Origin: Torymus aiolomorphi
Lineage: Eukaryota; Arthropoda; Insecta; Hymenoptera; Torymidae
Assembly (NCBI GenBank): GCA_036365515.1
Contig: CM070876.1
Location: 122,530,810 to 122,594,809, forward strand
Length of the DNA: 64,000 nt
Reading direction: 5' to 3'
The notes beneath the pieces were generated by a model. The model had not been told where the DNA came from, did no database searches, and saw nothing but the letters and a program-made list of their open reading frames with translations. Every line of letters starts with the position of its first letter. The first letter of the stretch is position 1. Of the stretch, positions 1 to 64,000 are shown one piece after another. The position numbers and the translations under genes are program-made.

Positions 1-2039
1 TTTACAATCATTTTAGTAATTATTAATTAATAATGTCTTATGAAAAGGACTACTAATAATTATTTTAATGATAATGCACTTATTATAAAAAAATATGAGA
101 ATATTGAAATTTTTCTTTGAATTTAGATCTTTTGTATCATTTCCCCGAAGGTTATTGTTTAAATTGAAATCACGAATCATTATTTGCAATAATTATTATT
201 GATTATGGTATGCAGCATTAGTAATTGGACTACATGCCTGGGCTTACATGTTTATATGTGTGTTCCAGTGAGTGTTAGTTTATTTTGCTTACACACAAGG
301 CTTACACACAAGTGGTGAAAATGAATGTGGCTCTACTCGTGCTGACGGCTTGTGTTGAATGTGTTATTGAACCATTTTTAATGAAATGATCAAATGAAAA
401 ATCCGAATTTCGAAACTTCGAACACATAGGTGTCAGCCAATCGTCGAGCCCAGGGTTCAATCCAGTTTGTTTGGGTAAACATACATTCCGAGTCAAACTG
501 CCGTATAGCTCGTATAGATAGTCACTTGGCATTTTACACATGTACGCGTCTGTGCAGGTATTATAGCATAGGCGGCTTTGATTGTGTTAAAGCAGCGAAT
601 ATGAGTGCCAGCCTCGGGTGTGGGTGCACGCTGCTACCTACAAGGAGAGTGTCTGTGTGACTTGTCTCCTCGGTGAATATTTCGCTTTCTCGATGAACGC
701 GAGAGACTGTCATATGAGCGTGCACAGCTGATATTTGACACATCCAAGTCATCCTCTTCTTAATCAGCTTGCATTCTTCCAGCTCTAATTTTGATGATAT
801 AGTTAAAGCTGTTCCGGTTCCTTCCGCAAGTCTCGTCACCATTGAGTGATAAGCTGTTTCGTTGTTATCGCTTTTCCTGGTTCTTCTTTGATGTTATTAT
901 TAATAATTTTTGTTCTTTTTTTTCATCTATTTTTTTGCAATAGGATATTTCAGTATTAACCCCAAACAAAGTAATTTTCTTTAGTATTTGGTGTTATTTA
1001 AACAATAACCATCTTTTTCTTACTAGAAATTCTCTTATTTTTAAATAATTTATTTTTTCTTAATAGTGATTTACATAAATGCATGTATCACAAAAATACT
1101 ACATAAAATATACAAATTTTATATTTAGTTCTAAATCGTGAACAATAACATAATTACATTTACATGTTTATTAATCATAAAATTATTTAAAGATCCTTAA
1201 AGATTAAGGCCCTTAAATTTTTATACTACTATAATATTGCTATTCAAAATTTATCGAAAAATCTTTGATCTCATAGTACAAATATTTGTATATATTATTA
1301 TTTTATAATTTCTTTAAAATTTTAATTAATAAGCGCAAATGCCCATACGTTAAAGTTATTGTTTCTATAATTCGTATATAACTATATTTTATTAACGTTT
1401 GTGAGTTTCATGAAAAGGTTATTAACTATCCGTATAATGAAACTTGAGAAAATCCGGTATCTAAAATTTAGGATTTAAGTAAGTGAAAATTTTTTCCGAA
1501 ATTTCAGAAACTCAACGCTTTACTCAAAAGATTTGATAATAAGTTTTTATTCATATTATTCAAGCCTAATGTTTCATGCGACGCATTGATTCAAAGTATT
1601 TTATGAGACTCTATTTGTACATTGTCTTCGCAAAAATGTTTTAATGTGACTTTATATAAACTTCTTTAACTTGGTTTTCATATGCCTATATGCATACTTG
1701 ATGTAATTGTAATAAGATCTTGCCAGCTACAACGTTAGCGCGCTGCCGGTGTACAAAAATGCATTATTGTCACTTTTATTTCGATGAACCGTTTCAGCAA
1801 CTTCGTTTTGTGCGTATTATTATTACTTTAATAAGTGGTAGGTTTTTTCTATTATAACGTTTATACTGATAATGCTATAATGTATACGTTTTATATGTTT
1901 TCACTAGATACTCCATTTCTTTATCCTGAAAAATCGGAATATTTAGGCGATAATCGTAACGCAGTTTTAACATATGTTTCTTCGGTATTAATTTCACATA
2001 TTGGATCTTTGAATTTGACATTAATTGATATTCAGCCCT
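1..2039. other. AT-rich DNA without recognisable genes
   Basis: I see no supported gene, RNA or repeat here. The stretch is strongly AT-rich from about 850 onward. Open frames near 300-840 lie on both strands, are under 100 codons and show no motif I recognise; I treat them as chance. Confidence 0.6.
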
Positions 2040-3030
2040 TCAATCTCTTAACTTTTTGAGACAGTCCCCTTTAATAGCATGTGTTATGTATAATCGTTTA
2101 TTAGCTTGACGTTTTTTCATAACCTCATTTATGTCTTCGATCTTTTCGGTGTTCAAATCTTCTCGTATATTGAGATTCCATAGTTTAAATTCTTCTGACG
2201 TTTTATTCCTTTCCTTCTTCAAAAAAGACGTTAACGGACTTGCACACTCTAATTTACTGTTATCGTAGCAATTATTTCATTGCGCATCAAAAACGTCGCC
2301 CATTTTAGTCGTAATTGTGCAAGGTTCAAATATAACAATGGGTGGGTCCATAACCACCGGTTTATTACATGTAATATAGCAAAGATTATTGCTCTTCTCA
2401 CGTTCAACTACGAAATTATTAACTAACGTTTCCTGGCTCAATGGCAGTATCGAAATAAAATCAACAGTATCATCTATCATCTCATTCTGTGCGTAATTAA
2501 TTGTTATTTTGTAAGAAGGAATCATTCTTGTTATTAAATGTTTAGCATCAATCGAAATCTTTTCTCTGACACAACTATCTTTTGTTTTTAACGAATTTGC
2601 TCTAGGTTCCATGTTAAAGTGGGCTTTGTCTCCCTGTAATTGCGGGCTTTGTTGATCATTTTTGCCGTGTTCTATAATATACTGGTATTTATAATATAGG
2701 TGTTTTTATAATTAATCAACACCCTTTTGAGATCGCCAATAATTTGATCCGTTTTAACTGAACGTCGTGGTTGAGTGTTGCACGTATTTTCTGACGTACT
2801 TGAGTGAGGTGGCAGTGCTGTGTATACAATTGGTGCGAGCGACTGTACCGATAGTATACTAGAAGGCAGTGTATTTTCTGCTGACGATTCATATTTTTTC
2901 CGACTTATTTTTCCACTTTTTAGATCTAACTTAAGATTCTCACATTCACTGTCAAAATGTCCGTGAATTTTGCAATACTCACAAAATCTTTCATCATAAT
3001 TGGTTTTTAGATATTGCTCTTCTTTATAAT
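2040..3030 (-). pseudogene. Retrotransposon gag C-terminal remnant with CCHC zinc knuckle
   Basis: Reading the minus strand from about 3030 down, an open frame without a start codon contains the zinc-knuckle pattern C-x2-C-x4-H-x4-C (FCEYCKIHGHFDSEC), encoded at 2942-2983. This is the nucleic-acid-binding motif of LTR-retrotransposon Gag. The frame runs on as a low-complexity linker until a stop near 2690. Two further minus-strand frames (2277-2612 and 2040-2222) may be downstream debris of the same element, but I recognise no protease or RT motif in them. The fragment lies in the right order and orientation to be the 3' continuation of the gag core at 5029-5579, with the block 3041-4476 inserted between. 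It is fragmentary and not functional. Confidence 0.5.
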
Positions 3031-3040
3031 TATTTATACT

Positions 3041-4476
3041 GAGAGAAGAATTTTGTTACGCCAAATAAATTTGGTAACTATTACCAAATATCAATTGAAA
3101 TACAAGCAAATGAATATTTAGTAACAGCTTCCAAATCATACTTGAACAAACCAAACGTAGTCGTTCGGCACAAAAACATATTTGTTAATAATTACCAAAT
3201 TCTAATTTCTAATAAATAAGCATAGAATTACAATAAATATGTCATATTTGATTGAAATATGTACATATATGAATAAAATAAGTTTTCTATCAATATAAAT
3301 ATAATTTTAAGAGTAAATCAAATTTTTCTTTATTAATTCGTATATTTATATACAGTAAGATCAACTGCAGAACATTTATTTGTAGTCGGAAGATGTAGTT
3401 TATTTCGTTTTATTTCAAATCTCTTCTTGAAATGACATTGCAACCATCAGCTATTCCATGAATTTTCATCGGTCTGAGGTATTCATTACAATCGAATCAA
3501 CCTTCCGTGCGATTCGTGAATTTTGCTTTACACCTCCAAAGCAATTTTTGCTTGGTATAAAAGCAATTTAAGTCTGTGTCTCGAGTGCGATCTACTTAAC
3601 TCTTAAAGCGTTACCGACCAGGCGGTACTAAAGCATATATTACCTGACAGCACGGCAGTTTTTCGCGTTTACGTGTCGGAATGTATCTAATGCATGATCT
3701 ACGTGTTCGGGGTGGCCGATGATGGAGTCTAGGTAGTGCGCTCCGTAGGTTTTCGCTTCTACGTGTCGGAACGCATACATTATCGGCGACCTCGAACACC
3801 TAGACCACGCCTTGGACATGTTCCACCACCTGGGCACAAAAACCTACAGAGTGCGCCACCTAGACTCCATCATTGGCCACCTTGAACACCTGGACCACAC
3901 ATTGTATACGTTCCGACACCTAGACGAAAAAACGTACGGAGCGCACTTCTTTGACTCCGTCATCGTCGATCTCGCACACCTAGACGACGCTATGGATACG
4001 TTTGACGCCTAGACGTGAGCTACAACATCCATTATTTTCGACTGTTTCTCAGGTTAATTCTACCGGCCCTGTCAAGTAAAAACAACATGGGTCGATGAGC
4101 AGAAGTTGCTTTACGCTGCTTGCATGGGCTAGCAAAGCAGATTTCGCTTGGATCCCGAGCAGAAATAGACTTTTTTTTCAGTGTACTCAAAACTATAGTT
4201 CGGTGTGCACACACACATATATAGAACGTGTATAAGCATATTGGGTCGATTGACGGTCGATAAACACAGGAATATTTATCTCAATTAAAATTTGGTAATA
4301 GTTACCAAATATTTTTTTCATATAAATATCTATTCAATTCTCCAAAAGCGATTATTTAATTATTTTAAAGTTATATTTATCGTGATCTAATGAAAGAATA
4401 TTTCGAACAAATTAATTAAATTTAGGGAATATCAAATAAATATGTTTATTTGAGGGAACTAAACTCTTCTTTCAGT
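3041..4476. mobile_element. Candidate 1.4-kb TIR element inserted in a retrotransposon remnant
   Basis: The left edge (ACTGAGAGAAGAATTT, starting about 3040) and the right edge (AAACTCTTCTTTCAGT, ending about 4477) are inverted repeats with 14 of 16 matching bases. Just inside, the 20-mer TTTGGTAACTATTACCAAAT near 3070 recurs in reverse complement near 4288. This inverted-terminal layout, sitting between two pieces of one gag-like gene, suggests a non-autonomous DNA transposon. No transposase is visible. I could not identify a clean target-site duplication, so superfamily and exact ends are uncertain. It carries the repeat array at 3640-4012. Confidence 0.45.
3640..4012. repeat. Inverted (head-to-head) array of 90-bp repeats
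   Basis: A 90-bp unit is present about twice on the minus strand (left of about 3777) and about twice on the plus strand (right of it). In the sense frame each unit is an open 30-codon module with a shared core: KTYGAH, then LDSIIGH, then EHxDHxLDTF. Plus-strand units start at 3824 and 3914; minus-strand units start at 3768 and 3678. Both arms stay open in the equivalent frame, although there is no start context or longer gene. I recognise no protein family. It could be a captured coding minisatellite or a satellite that is open by chance. Confidence 0.65.
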
Positions 4477-4679
4477 GTAATTGGCTATAACTACAAAATT
4501 CATTTGCCGGAGCTACCCTGACTGCTGCCTTGTGAATAAAAGTCTCATTGGATGCGGGAATTTCTGAATCAATGTTCTTATATATAGTTTCTCTTAGATC
4601 GTTTGTCTGGTTGTTGGCTCGAGATTCGGTTAGAACGCGGAGTGTATGTATCTTGTACTCGATAGTTATTCGGACGTCC

Positions 4680-5020
4680 AAGCAAAAGTGGCACACCTAA
4701 CGGGAAAAATTAGAACTGCTCTAAGTTATACCTAAGCAGACAGCTCACAGCTCTCAGCTGACAGCATTCTCACTAGTCAGCGGTAAACAAACGCACCTTA
4801 ACTCCATACAAAATAGATTATATTAATTTTAATTACGCAAAAATGGAATCAAAAGCGAAAAAACGAAAAATATTTAATCAATACAAAGATATGTACAATT
4901 ATTTACAAAGTATTGCATTTCATAAAAATAGAATGTTACAAGTTCAAACCTGCCTCGTATACATCACGTGACTGCGGTATACCTTAGAGATGCAACGAGA
5001 GAGACACCCGGCGGGACTTG
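4680..5020. mobile_element. Candidate 341-bp insertion flanked by an 8-bp direct repeat
   Basis: The self-complementary octamer GGACGTCC occurs at 4672-4679 and again at 5021-5028, at the place where the minus-strand gag reading frame stops making sense. The intervening 341 bp have no coding potential; the ends (AAGCAAAAGT and GGCGGGACTT) show only a four-base inverted match. An 8-bp duplication is typical of hAT- and P-type insertions. Because the octamer is palindromic, chance recurrence cannot be excluded. Confidence 0.35.
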
Positions 5021-5028
5021 GACGTCCG

Positions 5029-5579
5029 AATAGCTTCATTGATTGCTTCTCTCAAATTTCTCGGATTCTTCAATCGAACGTGGTGTCCTAAATTTTCATG
5101 CAAACCGTCTAAAAAATGACGCAAAGCTTCTTCCTCACTTGTCAATTGGAAATAATCTCTATATTCTTTGAAGGGAATACGGTCAATCTGATGTGAATCT
5201 AACAGTCGATACAGTAAAGCTTCAACTCTTCGTCCATAGTCGATGACTCTTTCGGCTGGCTTCTGCCACAGAGTTTTAAATTCGTAATATATTTGTTCTG
5301 GTTTTTCAGGGTAACCAAGGTACTGCGTAAGGTCACGTAGTAGCCATTCGACATCACTGTCGTATTTCGTCAGACCTGGCCCGCCGAATCTTGCTGCCGC
5401 ATCCCGAAAAATTTTGATGTTAAAGTAAAAAAAATATGCCTTTCGGCTGACGGAAATTCAAGTATTTGTCGTACAACTTTACAGAAAAAAACTGTCATGT
5501 GCGGATTTCCGTCGAATTGTGAAATAGAATCTAGCGCTTCGCTCAGCGAGTATAGTGGAACCATGCATTGCGTACTCAT
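5029..5579 (-). pseudogene. LTR-retrotransposon Gag core, frameshifted
   Basis: The minus strand reads as a Gag capsid region in two frames. A start near 5579 leads into the segment SLSEALDSISQFDGNPH, typical of the N-terminal part of insect Gag capsids. After a frame change near 5400 it continues through WLLRDLTQYLGYPEKPEQ, then ALRHFLDGLHENLGHHV and NPRNLREAINEAIRT, the usual C-terminal capsid helices. The LTR-like block at 7014-7612 and primer-binding-site-like sequence at 6992-7009 lie upstream in the same orientation. The zinc-knuckle piece at 2942-2983 is its likely continuation. At least one frameshift and two insertions make it non-functional. A Ty3/gypsy-like origin is my best guess from capsid style only. 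Confidence 0.6.
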
Positions 5580-6985
5580 ATATCTGGAATTTCGAGAAGG
5601 CGTCTTCGCAATTTATTGTATGAGTCAAATGTCTGACTTTTAATATGTCAAATGCTAATGTGTAGAATTGACGATCGCAATTTACCACTAGCAAATTATG
5701 TTTAACAAATCTGAAAAAATCGATTGCATTCAACTGTTAAATAAAAGGATTCTCCTTGTTATATTTGTGAACTCTCCCGAACTCGCAAAAGCTGGCTCCA
5801 TTTTTAGAAAAATTGAAATTGAACTTCCACCAGATAGTCTAATAAATTTTTTTTTTTTTTTTTTGTTTTATACCATTATGATAAGTATATCTGAGTTTAC
5901 ATTTTTAACTCTGTGATTGTCAAATATTTTGCATCTGCCTTGTTGCTCAGCCATTTTCTTAGATATATTTTTCTTTGTCTCCCGCTCATACAAAGGTTTG
6001 TTTGAATTCTATTAATTTTGATTAATATTTCTATTACAACGCTATTCTCTTTAGTTAACTTACGTAGGCATAAATTCTGTCCACCTCGACTATTTCGTGC
6101 GTCCTTCCTGCTGTCTTAGGACTCAAGGTATGCTCTCAATTCTCCTAGGCTAATATGATGGTGAGGTGTTTGTAGAATGAATGGTTAAGGAGTGAACTGA
6201 TTTCTTTTTGAGAAAGTTCTGAGGAGATTGGCCGCCGATGGCAGCTGATCTAAGTACGCGCCGCTGCTTTCAGGAGGCACGGGGAAAACAGCCGACCGTC
6301 GATGACAACTGGTCTGAGGAGAAGGAAAAATCGACCGTCGTTGACAACTGGCTTCAAGGAAAAGGGAAAAAAATCGACCGTCGTTGACAACTGGTCTAAG
6401 GAAAAGGAAAAATCGACCGTCATTGACAACTGGCCTCAAGGAAAAGGGAAGAAGAATCGACCGTCGCTGGCAACTGGTCTAAGGACGTCGTTATGCAGCG
6501 GCGCAGGGCAGGAGTAGATTAAGGTGTGATAGGAGGTTATTTAACAGTAAAAGGAGAAGCAATTATTTGTTACACTTGACTACTGTTATTTCTTCACGTA
6601 CTATGCAAGTTATTTATGCACGGAGATAATCGATCTTTGCTTTCGTCTTATTGCTACGAAAATATGTTCATTCAACGATATATTGTACCAGGATGTATAT
6701 ATTTTTGAGAGAAAAATACTATTTACGAGTATTTACGACTTTTAATAAATAAAAACGCGTATAATTTTGTTATGCGCAGCCTTTTATAAAATTCCCACGG
6801 GGTCAGAAAAATATGTAATTTTCCGGATACCTTAAATTTTACTTACTGGAAGCTGAACACGAAGAAGATGGCTGATCTCATCCTGGCTTCCTTCCTTCCT
6901 GTCCTTCCTGTCCTTCCTGTCTATTAGTAGTTGGAGTGGTTGAAAATACGTGATTCGCGATTTAGAAGGGACTAATTATTTCATA
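5580..6985 (-). other. Probable retrotransposon leader between gag remnant and LTR
   Basis: No gene is recognisable. By position this would be the 5' untranslated leader of the decayed minus-strand LTR element. It includes homopolymer T near 5848-5863, the minisatellite at 6290-6490 and a short TTCCTTCCTGTCC tandem repeat near 6890-6920. Confidence 0.4.
6290..6490. repeat. Minisatellite, five units of about 39-44 bp
   Basis: Five consecutive units begin with GACCGTC and share GACCGTCGTTGACAACTGG followed by a purine-rich tail (AAGGAAAAGGGAAAAA and variants). Unit lengths alternate at about 39 and 42-44 bp, suggesting an ancestral dimeric unit of about 81 bp. It lies inside the probable retrotransposon leader. 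Confidence 0.85.
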
Positions 6986-6991
6986 ACGGGA

Positions 6992-7009
6992 ACCCCACAC
7001 CTAGCACCA
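6992..7009 (-). promoter_or_regulatory. Putative tRNA primer-binding site
   Basis: On the minus strand the sequence starting TGGTGCTAGGTGTGGGG lies 4 nt inside the LTR edge. Its plus-strand reading ends in CCA and resembles a tRNA 3' end (T-stem CCCAC, acceptor strand, discriminator A, then CCA). This is the expected position and polarity for reverse-transcription priming. The tRNA species is not assigned. Confidence 0.5.
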
Positions 7010-7013
7010 AAAA

Positions 7014-7612
7014 TGTTACGAGTGAGAGGGTATTTTTTAGTTCCCGGACACTCTGGGTTACGCACCCGGAGAGGTTGATTTTACGTGAAATAAGAAGTCG
7101 AGAAGACAGAAGTATAATTAACTGGTGGTATTTATTCAATACTTAAAATGTGCGAGAAAGAGGTATCCTAACTGGTTGTAAGTGTATGAGTGCACGGCGC
7201 GGATGAGTCGTCGTGATCGTGGCTTCCTAGTGGATTGATGGCTGAAGACTCTTTTGTCGTCCTATCTCGTTCTGGAGTCGTCGTGTCGTCTATACCTCTC
7301 TCATAGGTTCCCCGTGGCTAGTAGGAGTAAGAGTCGTGCAGAGACGCGGGCGCCGGATGCGCCGCTTTTTATATCTGCGGTGCAGTATCTCCCACTTTCC
7401 TAATTAATCATAGGTGGGGGTCGGCTACACGTGGAGCTTCGTTCTTCCCCTAGTGCCGATTTCGCAGTTTCGGCCGCTTTGACCGATTTGACCGACTCCG
7501 GTTTCCTGGTGCCATAGTCACGGCGCAGTGCCGGATGTTCTCGACGCTTCGAATGCTGAATCACGTCTTTATTTGTACTGAACTCGCATGTGGAATGCTT
7601 CCACTTGTAACA
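7014..7612 (-). repeat. Candidate LTR of the decayed minus-strand retrotransposon
   Basis: The 599-bp block begins TGTTAC and ends GTAACA, the inverted dinucleotide-style ends expected of an LTR. A primer-binding-site-like sequence sits 4 nt inside its left edge, so it would be the 5' LTR of an element read on the minus strand. No second copy is present in the window, so this rests on the ends, the primer site and the gag remnants rather than on an LTR pair. The outer end at 7612 is less certain than the inner end. Confidence 0.45.
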
Positions 7613-7684
7613 GTATGCAAGGGGAAAAATGTAATTTGAACAAAAAACAAATGAAAAGCTAGTAGATAAGTTAGGCAAATTCTA

Positions 7685-8000
7685 TATCAAACAGGTCATG
7701 ACCTGTTTGATACAGAACCGGTCTAGGGTTTCTGGATCACTCGTAATTATGCAATGGCCAATAACCCATATCCGGTCAAGACCTGATTGATACAGAACCG
7801 GTCTAGGATTTCTGGATCACCCATAATTACGTAACAGTCAATAACCTATATCCGGTCAAGACATATTTGATACAGAACCGGCCTAGGATTTCTAGGTTAC
7901 CCTTAATTGCCTAATGTCCAAGACCTGTTTGATCTAGAACCGTCATATCTGTTCTGGCTCATCCGCAAGCCAATAAACCGAGTTGAGGCAGTACCAGCCT
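7685..8000. repeat. 80-bp tandem repeat opened by a perfect 28-bp palindrome
   Basis: Copies starting at 7701, 7781 and 7861 are exactly 80 bp apart and share ACCTGTTTGATACAGAACC, then TCTAGGATTTCTGGATCAC, then CAATAACCTATATCCGGTC. A fourth, diverged copy starts at 7923 after an 18-bp shortening. The first copy abuts a perfect palindrome at 7685-7712 centred on TCATGA, so the array starts with an inverted repeat of its own first bases. Confidence 0.85.
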
Positions 8001-8640
8001 ACTGATTCTAGATCATATCAGGTCTAGCCGAAAATCGGACCCTACCCTGGGGATGGGAGACGACGACGGGCAGCAAACTACCAGCGGCGAGCGGCACGAC
8101 AGCCTGCCGCAAACGGACGGCGGTAGCAGTCGACTGCGGGCGGCCAGCGGCGGGCGGCCATGCGGGTCAGCAGCTGCTCTCATCCCGCGGCTCTTATCTA
8201 CTAGTAACCATTTAGAACTTTCTATAACCCTTTTTCTCAGGCAAAAATATGTGTTTGTGGAAATTTTTTCAGAACATTTTTTCCACTGTGACTTTTTTGT
8301 GTCGTTTTGTATCCGTTGTTGTTGCTCAGGAGCAACGGTCGAGATGCTCTGACCCATTATTAGGGAATAAAAGCTTCTAACGACCGCAACACACTTATAT
8401 AACCGAAGCCTTGACTCTAACTGCTTGCGAGAGCCATTTCGCGGTCAGAATTTGAAGGAGGCTAAGAGCCCCACCTCGCTCCTATTCTGTGAGGTTCTAC
8501 CTGTCTATCAACCTCTCGATTATCATTCAAATATTTTGTTATTCGTCATTCTCTTCCATGTTGTACAGAGCACGATCAGTTTTATACACTCCATTATGGT
8601 TAATACCACTGCGAATATTTCAAAGTTTTTATGAAAAAAA
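8001..8640. other. No recognisable gene; local GC-rich patch
   Basis: Positions 8040-8200 are GC-rich within an AT-rich neighbourhood, which opens reading frames on both strands, but none shows a domain. I see nothing else in this stretch. Confidence 0.5.
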
Positions 8641-8714
8641 ATCGCCGGAGAGTGGATTCGAACTCACGATCTCTAGATTACTGAGCAACCACCTTACCAC
8701 TCGGCTATCGAGAC
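8641..8714 (-). mobile_element. tRNA-derived SINE-like unit, copy 1
   Basis: On the minus strand the sequence has a good Pol III A box (TAGCCGAGTGG) and B box (AGTTCGAATCC) at tRNA-like spacing. The would-be acceptor stem does not pair, so this is a tRNA-derived repeat, not a working tRNA. It recurs at 8868-8950 and 9091-9163 with similar spacers. Confidence 0.7.
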
Positions 8715-8867
8715 ATATGCATACTTATACGTTAATTTGTATTCTTATAGCGCGATGCCTTCATGGTGGTACCGTGCCGTCGGTAAGGTAGGATACTGTA
8801 GGTAAATTAATGTACTCTACCGATAAACATTAATATTTTAATATAAAAAGTTTTCATCAAAAGAAAA

Positions 8868-8950
8868 CGCCGAAGGGTGGGTTCGAACGTACGATCTTCA
8901 ATATTACCACTCGGCTACGAGCAGCAATATTACCACTCGGCTATCGAGAC
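8868..8950 (-). mobile_element. tRNA-derived SINE-like unit, copy 2, with internal duplication
   Basis: This is the second copy, 227 bp after the first. The B-box region (GGGTTCGAAC) is kept. The A-box end is duplicated: ATATTACCACTCGGCTA occurs twice in succession around 8900-8945. Downstream spacer sequence matches the spacer after copy 1. Confidence 0.65.
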
Positions 8951-9090
8951 GTATGGATACTCATAGCTGAATTTGTATCTAATAGCACGCGCAAGACCTC
9001 AATGTTCACGGTGGTAAGGTAGAACACTGTATTAATATAATTTACCGATAAGCATTAATATCTATGATAAAAAATAAAAAAAAAAAAAAA

Positions 9091-9163
9091 TCACCGGAGT
9101 TTGGATTTAAACTGACGATCTTTAAATTACTGAGCAGCCACCTTATCACTGGGCTATCAAGTC
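9091..9163 (-). mobile_element. tRNA-derived SINE-like unit, copy 3, decayed
   Basis: This is the third copy, 223 bp after the second and preceded by a poly-A tract. Its B box is mutated (TTTAAA in place of TTCGAA) and its A box is altered, so it is unlikely to be transcribed by Pol III. Confidence 0.6.
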
Positions 9164-9249
9164 ATATATATACTCATAGCTGAATTACGAGGACGCTGCG
9201 CGCGCAAAATATTTTGCACAATTTTGAGATTATGAAAATTTTGTATGTA

Positions 9250-9545
9250 GCATGTAGTTCTATGTAAAAAGTGATAGCCCCCTATTGGAATACACCCTCC
9301 AAAATTTCTTCCGTTTTTCGATCAGACCGCTCCTTCTCGAGATCCAAGCGAAAAACCAAAATTTCTACCCCCACCACCGGTTTTTGGAAATTCTGTGAAT
9401 GTCGTCGGATAGTGTAGGAAAAATATGTTCTCCCTCCAGTTGTAACCCGAAAATTTTGTCCGTTTTTCAATCCGAGCACACCTTCTCGAGTTATAAGCAA
9501 AAAACCAAAATTTCTATCCCCACTACCGGTTTTCGAAAATTCTTT
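9250..9545. repeat. Direct repeat of about 150 bp, two copies
   Basis: Copies starting near 9298 and 9447 share TTCCGTTTTTC / TGTCCGTTTTTC, CCTTCTCGAG, AAAAACCAAAATTTCTA and ACCGGTTTT. I recognise no coding content. Confidence 0.75.
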
Positions 9546-10581
9546 CGATGGACAGTATATGAAAATATGAGAAAACGCCCCGGCCCTGTCAGGATGGCTA
9601 GTCGTACAGCAGACTTTGAATAGGTTTCCTTAAATTGTTGGTGCTTGTTCAATACTTATCTAAACCTAGGCATATGCCCTATTTTTCGAAGTATCATTCA
9701 AATAATACTTCCGAATTTGACAGTCCCATATACAGACAGTGTAAATATTCATGGAAAAATTATAAAAAATGGGCTGCCACCCGCCTGGCAATTATATATG
9801 TTATGAACAGTCTGTATGACTTAACTGATGTGGTTAAGCGCGAAAATTAAAAATATTTAACTCACAAAATAGAAAATAGTTTGAGACCTTGAAATTTTGT
9901 ATTATAAAAATAATACTGATATTCTTTTACGATTACTCCAACATTTTTTGCATCTTAGCATTCACAGAAACTTAAATTAATACTTTTTTAATATTTAGAA
10001 AAGAAATGTAATGTATCAAAATATATATAGAGTGTGCTTGATTTCAGCTAGTTCTCTCTCTTTTGAAAAATAATACCTATGTTTGAATGCAAACTATTCA
10101 GGTCACATATGATTTATTTATAGTGTTTTAAACCTTCTCAAAGTGAAATTAAAATTGCAGCAAATAGTTTATTTATTTGATTTCATATATAATATTACTA
10201 ACATATTACAGAAGTAAAAAAAAAGATACGTAGGTGGTCCCTTTAGTGGGACTGAATTTTTTTAGCAAAAGTGAGACAAACAGCCGGTAGTAGGATAATT
10301 TGTGGTTCTGCTAGTTAATATTAGATTTTAGTAAGTTTTCAACACTCTACAAATACTAAAAATAATGTTTTTTTGCCCGCAAATAATTATTGCAAAATTA
10401 TAGTAAAAAAGAACATCATTGAACCACCTCTATTCTGAGTATAAAATGTATTTAGCGACTCATTTATATTATCCGATCATAAACAGTTTATACATGTAAC
10501 AAGTCTTATAAAATAATAAATGCTCAAATTTATTGTGGAAAATGGCAATGCTATCTGTAAAATAAATAAATAAATATTACT
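9546..10581. other. AT-rich DNA without recognisable genes
   Basis: A 71-codon plus-strand open frame at 9635-9850 has no motif and no support. The remainder is AT-rich sequence up to the BEL insertion point, where CTAT (10582-10585) is the left target duplication. Confidence 0.5.
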
Positions 10582-10585
10582 CTAT

Positions 10586-10825
10586 TGAACAAAATAGCAG
10601 CGATCGCAGTGAATTTTTGTGATTCACGTTCTTTCGAAAAGTTGATTGCCGGTGGGGACGTTGGGTTGTAAAAATCCAGACACTGATGTTTTGTGTTTTT
10701 TACTTTAATGAAGGATGGCACGATGTACTATTTACAGATGGTTTAAAGGTGTAAACTTAATGATTTAATTAAAGAGCGTACACGTGGCTCGTGTATTTAG
10801 GCAGCGGTACTCCTCGCCGATGTTA
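10586..10825 (-). repeat. BEL/Pao 3' LTR, first part
   Basis: This matches 23615-23701 followed by 48232-48305 of the other LTR. It contains about 78 bp (about 10710-10788) absent from the other LTR. It breaks at TTA, where the long-TIR transposon inserted. Confidence 0.85.
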
Positions 10826-12144
10826 TAGTCCAGGCGGTAGAGCATTCGAGGTGGACCTTCTTTGAAGTAGAGCATATTATAACGTAGAAAGTTCCGAAAT
10901 AATATGTAGAAAAAGAATCCGAGTTTGCCTATTCAAAAAAATGTCTGCTAAATTCAGTATAGCAAGAAATGTACCGAAATAACGTAAAAAGGCCTATTTT
11001 TCGGCATATTTTCTCTTATAACTTGAGAAGGAAGCGTTTAATCGAAAATAGTCATAGGACATTTTTTGTTTATCTGATGTTTTTCTACAAAGTTAATGTA
11101 TTTCCGAATCGAAAAATTTTATTTTGCGCTAACAATGAGTAAAAAACCGTTAAAAGTGATATGTAAAATGTAACTAATTTTTAAGGGGCGTAAAAATCAA
11201 TGAATGTTAATGAAAATTTGTGAAATGGTAGCTCATTATATGATAATACTATATAAAAAAATTCAGGATGCTCGACGGTGTAGTTTTCCAGTACGGCTGT
11301 TGTTAACTAAAAATTTATAACAATTTTGTCGCGTGCCATGGGTTTAAATAAAGACTCCACGCGGTCGCTGAATTTTTTACACATACTTTGGCTTATAGTT
11401 AATAATATGCAATATCAAAAATAGCCTTTTTTGCATTATACGGCTGCTTTAGAATTTTTTTCAATTTTTTCAATTTTTTCTTTTTATAAATAAATGCAAT
11501 TACATGAAAATGGCTCGATGAAAATGCAATGTTAAAAAAGGCTTGAGAACCTGATTAAAAAACGCTTTAATCGAGCTAAAACCGACCCGATTCAAATGAC
11601 TACAACCGGAGATATTAGAGCATTATGTCAACCTAAATTTACGGCTGACTTAAACGTGAAGTAGACAAATAAAAAATGTAGTATTGTAGCTAATTGTAAG
11701 AGCTTTCAATATCCGTTGAGTGCATTTCCGGCACTTATTTGCTTCATTAAATAAAAGTTATGAAAGGAAGCCTGATCATTGAAATTTCTCGGCGGAACGG
11801 CGCGGGAGGCGGAGTGGGGATGACTGCGAGCAGCTGTGCTGCCGCGCGGCACTGTCTCTTCAAAACGGATATGCGCGATAAAACTTAACTTTTCTCGGGA
11901 ACGAATTAACTTACAGACTTCATTTTTTTTTTAATTTGATATTGCGAATAGAGAGGAATAGGAATTTCGCATTTAAAATTATGTAAATAAATAAATTCTA
12001 AGTGAATTTTACGCATGAAGAATTAAGCAATTTTTTTTTCCATTAAAAATTTATTTATGACATGAAATTAATGTTTTTAAAGTAAATTAATAACTAAAAG
12101 ATTATTCTAAATTAATGATTTTGCAATTTATTTGTAAAAAATGT
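10826..12144. repeat. Left terminal inverted repeat (1.3 kb)
   Basis: The reverse complement matches 14121-15449 almost throughout. Similarity stops abruptly after ATTTGTAAAAAATGT at 12144. The inner end contains the last codons and the stop of the gene at 12128-13450. No coding function is visible in the rest. Confidence 0.9.
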
Positions 12145-13450
12145 AATCTTTTCTGTTTATATATTGGTAAATATGGTCTGCATTATCAAATACGTATTGG
12201 ATATAAGAATTATTATATAGCAGAGTTTGAGGGTGCAACAAAACAGACGATTCAAATAACTGGCATTCTTCATACGAGGCGCTGAAACCCAGAGTGTTCA
12301 ATATTTGTATGAGTTCCTTCGATCCATATTTTTTTGAAAGCATTGCTGCTAGTCCAATTTGCAAAGACGATAAAAATGATCTCGGCCGAGCAGCTGCTAT
12401 AATAGTATGCGCAATACTATTAATTTTAGTAATATATTTATCAGCCGTACGCTTATCTTTCAAAATAATTTCTTTTAGTAACTCTTGTAAAGTTTCTGGA
12501 ATAACAGTTGAAACATCTGAAGGAAAGTTATCTGGAGACGAATAAGAGTTACAATCGTACACTTTTCCACGAATATCTTCCAAAATAATTTTTCCAGCAC
12601 TTTGGATAATTCGTTTGCGCTCTGCTGTTTCATCCTTACATTTATTTTTGTACCAATTGTCAGTTAAAATTTTATATCCAATGTTGAGAAATATGATTAT
12701 CGGCCCGTATTTGGAAGTGTGAATAATAATGTCTGTTCCAAAAATATCAATTAAATAATTTTTTAAATATTTTGTGTTGGACCATTCGACACTTTCAAAA
12801 TTCTGCAATATTTCTCGTACACTAAACTGGCATTCTTCTTTATTTTCCGTTATATAATTTGCAATAAATTTTGCGGCTTTATAGGTATTAGTGTCTTCAT
12901 TTCTACTCTCTTTTCTAAATTTATTATATAATAATTTATAGCAGCTTTGATGGTATCGAGCGCCTACAGCTACCAAATCCTCAACTTTTATTATTCGATT
13001 ATACACTTCTAAGCATTCTCTGTCATCGACTTCTTGTAATTTGTTGAGTAAAGTAGCCCTGCTGCCAGTTTTAGATACAAAATAAACCACTTGTCGAATA
13101 TTTGCAGCTAGTTTTTTTTGTTTTTCTATAAAATCATCGCTAGCATCTTTTCCACAAATATAACAAAATTTTGCAAAGTTAAAATCGGCGCCTGTAGAAG
13201 CACGTGTAGAAATACCTGGCAATGATTTTAATTTATTCTCTGCTGCTTGTATATTCTTTTCCCATGTATAAGATTTCGCACAATTAGCATGAACATTAAT
13301 GGAACTGAATTTCCGAAATTGCAAATGTTTTTTGTCTTGTCTCCTTATGCTTGATGCGACGCAACTTCGAATACTTTCTTCTTTCAATGTACGAATAGCA
13401 CCGATATTTAGCGACTTTTCACAAATCATACAATCCACTTGATCAATCAT
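12128..13450 (-). CDS. Zinc-finger-type transposon protein, probably truncated (440 aa)
   Basis: This is the only long open frame of the long-TIR element, so it is the best candidate for its transposition protein or a remnant of it. Visible features are an N-terminal Cys pair (CMIC near residue 8), a second pair (CYIC near residue 95) and the later motif RYHQSCYKLL, together suggesting Zn-binding modules. Helical sequence follows, with the C-terminal motif YVFDNADH. I see no DDE-type catalytic triad. From memory, similar proteins in other invertebrates continue well beyond the VFDNAD motif, so the stop at 12128, just inside the left TIR, probably truncates it. The frame is otherwise uninterrupted. 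Transposase identity is inferred from position, not from a recognised domain. Confidence 0.6.
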   Translation of the reverse strand: MIDQVDCMICEKSLNIGAIRTLKEESIRSCVASSIRRQDKKHLQFRKFSSINVHANCAKSYTWEKNIQAAENKLKSLPGISTRASTGADFNFAKFCYICGKDASDDFIEKQKKLAANIRQVVYFVSKTGSRATLLNKLQEVDDRECLEVYNRIIKVEDLVAVGARYHQSCYKLLYNKFRKESRNEDTNTYKAAKFIANYITENKEECQFSVREILQNFESVEWSNTKYLKNYLIDIFGTDIIIHTSKYGPIIIFLNIGYKILTDNWYKNKCKDETAERKRIIQSAGKIILEDIRGKVYDCNSYSSPDNFPSDVSTVIPETLQELLKEIILKDKRTADKYITKINSIAHTIIAAARPRSFLSSLQIGLAAMLSKKYGSKELIQILNTLGFSASYEECQLFESSVLLHPQTLLYNNSYIQYVFDNADHIYQYINRKDYIFYK

Positions 13451-14120
13451 TACATTAGAATAGAAGCTGCAAAATAATATGTGCTATATAGTATTTAGCA
13501 GCGACTTTATAATTTATTGAAATGATATTATTGATATAGGAATGTTCTCTAAAATTTTTAGTATTTCAATCATAGGAACAGAATACTTACATGAATATAT
13601 ATATATATATATATTCTCTCCAATTTTATATATAAGTATGCGAAAATACACTCTGAAAACTAACTTTTAACTGGTAAACTATGACCCCAAATGATTGCTA
13701 CTAAGAACGCTTCCAGACTAACCGACTGAAAGACGTTACAGACTGCTCTACACAACCTATACTATTATAAAGGACGGTTTTCATAAGTGTTGCAGGATGC
13801 CGTTCATTCCAAGAATGACAGCATCTCTGATTGGTTCGTCTCACCCGACTGGCCATGTAGCCGTGTAAGCGAAACATATACTAAGATTTCAAACAGGGGG
13901 GTGGGGGGTTACAAAGTGCGTTGACCTTCGTACCTTTCGTGTCAATACAAACGGTTACCTACCTGGAGTACAATAGACCGCTTTTACCTGCCGATCCACT
14001 AATACAGTTCGTTTACCTGAACTGAAGTTATTCAGTTTCTATAGATGTTAACATAACAATATATTTACATACAATGAAAAAATATACTGTTTAATTTAAA
14101 TATATTTATAATAAAAATAA

Positions 14121-15449
14121 ACATTTTTTACAAATAAATTGCAAAATCATTAATTTAGAATAATCTTTTAGTTATTAATTTACTTTAAAAACATTAATTT
14201 CATGTCATAAATAAATTTTTAATGGAAAAAAAAATTGCTTAATTCTTCATGCGTAAAATTCACTTAGAATTTATTTATTTACATAATTTTAAATGCGAAA
14301 TTCCTATTCCTCTCTATTCGCAATATCAAATTAAAAAAAAAATGAAGTCTGTAAGTTAATTCGTTCCCGAGAAAAGTTAAGTTTTATCGCGCATATCCGT
14401 TTTGAAGAGACAGTGCCGCGCGGCAGCACAGCTGCTCGCAGTCATCCCCACTCCGCCTCCCGCGCCGTTCCGCCGAGAAATTTCAATGATCAGGCTTCCT
14501 TTCATAACTTTTATTTAATGAAGCAAATAAGTGCCGGAAATGCACTCAACGGATATTGAAAGCTCTTACAATTAGCTACAATACTACATTTTTTATTTGT
14601 CTACTTCACGTTTAAGTCAGCCGTAAATTTAGGTTGACTTAATGCTCTAATATCTCCGGTTGTAGTCATTTGAATCGGGTCGGTTTTAGCTCGATTAAAG
14701 CGTTTTTTAATCAGGTTCTCAAGCCTTTTTTAACATTGCATTTTCATCGAGCCATTTTCATGTAATTGCATTTATTTATAAAAAGAAAAAATTGAAAAAA
14801 TTGAAAAAAATTCTAAAGCACCCGTATAATGCAAAAAAGGCTATTTTTGATATTGCATATTATTAACTATAAGCCAAAGTATGTGTAAAAAATTCAGCGA
14901 CCGCGTGGAGTCTTTATTTAAACCCATGGCACGCGACAAAATTGTTATAAATTTTTAGTTAACAACAGCCGTACTGGAAAACTACACCGTCGAGCATCCT
15001 GAATTTTTTTATATAGTATTATCATATAATGAGCTACCATTTCACAAATTTTCATTAACATTCATTGATTTTTACGCCCCTTAAAAATTAGTTACATTTT
15101 ACATATCACTTTTAACGGTTTTTTACTCATTGTTAGCGCAAAATAAAATTTTTCGATTCGGAAATACATTAACTTTGTAGAAAAACATCAGATAAACAAA
15201 AAATGTCCTATGACTACTTTCGATTAAACGCTTCCTTCTCAAGTTATAAGAGAAAATATGCCGAAAAATAGGCCTTTTTACGTTATTTCGGTACATTTCT
15301 TGCTATACTGAATTTAGCAGACATTTTTTTGAATAGGCAAACTCGGATTCTTTTTCTACATATTATTTCGGAACTTTCTACGTTATAATATGCTCTACTT
15401 CAAAGAAGGTCGACCAAAGCTTGGTTTTACTGCTCTACCGCCTGGACTA
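14121..15449. repeat. Right terminal inverted repeat (1.3 kb)
   Basis: Reverse complement of 10826-12144. The outer 60 bp differ from the left copy by a roughly 10-bp length change. Confidence 0.9.
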
Positions 15450-15452
15450 TTA

Positions 15453-15807
15453 ATGCGATGGCTGTTCGGAAGAATATAAGCACAAGTGTATCGTGTGCCT
15501 ATCGCCAGTGCAGCCCGTTGCATAAGCGCCTCTCCCCCCATTGACCACTGTAGGACTAGGAAGAGAGTCGCGCGACACATCACGTGACAAAGGAATTTAC
15601 ACTTGTGTAATGAGTGTGAATAAGAGCACAATACATCACGCGACTTCGTTGCGCAGGGGACATTGTAGCTTTGGTAGACTGAGTGTCGCGGCACGGCCTA
15701 TAGCATCGGTCGAAAGTGAAACACGCGGCCACAATACACTGGCCTGGTTCACCTCTCCAAGCTTCAAAATTAACAAAAACACAATGTGCTTAGCTAATTC
15801 ATAAACA
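15453..15807 (-). repeat. BEL/Pao 3' LTR, second part
   Basis: Aligns with 48303-48660 with scattered substitutions and ends ATTCATAAACA. The adjacent inner sequence, read on the minus strand as a G/A-rich run ending GGCGGACGGTA, is a plausible polypurine tract. Confidence 0.85.
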
Positions 15808-16134
15808 TACCGTCCGCCTCGTTGGGAGACGTTACATAATCAGTTGAGCAACGATAAGGCTTTAAATAATAAAATCCTATAGCGAGTACCGCCCACCGTG
15901 ATGGAATCGCATTACATGAACCAAACTAGATTCTATATAATTCAAACGCTCAATTGTGAATTGTGATTCACTACTGATTAAATTCTAATTAACAAAACTA
16001 AAGATCAATTATTGCTTGCACGTCAAGCCAACAACTAACGTTAATTAAATGAGCACGCAGGCTCGAAAAATAAACTAAAGGGAGAACAGAATGGGGTATT
16101 TAAGTATCTTAAAACTATTCTTTGAGTCTTCATG

Positions 16135-17536
16135 TTAAGGGACGTCAGCTTGTAGGCGGAGGGGGCAAAGCTTCACAATCGGTCGAGTGGTCTGACCCTT
16201 GGCCGTACGGAGCGTAGCCACTCTCACGTGGCCGTCTGTGCCGCGGTGAACCTCTATGACTCGACCCATCGGCCATCTAGCTGGCGGTGACAGGTCATCG
16301 ATGATGAACACTAGTTTGCCCTTTTGAGGTCCACTCGCCTAACTTCCCACTTGTTGCGTGCTTGCAAGTGATGCAGGTACTCGCGCTTTCACCTGTGCCA
16401 AAAATCGTTTCGTATTTTAGAAATTAGCTTCCATGTGGAAAGCGGGGTAGTGGAGTCCGGTAGGAACCCAGGTTCTGGCAGAGTGGTGAGGAGACGGCTG
16501 GTTACAAAATGACCAGGAGTTAGAGGGGATAGGTCATTCGGATCGTTGGAGATTCTTGTCAGTGGGCGTGAATGGAGACACGCTTCGACGTCGCAAAGCA
16601 ACGTTGTCATCTCCTCGAACGACAGATGTTGGTCGCCTATCACTCTCCTCAGGTGGAATTTCGTAGACTTCACTCCGGCCTCCCACATATCTCCGAAGTG
16701 CGGTGAGTATGGTGGAATGAACGACCAATCAGTTCATTGATTGGCGAGGACTTCAGCGGTCTCGCTATAAAATTCAGACGCAGCCTTGAACATCCTGCGT
16801 AATTCCTTGTCCGCTCCTCTAAAGGTCGTTCCATTGTCACTCATCAGTTTGGTACATCTCCCTCGTCGGCTGCTGAAGCGTCTGAAAGCAGCGATAAATG
16901 CTGAAGACGTTAAGTCTGTAACGGCTTCTAAGTGTATGGCTTTTGTAGCCAGACATACAAACAAACAGATATAGCCTTTATAGGCCTTAAAACCTCGGCC
17001 ACGCTTAGTGCGCAGCATGATGGGTCCGGCGAAATCCACGCCGGCATTGTTGAATAGTAGACATGGCCTTACTCGTTCGCTTGGCAAGGGGGCCATGAGC
17101 TGTGTACTTCCGCGGCAGCTGAATCGGGTACACATTGGAGGATAATTTTTCGGACCAGGGCGTTGGCATGGATGATCCAAAATTGTTGTAGGATCGCATT
17201 TCGGGTCACTTGTGGTCCACCGTGCAGCGTGCGTGCGTGAGGCTCTCTTACGAGCAGCGTTGAAAGATGGCTCTCTTTGGCGAGGATGAGTGGGTGTTGC
17301 TGTTCGTGATTGAGATTGGAAGCTTGGAGGCGTCCTCCAACCCGCAGCAGGCCCTCTTCGTCTAGATACGGGTTCATGCGTAGTAGCGCCGATAACTTTG
17401 ACAACGGTTTTTGATGCTGCAGCGCTCGGATTTCATCTGGAAAGCGAATAGATTGCGCCAGGCGCACCAGGCGCAACAGAACTTGGTCCAGCTCAGCCGC
17501 TCGCAGGAAACCCATTTGATGGTTCTTCCTGTCCAA
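16135..17536 (-). pseudogene. BEL/Pao integrase (zinc-binding, core, C-terminal DUF5641-like)
   Basis: On the minus strand from 17536 down: a zinc-binding region (LLRVGGRLQAS, then HPLILAKESHLS), the integrase core with NNAGVDFAGP (first Asp) and LMSDNGTTFRGADKEL (second Asp), then CDVEACLHSRPLTRIS and LTPGHF of the Pao-type C-terminal half. A C-terminal region ends near 16135 with RWPMGRVIEVH and KLCPLRLQADVP, typical of the DUF5641-like tail of BEL integrases. This enzyme joins retrotransposon cDNA to host DNA. Reading needs frame changes near 17070-17180 and 16690-16734, and the part near 16345 is disturbed, so the gene is dead. Confidence 0.85.
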
Positions 17537-17721
17537 GAACCTAAAAATATACGCAACTACTCAAATTAATTTTGAGAGACACGAGAACTTGGCCATCAAT
17601 TCCTCGGCAGGGGCAGCCCGTCCAATCTTCGGGGCTCGTCTGAGGCGTTGACCAAGAGACACAATGATGACGGTTCCTGTTTGGTTCTTAATTTGGGTCA
17701 TTGTTGCTGATCCAAACTCAG

Positions 17722-18045
17722 CTATGGCGGGCCTTGCCACCAGTGTTGATCGGACATCAATTCATCAGGCGCGAGTCCTCGAGTGGCTTTATCAGCCGGG
17801 TTGTTACCTGATGTAACGCAATTCCAACATGGGGCCGGGTAGGCGTCATAGATTTTGGCGACTCGATGAGCGACGAATGTGGACCATCTAGAAGCGTGCC
17901 CCTTCAGCCAAGCGAGCACCACCTCGGAGTCCGTCCAATTGAAAACTGTAACTTCAGAAAGATTCATGTCATTTTCTATTTGTGTCAGTAATCGTGTGAA
18001 CAGCAGCGCTCCACATAACACGAAGCTGGGTATAGATTGAGCCTT
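17722..18045 (-). pseudogene. BEL/Pao RNase H region, cut by the foldback insertion
   Basis: The minus strand encodes SIPSFVLCGALLFTRLL, FNWTDSEVVLAWLKGH (with the TDSE catalytic-type motif) and NPADKATRG, the diagnostic RNase H stretch of BEL/Pao Pol. The upstream boundary is the left end of the foldback element; the missing upstream residues resume at 23267. Downstream, reading to the integrase requires frame changes around 17570-17720. Confidence 0.85.
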
Positions 18046-18055
18046 CCCTACTGAA

Positions 18056-18125
18056 CAAAATCGCGCGAGTAATCGCGCGACTAATCGCGGGAGCAATCGC
18101 GTAAGTACTCGCGCAAGTAATTGAG
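18056..18125. repeat. 12-bp subrepeats of the left foldback terminus
   Basis: At least five consecutive 12-bp units of the form ATCGCGNNAGTA. A further reverse-oriented set follows at about 18157-18200, absent from the right end. Confidence 0.85.
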
Positions 18126-19339
18126 TCATGTTATCGATCAAATCATGACGCCATAAATCGCGTCATTACTTGCGCGATTAGTCGTGCGATTGGTAGGAAA
18201 ATTTTTATAAAAAAAATATACACCAAAAATATGCATAAAAATTATTTTTAATGATAAGAACGGATTACCTTCCAAAATTATAGCTTATACTAAAAAAGTC
18301 CAGCTGATTTCAGCTGAACATCATACAGAATATCCCCTGATTATCACGTGATTAGCACCTAAAAATCATGTTGATATTATCTCTTAAAAAATATAGTTTT
18401 TACATTTTGCTATGAAAATTTAAGTTTTTCTCACATTTAAAGATATTAATTACAAATTTATATAGGTTAATTATTAATTAGAACAAATTATTTAGCAATG
18501 CCACAGTGTTCATAAAAATAATAGTTTAATGAAACATCTGTAGAGAAAACATTATTTATACTGGTATTGTATTTACATATAGGTACGGTACTTACAATTT
18601 TTTCGAAGACAAAAAACGGCAGAAAAGAGAAAGACGAGACGATGTTTAATGAGTCTCGGGCTCGCGCTACTCGACGCCGACCCGCGATATCAAAAACAAG
18701 CGAGGCCAACATCGAGCGCGCTTTCGAGTACTCAATAGTAACTGCCCTGATAGGCATCGGCGATGACTGTGGAATGGGGTTTCCGTACCCCAGGTTCCCA
18801 CCACGCACATACACACTACATTAGCACCTTGACATGGACGACGACTAAGAATCTTATCCAAACTGTCCTTTACAGTTTCGTTATGTATTATGGTTTGCAA
18901 CTGATATGAATAAGCGCTACTTAATTATTATCACATACCATTGAATTAGTAAAAAATCCATGTAATAAGTATTTTATTATTTTAAATTTACTGCTAAATG
19001 GATTTCCTCTTTCACTGTAAGTTATATAACCATAAGTTGTAGTTTTATGTATAAAGTACTGCAAATCATAAATATTAAATTGAAAATAAATCAGAATGAC
19101 TTGTTACAATCCAAGACACAAACATGTAAATATTCTCTAATATATGTGAAGTTATTTTATAAATATATGTGAATTGGCAATAATTATATATGCTTTATAT
19201 TGTCTTGTACCAAATCAACTAAGATTCAATCCTTTTTTCGTTTATATAATGTACCTTAGAATAATAAACCAAAATGCAATTAATCGCTTAATAAGAGAAT
19301 AGCAAGCATCACTAAATGTAGCTTAGTCTTATATACTTA

Positions 19340-20480
19340 TGACACGGGTGGTAATATGAAAGAGCATTGGCATTTCGTATAGCTTTACAACTGCAGATAC
19401 TGATGCTACTGCATCTTTATTATACTGACAGTTCTAGTAAAAATTGATTAGTACACGCTTACAAATAATGAGTTAGGAAATTGAACAAATTGGACATCCA
19501 ACGAACTGAATTGGATACGCTAGTTTATGCCTAACAGCAGGCAATATAGTTCGTCTAATGTCCAATTTTACAATTTCCTTAATCGTACTTCGATGAACCA
19601 TTTAAAACACACCGTACAAATTATCAAAAATTTTATAAACTCTTATTAAATTTTCTTATTATAACCAAACATTTTTCCATCAATCATTCCTAATTAAAAT
19701 ATGTTAAGTTGAAATTGACCTCACTAAGGTACTCGGCCAAGTAAGAAAATTTTGATAGTACTGGTTTATGTGTTGTTTGTTAAATATAAGTCTGGCATTG
19801 AAGTGACATCAGCAATAGTATTGGATCTAAAGTTATATGAAATGTCAGTATTCTTTCATACTGCTACCCAAGACATAACAACAACAAAAATTTAATATCA
19901 GTTGTGCGTGTCTTGGACTGTAAATAGTCATTCTTTTTTTTTTTTTCAAGTTATAGTCATGCTTTGGTAGTATTCCATTTTTAATATTACGAGTTATTGT
20001 TAGCAGTATACAAGGACATTAACATTTTATACGACTTTAGATCTATACAACAGTATCGCTACTGTCCTTTCAATACCATACTTATCTTTAACGAATACCA
20101 TGTAAACCGATACTATCAAAATTTTTTACTTGGTCGAGTATTTTGAATGAAAAATGTTTAGTTATAATAAGAACATTTAATTAGTTTATAAAATTTTTCA
20201 TAATTTATACGGTGAGTTCTGAATGGTTCGTAGAAGTATGATTAAGGAAATTGAAAAAATTGAACATTAGACGAACTATATTGCCTGGTGTTAGGCTGGA
20301 ATAAACTAGCGTACTCAATAATAGAGTTGATTGGATGTCTATTTTGTTAAATTTCCTAATTTATTGTTTGTAAGCGTATACTAATCAATTTTTACTAGTA
20401 CTGTCAGTATAATAAAGATGCAGTAGCATCAGTATCTGTTGTAAAGCTATACAAAATACCAATGCTCTTCCATATTACCA
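19340..20480. repeat. Inner palindrome of left half of the foldback element
   Basis: Sequence at 19340-19640 recurs reverse-complemented at about 20225-20480, for example CTTTATTATACTGACAGT and its complement. The axis is near 19910. The same module appears again at 20880-21160 and 21740-22020. Confidence 0.8.
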
Positions 20481-20879
20481 CGTGTGCCATAATTATATAA
20501 GACTAAGCTACATTGAATGGTGCATGCTTTTCTCTTGTTGAATAATTAATTGCACTTTGGCTTATTATTCTAAGGTACATTATTCTCAACAAAAAAAGAT
20601 TGAATATCAGTTGATTCGGTAAAAGACAATATAAAGCATTCATAATTATTGTCAATTCACATATATTTATAAAATAACTTCAGATGTATTAAAGAGTATT
20701 GACATGTGCAGGTCTTTCTGATAATGTTTTTTTTTATTTATTATTTAATATTTATTATTTGCAAATCTTTTAAATATAAAAGTAAAAGTTATGGTTATAT
20801 AACTTACAGTGAAAGAGGAAATAAGACAATAGCATGCACCATTAAATGTAGCTTAGTCTTATATACTTATGGCACACGT

Positions 20880-22020
20880 GGTAATATGAAAGAGCATTGG
20901 CATTTTGTATAGCTTTACAGCAGATACTGATGCGACTACATCTTTATTATACTAACAGTAATAATAAAAATTGATTACTATACGCTTACCAACAATGAAT
21001 TAGGAAATTGAACAAATTGGACATCCAATGAACTCTATTATTGAATACGCTAGTTTATTCCAGCCTAATACCATGCAATATAGTTCGTCTAATGATCAAT
21101 TTTTTATATTTCCTTAATCATACTTCTCCGAACCATTCAAAACTCACCGTATAAATTATGAAAAATTTTATAAACTAATTAAATGTTCTTATTATAACAA
21201 AACATTTTTTCATTCAAAATACTCGACCAAGTGGAAAATTTTGATAGTACCGGTTTACATGGTATTCGTTAAAGATGAGTATGTGTAGTGAAAGGACAGT
21301 AGCGATAGTGTTGTATAGATCTAGAGTTGTATAAAATGTTAGTGTCCTTGCATATTGCTAACAATAGCTCGTTATATTAAAAATGAAATACTAGCAAAGC
21401 ATGACTATAACGTGAAAAAAAAAATAGAATGACTATTTACAGTCCAAGACATGCACAACTGATATTAAATTTTTGTTGTTGTTATGCCTTGGGTAGCAGT
21501 ATGAAAGAATACTGACATTTCATATAACTTTAGATCCAATACTATTGCTGATGTCACTTCAATGCCAGACTTGTATTTAACAGACAACACGTACCAGTAC
21601 TATAAAAATTTTCTTACTTGGCCGAGTATCTTATTCAGGTGAATTTCAACTCAACATATTTTAATTAGGAATGATTCATGGAAAAATGTTTAGTTATAAT
21701 AAGAAAATTTAATAAGAGTTTATAAAATTTTTCATAATTTGTACGATGTGTTTTGAATGGTTCATCGAAGGACGATTAAGGAAATTGTAAAATTGGACAT
21801 TAGACGAACTATATTGCCTGGTGTTAGGCTGGAATAAACTAGCGTATCCAATAGCGTTCGTTGGATGTCCAATTTATTCAATTTCCTAACTCATTATTTG
21901 TAAGCGTGTACTAATCAATTTTTACTAGAACTGTCAGTATAATAAAGATGCAGTAGCATCAGTATCTGCAGTTGTAAAGCTATACGAAATGCCAATGCTC
22001 TTTCATATTACCACCAGTGT
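20880..22020. repeat. Inner palindrome of right half of the foldback element
   Basis: Mirror counterpart of 19340-20480, with its axis near 21440. Confidence 0.8.
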
Positions 22021-23192
22021 CATAAGTATATAAGACTAAGCTACATTTAATGATGCTTGCTATTCTCTTATTAAACGATTAATTGCATTTTGGTTTATTA
22101 TTCTAAGGTACATTATATCAACAAAAAAAGGATTGAATCTTAGTTAATTTGGTACAAGACAATATAAAGCATTTATAATTATTGCCAATTCACATATATT
22201 TATAAAATAACTTCACATATATTAGAGAATATTTACATGTTTGTGTCTTGGATTGTAACAAGTTATTCTAATTTATTTTAAATTTAATATTTATGATTTG
22301 CAGTTCTTTATAAATAAAAGTACAACTTATTGTTATATAACTTACAGTGAAAGAGGAAACTCATTTAGCCGTAAATTTAAAATAATATAATACTTATTAC
22401 ATGGATTTTTTCCTAATTCAAAGGTATGTGATAATAATTAAGTAGCGCTTGTTCATATATGTTGCAAACCATAATACATAATGAAACTGTAAAGGACAGT
22501 TTGGATAAGATTCTCAGTCGTCGCCCATGTGAACGTGCTAATATAGTGTGTATGTGCGTGGTGGGAACCTGGGGTACGCAAACCCTTTTCCACAGTCATC
22601 GCCGATGCCTATCAAGGCAGTTACTATTGAGTACTCGAAGTCGCGCTCGATGTTGGCCTCGCTTGTTTTTGATATCGCGGGTCGGCGTCGAGTAGCGCGA
22701 GCCCGAGACTCGTTAAACATCGCCTCGTCTTTTTCTTTTCTGCCGTTTTTGTCTTCGAAAATATTGTAAGTACCGTACCTATATGTAAATACAATACCAG
22801 TATAAATAATATTTTCTCTACAAATGTTTCATTAAACTATTATTTTTATAAACACTGTTGCATTGCTAAATAATTTATTCTAATTGATAATTAACTTATA
22901 TAAATTTGTAATTAATAACTTTAAATGTGAGAAAAACTCAAATTGTCATAGCAAAATGTAAAAACCATATTTTTTTAAGAGATAATATCAACATGATTTT
23001 TAGGTGCTAATTACGTGATAGTCAGGGGACATTCTGGTATGATGTTCAGCTGAAATCAGCTGGATTTTTTCGGTATAAACTATAATTTTTGAAGGTAATT
23101 CGTTCTTATCATTAAAAATAATTTTTATACATATTTTTTGTGTATATTTTTTTTTGTAAAAATTTGATTTGGTCGATAACATGACGCAATTA

Positions 23193-23253
23193 CTTGCGCG
23201 AGTACCTACGCGATTGCTCGCGCGATTAGTCGCGCGATTACTTGCGCGATTTT
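23193..23253. repeat. 12-bp subrepeats of the right foldback terminus
   Basis: Five 12-bp units related to TTACTTGCGCGA and TTAGTCGCGCGA, the reverse complement of the left terminal array. Confidence 0.85.
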
Positions 23254-23266
23254 TTTCAGTAGGGTT

Positions 23267-23614
23267 GACAGGCGTGATCTTGGACTTTGCGACCATCAGA
23301 TGCGCTTGAAACGTAGCATCGGACTTTGGGGTACCCAGCAACTTTGGGGTACGCAACACATGCAGCGTAAATCCTCTTAGGAACATACGGGAGACGGATA
23401 AATATTCGTCTCGTCTCAGCTATAAAGAATTAACGCTACCTTGAAGCCAAATGTTCATTTACGACGTTGCTCTGCGTTCGGAGCCAGGCTGGTCGGCACG
23501 CCGAGCAGGTAATTCGTAATCCACGTTGCTTCGTAGATTCTTGAAGAGCCCGTAGTTCTATGGGCCAGACGATTTGCGGCTCGAAGTTCCGTTAATATCC
23601 GGCTCAAAGGACTA
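23267..23614 (-). pseudogene. BEL/Pao pol remnant joined to the 5' leader (internal deletion)
   Basis: On the minus strand, next to the foldback element, FQAHLMVAKSKITPV is the conserved segment just upstream of the RNase H piece at 17722-18045. The minus strand right after the LTR edge (23614 down) reads GTCCTTTGAGCCGGAT, closely resembling the leader start seen in many BEL/Pao elements. Thus leader and late pol are only about 250 bp apart: gag, protease and most of RT were deleted. Confidence 0.65.
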
Positions 23615-23701
23615 TGAACAAAATAGTAGCGATCGCAGTGAATTTTTGTGATTCGCGTTCTTTCGAAAAGTTGATTGCCGATGGGGACGTTGGGTTGTAA
23701 A
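23615..23701 (-). repeat. BEL/Pao 5' LTR, first part
   Basis: Nearly identical to 10586-10672. Interrupted by the copia element after GTAAA; it resumes at 48232. Confidence 0.85.
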
Positions 23702-23994
23702 TGTTAAGTATTGTACATTCTATATTGCGTAATATAGATGAAAAGGTCGCGTATGTATTGTATACGCGCACTCACACAAGTAAGTGTGCGTGTGCTCCCC
23801 TCCATTGCGCATCACGTGATCGGTGCGCGAGCAGCAATGGCCGAGTCGCGCAAAGCTCTCTCTCGACCGTTGGACTCCAAGCGACAAGCACATCGCGCCG
23901 TGAGCATGAGGCTCGCTACATCAATGTATTATTTATTTAATTAGTGTTAAATAAACTATTCCTTTTTTACAACCACGGCTCAATTTATTTAACA
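23702..23994 (+). repeat. Copia 5' LTR
   Basis: 293 bp, TG to CA. It is followed directly by TGGTAGAAGACCG, a primer-binding-site-like start. AATAAA occurs near 23950. Confidence 0.9.
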
Positions 23995-24226
23995 TGGTAG
24001 AAGACCGTAGTTGGTAAGTGTTAAAAAAAGACTCTAACCCAACACAAGCCTCGGCAAGTATTGGGGGCAGCTTAGTGCTTATATCAAGACGGCGGACACC
24101 AAGGAAGAGAAAAACTCCGAGGACGAAGGAACGCTCGAGTTAAACAAACAAGCCACGACATTGAAGGTCAAACAAGAGAAAGATTCTGACCAAGAAGGAA
24201 CATTCGAGAATAATCAAGAAGACGAA

Positions 24227-24844
24227 ATGGAAAGAAAAGATATAACAATACCAGTATTCGATGGCGGAAATTATAGTATGCGGAAAAAGAGAATCAAAAT
24301 GTTTTTGAAATTAAAAAAGTGTGATGTTGTGATAAAGAGGACAAAAACTGCAGATGATAAGGAAGGTTGGGACGAACAAGATCTAAAAGCAATAAATTAT
24401 ATATACAGCTCTATATCAAATAAACAATTGGAGTATGTGTGTCAAGAAAGCTCAGCATACGCAATAATAAGGAAGTTTGATCAGATAAATTTGAAAGAGT
24501 CAACGGCATTACAAATTGTTTGCAGAAACAAATTAGATAGAATAAGACTTGAAAAGTATAGTGATACAGAATCACTTTTCAACGAGTTTGAAAAGCTAGT
24601 TAATGATTTGAAAAGCGCGGCTGCAAAAGTTGGTGAAAAAGAGAAATTGAATTACATGCTAAATACATTACCGGAGTCATTGAGTTACATAGGTGATTTA
24701 GTAGACACTCTAAAGGAAGAAGAGCAAACAACAGATTACATCAGAAATAAGATAAAATTGGCGGAAATGAAAAACAAAAAGGGCAGAGCAGAAAGAAATT
24801 CAAACGCATTTGCCGCAAATAAAGAAGGATGTTACAAATGCGGT
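24227..24844 (+). pseudogene. gag: Copia Gag, interrupted in its zinc knuckle
   Basis: From the ATG at 24227 the protein starts MERKDITIPVFDGGNY, the usual N-terminus of copia Gag, and continues with the helical capsid-type region (DLKAINYIYSSIS, LNYMLNTLPESLSYIG). It reaches the first half of a CCHC knuckle (GCYKCG) at 24826-24843 and is then cut by the P-element insertion. The second half of the knuckle lies at 44557 onward. In-frame codons upstream (24161-24226) lack an ATG, so 24227 is preferred. Gag would form the cytoplasmic virus-like particle. Confidence 0.85.
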
Positions 24845-25668
24845 CAGAGATGAATAGGGAGATTGCCAGCGCCTATGTTAAGAAGTGAGGCGACTTTGCG
24901 AGCGCGCCACACTGCTGCCTCTCGCGGCCAAGCTGCCGAACCATACGCACGTTTCGTCATCGCATGACGTAACGTGCGTATACAGCAGAGCGGGGAGGCG
25001 GGATGAGAAAGAGAAGGTCTCGGGAGGCACGTCACGAGGCTGGCGGCGCGGCTGCCGACGCGCGCTCCTCTGCTGTCGGCTCTCGGCGTGTTCGCCTGCG
25101 CGCGTTCGACTAACGGCTCTCGCGACTACTTATTCACTTCTCCCAACAGCGGCAACAGCCCGCGAAAATGGCCTGGCCGGCGGGGGCTTGATATAAGAGC
25201 CAGCCCTTATAATCGGCATTGGACCGAATTTTTTTACGAAACATAACAGGATGTTTATGTATATAATGTAAAATGTGCAATTCTATGAACAATATCTAAA
25301 CCCTAACTTCAAGAGGGTTGGATAAAGATGAACATAAACGATCTGGCGTTATTAGTGATCAATTGTAGCGGTAGCTGCGGGGGCTAAGGCGCGCGTCTTG
25401 TGGTGCTTAGTCTTTTTGCCTCGGGTGGTGTTCGAATCCCGATCCCGGAACTTCTTTTTTCATAAATTGTTTTTTACTACACAGTATATATTACTATAAA
25501 AAATAAAATTATTTTTTTATTGTTATTAGCTTTAACAGCATCTAAAATATTAGGAATATTATCATTGGAAATTCATTACATTAATATAAATGTATTTATA
25601 TAATTAAAAAATTGATGTATTTGTAAGAAACTTTGTCTACAACATACTTTCATGATTATAATTAAAAA
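24845..25668. repeat. P element left TIR, outer part
   Basis: Reverse complement of 43915-44549 followed by 38400-38587. The first 350 bp are GC-rich; the rest is AT-rich and contains a tRNA-like module. It holds the intact target site of the kinase-bearing transposon near 25482-25495. Confidence 0.85.
25369..25455 (+). mobile_element. tRNA-like (SINE-like) module inside the left TIR
   Basis: GGTAGCTGCGGGGGCTAAGG resembles an A-box region and GTGTTCGAATCCC is a good B box, about 60 nt downstream. No cloverleaf is convincing. The mirror copy is at 43958-44040. Confidence 0.55.
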
Positions 25669-27199
25669 ACCGCTGTCAATACATTGGCCTTTAGCTTCCT
25701 CGAAATAATGTATTTATTCATTTTTTAAAAATTTTTTATGACAATAATTAATTGTATCATACCCAATTTTCTTTATGAATATTCGTAATAAATTAATATA
25801 TATTTTTGAAAATTCTTTCTTGTTACTCTTTCTCTCGTGCGACAACGCGATATTTTTATAAATCAATTTTTTCAAAATATTATCACGTGTTCAATTAGTT
25901 TTATTTTAAACCTCAAGTATCTTTCATCGTAATAGTTCGATTTTATTGGGCAACGAATTCAGTTTGAAGATATAAAAAAAATATATCTCTCCCAAATTTT
26001 AGGACTTGGTTGATTTTCTTAATATTGTTATCGCGTGACAACAAAACTCCTACTTTTTTATAAAACATTGTTTTTTTAAAAAACAAATAAAGATAATCTT
26101 TTGAAATTTCAACCAAATATATTCTTCAATGAGTATAATAAGTGGTTAAAACTTGAAGTCGATAAATCAATTATTACTTGAAAAATTTATTAAATAATTT
26201 TGAACACATTTTCGTTAATAATAAATGACAAAGTGAAGATAATTTAAATATTAAAAAACGAAAATGTACATAATTTAAATGCCTTTCAATAAAAATTTAC
26301 GATGTTAAGTAATAATATCTGTATCATATTAAACAAGTGGCCGACAACGGTTGCGTTTACCCTATTATTATATTATCATCAACAAAATGCTCATTAATTA
26401 GTTTTTTTTTTTCAAATAACTTGTGTATAATATAATAACTGTTTTATACATAAAACACAAATAATACAAATTAAACACAATTATAGTCGTTAATATAGTG
26501 AATATTATGTTAATGATTATGATAAAATTATGATAAAATTAGTTTAAGATTATGTTAAGATTATGTGACAAAATGCTACAAGTTGTGTGCACACCATAAT
26601 TTTTTAATAAACTATCGCTGTACAATTTTCATGTTAATTTTCAGTATGCAGTCACACAAAAATTTCCGATGCTTTCGTACATACAAGCGCTCCGATTATA
26701 TTGGCTTATCTCTACATCACGTTTCCGAATCATCTGATGATTTTCACAAAAAAAAGTAGCAGAATTATTTTTTATGGTGCACCTTCAACTTTGGGTAATA
26801 TTTTAAATCCATAATATTTTGAAAACTTAAAAATAAATTCGAACAAATTACCAAACTCTGTATTACATATATTCGTTTATTACACATATGAATGTTTATT
26901 ATAAAGTCACCAATCAAGTCAATCAGTCAAGAGACTTTCCAAAAAAGTTACAACAAAAATACTGGCATATTCTGCAAGTAAAATGCAAACTTTTTCCCAA
27001 TCAATGTTCTATACAAAAAATTTCGATATTTTGAGTAAAAAATAAAGATATTCTTTTGAAATTTCAACCAAATATATTCTTCAATGAGTATAATAAGTGG
27101 TTAAAACTTGATTGCGCTGTAAATTACCCTCAATAAAAAATAAAAGCAAGTGAACAATACTCACGCATAGCACGTGTTATTTCCATTTTCTAGTATAGA

Positions 27200-27990
27200 G
27201 ATATCCAAAAAATTACGATTTGAAAAGAAGGCTAAATCAGTTTTAACCTCGAATATCTCTGAAATTCATAAACGAATTCTTTTACTCTAAAAACGCATAT
27301 AATAAATAATATACACTTTACATCTCCGCCAAATTCAAAAAAATTAAAACAAGTTTTCTCTAGTTACCAGGCGACAAATAAAATAACTTTGCAAAATAGG
27401 AAAATTTTGAATATTAAAAAGTAATCGTACGATCTTGATGAAAATTCACATACATAATATCTATATCACATACAAAATTGTCTAGAAATCTGTAACTGAT
27501 TCATAGAACTGTTCTCGAGAAATTACGATTTAAAAAAAAATTTTTTAAATTTTAACCTCAAATATCTCTGAAATTTATGGATCATTTATTTTGCCCAAAG
27601 AACTCGACCAAGAGCTATCCAAAATCTACCTCCACAAGGAATTTTGAAGAAATTACGACAATTTTCCCTCCGGAATCGTTGGACATACAAAACTCATTTT
27701 TTTTATTTTTCATGTTTTACGTTTTTGTTAATAACCAAAGAACCGTGGTAGCTAGAAACTTCTTTTTTTTTAGAAAATATAGGTATTTTAATTCTCTTTT
27801 AAATGCCACATATCCCATTCTGATACATACAGCCGTTCTCGAGAAATTACGATTCGAAAAAGAGGTTACAAAAATTTTAACCTCAAAAATCTCTGAAATT
27901 TATGAACCAATCATCTATCTCAAAGAAAGATGCAGGTAGCAACCAAAAATCTACTTCTACAAGGAATTTTGAAGCGATTGATACAATTTT
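27200..27990. repeat. Direct repeats with a period of about 325 bp
   Basis: The pattern AAATTACGATTT, then TTTTAACCTC, then ATCTCTGAAATT occurs near 27214, 27515 and 27844. The partner block ACAAGGAATTTTGAAG occurs near 27632 and 27958. The copies are diverged. Confidence 0.65.
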
Positions 27991-28460
27991 ACTCCCATAA
28001 ATTGTCGCCACCTAATACACGTTTTTTCATTTTTTAATTTTTTTTCTCAAAAACTAACCAACAGAATGGATTCAATTTTATACAGATTATAGCTATTCAT
28101 AATCTCCATTATCATGATTTTTCTCAAAGAAATTGACCATTTAGTTTGGGAGTTATAAGCATTTAAAAAGAAAACACGTTTTTTTTAATAACAAAATAAC
28201 CGTGATAGCTAGAGAATTTTTTCTTTTTTAATATAGGTTTTTTTATGCTCTTTCGAACGCTACACATCCGATTATAAAATTTAAATCCAATCATTAAAAA
28301 AATCAAAAACAAATTTTTCGAAAATGAAAAATTCGACATAAAACAAAAACTAATTAGTTAGTCGTACAAAATTATTTTTTTCCCGAATTCGGAATCAAAA
28401 AACAAAAAAAATAAGACCCGTCCGGTTGAAATCGACCGCATATATCCGAAAATAAAGCGG

Positions 28461-28725
<265 letters not shown>

Positions 28726-28948
28726 ATACATCCATACAGATATTTTCTAAAATCATGTGACACAAACTTTTAACACCTTTATTCATGTTTCTAGAGCAAT
28801 TTAAAGAAAATTAAAATTTTACTATTACAAAGCTTCCTCTATGAGGAAGCAAAAGATATGAAAAGACTTTTACTTGAATGAGTAAATTATTAATCATTAA
28901 TAAATAATGTACATTGGAATTATCTTTATTTAACATATACTATGAGTA

Positions 28949-29198
28949 TACAGAGTGTTCAGAAATACCGAGACAGCTGAATAACTCACCAGGGAAGCGT
29001 TTTAGAGAAAAATATTAAATACAAAAGTTGTACGAGTTAAATCAATGTATGCGATGGTAGTACTAACCTTGACTCAAGTTAGTACTACCATCGCATACAT
29101 TGATTTAACTCGTACAACTTTTGTATTTAACATTTTTCTCTAAAACGCTTCCCTGGTGAGTTATCCAGCTGTCACGGTATTTTCTGAACACCCTGTAT
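28949..29198. mobile_element. Hairpin MITE
   Basis: Two arms of about 117 bp, reverse complements with few mismatches, surround a loop of about 12 bp near 29067-29078. Ends ACAGAGTGTTCAGAAA and TTTCTGAACACCCTGT sit next to TA. The left half continues the P element's left TIR; a single half copy ends the right TIR at 38196-38300. Confidence 0.75.
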
Positions 29199-29613
29199 AA
29201 TACGCTTTTATGTAATAAATTCACATATCACACTATTTTATAATAAAATTGTAATAAACATCATTTATCAATCGGAATTATTAAGAATAGTATAATAAAT
29301 TATGTAAATACATGTATTCTTTCGTTTAAATAAATACAATACTTAACAAATCTTTTTTGACAATTCGTGCGTAAAGCCCGATTTCTCATATGCTTGAATG
29401 AAAAAGCGCACGCTAACTCAAACTCACACACATTGTGTCAAATAAAGTTCGATACATAAGCGAGAAGATAATTTAATCTCGTGTGGCTTTTTCATCCTCG
29501 CTTCGCACGCTCGAGTATAAAGATCTTCATGAGGTTAAGATCACTTTTCCGGACCAATATCGAAATGTGCTATGGTAAGTATACTTGCTTTAAAGTGGTG
29601 TCGGTATCTCATT

Positions 29614-29749
29614 TAATTGAAGAGCTCAGGGCAACAAACGGTCAGCTCGCATTTCCAGATGGCCCCTGAATTTGATGTTCATACTGTTTATCTAGGGGCC
29701 AACTAGAAATGTGAGCTGACCGTTTGTTGCCCTGAGCTCTTCAATTATA
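29614..29749. repeat. Imperfect inverted repeat, arms of about 55 bp
   Basis: GAGCTCAGGGCAACAAACGG on the left is matched by its complement on the right; the loop is about 20 bp. No coding role is seen. Confidence 0.85.
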
Positions 29750-31012
29750 ACTCGCCTTAAGTTTTTGAAAGAAATTATTCTCTTATAATACTAGTTTCTT
29801 CGTACATATAGTATTATTATCAATATAATTCGGTGTCTGTTTTTTGTACATTTAAATTAATCATAAAGAAATATTATATTTAAATTAAGATTATATTAAA
29901 ACTTTTTCGACATTTTAATTTAATTTTTTCTAAAGTTATTTTATCATACCTAGTATTCTGAAAAACGATAAACTTAATCGACTTCAATCCAAAATCAGTA
30001 ATTAAGACTAATTGTATAACTTACGTTGAAAAAACTTTTTGTTGTTTAATTTATGATTTACTTTGAAAAATAAATAATTTTTTGCTTTAAAATAAAATGG
30101 TTAAATAAAATATGAAAAACAATAAATTATTGCAATATTTTTCACAAGTATATTCTTTTAATTTAAATATGTGAAGTCATGCACTAATATGAATTAGTGA
30201 AAAAATCGACAAATTCTGTAAACAGCGTTTTGCTTGTATAAATATTAAATAAATAAATAAATTTTCTAGTAAATATTCACTTATTATATATACAGTGAAA
30301 TCTAATTTCACTGATTCAATAATTAAATTTTCGGTAAAAAAAGTTTTTTAATTTTGTCACTTATTTGCAATAGTAAAGTACTTTCTACATATTTAAATTT
30401 ATAGAGTAGTTAATTGGTTGTTTGGCCAAATGATCTTATTGTACTGCATTTTTTTCCATAGCAATAAGTTCATTTGTTCTCACGGGGTACCGACGGGAAG
30501 GCAACCAATACCACCCCCCATCTGAAAATAAAACAATATGAAAACAATAATATAGCTCAAAAAATCCTAATTGATTTTCTGTATTATTATGAAACTCCAT
30601 TTTACCTGGAAAATATTATTTTCTAATTATAAAGCTTGCATATAAGTCCTTAAAACGATAAAACTTATGTTATTTACAATCTTTATACATTATAATTACA
30701 AAACGATATATTACATCAGTAATCTTACATCTGCAAAACATTACTGAGCGCACGACTTTTTTTTTATTTTTTTTTTTGGTTTTTTTTGTTTTTTTTTTTT
30801 TTTTTAGGATCAGATAATATATTACAAACATATATTACTATGTGATTAATAGTATTAAAAAAGGGAACATAAAATTATTATTGGAAAATAGTGCATTTAA
30901 AATTAAACATTTAAAAAATAAATATGAAGTATTAAAATGTGAATGTGAAAATTTCTTAATAGTGAAATTAGTATGCGCACTTTTTTCTAATCTGTATAAA
31001 AAAGAAAATGTC

Positions 31013-31188
31013 CTGAATTGTTAACGGTCTCCAGACGAGCCAAGGTAATCAATTTGATTATGTCGAATCGCCTTTCCTATATTTCAATGTATCCGTATTG
31101 GTAACAGACTCACTATAATATAGGAAAGGCGATTTGACATAATCAAATTGATTACTTTGGCTCATCTGGAGACCATTAACAATTTCAG
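31013..31188. repeat. Imperfect inverted repeat, arms of about 70 bp
   Basis: The arm CCTTTCCTATAT at 31070-31083 pairs with ATATAGGAAAGG at 31119-31130, and pairing continues outward to 31013 and 31188 with a few mismatches. The loop is about 35 bp. It lies just downstream of the transposase stop (31240, minus strand), so it would fold in 3' sequence of that transcript. Confidence 0.85.
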
Positions 31189-31239
31189 AATTTATAACTA
31201 CGAGCGTTTTTTCACCTAAAGAAGAATGTCGTCAACGAT

Positions 31240-33377
31240 TTATATATTTTTAATATTTTTTAGTTTCCTAGATTTTGTCGCAATCGAATTTTTAGCCGCA
31301 GTCTTCCTACTATTGTTATGTTCCCTAGTTTTTGCATAAATTGTTACTAAGACAAGGAATTCGAGCATTTTCATTCGATGCTCGTAGCAGTCATTCTCTT
31401 GATCAAACCAATCAGGGAAGTGTTTGCAAGTGTACGCTTCTATATTCTCAATTAACTTAGCTGAAAGATGATTCTCATGCCAAAATTTAGAATGAATTTT
31501 GTCAAATGCTTCTAGCTGACAATTAACAATTCTCGCAAATCTTTCTGTTGGTCTGATCAAGAACGTTACTGGTTGAAAATCTGGATCAGAATGAGGGTAC
31601 TCTCTAAAGTTAATATAGGTTTCATTACTAGTCACTGGTTCTGATGCAGCTTTCTTTAGATCTTTTTCGCATGCCAGACAATGACTTTTTCTGAGAGATT
31701 TACGAGCTACGTAACCAGAAAAGTAAGTAATGGTATTTTGTTCATAAGAGAATTTAGAGTCTATGCCTGACATGTTAGAAGATGTTAATTCTAAATGCAA
31801 ATCCAAAAAATCAGCAGCATGTGTAATTTCTTGAAGTTCATTCATTTCCTCTAAATTATATTCAGGAGGTGCAACTGATTCTGTTTTATCCTTTTCAACA
31901 ACCTCATTCCGAGGGCGTAGCAATGACTCTCTTCACAATTTGTGTCAGCTTTTTTACTCGTATGAATAAAATCGGTAGACGAAATAAGTCTAAGAGTTAA
32001 ACGATACATTCTACTGGTTGGATTAGGATTGAATCCACCTCTGCCACGTAATTTAGCATGAGTATATTCCACAGAATCTTGATTACACAAACCTGTTGCC
32101 AATTCAAAATCAGGGAATGAAGATTTTACTTCCAAGTACAGGCTTACTAAAGCACGAGCGGTCAGAGGTAACCCTAAGAAACACGGTGGTTTACTAAAGC
32201 CAGTTTTTGTTTTTACAACCCATTTCTCTAACCACTCGATAAAACTTTCAAGTCGCTGTTGAATCTCTGGATTTCTCTCTGCCAATGGACGCTTTAATTC
32301 GTGGCGATTTTTCAAACTATATACATTACATGCATCGATTACAGCATCCATTGTTCTGAGAAAATTTGCTGACGATTTCCATGTGTTTGAAGACAACCCT
32401 GATTGAACATCTTGGTCAACTAATTCAATTGTAGATGTCAAACGACGGCTTAAGAGTTGAAAAGCAAGCTTTACCTTCATGGCTTCAAAACTATTAGGGT
32501 TAAAATGATTATCTAATAAAAAGCCTAATACATTTGAAGTACCATAAGATTTGTCAAGCTCCCATGTTTGTTTTAAATCACTGGAAGATATAATTTTTTC
32601 ATCACAAATATAAATACAATCATGGGATCTTAGCTCTGCTATTAATCTCTTAATAAGGTGTGGCCAATCAAAAATCGCAAAAATCTTTACTGAATCTACT
32701 GCGAAAAAAGGTTTCTCTGAAGATATTTCAAGTAATTTAAACAATTTTTGATTGTTAGTACCTTGATCACATACTATGGCTCGAACATCTGCACCTACTT
32801 TTCGAAGGTTTGTTACAATTTGGGGAACGATATCTAGGAGCTCTTGTGCACTTGCACCATTTTCGTTCAATCCGAATGCTACTATTTGACGCCATGGATT
32901 ATTAGCATTAATGCTATCAATGCAAAATAGCAACGCGTGTTTTGCAACTTTACAGTCTCTGAGATCCTTTCCCATATCAACAAACCCTTCGATTACATCA
33001 TATTTTTTTGAATACTCTTCGGCCGCTCTAATCGACATTTCATCAAATTTCAACGTACATAATCTTTCCGATGGTGGAAGGGCCATCATATACTCTCCTA
33101 TCATTTTGTAAATTTTTTCTTTATTGAATCCTGGAACTACGTGACATTCTGATACCCAGGATCTAACCGATGATTCAGAAGGCGAAATTAATCCTCCATC
33201 CCTTAAACGAGAATAACAAGCTGCCGAATAATAATACATTTGTTTTGCCAAATTTTTCTCATCGATTGTGTAAGACTTATTAGGTGTGTGCAGTTGAAGT
33301 TTGATCATAGTTTTAGCCATATCAGGGATATCTTTGTCTTTTAATAAATCGTCAATATCGGAAAATTTCTTTGTCAC
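31240..33377 (-). pseudogene. P-element / THAP9-type transposase body, frameshifted
   Basis: The first segment (33377-31851) carries the THAP9/P-transposase landmarks LCTLKFDEMSIRAAEEY with GFVDMGKDL, the GTP-binding-like middle region, and LRGRGGFNPNPTSRMYRLTLRL near its end. A one-base frame change near 31900 leads into 31923-31240, with FSGYVARKSLRKSHCLAC and a C-terminal domain. The family cuts and pastes P elements in the nucleus. This body is mostly open but disabled by the frame change, by a stop and frame change upstream (33377-33506) and by lesions in the 5' exons. The domain calls rest on recognised motif order; an alignment to THAP9 would settle them. Confidence 0.85.
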
Positions 33378-33505
33378 ATTTTATTGTAAACGTTTAGCTA
33401 AACGATTGCTTTTATTTTTTTCATTTTAATCACCCTTTGCAATTGTTTAACCTTTGTTTCTGCATCTAATAATTTACTGTTCACCTTATAAATAAGGATT
33501 TTACT

Positions 33506-34092
33506 TTATTTCAATGTATTAACAGCAGACTTTCTCAAAGGTGGAGAAATTGGAACAGAGTCTTCTGTTGAGCTAACGTTTGTTTTGGCAATTTTAGCAG
33601 GAGGTTCATAATTAAGAAACGACAGATCATAATCTTTTTCAGAAAAAGAAAAGATTTCCTTACCAGAAGGGTAAGTGAAAGATGGTAATGGCTTCTGTAC
33701 TACACCGCTGAAATCATCTTTTTCTGAAGGATTCGATTCTGTCGTTTCACTTGCGCAAATTTCTTCTGGCACCTGCTGTTGTTGTTGTTGTTGCTGTTGT
33801 TGTTGTCTTTGTTGTTCTGGTTACTGTTGTTCTGGTCGTTGTCCTGGTTGCTGCTGTAGCTGCTGTTGTTGCTGGTGGACTTTTTCGTTTACTTCATTGA
33901 CCATTTGAAGCTGACCTACTGGTACTGGCAGTTCTTCATGACCTCCTTGATCTTTTTCCCAATGAAGTGGAATGCTGTTGCGTTCTAAACGCGTTCTTGC
34001 AATATTAGCAAAGTCATTGTCCTTGAAATGGAGCGCACAAAGTCCTGCAGTTCTTACAGATGATGGCGACCAATTGGAGAGCATAACATTTC
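33506..34092 (-). pseudogene. P transposase exon 2: THAP second half, Gln-rich linker
   Basis: The exon follows a good acceptor (TTTCACAG) at 34093. It completes the THAP zinc finger with GLCALHF (the C-x2-H pair) and NSIPLHW, similar to the family's AVPTLF box. A Gln-rich tract follows, coded by CAA/CAG repeats, and is broken by one TAA at 33821-33823. It then runs in the same frame through a Ser/Pro-rich linker to a stop at 33506. Coiled-coil-like codons continue weakly below 33506, suggesting the original frame reached the transposase body. The in-frame TAA is one substitution from a CAA codon. Confidence 0.8.
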
Positions 34093-36323
34093 CTGTGAAA
34101 GTTATAAATTCATTTCAATTTCCTATTTTTTCATGATTTTTACCTTCTGGAAGAAGCTTTGTAATCTTGAAATTAAAATGTTTCAAAAGAACATATTTTA
34201 AGTAATTTGGATTATTAATTATATATATTTTCCTCCAAAACTGTGTAGATAACTAAATTAAATATTAAAAAATTGTTTTTAATATTTTTCTACTTTAAAT
34301 TGATCCAAAATTTAGTATAAAATTAAAAATTTACTGTAAATGTACAAAATTGAATCAAATTTTTACATTATACCTTTGTAAAATTTAGTCTTGCAATTTC
34401 CTTACATTCTTGTTTAGTATGAAAACGTAACTTAGTATTGCTTATAGGCGCAAACATTCACGCCAAAACAAAATAATTAAAAATTTATCTCATAAATAAT
34501 AAAAGATAACATTCTTTCTCAATAAAAAATAAAGATAATCTCTTACAATTTTAAAATAATGATATCTTTATTAGAAATTAATTCAAATATAAGCCTATCT
34601 TTTTAGAAATTAATTTAAGTGTAAGTATAGGCAAATAGTAAAGGCAAAATAAGTATTGGCAATAATTGTAATGGGTAGGCCTTTACACTCGAACTGATTG
34701 TGAACAAAGTCACCATTTCATTAATAACAAATGAGATTTATGTATATAATTTAAAGACCTTTCAACAAACATTTATTATGATAAGAAATAGTTATTTGGC
34801 GTATTGAAAAATAAACGAAAATCCATAAATAAGTAGATTATACTTCTCAAATTCCACACACGAATAAAATTTGAACTATTCCAGTATATGCGTAGAACTC
34901 GCATTCCCCGCCTACTTGGGGTTAAGAATTATTTACATATTTATTTTGCCTTGTACGCACGTCTGACGCATTCACGTATACGCGTGGAACTCGCATCCGC
35001 CGCCTACTAGGGGTTAGGAATTATTTATATAAAAGAGCGATTGAGTTGTGCTTTGGTCGCCCAGGCGCCGCGAGCTGTGCTTTTCTTCGTCCGCGCGCCG
35101 CCAGTTGTGCTAGTGTTCGTAACGGTCTGAGTTGTGCTTTTCTTCGTACGGGGCGTCGATATGAATGATGGAGCAACACAAAAATTATTTCTTTTCGAAC
35201 TTAGTTATCGTTCCTATATTTATATTAAAAATTAAAATATTTTCATCTATTTTTTAATTTAATAAACGTCTGACGCGCCCCGTATACGCGTAGAACTCGC
35301 GTCTTCCGGCTACTTGAGTTTTGGATTTTTTATTGGATTAAAAATTTGATGTTGTTTGCTAGACAATAACCCAATCGGCTATTAACAGTACTGTCTTGTA
35401 GCCCAATTCGTTATAAATAGCCATCTCGATTTTTTTTGCGGCGAGCTCAGCTTTTAAACTAGCCTAATTCGCTATTTATAGCCCATTCCGGCAACACTGC
35501 CGAGTCGTGCTTTTTTTCGTCCGGGCGGCGCGAGTTGTGCTTTTCTTCGTCCGCGCGCCGCGAGTTGGTTTTTTTTTCCCCTGAGATTCTTAGCTATGCT
35601 ACTGTTCGTCCGGATGCAGCGAGTCGTGCTTTTGTTCGTCCGCGCACCGCGAGTTGTGCTAGTGTTCGTAACGGTCTGCGTTGTGCTTTTCTTCGTACAG
35701 GGCATCGATATGAATGATGGAGCAACACAAAAATTATTTTTTTCCAAACTTAGTTATCAATCCTATATTTATATTAAAAATTAAAATATTTTCATCCATT
35801 TTTTAATAAAAAAACTTTAATGAAATGGACTTTTCATTTTACTGTATATAACCTTTTAAATAATAAATTAAATAATAAATTAAACCAACTTTAATAAATT
35901 AAAACTTTCTGTAAAACATCTCAGATGTTGTTAAAATCTGCCACTAAAAAAAATTTGAAATCGATTAAGCTAATTTTACTTCATTAAACATTCGACATTG
36001 ATAATCTTTTTGACTGTCTATCAAATATCTCATGAAGTAATCTTATGATCTAAATAAAATTGTAGATAAATTAGCGATTCTACGAGAAGTTTAAAAAAAA
36101 CGAGAAATTCGAAAAAATCAAAAAATCTAAACAAAAAATTACATCGAAATCACATGATCATAATTTTTATTTACATAATTAACATCTATTTTAGCTTTTT
36201 AAACACTGAGATGAAAACACAATTCCGTGCTCGCGGGTTGCACTTGGATAATTAACGTGAAACTCACCATAGGTTTATCATCTTAAAAAAAAAAAAACAT
36301 GTTACATTATGATTTATACTTAC
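34093..36323 (-). other. Intron of the THAP transposase gene, with repeats
   Basis: The donor GTAAGT (minus strand, 36323 down) and the acceptor at 34093 join in a compatible phase and restore the THAP order. The 2.2-kb intron is AT-rich and contains the repeats at 34860-35810. Confidence 0.7.
34860..35810. repeat. Composite repeats in the THAP intron
   Basis: A block containing GAACTCGC, CGCCTAC and GGGGTTA occurs about three times (34870, 34980, 35280). A second block at 35041-35255 is repeated at 35545-35805; its head is built of roughly 30-bp units such as GCGAGTTGTGCTTTTCTTCG. The GC-rich units contrast with the AT-rich intron. Confidence 0.8.
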
Positions 36324-36453
36324 CTGAATGTTCAATCCATTGTAACTGCTTTTCTCGTTTAGCAGGGAATCTAAATAAATGGTAGCCATTGTGCTTTAAT
36401 TTTTGCAATTAATGTATTTGCATCGATCGTAGATCATCTCTTGATTTTGCATT
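36324..36453 (-). pseudogene. P transposase exon 1: THAP zinc finger, first half
   Basis: The minus strand reads from an ATG at 36453 into the first Cys pair (RCKYINC). After a one-base frame change it reads GYHLFRFPAKREKQLQWIEHS, cut by a donor GTAAGT. C-x4-C followed by the LFRFP-type motif and Trp is the first half of a C2CH THAP domain, which binds P-element ends. The frame change makes the reading frame discontinuous; a sequencing error could give the same picture. Confidence 0.7.
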
Positions 36454-38195
36454 ATTGTCTTAGTTCTGCACTATTTCACCATAAAAAATAGACTAATCCG
36501 TTACATCACGATGAATCAATGCACGAATGTTCACTCACTAACGATAATCCGATAAAAACTAGAACGAACGCGAAAAATAACCTACAAAATATAAACTATT
36601 TTCGATAGCAGTTCACTTTCACAAAACTTTCACATTGTTTATAAAAGACGATATGCACTAAAAATACTTTAATATATTTAAATTTTAATCTTACGTGCAA
36701 GAAATACTGCTATAATTGCAGAGCAGATAAGCCCGATTTTTGACGTGCCATGCGCCACGCAACTGAACGTCCCGATACAAACAAAAGCGAGTTCTTACAC
36801 CGTCAAATGTAGAATAACAACAAACTGGCGGACGCGCGCGCTGGAAGTCCTGCTGGTTCGCGCGCGCAACGTTTCCCAGAATAAACACATCATATAAAAC
36901 GAAGAACAAATTTGACAAATGATTTTTCTATATTTTAAAATGTCTCTAAAAATAGTTGCAAAAGGACACTGTTTAATAAATGTTATCTATGTAATTTTCA
37001 AAAAAATATTATAAATAACATTGTCATATCTAATATATAGCGTAAATAGTTAAATACTATACGATATAAGATTAAATTAAATTGTAAAAAATTGCACCTC
37101 TTGTCAAAAATTGTATGGATACCTAAACATACATTTTAAGAATAAAATTAAGCTTTCTTGAGATGGCTCAACACTGCAAAAAGTAGACTATTTTAAGACC
37201 TGCTTGGACATGTTCAAATGTTTTTCTTAATTGCTTATAATTTATTTAAATATAAATTATAAATTATTGTCAAAAACATTACGAAAAAAAATGACTGGTA
37301 ATCGAATGTGATACCAAAACATTACGATCCGCGAGCTTTAGCCACCGGGGCACTAGGGCAACTGTGTACTAATAACGTCAGATCGTTTATGATCAACTTC
37401 CCCTCTTCTTTTTGGCGTTATTATTTGGTTTTAGTATTATTGTTTAAATAAATTTACCATTCTCAAATATACATTCATTTAACGCAAATTTTAACATTTG
37501 TCTTTGTGATAAATATACTATTTTTAACATCCTAAAAGTAAGTATTTAACTTTCAATTTAATAAAGCAAATCATGTCCGACAAAATTCTGACATATCTAA
37601 TCATGTTTCTTGAGCGATTTAGCGAAAATTTTAAATTTCACTATTAGAAAACTTTCAGTAAGAGGAAACAAAACAAAAAACTTAAGTACATGTGTGTGGC
37701 TTTAACTCGGTTCCATAAGATAAGAACAAAAATAAGCGTGCATTATTGTTTTTACATTGAAAATAAAGAAACAATATATCACAGTAAACAAGTATTTTGG
37801 ATTAACAAAAGAACTTTAGTAAGAACAGATTTGATAGAAATTTTATATAAGTTCATTACATTTGATTAAATAATTAAATGTAATCTTATGGGTTCAAGAT
37901 ATTTTTTAATTCGTCCCATAGAAAATGAAATATCACAAAGATAAAAAAATAGTTATAGATGTTGCAATGCAAAAATTTTTTATTAAAAAAGTATATTTTA
38001 TTAAAGTCTATATGCGCGCGCACGTACAACATAACTTCATAGAAAAAAGATTCATGAAGTTCAAACACATTTCTGCGCATTGACAAATTGTATTTTTGTT
38101 GAAGAAATCTTTCCCTTTTCACAGATAAACTCAGCAAATAATCATTGATAAAAATAAATGTTTTTAATTTTTGTTGTAAGCAAAAATGTTTACTA
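36454..38195. other. P element interior upstream of the transposase
   Basis: Probable promoter side of the transposase gene. It has a GC-rich patch with CGCGCGC runs at 36825-36870 and otherwise AT-rich sequence. At 37316-37400 a fragment similar, on the minus strand, to the tRNA-like module of the TIRs (AACGATCTGACGTTATTAGT) is seen. No gene is supported. Confidence 0.5.
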
Positions 38196-38587
38196 CGATC
38201 ACATACATTGATTTAACTCGTACAACTTTTGTATTTAACATTTTTCTTTAAAACGCTTCCCTGGTGAGTTATTCAGCGGTCTCGGTATTTTCTGAACACT
38301 CTGTATACTCATAGTATATGTTAAATAAAAATAATTCCAATGTACATTATTTATTAATGATTAATAATTTGCTGATTCAAGTAAAAGTCTTTTCATATCT
38401 TTTTTAATTATAATCATGAAAGTATGTTGTAGACAAAGTTTCTTACAAATACATCAATTTTTTAATTATATAAATACATTTATATTAATGTAATGAATTT
38501 CCAATGATAATATTCCTAATATTTTAGATGCTGTTAAAGCTAACAACAATAAAAAAATAATTTTATATTTTATAATAATATATACTG
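38196..38587. repeat. P element right TIR, inner part
   Basis: Reverse complement of 25482-25668 plus 28853-29050. Ends at the kinase-bearing transposon; the TIR resumes at 43915. Confidence 0.85.
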
Positions 38588-39069
38588 TACGGAAGCCCGG
38601 TCACGACATCTGCATTCAAGCAAGTTAGTTCGCGAGATGATCTGCGAGATGTCGAGTTGGCAAGTTATCGAGTTAGTTAGTTCGCGAGTTGCGCTTTTGC
38701 CTATAAAAATCAACGCAATAAATCTTGTTTGTTACGTGATACTACAATAAAGCGTGTATGTTACTTGACGAGTTGTGGTAACCGGTGCATATTAAGTATT
38801 ACAATTTGAACTTGAAGAAATTTTACACTACGCATGTATTGTGGCACGTCAGAGTCACACAGGTAATAACTAAAAGAAAAAGAGAAGTACACACAGCTAA
38901 TACCTAAAAGAAAAAGAGAAGAAAAAGAAAAAATTTGACCCTCTTTCCATGGTGTTATGTTGATTGAAGGTGGTAGAAGGAATGTGAAATCAAATAGTAC
39001 TGAAACGGTTTGTAAATTAAAGATATTAAATTTAATACGTTTCATTATGAAAACAGAGTTCATGATAAG
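38588..39069. repeat. Left TIR of the kinase-bearing transposon
   Basis: Mirror of 43438-43914. It is rich in 9-13-bp subrepeats around GTTAGTTCGCGAG and AAGAAAAAGAGAAG; indels of about 50 bp separate the two arms. The coding genes start just inside both TIRs, so the TIRs probably hold the promoters. Confidence 0.85.
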
Positions 39070-39116
39070 GAAACTCAAATTTATTTACAACTGAAATAAT
39101 TTTATTTTTATTGCAG

Positions 39117-40268
39117 ATGTCGAGAGAAGAAATTATAATAGATTATTTTCAACAAGGTTATTCTTACAGCGAGATAAGAGAGATTTTAAAAGAAAGAGGT
39201 TATGATGTATCATACAGACATCTGCAAAGAATAATAAAATCATTGAATTTGAGAAGAAAATATATTCAAGAGAATATTCCTGAAATTATTGCAGCGATTA
39301 TTAATGAATTGGGAGGCAGTGGAATTTGCCTTGGATACAAGTCATTGTGGTTAAGACTGAAATTGAAGTATGGACTAGATGTTTATAGAAGTACCGTATT
39401 AGAATTATTGCACATGTTAGATCCTGATGGAATTGAAGAGCGATTTAAATATCGTCTTAAAAGAAGAGTGTATAAAGTAGCTGGGCCTAACTTCTTGTGG
39501 CATATAGATGGTCACGATAAACTGAAGCCTTTTGGCTTTCCCATTCACGGGTGTATTGATGGATACTCCAGAAAAATCATATGGCTGCAAGTGAGTACCA
39601 CAAACAATAAGCCAGAAGTTATTTGTTATTTTTATTTAATGGCAGTAAAAAAATTAAAAATTATACCTACACTGATACGGTCTGATCTTGGAACAGAGAA
39701 CAGTGTTGTAGAAAATGTTCAACAAGTTCTTAGGTATAACCATAGAGATGAATTAGCTGGTCTCAACAGTTTTGTAAAAGGAAAGAGTACAGCTAATCAA
39801 AGGATAGAAAGTTTTTGGGGAAGACAAAAACGCCTTAGCATAAACTTCTGGATTTTATTTTTTAAAGACATGGTAGATTGTGGTCACTTTGATAAAGCAA
39901 ACTCTATGCAACTAGAATGCTTGAGATTTTGTTTCGGACCCCTGATTCAGTACGATTTAGATTTGATGAGGAAGGAATGGAATCGTCATCCTGTAAGAAA
40001 TCAGAAAAGTACATCTATAATATCTGGTAAACCAAATTATTTATATTACATGCCAGAACAGAGTGGAGCACAAAATCATGGCTTTAAATTTGAGGAAGAT
40101 TCCATTCAAAATGCCTTCAACAATTTCACTGAGAAGTCAATGTATTGCAACCATACGTTTCTTCTTTTAGTCGATGAAATATTGGCAGATGTTCAACTCC
40201 CAAAGAATGTGCAAGAAGCTACTTCGTTATATCATAAAATACTAAGTGAATTAAAAAAATATAATTGA
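39117..40268 (+). CDS. Integrase-like DDE transposase (383 aa)
   Basis: The N-terminus is a helix-turn-helix (EEIIIDYFQQGYSYSEIREI to LQRIIKSLNL, about residues 3-48), which would bind the transposon ends. The rve-type catalytic core follows: WHIDGHDKL with IHGCIDGYSR (first Asp, about residue 125), RSDLGTEN (second Asp, about 190) and ANQRIESFWGRQ (catalytic Glu, about 235). All three catalytic residues are present and the frame is open to 40268. The ATG at 39117 directly follows an acceptor-like TTTTTATTGCAG, suggesting a 5' intron; two codons upstream have no ATG. A polyadenylation signal is at 40372. It resembles IS3/retroviral-type integrases more than Tc1 or hAT enzymes. Function as the element's transposase is inferred from the fold and position. 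Confidence 0.9.
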   Translation: MSREEIIIDYFQQGYSYSEIREILKERGYDVSYRHLQRIIKSLNLRRKYIQENIPEIIAAIINELGGSGICLGYKSLWLRLKLKYGLDVYRSTVLELLHMLDPDGIEERFKYRLKRRVYKVAGPNFLWHIDGHDKLKPFGFPIHGCIDGYSRKIIWLQVSTTNNKPEVICYFYLMAVKKLKIIPTLIRSDLGTENSVVENVQQVLRYNHRDELAGLNSFVKGKSTANQRIESFWGRQKRLSINFWILFFKDMVDCGHFDKANSMQLECLRFCFGPLIQYDLDLMRKEWNRHPVRNQKSTSIISGKPNYLYYMPEQSGAQNHGFKFEEDSIQNAFNNFTEKSMYCNHTFLLLVDEILADVQLPKNVQEATSLYHKILSELKKYN

Positions 40269-40371
40269 TACTTTCAATATAATAAATTTCATCTCTTGTA
40301 AATGAACTTTAAGTTAAAATAATCTATTTTTGTATTGTATTTAAATTTACTATTGTTGTAAATATATATGT

Positions 40372-40377
40372 AATAAA
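40372..40377 (+). terminator. Polyadenylation signal of the transposase gene
   Basis: AATAAA about 100 nt after the stop codon, within TAATAAATAAATAAA. Confidence 0.6.
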
Positions 40378-40673
40378 TAAATAAAAAACATACATTCAGA
40401 ACAAACCTTTATTTGACTATCAAATACAAATAACATTTTAATAGCATACCAACTTGTATCACGCTTATATATATTTCTGTCTTCTTTTATAATTTAATTA
40501 TATATATAAACTTTGAGATCGCATAAAACAAAATATTGTAACTTTTTTTAAACTATTGATTAAGTACATTAAATCTTTACAAAAGTTATGACTTCGTAAT
40601 ACATAACAGTCAGTTTTCTTACAATAACTAAATCTCACAATAACTGCATATATTAAATCAAGTCAGTCAAATA

Positions 40674-43380
40674 TTAATTAACAATATTCAAAGCTACATT
40701 TATTGATTGCATGAAAGCATCGTTCATGACAGCGTATACTTCAGCAATCTGTGGACGATTTTCACTTGCATACGAGAAACAGCGTTCTATTATAGATTGA
40801 TAATAAGTAGGTATTTTTTCTAAATTCGGTACTTCACAATTTTTTAATTTCTTCATTAATTCTTCTTCGCTCTGTACGTCCCATGTTACATCTTCTTTAT
40901 AAATTTCAAGAACTGTGCAACCTAAAGACCATACGTCACTTTTTTCTGTTGCGTCTTTTTTATGTAAGAGAATTTCCGGCGCCATATACATTTTAGTTCC
41001 CGTTATTTTTGAATTGCAAGTACTTTTTAACGCTGTAATCATGATGGAGAATTTGCTCAATCCAAAATCGCAAAGTTTTATAGCACCCGTCTTATTTATA
41101 AGGACATTTTCAGATTTGATATCCTTATGTATGATTGGATTTGGCAGTTCGTGGAGATATTTTATTACACCACTTAGCTGCAAGCACGATGAATCTTTCC
41201 TCATCATATCAAATTCATACTCCTCTTTCAAACTGTCATCAAAAATCAACTCTTGTAAATTTGTGCACTCAAAATATTCCATTATTAAGTATACATGTTT
41301 TTCTTCTTTACAATAAGCCATCATTTGAATAAGATTTGGGTGTTTAATCTGCTTTAATACTGCAATTTCTCTTTCAACTAATTTTTTGTATCGGGGGTAA
41401 ACTTTCATAGTTTTTACAGTAACCTTTGTATTGGAAAACGTTCCTTCGTAAATGATAGCTGTACTTCCAGCACCAATAACTCTTCTCATGACAAATTTAC
41501 ACTTTTTTACTTCACATACTACTGAGCTTTCTAATATACTTGATAAAATCATAATTCTTTTAGAGTGTAAATTTTGTTTATGGTTGCAGGTTATCTGACA
41601 ATGCCATACCATATCTTCATTAGATCTTGAGATTTGGAGCCAAAATGCCATTGACATTCTTTTGTAGATTTCGTTATTACAATACCAGGTAAACACTGGT
41701 AAACACTCTGAAAGGCAAGTTGGAATAACTCCTATTTCTAAATACTCATCGTAGAAACCAACCATTTCATCAATATCATATGCTATTGAATGTGGTGTCT
41801 TTTGTTCCAATGTAGGAAATTCATAATCTCTGTACATGACTCCAGTGGTTACGGGTTTATAGCCCATACTTAAAATATTTCGCCCATTAATAAAAATTTT
41901 ACTAATATCATACCCATAATCTACTGGATCAAATTGATCTTCACCTATTCTATGAAACTCGTCCTCATTTGAAGCCATAAATAAAGTTGCCTTACTCTCG
42001 TGTCGAATCGACTGCTCATCAGTATATTTTGATGATGTTGATACGGCATAAGAAACATCCACTCTTCTTAAACATCTTTCAATGATTTTTAAATCTCTTA
42101 AAGTATCGGGTGGCACTGGTACTGTGAATGAATGGTGCTGAACTTCATCAAAACTTTCAATCGTAGGACAGCTGTCTAATGGTGAAAGAGCAGAAGTATC
42201 TAATAAATCTGAACTGTTTGATTTAGAATTAGTAATATTTGATTCCTTGTATTTGTCAGGCACAGCTACCACTTTGATGCTGGGGTCGTTAGTTATATCT
42301 GCTAAAATTTTTCTTTCTCTAATTAAAACATCTTCATCTTCATTCTCTTGTCCCTTTTCTTGTTCCTTCTCTTCTTCACTCTCTTGTTTCTTCTCTTGCT
42401 CCTTTTCTTCTTCACTCTCTTCTCCCTTTTCTTCGTCATACAATTGGTGCAGTACTTTTTCAGGAAAATTTTTGTTTGGCGTACTGTATAAATAAAAGTT
42501 TACTCGACCATTAATGTTTTTATAATTAATATAATCCCATAAGCCACCTTCAGTGTCATCCGGTAAATTAAAATTTTCAATCATAGATCCATTAAAAAGT
42601 CCTAATCTTACTGTCGAGTTTGCCAATGTAAATTTGGCAACTCGATCATCATCAAATTGTTTGATGCCCATTTGTATGATGTCTTCGATGCTGAAAATCC
42701 TAGTTACATCTAATTCTAGCTCTCGGGAACTTCCATTTGTAAGATTTTTTTTTTTAATGAATTTTCTCTGGCTTTTGTGTTTCCACCCGATATTGATAAA
42801 TTTGACTTTAGGTTCAGATGGAGGCTTTGCTACTTTTCTTAAATCTGAAATCTGGAAACAAATTAGATTAAGAAACATGAGCATAATTAGATGATTTAAT
42901 ATTGTAGAATTCAAATGATTTTCAAATTACCTTAGATTTCTTTTCTGTACCTTGAGATACTTTATTTTTTGAAAAAATTGAAGGTACATCTGTCGAGTCA
43001 TTTTTACCTTCAATTATTTTTCTGTAGAAATGAATTCGATCCAATTTTGATTGATCTGCAACTTTTACATTCTGATTGCTAGGAATTTCTTGACCTGAAA
43101 AAACAATAATCAAAAATAATATGTAAAAAAAAAAAAAAAATTTTTTAACAGCCTTACCTGCAGCCAAACGTACTATATATGTGGAAATATTTGGGTTAAT
43201 TATAATTTGTCCCTCTTTAATTAATAGTCCATGCACTCCTTCATTGTCAGTGTAGACTAAGCCGTTTGCTGAGGGAAAATACTCTTTCAAGCATTGCAAG
43301 CTCAAAGTGTTATTTTCAACTGGAAGAATTAAATTTTCTTCCTTGTAGACCACTCTGATCATTCCGTCTTTCATCTCCAT
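40674..43380 (-). CDS. Protein-kinase gene carried by the transposon (854 aa, 3 exons)
   Basis: Exons on the minus strand are 43380-43158, 43094-42931 and 42851-40674; all junctions are GT-AG (donors GTAAGG and GTAATT) and the phases join cleanly, giving 854 residues without a stop. About residues 570-845 form a eukaryotic protein kinase with every key element: glycine loop GAGSTAIIYEG, Lys in VTVKTMK, Glu in EREIAVL, catalytic HKDIKSENVLI, DFG, MAPE and the SDVWSLGC segment. It looks TKL/Ser-Thr-like and active. The N-terminal 570 residues contain an acidic Glu/Lys repeat (about residue 280) and no domain I recognise. The ATG at 43380 is the first in frame; TIR sequence begins about 55 bp upstream. 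Its role in the transposon is unknown: cargo, or a regulator of transposition, host repair or cell cycle are possibilities. Confidence 0.85.
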
Positions 43381-43437
43381 ATTTAGGTTATGATATGATG
43401 CTACATTTTTGAAAAACAATATTTTATTAAACTTTCC

Positions 43438-43914
43438 ATATCATGAACTCTGTTTTCATAATGAAATGTATTAAATTTAATATCTTTAATTTACAAACCG
43501 TTTCAGTACTATTTGATTTCACATTCCTTCTACCACCTTCAATCGACATACACCATGGAAAGATGTATTAGCTGTGTGTGTACTTGACTCTGACGTGCCA
43601 CAATACATGCGTAGTGTAAAATTTCTTCAAATTCAAATCGTAATACTTAATATGCACCGGTTACCACAACTCGTCAAGTAACATACACGCTTTATTGTAG
43701 TATCACGTAACAAAAAAGATTTATTGCGTTGATTTTTATAGGCAAAATCGCAACTCGTGAACTAACTAACTTGATAACTTGCCAACTCGACATCTCGCAG
43801 ATCATCTCGCGAACTAACGAACTCGCTAACTTGTAAACTCGCCATCTCGCCTGAAATGTCAACAACTTTCTAACTAACTTGCTTGAATGCAGATGTTGTG
43901 ACCGGGCTTCCGTA
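43438..43914. repeat. Right TIR of the kinase-bearing transposon
   Basis: Reverse complement of 38588-39069 with an extra stretch of about 50 bp near 43800-43860 and a missing Lys-codon-like purine tract. Confidence 0.85.
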
Positions 43915-44549
43915 ATACTGTGTGTAAAAAACAATTTATGAAAAGAAAGTTCCGAGATCGGGATTCAAACCCCACCCGAGGCAAAAAGACTGAGCACCAC
44001 CAGCCACGCGCCTTAGCCCCCGCAGCTACCGCTACAATTGGTCACTGATAGCGTCAGATCGTTTATGATGACCTTTACCCCCTTGAGGTTAAGGTTTAGA
44101 TATTTGGTTTAAATATTGTTCATAAAATTGCACATTTTACATTATACAAAAACATGCTTTTATGTTTAGTAAAACATTCGGTCCAACGCCGATTATAAGG
44201 CCTGGCTCTATCAAGCCGCCGTCGGTCAGGCCATTGTTGCGGGCTGTTGCCGCTGTTGGGGAGAAGCGAATAGTAGCGAAAGCCGTCGAACGCGCACAAG
44301 CGAGCACACCGAGAGCCGCAGCAGACGAGCGCGTGTCCGCAGCCGCGCCGCCAGCTTCGTGACGTGCCTCCCGAGCCCTTCTCTTTCTCATCCCGCCTCC
44401 CCGCTCCGCTGTATACACACGTTACTTCACGCGATGACGAAACGTGCGTATGGTTCGGCAGCTTGGCCGCGAGAGGCAGCAGTGTGGCGCGCGCGCAAAG
44501 TCGCCTCGCTTCTCCCCATAAGCGCTGGCAATCTCCCTATTCATCTCTG
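43915..44549. repeat. P element right TIR, outer part
   Basis: Reverse complement of 24845-25482. It includes the mirrored tRNA-like module (43958-44040, minus strand) and the GC-rich terminal 350 bp. Confidence 0.9.
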
Positions 44550-44556
44550 ATGCGGT

Positions 44557-44815
44557 AAGCCCGGATATTTTGGAAGAGAATCCAAGAATGAAAGCCAAGC
44601 GGGACGCAGCAGCGAATCATGGCAAGGGTTAACACGAGGCAGAGGACGCGGAGGAAACGGCCAAGGCAGCTACGGCAGAGGACGCAGAGGCGGCAGAGGT
44701 CAGCGCAGCCAACAAGCCAGCACGAGTCGATAAAGCAGCGAAGGAGCCAACGCATGGGTAGCTACGACGGCACACGCAGCGCAGAGCGACGAAACAAAAA
44801 GGTTATATAATGATG
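44557..44815 (+). pseudogene. Copia Gag C-terminus (second half of zinc knuckle)
   Basis: This resumes the knuckle cut at 24844: after the target duplication the sequence continues as GKPGYFGRE, then Arg/Gly-rich codons (RGRGGN, GRGRRGGRG), a typical basic nucleocapsid tail. The final Cys of the knuckle appears changed to Ser in this frame. Confidence 0.7.
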
Positions 44816-45260
44816 ATTATGTAGTAGAGTGGCTTCTCGACAGCGGGTGTTCAGACCACATTATTAATAATGAAGCATTTTTTGAGAAATGTATTAGTTT
44901 AAAAGAATCGATAAATATTTATGTCGGCGATAATACAGTCATAAAAGCAACAAAGATAGGAACTGTATCTCTTTATTTTGTCACCTTCGGGAAGCAAAAT
45001 AAAGTTAATATTAATAATGTTTATTTTGCTAAGGAAATGAATGCTAATTTAATAAGTGTTGAAAAATTAACGAATAATAAGAATACGGTAATTTTGAAAG
45101 GAAAAGTTGTAAAAGTTATAGATAGTGATAATAAATTAACTGCAATAGCATTTAAATTAAATGATACATATAAGATGAAAAGTAAATTGTCAAGGAATAT
45201 AAATTTCGTAAATAGTGCCGAGAGAAATGATAAACGAGTCAAAAGGAAAGGTGGCACAGA
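44816..45260 (+). pseudogene. Copia aspartic protease
   Basis: The frame contains WLLDSGCSDHI, with the DSG catalytic motif followed by the SDH variant typical of copia proteases, then IYVGDNTVIKATKIGTV and MNANLISVEKL, the conserved end of the domain. It would cut the Gag-Pol polyprotein in the particle. A frame change just before 45261 separates it from the integrase; in a live element they are continuous. Confidence 0.8.
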
Positions 45261-47468
45261 ATGCTAGGGCACGTAAACTTTGTTTATTTGAATACGATAT
45301 GTAAACAACAGTTGCTTAACGGTATTCCGAGTGAACTTGAAACGGAATTTATGAAATGTAAAATTTGTATTGAGAACAAAATGCATAACTTATCGTTCGA
45401 AAATAATAGAAATAAAGCAAAGGAGATTTTAGAAATAGTTCATACGGATGTTTGCGGTCCATTTAAAACTACAGGGTTTAATGGGGAAAAATATTTTGTT
45501 TCTTTTATCGATGATTATAGCAAAATAGCTAGAATTTATTGTATAAAAACTAAAGATGAAGTTCTTGATTGTTTTATTAATTTCATTAATGAAAGTGAAA
45601 ATTTAACGGGAAAGCGAATTAAATTCTTGAGATGTGATAACGGTAAAGAATATTTAAACAATCAGTTTTATAAATACGTTACAGGAAAAGGTATTGTCTT
45701 AAACAATTGTCCAGCATATGTTCATGAATTAAACAGAACAGCCGAATGGTTTAATAGATCAATTATGGATATGGCGCGTTATTTATTAGCCGAAGTAAAA
45801 GTACATAAATGTTATTCGCCAGAAATAGTTTGCGCGGCTGCATATTTAAAAAATAGAACTTTGACAAATATAATTGAAAAGAAAAGACCTTATGAAATCT
45901 TCTTTAATAAAAGACCAAATGTTAAAAATTTAAGGTTATATGGGAGTAAAGTTTTTGTAAGAAATCCAGAACAGAAAAGATTTTCGAAATGGGATAAAAA
46001 ATCTAATATGGGAATTTTATTTGGGTATAGTGAAGTAGGATATAGAGTTCTTTTAGATAGGAAAATAGTAGTCACGGGAGATGTAGATATAGTCGAAGAC
46101 GATGTAAAATGTATCGGTCTAGATCTCGACGAAAACGAGACGGATTATACTCTTCCTTCTACTCCTACCTTCGGGGAAAGTAGAAGAAGTAATAATAATA
46201 GTGACGATAATCCGGATGATAATGTCTTTGAAAGCGCAGATGAGCCTGAAAAACCAAATGATAAAATAAAAGATGGATACAACAAAGATCAGGGGTTGAG
46301 AATTCCACGTAGATCCGAACGTGAAAGAAAAAGTACTGTAAGATATCCGGAACCAGAAACGTATAATATCTTTGTAAATTATAGTAGAGTAGATACTCCT
46401 TGTACATTTGAGGAGGCGATGAATAGCAAAGATAGGAAAAATTGGCAAGAAGCCATGGATCAAGAAATTAACTGTATTAATAAAAATAAAACTTGGTCGT
46501 TAGTTGATAAAAAAGAAAGAAAAAAGGTACTAGATGTGAAATGGGTTTACGCTAAGAAATCAGATAATAGATATAAGGCTAGACTAGTTGTAAGAGGCTT
46601 TCAGCAAACTGATGTAATTGATGACATATACGCTCCAGTAGCTAAGAGTCAAACATTAAAAATACTTCTTTCATACTGCTGTCAAAATAGATTAATAATA
46701 GAGCAAATGGATGTTGAAACTGCATTTCTAAATGGCAAAGCGACTACAGAGGTACATGTTAATCAACCAAAAGGTTATAAAGATGGTACGAAAAGAGTGT
46801 TAAAATTATATAAAGCTTTGTATGGATTAAGAGAAAGCCCCAGAGATTGGTATGAATGCTTTGACGAGTATGTAACAAAAATAGGTTTCAAGAAAAATAA
46901 TGTAGAATTGTGTTTATATGTTCTCGATGAAGGAGACAATATTATTTACCTACTAATCTATGTAGATGATTTGTTAATTTGCGGAAAAGATAAGTTGAAA
47001 ATTCAAAAGATTAAAAAATTATTGTCAGATAGATTTAAAATGAAAGATTTAGGCGAAATAAAAGAATATCTTGGAATTCAAGTAGATTATGATTATAACA
47101 AAAATGAAATGAAATTGTATCAGACAAAATATATAGAAGAACTGTTGGAGAAATATAATATAACAAATAGTAAATTGTATAATACTCCTATGGAGACGAA
47201 CTTAAAGCTTGAGAAGGCTGAAGAATGTAAATCGGATATAAAATACAGAAATTTAATTGGCACAATATTATACATAAGTTCTGGTACGCGACCAGACATA
47301 AGCTTTAGCGTGAATTACTTAAGCAGGTACCAAAATTGTTACAATGAGACGCATTATAAATATGCTCTACGTGTATTAAAATACCTATATCAAACTAAAG
47401 AATTAAAATTGTGTTATAAAAGAAATGAAAACATAAACCTAATGGAATGTTATGTAGATGTAGATTAG
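45261..47468 (+). pseudogene. pol: Copia Pol: integrase and reverse transcriptase
   Basis: Residues 1-55 are the gag-pre-integrase zinc-binding region (LGHVN and CKIC). The integrase core shows HTDVCGPF, RCDNGKEYL and AEWFNRS, giving D, D and E. After an acidic linker comes RT_copia: WSLVDKK, DVKWVYAKK, YKARLVVRGFQQ, MDVETAFLNG, LYGLRESPRDWY and the catalytic YVDDLLICG, ending with GTRPDISFSVNYLSRYQ. The frame is open for 735 residues and then hits TAG at 47466 where the family has Trp (DW, here D-stop), a single-base change. Catalytic residues are otherwise intact; the element is dead through the stop and frameshifts. Confidence 0.9.
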
Positions 47469-47901
47469 GCTGGTGATTGTACTGATAGAAAATCAACTTC
47501 AGGCTATGCGATTATTATGTATGGGAATGTGATTGACTGGAAATCTCGGAAAAAAATGTGTCACAAAAGCGTCAACGTATGCAGAGTTTATTGCACTATC
47601 CGAAGTAGTGAGTGAACTGAAGTACATCAAAGAATTATTAAAAGCGTTTAACATAAAGTTAAATGAACAAGGGAAAATGTATGAAGACAATGCAAGCACG
47701 ATAAGTATAGCGAAATTCGGTAATTTTACGAAAAATTCGAAACATATTGAGATTCATTACCACTATGTACATGAGAGCATTAAAAACAAAGAGAGTGAAA
47801 TTGTAAAAATCGACTCAGAAAATAATGTAGCGGATATATTTACGAAAGCATTATGTAAAGATAAGTTTGTTAAATTCAGAGAGTTATTAAATGTAAAATA
47901 A
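47469..47901 (+). pseudogene. Copia RNase H
   Basis: After the TAG the frame continues with AGDCTDRKSTSGY, then a one-base frame change near 47545 leads to STYAEFIALSEVVSELKYI, DNASTISIAK, KHIEIHYHYVHE and ADIFTKAL, the standard C-terminal RNase H of copia Pol. The polypurine stretch GTAAGGAGGCG (47924-47934) abuts the 3' LTR. Confidence 0.85.
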
Positions 47902-47934
47902 AGATTGAATGCGCAATATAAATGTAAGGAGGCG

Positions 47935-48226
47935 TGTTAAGTATTGTACATTCTATATTGCGTAATATAGATGAAAAGGTCGCGTATGTATTGTATATGC
48001 GCACTCACACAAGTAAGTGTGCGTGTGCTCCCCTCCAGTTCGCATCACGTGATCGGTGCGCGAGCAGCAACGGCCGATTGCGCAAAGCTCTCTCTCGACC
48101 GTTGGACTCCAAGCGACAAGCACATCGCGCCGCGAGCATAAGGCTCGCTACATCAATGTATTATTTATTTAATCAGTGTTAAATAAACTATTCCTTTTTT
48201 ACAACCACGGCTCAATTTATTTAACA
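47935..48226 (+). repeat. Copia 3' LTR
   Basis: 292 bp, about ten substitutions or small indels from the 5' LTR by eye. Followed by GCAAA, the right target duplication. Confidence 0.9.
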
Positions 48227-48231
48227 GCAAA

Positions 48232-48660
48232 ATCCAGACACTGGTGTTTTGTGTTTTTTACACGTGGCTCGTGTATTTAGGCAGCGGTACTCCTCGCCGA
48301 TGTTAATGCGATGGCTGTTCGGAAGAGTATAAGCACAAGTGTCTCGTGTGCCTATCGCCAGTGCGCCCCGTTGCGTAAGCGCCTCTTCCCCCATTGAGCA
48401 CTGTAGGACTAGGAAGAGAGTCGCGCGACACATCAGGCGACAAAGGAATTTACACTTGTGTAATGAGTGTGAGTGAGAGCACAATACATCACGCGACTTC
48501 ATTGCGCAGGGGACACGGTAACTTTGGTAGACTGAGTGTTGCGGCACGGTCTATAGCGTCGGTCGAAAATGAAACACGCGGCCACAACACACTGGCCTGA
48601 TTCACCTCTCCGCGCTTCAAAATTAACAAAAACACAATGTGTGTAGCTAATTCATAAACA
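48232..48660 (-). repeat. BEL/Pao 5' LTR, second part
   Basis: Contains the uninterrupted target of the long-TIR transposon (GATGTTAATGCG near 48300). Ends ATTCATAAACA, followed by target duplication CTAT at 48661-48664. Confidence 0.85.
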
Positions 48661-48664
48661 CTAT

Positions 48665-48949
48665 TATAGACAAGCTACGTACTTAAAATTTATCGAGGTA
48701 CTCAATTTTTGTATCTTGAAAAAAAGTTGAATGTTTATAAACGTACTGAAAGTATAAACATTATTCAAAGAAAGAAAGATACATAGTTTTTCAGATGACT
48801 TTTTATCGTTATCGTTTTAGAATTGAAATGAATGAGGTGGTTGAAAAAGGAATTTTTACTTTTATGATTTTATTTATTGAATAATCAATTTAATACTGTC
48901 CCTGACACACACTTTTTACACTGTTCTGTAGATTAGGGCTTCATAGTAT
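48665..48949. other. Unique AT-rich DNA between BEL and gypsy
   Basis: Nothing recognisable. GTAT at 48946-48949 is the left target duplication of the gypsy element. Confidence 0.6.
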
Positions 48950-49174
48950 TGTTACACTCACACACGCATACAATAATCAATAATAGCCATCATCAAAAAA
49001 GAATAACATATAACTTTATTTAAGATCACAGACACAATTAGAAATCTTATTGATAACGAACTCTCGAGTCAATTAACGAAACTCAAAACTAACTCGAGTC
49101 GAGAACAACAACAAACTTGTCGCTTAGCAACGCTTCCGTTCTTATGTTCGATGATGGTAGATGAACATATAACA
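48950..49174 (-). repeat. Gypsy 3' LTR
   Basis: 225 bp, paired with 53631-53855. Confidence 0.92.
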
Positions 49175-49176
49175 TT

Positions 49177-49190
49177 ATTCCCCCTTCTTC
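49177..49190 (-). promoter_or_regulatory. Gypsy polypurine tract
   Basis: Minus strand GAAGAAGGGGGAAT, 2 nt from the 3' LTR, the expected primer for plus-strand DNA synthesis. Confidence 0.8.
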
Positions 49191-49304
49191 AGATTGTCGT
49201 CCCGACAATCTTAAGAGAAGACGTCTTCTTCAAGCGGGCTGATCCTTCGCTCACCCGGCCAAAGAGCCCGCCTCTTGAAAAATGTAAATCTCTTCTTCAC
49301 AATC

Positions 49305-50780
49305 TTAAGAGAATGGCGTTGCTCTAGTTATTCGAATTCCTAACAACTGAGTTAGTTCCTTAATTAAATTGGAATCAAAATTACGACCCTGATCTGTGTG
49401 AACTTCAAGAGGAACTCCATATCTACATACGATTTCACGAACAAATACTTCAGCAATAGTCTTTGCTCTCATATTAGAGAGAGGAAAAGCTTCTACCCAT
49501 TTAGTAAAATAATCTGTGACAACTAAGAGGTACCTATTTCCTAAAGAAGAAATCGAGAAAGGTCCTAAAATATCCATTTGGATTCTTTCAAAAGGTAATC
49601 CTACATTATAGATTCTCATCTGATTGTGGCCTTTATCTGATGGACCTTTCTTTGCAATACAAATTGAACAAGATCTACACCAATTTTCAACATCTTTTTT
49701 ACAAGAAGCCCAATAAAATCTTTTGCGAATTTTCTGTAATATTTTATTAACACCAAAATGACCACCGGAGGGAGAATCATGGGCTACTTCTAAAACAGTG
49801 TTGATATAATTTCTAGGGACAACTAATTGGAGAACTTTTGTTTTGAAATTAGAAGAAATCCATTCCCTGTATAAGAAAACATCGAGAACAACTAATGAGT
49901 CATATTGAGATAAATATACTTTCATATATTCATCTCCAGAAGAAATATCCTGCAACGACAATTTAATACCCTCATTTTTACTTTTTAAAATAGCTCGAAT
50001 GTTATCATCCTGATGTTGACAATTTCGCCAATCCGATTGAGATATTTCTTCAAAAATAATAATACGTCCTACTAAATTACCAATTTCATATTTTGATTCG
50101 ACATTAAAGCAATATTTACAAGAGGAATCATTACAAGGTCGTCTAGAGAGACCACCTGCGTTGCCATGAGAAGTACCTTTTCGATGTAGAATCTTAAAAT
50201 CATACTGATCTAATTTTCCTATCCATCTAGGTAATTGACCATCTAAGTTTTTGAAAGAAAGAAGCCATGTCAATGCAGAATGATCAGTTCGAATGGAGAA
50301 AGATCTTCCACACAAATAATAGTGAACATTTTGGACTGAATCTACTACTGCTAATAATTCACGGCGAGTAACACAGTAATTTCTCTCAGCTTTAGTCAGA
50401 ACACGGTTGTAATAACCAATGACTTTTTCTATTCCCTCTTGAACCTGTGACAAAACCGCACCTATTCTATGATCAGAAGGATCTGTATCTAAAATGAAAG
50501 GTAAATCTGTACGGGGGAAAGCTAGAATGGGTGAAGTTGATAGAACCTGTTTCAACTTTAAAAATGATTTCTGACACTCATCTGTCCAAATCAATTTAGT
50601 TTTCTTTTCAGTTAATTGATAAAGTGGTTTGACAATAGAAGGAAATCCTTTAATGAAACGTCTATAGTAAGAACATAGACCTGTAAAACTTTTTACCTGT
50701 TTCTTACATGAAGGAATTGGCCAATTAACTATAGCTTCTATTTTTTTAGGATCCGTCTTTTTTTCCTTTCTCTGAGACAA
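49305..50780 (-). pseudogene. pol: Gypsy Pol: RT thumb, RNase H, truncated integrase
   Basis: The frame begins in the RT connection (KKIEAIVNWPIPSCKKQVKSF, then GLCSYYRRFIKGF) and continues through RNase H (FILDTDPSDHRIGAVLSQ, VTRRELLAVV, RTDHSALTWL). The H2C2 zinc finger (HFGVNKILQKIRKRFYW, then CRSCSICIAKKG) and integrase core with MDILGPF and VHTDQGRNFDS follow. It stops at ITRATPFS, before the catalytic Glu and the C-terminal domain; only 130 bp remain to the LTR. The integrase therefore lacks its third catalytic residue. Upstream RT is in another frame. Confidence 0.9.
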
Positions 50781-51374
50781 TGTGTCCTAGGTACTCAACC
50801 TCGAGTTGAAAGAAAATGCATTTTTTTTATTTAGTTTTAAATTGGCATTTCGGATTCTTACAAAAATCGTACGCAAGTTATCCAGCATCCCGTCGAACGA
50901 TTTAGCCATAACCATAACATCATCTAGATATATTAAACAAATATCATTTAAAAGATCTCGGAGTATTTTCTCCATCAATCGTTCGAAAGTGGCTGGAGCA
51001 TTGCATAATCCAAAAGCCATAACGACGAACTGCCACAAACCATTACCAATTGAAAAAGCTGTTTTTTCTCTATCTTCTGGGTGAATCTTAACCTGCCAAT
51101 ATCCGCTTTTAAGATCTAAAGTCGAAAACCAAAAGTTATCAGCTAATTTATCTAGAGTTTGGTCAATTCTAGGTAATGGATATGAATCTTTAATCGTCTT
51201 GTCATTTAATTTTCAGAAATCCACGCAAAATCTCCAGGTGCCATCCTTTTTCCGTTTCAATACTATTGGAGAACACCAAGAACTAGAAGATTCTTCAATA
51301 ACCCCCTGTTTTTGCATGTCATTAATCATCTGATTAATTTCTGCTTGTAAATGAAAAGGAAGAGGACGAACCGG
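50781..51374 (-). pseudogene. Gypsy reverse transcriptase (fingers and palm)
   Basis: The minus strand reads INQMINDMQKQGVIEESSS, then SPIVLKRKKDGTWRFCVDF, then a TGA at about 51213-51215, then DSYPLPRIDQTLDKL, TLDLKSGYWQVKI, KTAFSIGNGLWQFVVMAFGL, NAPATFERLM and the catalytic IYLDDVMV. There is one internal stop, a TAA at 51375-51377 separating it from the protease frame, and a frame change near 50785. Confidence 0.85.
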
Positions 51375-52079
51375 TTACTTGATAGGATGAGGATCACTAA
51401 GTTTAATTCTGTGTTCAACTAGATTACATTTTCCTGAAACATCATCATCTTCAAAAATATCGTGGAAATTAATTAGAAGCTGGGAAAATTTTTCTTTCTG
51501 TGACGAATCTAAATTTTGAGAATTATTTTCGAAGATATCTTTCAATAAATCTGGTAATTCCTCAGTCCACTCCATAATTCTACAACATCTCTGTTCGTCA
51601 GTATTACTGTCAATTGTGTTTGGGGTATTTTGGAAAATTTTATTTATTGATTCTGTAATTCCAGTTTTACTCAAAAAATCACACCCAAGTATACAATCGT
51701 CAGTAATATCTGCAACAAAAACGATCATCTGAACTGAATGTTGGCCTAAATCAATTTGGACAACTGTTTTAAACTTAATAGGAACATCTTCACCAGTAGG
51801 ATATTTCAAGTTTGATTTATCAATGGGAATCCGATGACAGCGTGGCTCAACAAATTTAGAATTTAAAATGGTCACATCTGAACCAGAATCTACTTTCAAA
51901 ATACATGATTTCTTATCCACACTGCCATCAAATTCGAAAGCCTTTAAATTTCGAAGAACCCTACAAACACGAGTGTTCGAACCATCATGTTCAACAGCAT
52001 CGGGATTAGGAATCTGTTTATTGAATGTCAAACTCGCTCCTGAAAGTTTGACCTGACCTAGTTTCCCTGTTCTGGACAT
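51375..52079 (-). pseudogene. Gypsy aspartic protease and pre-RT region
   Basis: The active site ILKVDSGSDVTILNS, the flap region and DCILGCDFLSKTGI identify a retropepsin-type protease that would mature Gag-Pol. It overlaps the end of the gag frame by 22 bp in a different frame, a normal gypsy arrangement. It continues with HRIKLSDPHPIK up to a stop at 51375. Confidence 0.85.
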
Positions 52080-53267
52080 TGAGAGCGTGGGTGTCCTTTC
52101 TTATGACAGCCCCAACACTCAAGATTTTTCAACCATTCTTGATGATAGAATGGCTGATTTTGTTTCTGAACATCTTTACCCCTAATCTGAGCCTTTCGCG
52201 AAAAACTGTGTGTGTTTTGAGAACCTTTGATATTCTGTTGTGAAATTGAGTTTTTATTCTGTTCCTTGATAACTTTTACTTCTAAAGCTCGCGCAAAAGC
52301 AACCTTAAACGAGGTTGTGCGTTCTAATTGAAGAGTTTCCCTAACTCCTATGTGTAAATACCGATAATAAATTGAGAACAAGCTATCTTATCTTGTACCT
52401 TTAATGAACATTCAGGATATGATAATGTTGCTAACTTTTCTACATCAGCTGCTAATGTAGGAAGATCCTCCCCTGGTTTTTGTCGCCTATTTTGGAATAA
52501 AGAGTAGCTATTTGATCCTAAACGTTCACCGAAACGTGCTTCTAATTTTGCTAACAAGGTCTTCAAATCCAAAGTCTCAGTATCCTTGAAGCTAGTCAAA
52601 ACGCTTTTTGCCTTATTATGCAAAGAAGCAGCTAAAGCTATCATCTTTTCTCATCATTCCAATTGTTAGATCTTGCAATTAAATTGAATTGATTCAAATA
52701 CTCGGAGAGAGGAGTGGTACCATCATAGATATCAGGTTTTAGATTATAACCTAACCCTAAATCGACTGGTGTGACTGAATTTTCAATAAGTGATTCTGTG
52801 TTTCTACATGAACTATCATCTAACCTAATTGGTTGTGTATTTCTGTTACTCGTGTAAACCATATTTGTTGTTTGTGTGCTAGAATGTTGGGTTTTACTCA
52901 TCTGGTTTAATTTTTGACGAAACTGAGCAAGTTGTTCTTGGAGAGAGAGTCGCTCTGCTCGCAGTTCATCGATGGTACGTTGACGCTCGATTATTTCAGT
53001 ATCACGTACCCGTAACTCCGTCGCGAGGTGTTTCTCCTGAATGCTGTGATGTTGTAGTCTCGCTTCAAGCTGTTCACGTCGATGATGTTCAGCCTCAAAA
53101 TCAGCTTCCAACTTTTCGAGTCCTTGATGGTAAACATCAATTTGAGTTCTAGCCTCATTAAGTTCCAAGATTGTTTCACGAAGAAGAGTAGGTTGAAGTA
53201 CACCGATCGTTGGTGAGACATCAGCCACCGTCGATAAATCATCGGTCATCACGTCAGCATGAGTCAT
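52058..53267 (-). pseudogene. gag: Gypsy Gag with coiled coil and CCHC knuckle, frameshifted
   Basis: From 53267 the protein has a strong coiled-coil region (ELNEARTQIDVYHQGLEKLE through IDELRAERLSLQEQLAQFRQ, about residues 30-120), then the capsid start KPDIYDGTTPLSEYLNQF. Two frame changes (about 52642 and 52370) lead through capsid helices (LLAKLEARFGERLGS, ADVEKLATLSYP) to CWGCHKKGHPRSQC, a C-x2-C-x4-H-x4-C zinc knuckle close to the C-terminus. It would package element RNA in the cytoplasm. Confidence 0.85.
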
Positions 53268-53362
53268 CGAGCGTGCACCAGTTGTCGAGTCACCAGGCGA
53301 ACTTAAATCGACGAGAATCGGATCAGAAATTATAGGGTTACGTGTACCTGTTCGATGTTGAC

Positions 53363-53626
53363 TTAAATTTTCAGTAGTAATAATCGTATCTGTGTCGGTG
53401 GTATTGACCGCAGAATCTCGGTAGTAACAGCGGCGTCGGCGGCGGCAGCAGCCTCGGCGGTAGCAGCAGCTTCGGTGGTAGCAGCAGTTTCGGCGGCAGC
53501 AGCAGCCTCGGCGGCAGCAGCGGCTCTGGTCCTCGTTTGTAAGGGTACATGTGGCGGTATACGCGTTGTTCTTGTTGATTTCTCAAATTCGTCCATTGTG
53601 TCTTCAAAATCTTCGGACGAGCTCAC
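53363..53626 (-). pseudogene. Gypsy Gag N-terminal Ala-rich segment
   Basis: The minus strand has a run of Ala/Glu/Thr codons built on GCT/GCC-type trinucleotide repeats (53395-53530), preceded by an acidic start SSSEDFEDTMDEFEKS. No ATG is present at its upstream end, and it is out of frame with the Gag start at 53267. It may be the original N-terminus, expanded and shifted by repeat instability, or leader. Confidence 0.5.
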
Positions 53627-53630
53627 AAAA

Positions 53631-53855
53631 TGTTACACTCACACACGCATACAATAATCAATAATAACCATCACTAAAAAAGAATAACATATAACTTTAT
53701 TTAAGATCACAGACACAATTAGAAATCTTATTGATAACGAACTCTCGAGTCAATTAACGAAACTGAAAACTTACTCGAGTCGAGAACAACAACAAACTTG
53801 TCGCTTAGCAACGCTTCCGTTCTTATGTGCGATGATGATAGATGAACATATAACA
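53631..53855 (-). repeat. Gypsy 5' LTR
   Basis: 225 bp; from 53660 onward it is also contained in the 5,843-bp tandem duplication and recurs at 59503-59698. Confidence 0.92.
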
Positions 53856-54188
53856 GTATGACATGTATAACTCGGAAAACGTGACCTGCTACGCAGCTGA
53901 AAATCTGAGTTCGTCATGCCTACATGCGTCTTAAATAATCGACATTCACCTTAAATAATCGGTAATTCCAGATTCTTCATTTGTCAACAGAGCATGGCGG
54001 GAAATAGAAAAAAAATGAGAGTATATTTGTAACTTGAAAATGTTTGTTTACCAAAATAATTTTATTGAATATTGACATTTGAAAATTAACATTTTTAATC
54101 AACGTTTTTAGATAATCTAGTACAATATAATTTGGATAATGAGACTCGGGTGGTGATACTATCAACTTATTTATTCACTAAAATAAAT

Positions 54189-54242
54189 AACGACGTTTCG
54201 GCCCGTACAGAACGACGTACGTTACAAGGCCCTCATCAGGTT
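54189..54242 (-). ncRNA. Hammerhead ribozyme motif (type I, minimal helix III)
   Basis: On the minus strand CTGATGAG (54239-54232) and GAAACGTC (54199-54192) contain all conserved core bases of a hammerhead. Helix II is GC-rich and imperfect (GGGCC against GGGCC, plus an inner GTAC/GTAC). Helix III would be only AC/GU, as in Penelope-type hammerheads. Helix I is AAC/GUU flanking the core. Cleavage is predicted after GTC, at about 54192. Confidence 0.75.
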
Positions 54243-54515
54243 CCAATTCCTAAAAGTTAAGATACATGTAAATTCAAAAAATGTTAAACATAAATCACGT
54301 ATTATTACAAACATACAGTTATTTCTACAAAAACAACTTTCGGCAACACGCTAGATGGTAGAGCGGTGAATACAAGTTTCACTGTCGCGTTATATTCTTA
54401 CATATGTTTGGTTACATATGAGTGTGTATGTGAATAAACACAATACTTGTATCTGTCTCGCCTTACGTATAAAATTAACGAACTACTATGCTTTCTAAAC
54501 TTAATAGTCAAAATA

Positions 54516-54851
54516 CTAAACATTATTATTAAGGAAATTTTTATAACAAAATTTTAAATTGTTTGTGTCTAACATTCTATTAATATTATTCGCATTAACA
54601 TGAATATGTAGCATTTCAGAGAACAATCGCTTGAATTTATTATTTTCGTTGTCTAGTATTCTTATCTTATCAAAGTTAAATGAGTGTATTGTTTCATTAA
54701 TATGTTCTACTAAAGCTGATTTCTCTCTAAAATGTTTACAGTCGCTTTCATGTTCCTTTACTCTAGTTTTGAGATGCCTGGAAGATTGGCCTATGTAACA
54801 AGCTTTGCAGTCATTACAGTTTATTTTATAAACAATGTTACATTTGTCTAT
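54516..54851 (-). pseudogene. Penelope GIY-YIG endonuclease domain
   Basis: A 111-codon minus-strand frame without ATG reads CNIVYKINCNDCKACYIGQ, then SSRHLKTRVKEHESDCKHF. The VYKI and YIGQ pair, the C-x2-C between them, and the downstream Arg and Glu-His are the GIY-YIG pattern of Penelope-like elements, where the domain nicks target DNA. It is separated from the RT frame by a stop near 54852 and frame changes between 54855 and 55030. Confidence 0.85.
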
Positions 54852-55030
54852 TTAACACATTCGATCTTTTCCCAATTGAATAAATCTCGAGAATTTGTCA
54901 ATGCATTTGAAAATTACATTAATATTATTCTTGTGAAAAATTCTCTTAATAATAGAGCAAATTTTTGAAAATAAGGTAAAACTATCAATTTTTTATTACT
55001 GAAAATCACTTGATTTGAAGCTGCGTAATT

Positions 55031-56023
55031 TTATATTTTTTGTAATCTTTTTTTTATATATTTATTAATAAAATTATGTCGGTAATTATTAGTTAGTAAG
55101 AATTTTTTTGATATTTCAAGATTTTCACTGTGAAATTTACCGTCGGACAATTTGATACTGTAATCTACTAATGTGTAGACTATTGCGATTTTTTGAGATA
55201 AAGGGTGCTGTGAATTAAAATTTAAGTAATGACCAGAATGAGTAGGTTTCCTATACCAGTTAGTAATTATTGAATTATTATCTGGAATTATGAGCTTCAA
55301 ATCAGGAAAACTAATTTCATTATTAGTTGTGGTTTCCACTGTAAATTGTAGGTTACTGTCAAAGTTATTAAACACTTCCAAAGTTTCATCGATTAAACAA
55401 ATGGGAATACATATTAGAATGTCATCTACATAGCGTAAGTATAAAGGTACATCAAAACTTAGTTTATTAAGACAATGTTCCTCCAAGCGTCTCATAGCCA
55501 AGTCACACAAGACAGGACTTACAGGACTTCCCATTGCAGATCCGAATGTTTGTTTATAGAATTTGTCATTAAATTGGAAAAAAGTAGAGTCAAGGACTAT
55601 GTTAATACCTTCACAAAACTCTTTACAAGAAAGATTTATTTTATTGCGTAAATATTTCCAATTATCTTCTATTGATTTTATAATAATTTCCTTGCTTGTA
55701 TTAGTAAATAAACTAACCACATCTAAACTAATTAGTATGTATCCTGGAGGTATAACAAATTTATCTATTCTTTCTTTGAGATGAAAACTATTTTTTACAT
55801 ATTAGTTAGTTTTTGGAATGTTATCATTTAAAAATTTTGTCAAGAATTTAGATAAATTATATGTCGGAGAATTAACGGCGGAAACAATAATACGTATAGG
55901 ATGTCCAGTCTTGTGTACTTCAACTAAACCGTAACATTTTGCAAGATTTGTTTTATTAATTTCCGTTGGTTTTACATCAAATTCATAATCTTGAAAAATG
56001 TCTAAATTGTACCAACGCTTCAC
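55031..56023 (-). pseudogene. Penelope reverse transcriptase core
   Basis: The frame reads INKTNLAKCYGLVEVHKTGH, IRIIVSAVNSPTYNLSKFL, then a TAA at 55802, then PPGYILISLDVVSLFTN, FKYKQ-like FNDKFYKQTFGSAMGSPVSP, LYLRYVDDILICI and SFPDLKLI with NWYRKPTHSGHYLNF, the order of Penelope RT motifs. The YVDD catalytic Asp pair is intact. The only lesion in the core is the TAA; the inverted copy at 56812 has AAG there. Confidence 0.9.
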
Positions 56024-56043
56024 AAATGCTGTTGTAGTTCTAA

Positions 56044-56711
56044 TTAATTTATTGAGTTCTTTGACAATTCTTTGTAATATTTATCATTCTGTAGTTGTTT
56101 TTCAACACTGTCAATATATGTATTTCTATCTAGAACGACTGTGGCGTTTCCCTTATCTACTTTTGTCACTAGTAAATTTTTGTTTTTATTAAGAAAATAA
56201 TTCGTATTTTCAATGTCATTTATCATCTTGCTGGCGAAGAAACTTTGTTTTTTGGTAGATTTTAAAAAACTCTCAAAGAATTTTAAAATATTATTTCTTA
56301 ATTTATCAATGTTAAATTCTAAAAAATATAATCCACATTCTAATGATTTAAAAAATTCAAATTTAGATCGGGTGTCAATATTACTAGTGAAATTAAAAGT
56401 TACGCCCAATTTATAACATTAAATACTGATTCTGGAATAGCTGCACTAGTAAGATTATATAACCACTTAGAATTTACATCGGTGTTACTTATATTAGCTA
56501 GAGTCGATGTTTTTCTATGAGTACGTTGATCTATCACTCTGTCTACAATTTCTGTATTTCTAGTTCTATCATCTTCCAGATTATATTTATATTTCGAATA
56601 AAATAAGCTTTTTAATTTTTCATTTAATTTAGATTCAAATTTACGTAAATCTACTGTTGTTTTGGAAACAGCGAACTCTTCAAAATGAGCAATTATTTCA
56701 CAGTCGATCAA
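56044..56711 (-). pseudogene. Penelope N-terminal region
   Basis: Two overlapping minus-strand frames (56711-56400 and 56409-56044) cover the region upstream of the RT core. The second contains NLLVTKVDKGNATVVLDRNT, the conserved N-terminal RT motif of Penelope-like elements. One frame change lies near 56405 and another near 56035, before the RT core. Confidence 0.75.
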
Positions 56712-56811
56712 TTTATCAATTAGTAAATTTTTTGTTATAGATATTAAGTTAATTAAAAAAGTTTTGTGTGTGCGTTAGCGTCAGCTATTTCATTGTTAAG
56801 ACTGGTTCTCA

Positions 56812-57455
56812 TAAAACTACGGAAATTAATAAAACAAATCTTGCAAAATGTTACGGTTTAGTTAAAGTACACAAGACTGGACATCCTATACGTATTATTG
56901 TTTCCGCCGTTAATTCTCCGACATATAATTTATCTAAATTCTTGACAAAATTTTTAAATGATAACATTCCAAAAACTAAGTCATATGTAAAAAATAGTTT
57001 TCGTCTCAAAGAAAGGATAGATTCATTTGTTATACCTCCAGGATACACACTAATTAGTTTAGATGAGGTTAGTTTATTTACTAATACAAGCAAGGAAATT
57101 ATCATAAAATCAATAGAAGATAATTGGAAATATTTACGCAATAAAATAAATCTTTCTTGTAAAGAGTTTTGTGAAGGCTAACATAGTCCTTGACTCTACC
57201 TTTTCCCAAATTAATGACAAATTCTATAAACAAATATTCGGATCTGCAATGGGAAGTCCTGTAAGTCCTGTCTTGTGTGACTTGGCTATGAGACGCTTGG
57301 AGGAACATTGTCTTAATAAACTAAGTTTTGATGTACCTTTATACTTACGCTATTTAGATGACATTCTAATATGTATTCCCATTTGTTTAATCGATGAAAC
57401 TTTGAAAGTGTTTAATAACTTTGACAGTAACCTACAATTTACAGTGGAAACCTAA
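56812..57455 (+). pseudogene. Inverted fragment of Penelope RT
   Basis: This is the plus-strand copy of the segment at about 55340-55970, including SPTYNLSKFL, SLFTNTSKE, FGSAMGSPVSP and LRYLDDILI (Asp pair kept; YLDD instead of YVDD). A frame change occurs near 57178. It breaks off at TVET, where the minus-strand copy continues with TTNNE. Confidence 0.85.
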
Positions 57456-57593
57456 TAATAATTGAAGTAATTCTACGGACAAACGATAGTTCCGTTCGTT
57501 TATCTGGACAAAGTCACCTTCCAACTTTATTGGAGAATTTCCGATCATAAGTAAATTTCCCCGCTTGTAAACACCATAACTACTATCGAGATA

Positions 57594-57821
57594 TCACCTA
57601 GAATTTCCGTTACATTTCGTTACATATTTCTTGACTAGTTTTGCAAATTTACGATTATTGGAGCTAGCTATTTTATTATGGTCAGGGCTCATATTACATA
57701 GTTTGATTTCAGAAGTTTCCATATCCAGAGATTCAGCATTTTTTGTCAAACCTAATAAAGACTGTGATTTTTGTACTACTACATTCTGAAATTTGCGAAT
57801 AACATCCGGTGTGTTCGGCAT
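57594..57821 (-). other. Small open frame of unknown origin (75 codons)
   Basis: A minus-strand frame from an ATG at 57821 to 57594, beginning MPNTPDVIRKFQNVVVQ. It resembles no family I know. It lies between the inverted RT fragment and the satellite array and recurs in the second duplicate copy (63437-63664). Its coding status is unsupported. Confidence 0.2.
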
Positions 57822-57889
57822 GTTTATGTTTCAAAAGTTTAACATCAACTGAATAAATATACCACCAAGATCCATTTATACTTTTATCC

Positions 57890-59502
57890 TATTATAGAGT
57901 AACACCTTCTATGTCATACAGTTAAAACTTTTTAAACTTTATGTCATAGAGTAACATCTTTTTAAGTCACAGAGTAACACCTTTCTTACGTCATAAAGCA
58001 ACACATTCTTTATGTCATAGAGTAACATCTTCCTTATCTCAAAGAGCAATCTTTTTTATGTTATAGAGTAACACCTTTTTTATGTCATAGAGTGACATGA
58101 TTTAATGTCATAGAGTTACACCTTTTTCATGTCATAGAGTAACACCTTTTTTATGTCATAGAGTAACACTTTTTTTATGTCATAGAGTTACATCTTCTTT
58201 ATGTCATATAGTAACACCTTCTTTATATAATACAGCGAACTTTTTTATGTTATAGAGTAACACCTCTTTATATTATAGAGTAACACGTTCTTTATCTCAT
58301 AGAGTATCACCTTTTTTATATTATAGAGTGACACCTACTCTATGACATAGAGTTACACCTTTTTATGTCATAGAGTAACACCTTATTAATGACATAGAGT
58401 GACATGTTTTATGTGTTATAAAGTTACACCTTCTTTATGTCATAGAGTGAAACCTTCTTTATATCATAGAGCGATCTTTTTTATGATATAGAGTAACACG
58501 TTTTTTATATTATAGAGTAACCCCTTTTTTATGGCATAGAGTATCACCTTTTTTATGTTATAGAGTAACACATTTTCTATCTCATAGAGTATCACCTCTT
58601 TTATCTTATAGTGTAACACCTTCTTTATGTGATAGAGTGACAACTATTTCATGTGATGGAGTAACACCTTCTGTGTCATACAGTTAAATCTTTTTAAACT
58701 TTTTTTCATAGAGTAACACCTTTTTATATCATAGAGTGACACCTTTATGTCATAGAGTGACACCTTTTTTATGTCATAATGTTACACCCTTTTCATATTA
58801 TAGAGTAAGATCTTATTTACGTCATAGAGTAACACCTCTTTATATTATAGAATAACACGTTCTTTATCTCATAGAGTAACACCTTTTTATATTATAGAGT
58901 GACACCTACTCTATGACATAGAGTGATACCTTTTTTATGTTTTAGAGTTACACCTTTTTATGTCATAGAGTAACACCTTTTAATGTCACACCCTCTTTAT
59001 GTCATAGAGTGACACCTTTTTTATGTCATAGTCACACCTTTTTAATGTCATTGAGTAACACCGTTTTATGTCATAGAGTAACACTTTTATTATGTCATAG
59101 AGTTATACCTTCTTTATGTCATAGAGTGAAACTTTCTTTATATCATAGAGCGATCTTTTTTATGATATAGAGTAACACGTTTTTTATATTATATAGAACC
59201 ACTTTTTATGGCATAGAGTATCACCTTTTTTATATTATAGAGTAACATCTTTTCTATCTCATAGAGTATCACCTCTTTTATATTATAGAGTAACACCTTC
59301 TTTATGTCATAGAGTGACAACTATTTCATGTGATGGAGTAACACTTTCTGTGTCATACAGTTAAAACTTCTTAAACATTTTTTCATAGAGTAACACCTTT
59401 TTATATCATAGAGTGACACCTTCTTTATGGCATAGAATGACACCTTCTTCATGTTATAGAGTTACACCTTTTTATGTCATACAGTAACACCTTTTAATGG
59501 TT
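57890..59502. repeat. Satellite array of about 24-26-bp units
   Basis: Roughly 60 copies of a unit like GAGTAACACCTTTTTTATG followed by TCATA. Variants (GAGTGACACC, GAGCGATC) recur in order, for instance ACCTACTCTATGACATAG near 58327 and 58911 and ACTATTTCATGTGATGG near 58640 and 59320, implying higher-order units of about 580-680 bp. Confidence 0.95.
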
Positions 59503-60031
59503 AATAATAACCATCACTAAAAAAGAATAACATATAACTTTATTTAAGATCACAGACACAATTAGAAATCTTATTGATAACGAACTCTCGAGTCAATTAA
59601 CGAAACTGAAAACTTACTCGAGTCGAGAACAACAACAAACTTGTCGCTTAGCAACGCTTCCGTTCTTATGTGCGATGATGATAGATGAACATATAACAGT
59701 ATGACATGTATAACTCGGAAAACGTGACCTGCTACGCAGCTGAAAATCTGAGTTCGTCATGCTTACATGCGTCTTAAATAATCGACATTCACCTTAAATA
59801 ATCGGTAATTCCAGATTCTTCATTTGTCAACAGAGCATGGCGGGAAATAGAAAAAAAATGAGAGTATATTTGTAACTTGAAAATGTTTGTTTACCAAAAT
59901 AATTTTATTGAATATTGACATTTGAAAATTAACATTTTTAATCAACGTTTTTAGATAATCTAGTACAATATAATTTGGATAATGAGACTCGGGTGGTGAT
60001 ACTATCAACTTATTTATTCACTAAAATAAAT

Positions 60032-60085
60032 AACGACGTTTCGGCCCGTACAGAACGACGTACGTTACAAGGCCCTCATCAGGTT
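60032..60085 (-). ncRNA. Hammerhead ribozyme motif, second copy
   Basis: Identical to 54189-54242. Confidence 0.75.
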
Positions 60086-60358
60086 CCAATTCCTAAAAGT
60101 TAAGATACATGTAAATTCAAAAAATGTTAAACATAAATCACGTATTATTACAAACATACAGTTATTTCTACAAAAACAACTTTCGGCAACACGCTAGATG
60201 GTAGAGCGGTGAATACAAGTTTCACTGTCGCGTTATATTCTTACATATGTTTGGTTACATATGAGTGTGTATGTGAATAAACACAATACTTGTATCTGTC
60301 TCGCCTTACGTATAAAATTAACGAACTACTATGCTTTCTAAACTTAATAGTCAAAATA

Positions 60359-60694
60359 CTAAACATTATTATTAAGGAAATTTTTATAACAAAATTTTAA
60401 ATTGTTTGTGTCTAACATTCTATTAATATTATTCGCATTAACATGAATATGTAGCATTTCAGAGAACAATCGCTTGAATTTATTATTTTCGTTGTCTAGT
60501 ATTCTTATCTTATCAAAGTTAAATGAGTGTATTGTTTCATTAATATGTTCTACTAAAGCTGATTTCTCTCTAAAATGTTTACAGTCGCTTTCATGTTCCT
60601 TTACTCTAGTTTTGAGATGCCTGGAAGATTGGCCTATGTAACAAGCTTTGCAGTCATTACAGTTTATTTTATAAACAATGTTACATTTGTCTAT
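60359..60694 (-). pseudogene. Penelope GIY-YIG domain, second copy
   Basis: Same sequence as 54516-54851. Confidence 0.85.
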
Positions 60695-60873
60695 TTAACA
60701 CATTCGATCTTTTCCCAATTGAATAAATCTCGAGAATTTGTCAATGCATTTGAAAATTACATTAATATTATTCTTGTGAAAAATTCTCTTAATAATAGAG
60801 CAAATTTTTGAAAATAAGGTAAAACTATCAATTTTTTATTACTGAAAATCACTTGATTTGAAGCTGCGTAATT

Positions 60874-61866
60874 TTATATTTTTTGTAATCTTTTTTTTAT
60901 ATATTTATTAATAAAATTATGTCGGTAATTATTAGTTAGTAAGAATTTTTTTGATATTTCAAGATTTTCACTGTGAAATTTACCGTCGGACAATTTGATA
61001 CTGTAATCTACTAATGTGTAGACTATTGCGATTTTTTGAGATAAAGGGTGCTGTGAATTAAAATTTAAGTAATGACCAGAATGAGTAGGTTTCCTATACC
61101 AGTTAGTAATTATTGAATTATTATCTGGAATTATGAGCTTCAAATCAGGAAAACTAATTTCATTATTAGTTGTGGTTTCCACTGTAAATTGTAGGTTACT
61201 GTCAAAGTTATTAAACACTTCCAAAGTTTCATCGATTAAACAAATGGGAATACATATTAGAATGTCATCTACATAGCGTAAGTATAAAGGTACATCAAAA
61301 CTTAGTTTATTAAGACAATGTTCCTCCAAGCGTCTCATAGCCAAGTCACACAAGACAGGACTTACAGGACTTCCCATTGCAGATCCGAATGTTTGTTTAT
61401 AGAATTTGTCATTAAATTGGAAAAAAGTAGAGTCAAGGACTATGTTAATACCTTCACAAAACTCTTTACAAGAAAGATTTATTTTATTGCGTAAATATTT
61501 CCAATTATCTTCTATTGATTTTATAATAATTTCCTTGCTTGTATTAGTAAATAAACTAACCACATCTAAACTAATTAGTATGTATCCTGGAGGTATAACA
61601 AATTTATCTATTCTTTCTTTGAGATGAAAACTATTTTTTACATATTAGTTAGTTTTTGGAATGTTATCATTTAAAAATTTTGTCAAGAATTTAGATAAAT
61701 TATATGTCGGAGAATTAACGGCGGAAACAATAATACGTATAGGATGTCCAGTCTTGTGTACTTCAACTAAACCGTAACATTTTGCAAGATTTGTTTTATT
61801 AATTTCCGTTGGTTTTACATCAAATTCATAATCTTGAAAAATGTCTAAATTGTACCAACGCTTCAC
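60874..61866 (-). pseudogene. Penelope reverse transcriptase core, second copy
   Basis: Same protein and same TAA lesion as 55031-56023, so the lesion predates the duplication. Confidence 0.9.
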
Positions 61867-61886
61867 AAATGCTGTTGTAGTTCTAA

Positions 61887-62554
61887 TTAATTTATTGAGT
61901 TCTTTGACAATTCTTTGTAATATTTATCATTCTGTAGTTGTTTTTCAACACTGTCAATATATGTATTTCTATCTAGAACGACTGTGGCGTTTCCCTTATC
62001 TACTTTTGTCACTAGTAAATTTTTGTTTTTATTAAGAAAATAATTCGTATTTTCAATGTCATTTATCATCTTGCTGGCGAAGAAACTTTGTTTTTTGGTA
62101 GATTTTAAAAAACTCTCAAAGAATTTTAAAATATTATTTCTTAATTTATCAATGTTAAATTCTAAAAAATATAATCCACATTCTAATGATTTAAAAAATT
62201 CAAATTTAGATCGGGTGTCAATATTACTAGTGAAATTAAAAGTTACGCCCAATTTATAACATTAAATACTGATTCTGGAATAGCTGCACTAGTAAGATTA
62301 TATAACCACTTAGAATTTACATCGGTGTTACTTATATTAGCTAGAGTCGATGTTTTTCTATGAGTACGTTGATCTATCACTCTGTCTACAATTTCTGTAT
62401 TTCTAGTTCTATCATCTTCCAGATTATATTTATATTTCGAATAAAATAAGCTTTTTAATTTTTCATTTAATTTAGATTCAAATTTACGTAAATCTACTGT
62501 TGTTTTGGAAACAGCGAACTCTTCAAAATGAGCAATTATTTCACAGTCGATCAA
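61887..62554 (-). pseudogene. Penelope N-terminal region, second copy
   Basis: Same as 56044-56711, with the same frame changes. Confidence 0.75.
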
Positions 62555-62654
62555 TTTATCAATTAGTAAATTTTTTGTTATAGATATTAAGTTAATTAAA
62601 AAAGTTTTGTGTGTGCGTTAGCGTCAGCTATTTCATTGTTAAGACTGGTTCTCA

Positions 62655-63298
62655 TAAAACTACGGAAATTAATAAAACAAATCTTGCAAAATGTTACGGT
62701 TTAGTTAAAGTACACAAGACTGGACATCCTATACGTATTATTGTTTCCGCCGTTAATTCTCCGACATATAATTTATCTAAATTCTTGACAAAATTTTTAA
62801 ATGATAACATTCCAAAAACTAAGTCATATGTAAAAAATAGTTTTCGTCTCAAAGAAAGGATAGATTCATTTGTTATACCTCCAGGATACACACTAATTAG
62901 TTTAGATGAGGTTAGTTTATTTACTAATACAAGCAAGGAAATTATCATAAAATCAATAGAAGATAATTGGAAATATTTACGCAATAAAATAAATCTTTCT
63001 TGTAAAGAGTTTTGTGAAGGCTAACATAGTCCTTGACTCTACCTTTTCCCAAATTAATGACAAATTCTATAAACAAATATTCGGATCTGCAATGGGAAGT
63101 CCTGTAAGTCCTGTCTTGTGTGACTTGGCTATGAGACGCTTGGAGGAACATTGTCTTAATAAACTAAGTTTTGATGTACCTTTATACTTACGCTATTTAG
63201 ATGACATTCTAATATGTATTCCCATTTGTTTAATCGATGAAACTTTGAAAGTGTTTAATAACTTTGACAGTAACCTACAATTTACAGTGGAAACCTAA
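62655..63298 (+). pseudogene. Inverted Penelope RT fragment, second copy
   Basis: Same as 56812-57455. Confidence 0.85.
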
Positions 63299-63732
63299 TA
63301 ATAATTGAAGTAATTCTACGGACAAACGATAGTTCCGTTCGTTTATCTGGACAAAGTCACCTTCCAACTTTATTGGAGAATTTCCGATCATAAGTAAATT
63401 TCCCCGCTTGTAAACACCATAACTACTATCGAGATATCACCTAGAATTTCCGTTACATTTCGTTACATATTTCTTGACTAGTTTTGCAAATTTACGATTA
63501 TTGGAGCTAGCTATTTTATTATGGTCAGGGCTCATATTACATAGTTTGATTTCAGAAGTTTCCATATCCAGAGATTCAGCATTTTTTGTCAAACCTAATA
63601 AAGACTGTGATTTTTGTACTACTACATTCTGAAATTTGCGAATAACATCCGGTGTGTTCGGCATGTTTATGTTTCAAAAGTTTAACATCAACTGAATAAA
63701 TATACCACCAAGATCCATTTATACTTTTATCC

Positions 63733-64000
63733 TATTATAGAGTAACACCTTCTATGTCATACAGTTAAAACTTTTTAAACTTTATGTCATAGAGTAACAT
63801 CTTTTTAAGTCACAGAGTAACACCTTTCTTACGTCATAAAGCAACACATTCTTTATGTCATAGAGTAACATCTTCCTTATCTCAAAGAGCAATCGTTTTT
63901 ATGTTATAGAGTAACACCTTTTTTATGTCATAGAGTGACATGATTTAATGTCATAGAGTTACACCTTTTTCATGTCATAGAGTAACACCTTTTTTATGTC
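63733..64000. repeat. Satellite array, second copy, cut by window end
   Basis: The 24-26-bp units as at 57890, with one visible difference in the first 270 bp (CAATCGTTTTT for CAATCTTTTTT). Confidence 0.95.

Follow-up and report, generated by a model that had tools for sequence, protein, structure and literature searches.

The element at the centre of this work, located in the window (the whole stretch of 64,000 nucleotides of Torymus aiolomorphi DNA that was analysed), couples a DDE transposase gene with a gene for a protein kinase of its own. Judging from the comparison of related elements in the same genome, this pairing is of long standing and persists from family to family, and the kinase gives the impression of an integral component of the element, not of an accidental pickup.

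Structure and classification of the element

The features of the element, in window coordinates, are the following:

38582..38587, no strand: left target-site duplication, ATACTG
38588..43914, no strand: whole IS3EU-type element, 5,327 bp
38588..39073, + strand: left terminal inverted repeat (TIR), which begins TACGGAAGCCCGG
39117..40268, + strand: DDE transposase, 383 aa plus stop, with the PF24764 core at about 39468-40013
40674..42851, - strand: kinase gene exon 3, which codes for a conserved middle region and, at the C-terminal end, for the kinase domain (about 40731-41489)
42852..42930, - strand: kinase gene intron 2, GT..AG, with the GT and the AG kept in three long copies
42931..43094, - strand: kinase gene exon 2
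43095..43157, - strand: kinase gene intron 1, phase 1, GT..AG
43158..43380, - strand: kinase gene exon 1, coding for a predicted fold like that of the TDP-43 N-terminal domain
43433..43914, - strand: right TIR, which terminates CTTCCGTA
43915..43920, no strand: right target-site duplication, ATACTG

The initial annotation had proposed an intact transposon, and its length, its TIRs of about 480 bp and the flanking ATACTG duplications were all confirmed. The two TIRs of the window copy agree at 409 of the 420 positions aligned, apart from larger indels (60, 28 and 37 bases). Their alignment scores 693.5, and the best of 200 shuffles reached 36.5. The ends of this copy are TACGG..CCGTA, termini that are also found in the other two long copies of the family (the one on C2 has one base altered just within the right end). 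Furthermore, five sister elements have the common termini TACGGAAG..CTTCCGTA and a 6-bp target-site duplication (TSD), which is exact in four of them and matches at five of six bases in the remaining one.

The transposase, which had been described as open and with its three catalytic residues, does have an open frame and matches Pfam PF24764 (E 1.9e-40), and its putative catalytic triad, D131/D190/E231, is a reading of conserved motifs. These residues are retained in 12, 13 and 12, respectively, of 13 elements in which both genes are present, a set that includes three near-identical pairs. The NCBIfam models for IS3 (E 1.8e-7) and IS481 (E 1.6e-4) also respond to it, both far below their cut-offs, and the HHCC pattern is absent, on a by-eye reading, from residues 1-120 of the 383-aa sequence. 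IS3EU is an established superfamily, characterized in the available text of its description by TA..TA ends and duplications that are usually of 6 bp (PMC10045372), and the window element resembles the published members in both respects and in having an IS3/IS481-like DDE transposase without HHCC. The assignment to IS3EU, already suggested in the initial annotation, is thus supported by every feature examined, i.e., the ends, the 6-bp TSD, the type of DDE transposase and the missing HHCC, and the element would presumably move by cut-and-paste, as expected from its family membership.

The kinase gene is convergent to the transposase gene, and its spliced model codes for 854 aa in three exons. 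Its earlier reading as a three-exon gene with canonical motifs was borne out by the GT..AG introns and by the Ser/Thr-type kinase domain that closes the protein (PF00069, E 1.4e-48). The VAIK lysine, the HRD-type aspartate, DFG and APE are all there, with VTVK in place of VAIK and HKD in place of HRD, and by domain and motifs the protein reads as a eukaryotic-type Ser/Thr protein kinase. For the alpha-kinase domain (PF02816), there was no row in an hmmscan of exon 3 with E up to 1, and there were 0 matches across this genome and likewise in 14 control genomes. Outside the kinase domain, Pfam had nothing for residues 130-258 of the protein. Among 51 listed proteins, P0001 is alone in matching the kinase protein over most of its length (63% identical in the kinase region, 59% in the second domain and 23% in the linker), and it was again the only one returned when the non-kinase parts were searched for (7,987 candidates scored). 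Its alignment begins a few residues inside exon 3, which fits the boundary of that exon. Scans of IMG/VR with the transposase and P0001 as queries returned no relatives, and the structure predicted for exon 3 from a two-sequence alignment is unusable (pLDDT 29.9). Each of the two genes begins just within one TIR and reads inward, with start codons 43 and 52 bases inward from the inner TIR ends, so that each TIR probably holds a promoter.

Copies of the window family

A search of the 1.08-Gb assembly (21 contigs) with the left TIR, whose copy counts are lower bounds, retrieved at least three long copies and at least seven short copies. The initial annotation had made the membership of the kinase in the element depend on its presence in other copies with the same TIRs, and it is indeed present, since the long copies found (3/3) carry both genes between these TIRs. 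Each of them has its own 6-bp TSD (ATACTG, CTTTAT and CTAACC), and any two of them are 29-32 substitutions apart over some 5,320 bases. The idea of a single host kinase, taken up once and at this locus only, is ruled out by these three copies and by the many diverged families that have the kinase, and it deserves practically no credence.

Among the three long copies, both frames are open in the window copy only: the C2 copy has frameshifts in both genes, and the second C4 copy has an open transposase and a kinase with two stops. The claim that both genes of the window copy are undamaged stands as far as the frames are concerned, but it is weakened by amino-acid changes (7 codons in the kinase, 2 in the transposase) that set this copy alone apart from the two other long ones. 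When the substituted codons among the long copies were counted (n = 26, three indel codons set aside), 24 were nonsynonymous, two of these being stops, and 2 were synonymous, against an expected synonymous share of 23% (P of two or fewer synonymous codons = 0.04). These counts, taken among the three long copies, thus give no hint that inserted copies are under purifying selection.

The short copies (n = 7) are foldback elements of about 1 kb (909-1,077 bp) that consist mostly of TIR sequence and carry neither gene. Their arms are 94-100% alike, the 6-bp duplication is exact in all seven, and any two of them differ at 2-7 bases, a near-identity which implies that the window family moved recently, although its coding copies are decaying. 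The recent or current activity that had been proposed for the element is partly supported: the short copies favour it, but the two other long copies are broken and the substitutions give no sign of purifying selection.

The pairing across diverged families

Genome searches gave 117 matches for the transposase, merged into 100 loci, and 63 matches for exon 3 of the kinase, merged into 57 (62 of 21,959 candidates were scored in the kinase search). As many as 46 of the 57 kinase loci have a transposase locus no more than 10 kb away, versus 0.12 expected by chance, and in all these pairs the kinase is downstream of the transposase, with 42 convergent, 4 tandem and 0 divergent arrangements. This result in deeply diverged families, together with the long copies of the window family, upholds the earlier proposal that the kinase belongs permanently to the element. 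For the remaining 11 kinase loci, a range of 10 kb contains no transposase match, and three of them have a TDP-43-like domain upstream, for which reason those three are probably remnants. Conversely, 54 of the 100 transposase loci are without a kinase match within 10 kb, on the 62 of 21,959 kinase candidates scored, and many of them are fragments. Of the 30 transposase loci that are most nearly complete (L018-L047), 25 have a kinase-domain match nearby, including L042, L047 and L028; L026 has the middle region of the kinase only, L044 has a weak kinase match (E 0.003), and no kinase match was found near L030, L032 and L039 (with 1.5 kb of flank covered for L030 and L032).

Could the kinase, nonetheless, be a cargo that persists because it benefits the host or simply hitch-hikes, with no role in transposition? 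The existence of broken copies would suit such a cargo, but the kinase recurs beside transposases down to about 40% identity and mostly in the same convergent layout, and its catalytic residues are retained wherever they are covered in the 13-element set (K in 11/11, E in 11/11, the HRD-type D in 12/12, N in 12/12, the DFG D in 13/13 and the APE E in 13/13), all of which makes a cargo very unlikely. In addition, the divergence of the kinase correlates with that of the transposase, both over the 13 elements (rho 0.57, a value reached in 1 of 2000 permutations) and over the 10 non-redundant ones (rho 0.49, reached in 0 of 2000).

A TDP-43-like domain and a possible transposition complex

The N-terminus of the kinase protein is predicted to adopt a fold like that of the TDP-43 N-terminal domain, according to a single-sequence prediction for exon 1 whose five models score 46 to 85. 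In Pfam, exon 1 scores 24.1 bits against the corresponding model (PF18694), under its gathering score of 27.1. The TDP-43 domain has been reported, in the available text, to form head-to-tail chains of TDP-43 (PMC5830921), and the exon-1 domain has the same predicted fold; however, the identity between them is about 26%, and what follows is a kinase or a transposase and not RNA-binding domains. It is a separate question whether this likeness goes no further than a widespread ubiquitin-like fold that does not serve polymerisation, and a positive answer seems rather unlikely.

The domain is not restricted to the kinase. It lies upstream of the transposase, on the same strand, in 7 of the 30 loci (near full length in L036, L045 and L039, and as fragments in L025, L031, L037 and L042), and there is none upstream in the other 23. 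Counted by family, two sister families have the domain in full length before the transposase, and two more have fragments of it at this place. In L036 and L039, a GT..AG join in phase 1, which is the phase of intron 1 of the kinase gene, brings the domain into frame with the transposase, and in L036 the joined sequence runs for 462 aa without a stop. Likewise, the transposase model P0077, from Trichogramma kaykai, is headed by a TDP-43-like domain, and in all three of the convergent sister elements whose reading extended to both ends, the domain, or a fragment of it, is present on both genes. A TDP-43-like exon was looked for upstream of the window's own transposase and not found, and no such domain was detected on the transposase of the tandem family. 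Hence, in the window family, the link with the kinase would be made otherwise or would have been lost.

The sharing of the domain, as read from sequence and predicted fold, suggests the co-assembly of transposase and kinase. The mechanism that we tentatively put forward, with somewhat less than even confidence, starts from an element plan that would be fixed at two genes, a DDE transposase and its own Ser/Thr-type protein kinase. The kinase would self-assemble via its TDP-43-like domain and, where the transposase bears the domain too, both proteins would form a mixed polymer on the transposon ends; there, the kinase would phosphorylate the transposase, bound host factors or its own protein and thereby determine the timing of transposition. 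The chief rival, which we regard as possible without favouring it, keeps the kinase fixed in the element but directs it to host proteins of silencing, chromatin, repair or checkpoints, giving rise to a permissive cell. It has a precedent in the fungal IS3EU elements that, in the available text, pair an alpha-kinase with a TET/JBP enzyme that, in the view of the authors, aids the escape from silencing (PMC12730594), and it agrees with a window-family transposase that has no shared domain, but it leaves unexplained the presence of a TDP-43-like domain before the transposase in some families.

Relation to known systems

A kinase partner in the IS3EU superfamily is already in print (PMC12730594). 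In the fungal elements described there, the TET gene of every TET-bearing IS3EU family is flanked by a transposase gene and an alpha-kinase gene of opposite orientations. These fungal elements resemble the present one in their termini (TAYGG..CCRTA in rusts), their 6-bp TSD and the opposite orientations of transposase and kinase, and they differ from it in that they combine an alpha-kinase with TET/JBP, whereas here an ordinary PF00069 kinase carries a TDP-43-like N-terminus. The published account of the superfamily, in contrast, never uses the word kinase in its available text (0 occurrences). The available text on Styx, from Zymoseptoria, describes an IS3EU-type transposase as well, and its authors infer an ancestral two-protein IS3EU element, but Styx has four ORFs and features GATA and CCHC motifs along with DUF3577, and no kinase is named within it there; the kinase mentioned in connection with it belongs to the host and lies close to a Styx copy (PMC10853768).

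Neither a PF00069 kinase in an IS3EU element nor a TDP-43-like domain on both transposase and kinase came up in the literature searched, a scope to which Repbase and most subscription papers do not belong, and phrase searches for transposon-encoded kinases returned no papers.

Where phosphorylation is known to affect transposases, host kinases carry it out. If a transposon lineage has long conserved a kinase of its own, phosphorylation driven by transposons would become open to direct test. Taken together with the fungal alpha-kinase elements as described in the available text (PMC12730594), such a lineage hints at a kinase partnership that recurs in IS3EU through two kinase types. A polymerising TDP-43-like domain on both proteins would, if true, be a novel way to build a transposition complex.

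A probable kinase exchange and the distribution of relatives

The kinase may not always have stayed with the same transposase. Between the window element and the one at C3:7.48 Mb, the transposases are 76% identical and the kinase domains 45%; between the latter and the element at C2:59.8 Mb, by comparison, the kinase domains are 65% identical and the transposases 60%. The C3:7.48 Mb element has the tandem arrangement, and a near-identical copy shows the same pattern. This mismatch of identities, together with the tandem layout, points to an exchange, and the kinase of this element was probably replaced, in what amounts to one case and its near-identical copy. A more general scheme, which in its full extent we consider unlikely, would have a clade of animal IS3EU transposons encode a phospho-regulated transposition complex of its own, in which both proteins begin, or began, with the same TDP-43-like polymerising exon beside the TIRs and assemble together on the element ends and in which the kinase gates transposition, the exon being swappable and at least one family having seemingly swapped its kinase gene.

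As for the distribution of the transposase, among the 120 relatives listed (525 were found), 13 of the 16 with an organism name are from parasitoid wasps. The genera among them are Nasonia, Diachasma, Cotesia, Aphidius, Trichogramma and Eretmocerus, all of them parasitoids.

Long copies and possible partial derivatives of the element in the host genome

In the three long copies that carry both genes between the same TIRs (L009, L010 and the window copy), the GT..AG splice sites of the kinase gene are retained throughout, despite the loss of the kinase reading frame in two of them. The transposase search of the host genome also recovered N-terminal transposase fragments arranged as five inverted pairs, with a spacing of ~0.3-0.6 kb (contigs C1, C3 and C4):

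C1:84558190 / C1:84559332, + / -, pair 1
C3:215792509 / C3:215793642, + / -, pair 2
C4:17790 / C4:18923, + / -, pair 3
C3:189314098 / C3:189315233, + / -, pair 4
C1:264538606 / C1:264539683, + / -, pair 5

These pairs look like foldback derivatives. Nine of the ten halves are free of internal stops, and their open frames run to 104-273 aa; a shortened transposase that binds DNA, perhaps as a repressor, could be made from them. Exons for the TDP-43-like domain likewise occur as an inverted pair on another contig (C2:83699652+ / C2:83701424-, 1.6 kb between them). The 6 kb around this pair gave no kinase match, and it is perhaps a short element carrying the exon in its TIRs.

Other features of the window

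12128-13483, minus strand, 451-aa open frame whose first half contains Cys/His motifs
16734-17560, 31240-33380, 44734-47468 and 49305-52100, mobile-element-like ORFs
28358-28810, long CA/TG-rich microsatellite
55031-55801 and 60874-61644, 256-aa ORFs with identical translations

From their translations, we take the ORFs at 44734-47468, 49305-52100, 31240-33380 and 16734-17560 to resemble Copia, Gypsy, a P-element-like transposase and a further retroelement, respectively; mobile elements are thus densely packed around here. The Cys/Val-rich ORF at 28358-28810 is a spurious product of the microsatellite. The twin ORFs, 5,843 bases apart and similar to a Penelope-like reverse transcriptase, reflect either a recent duplication or repeated insertion.
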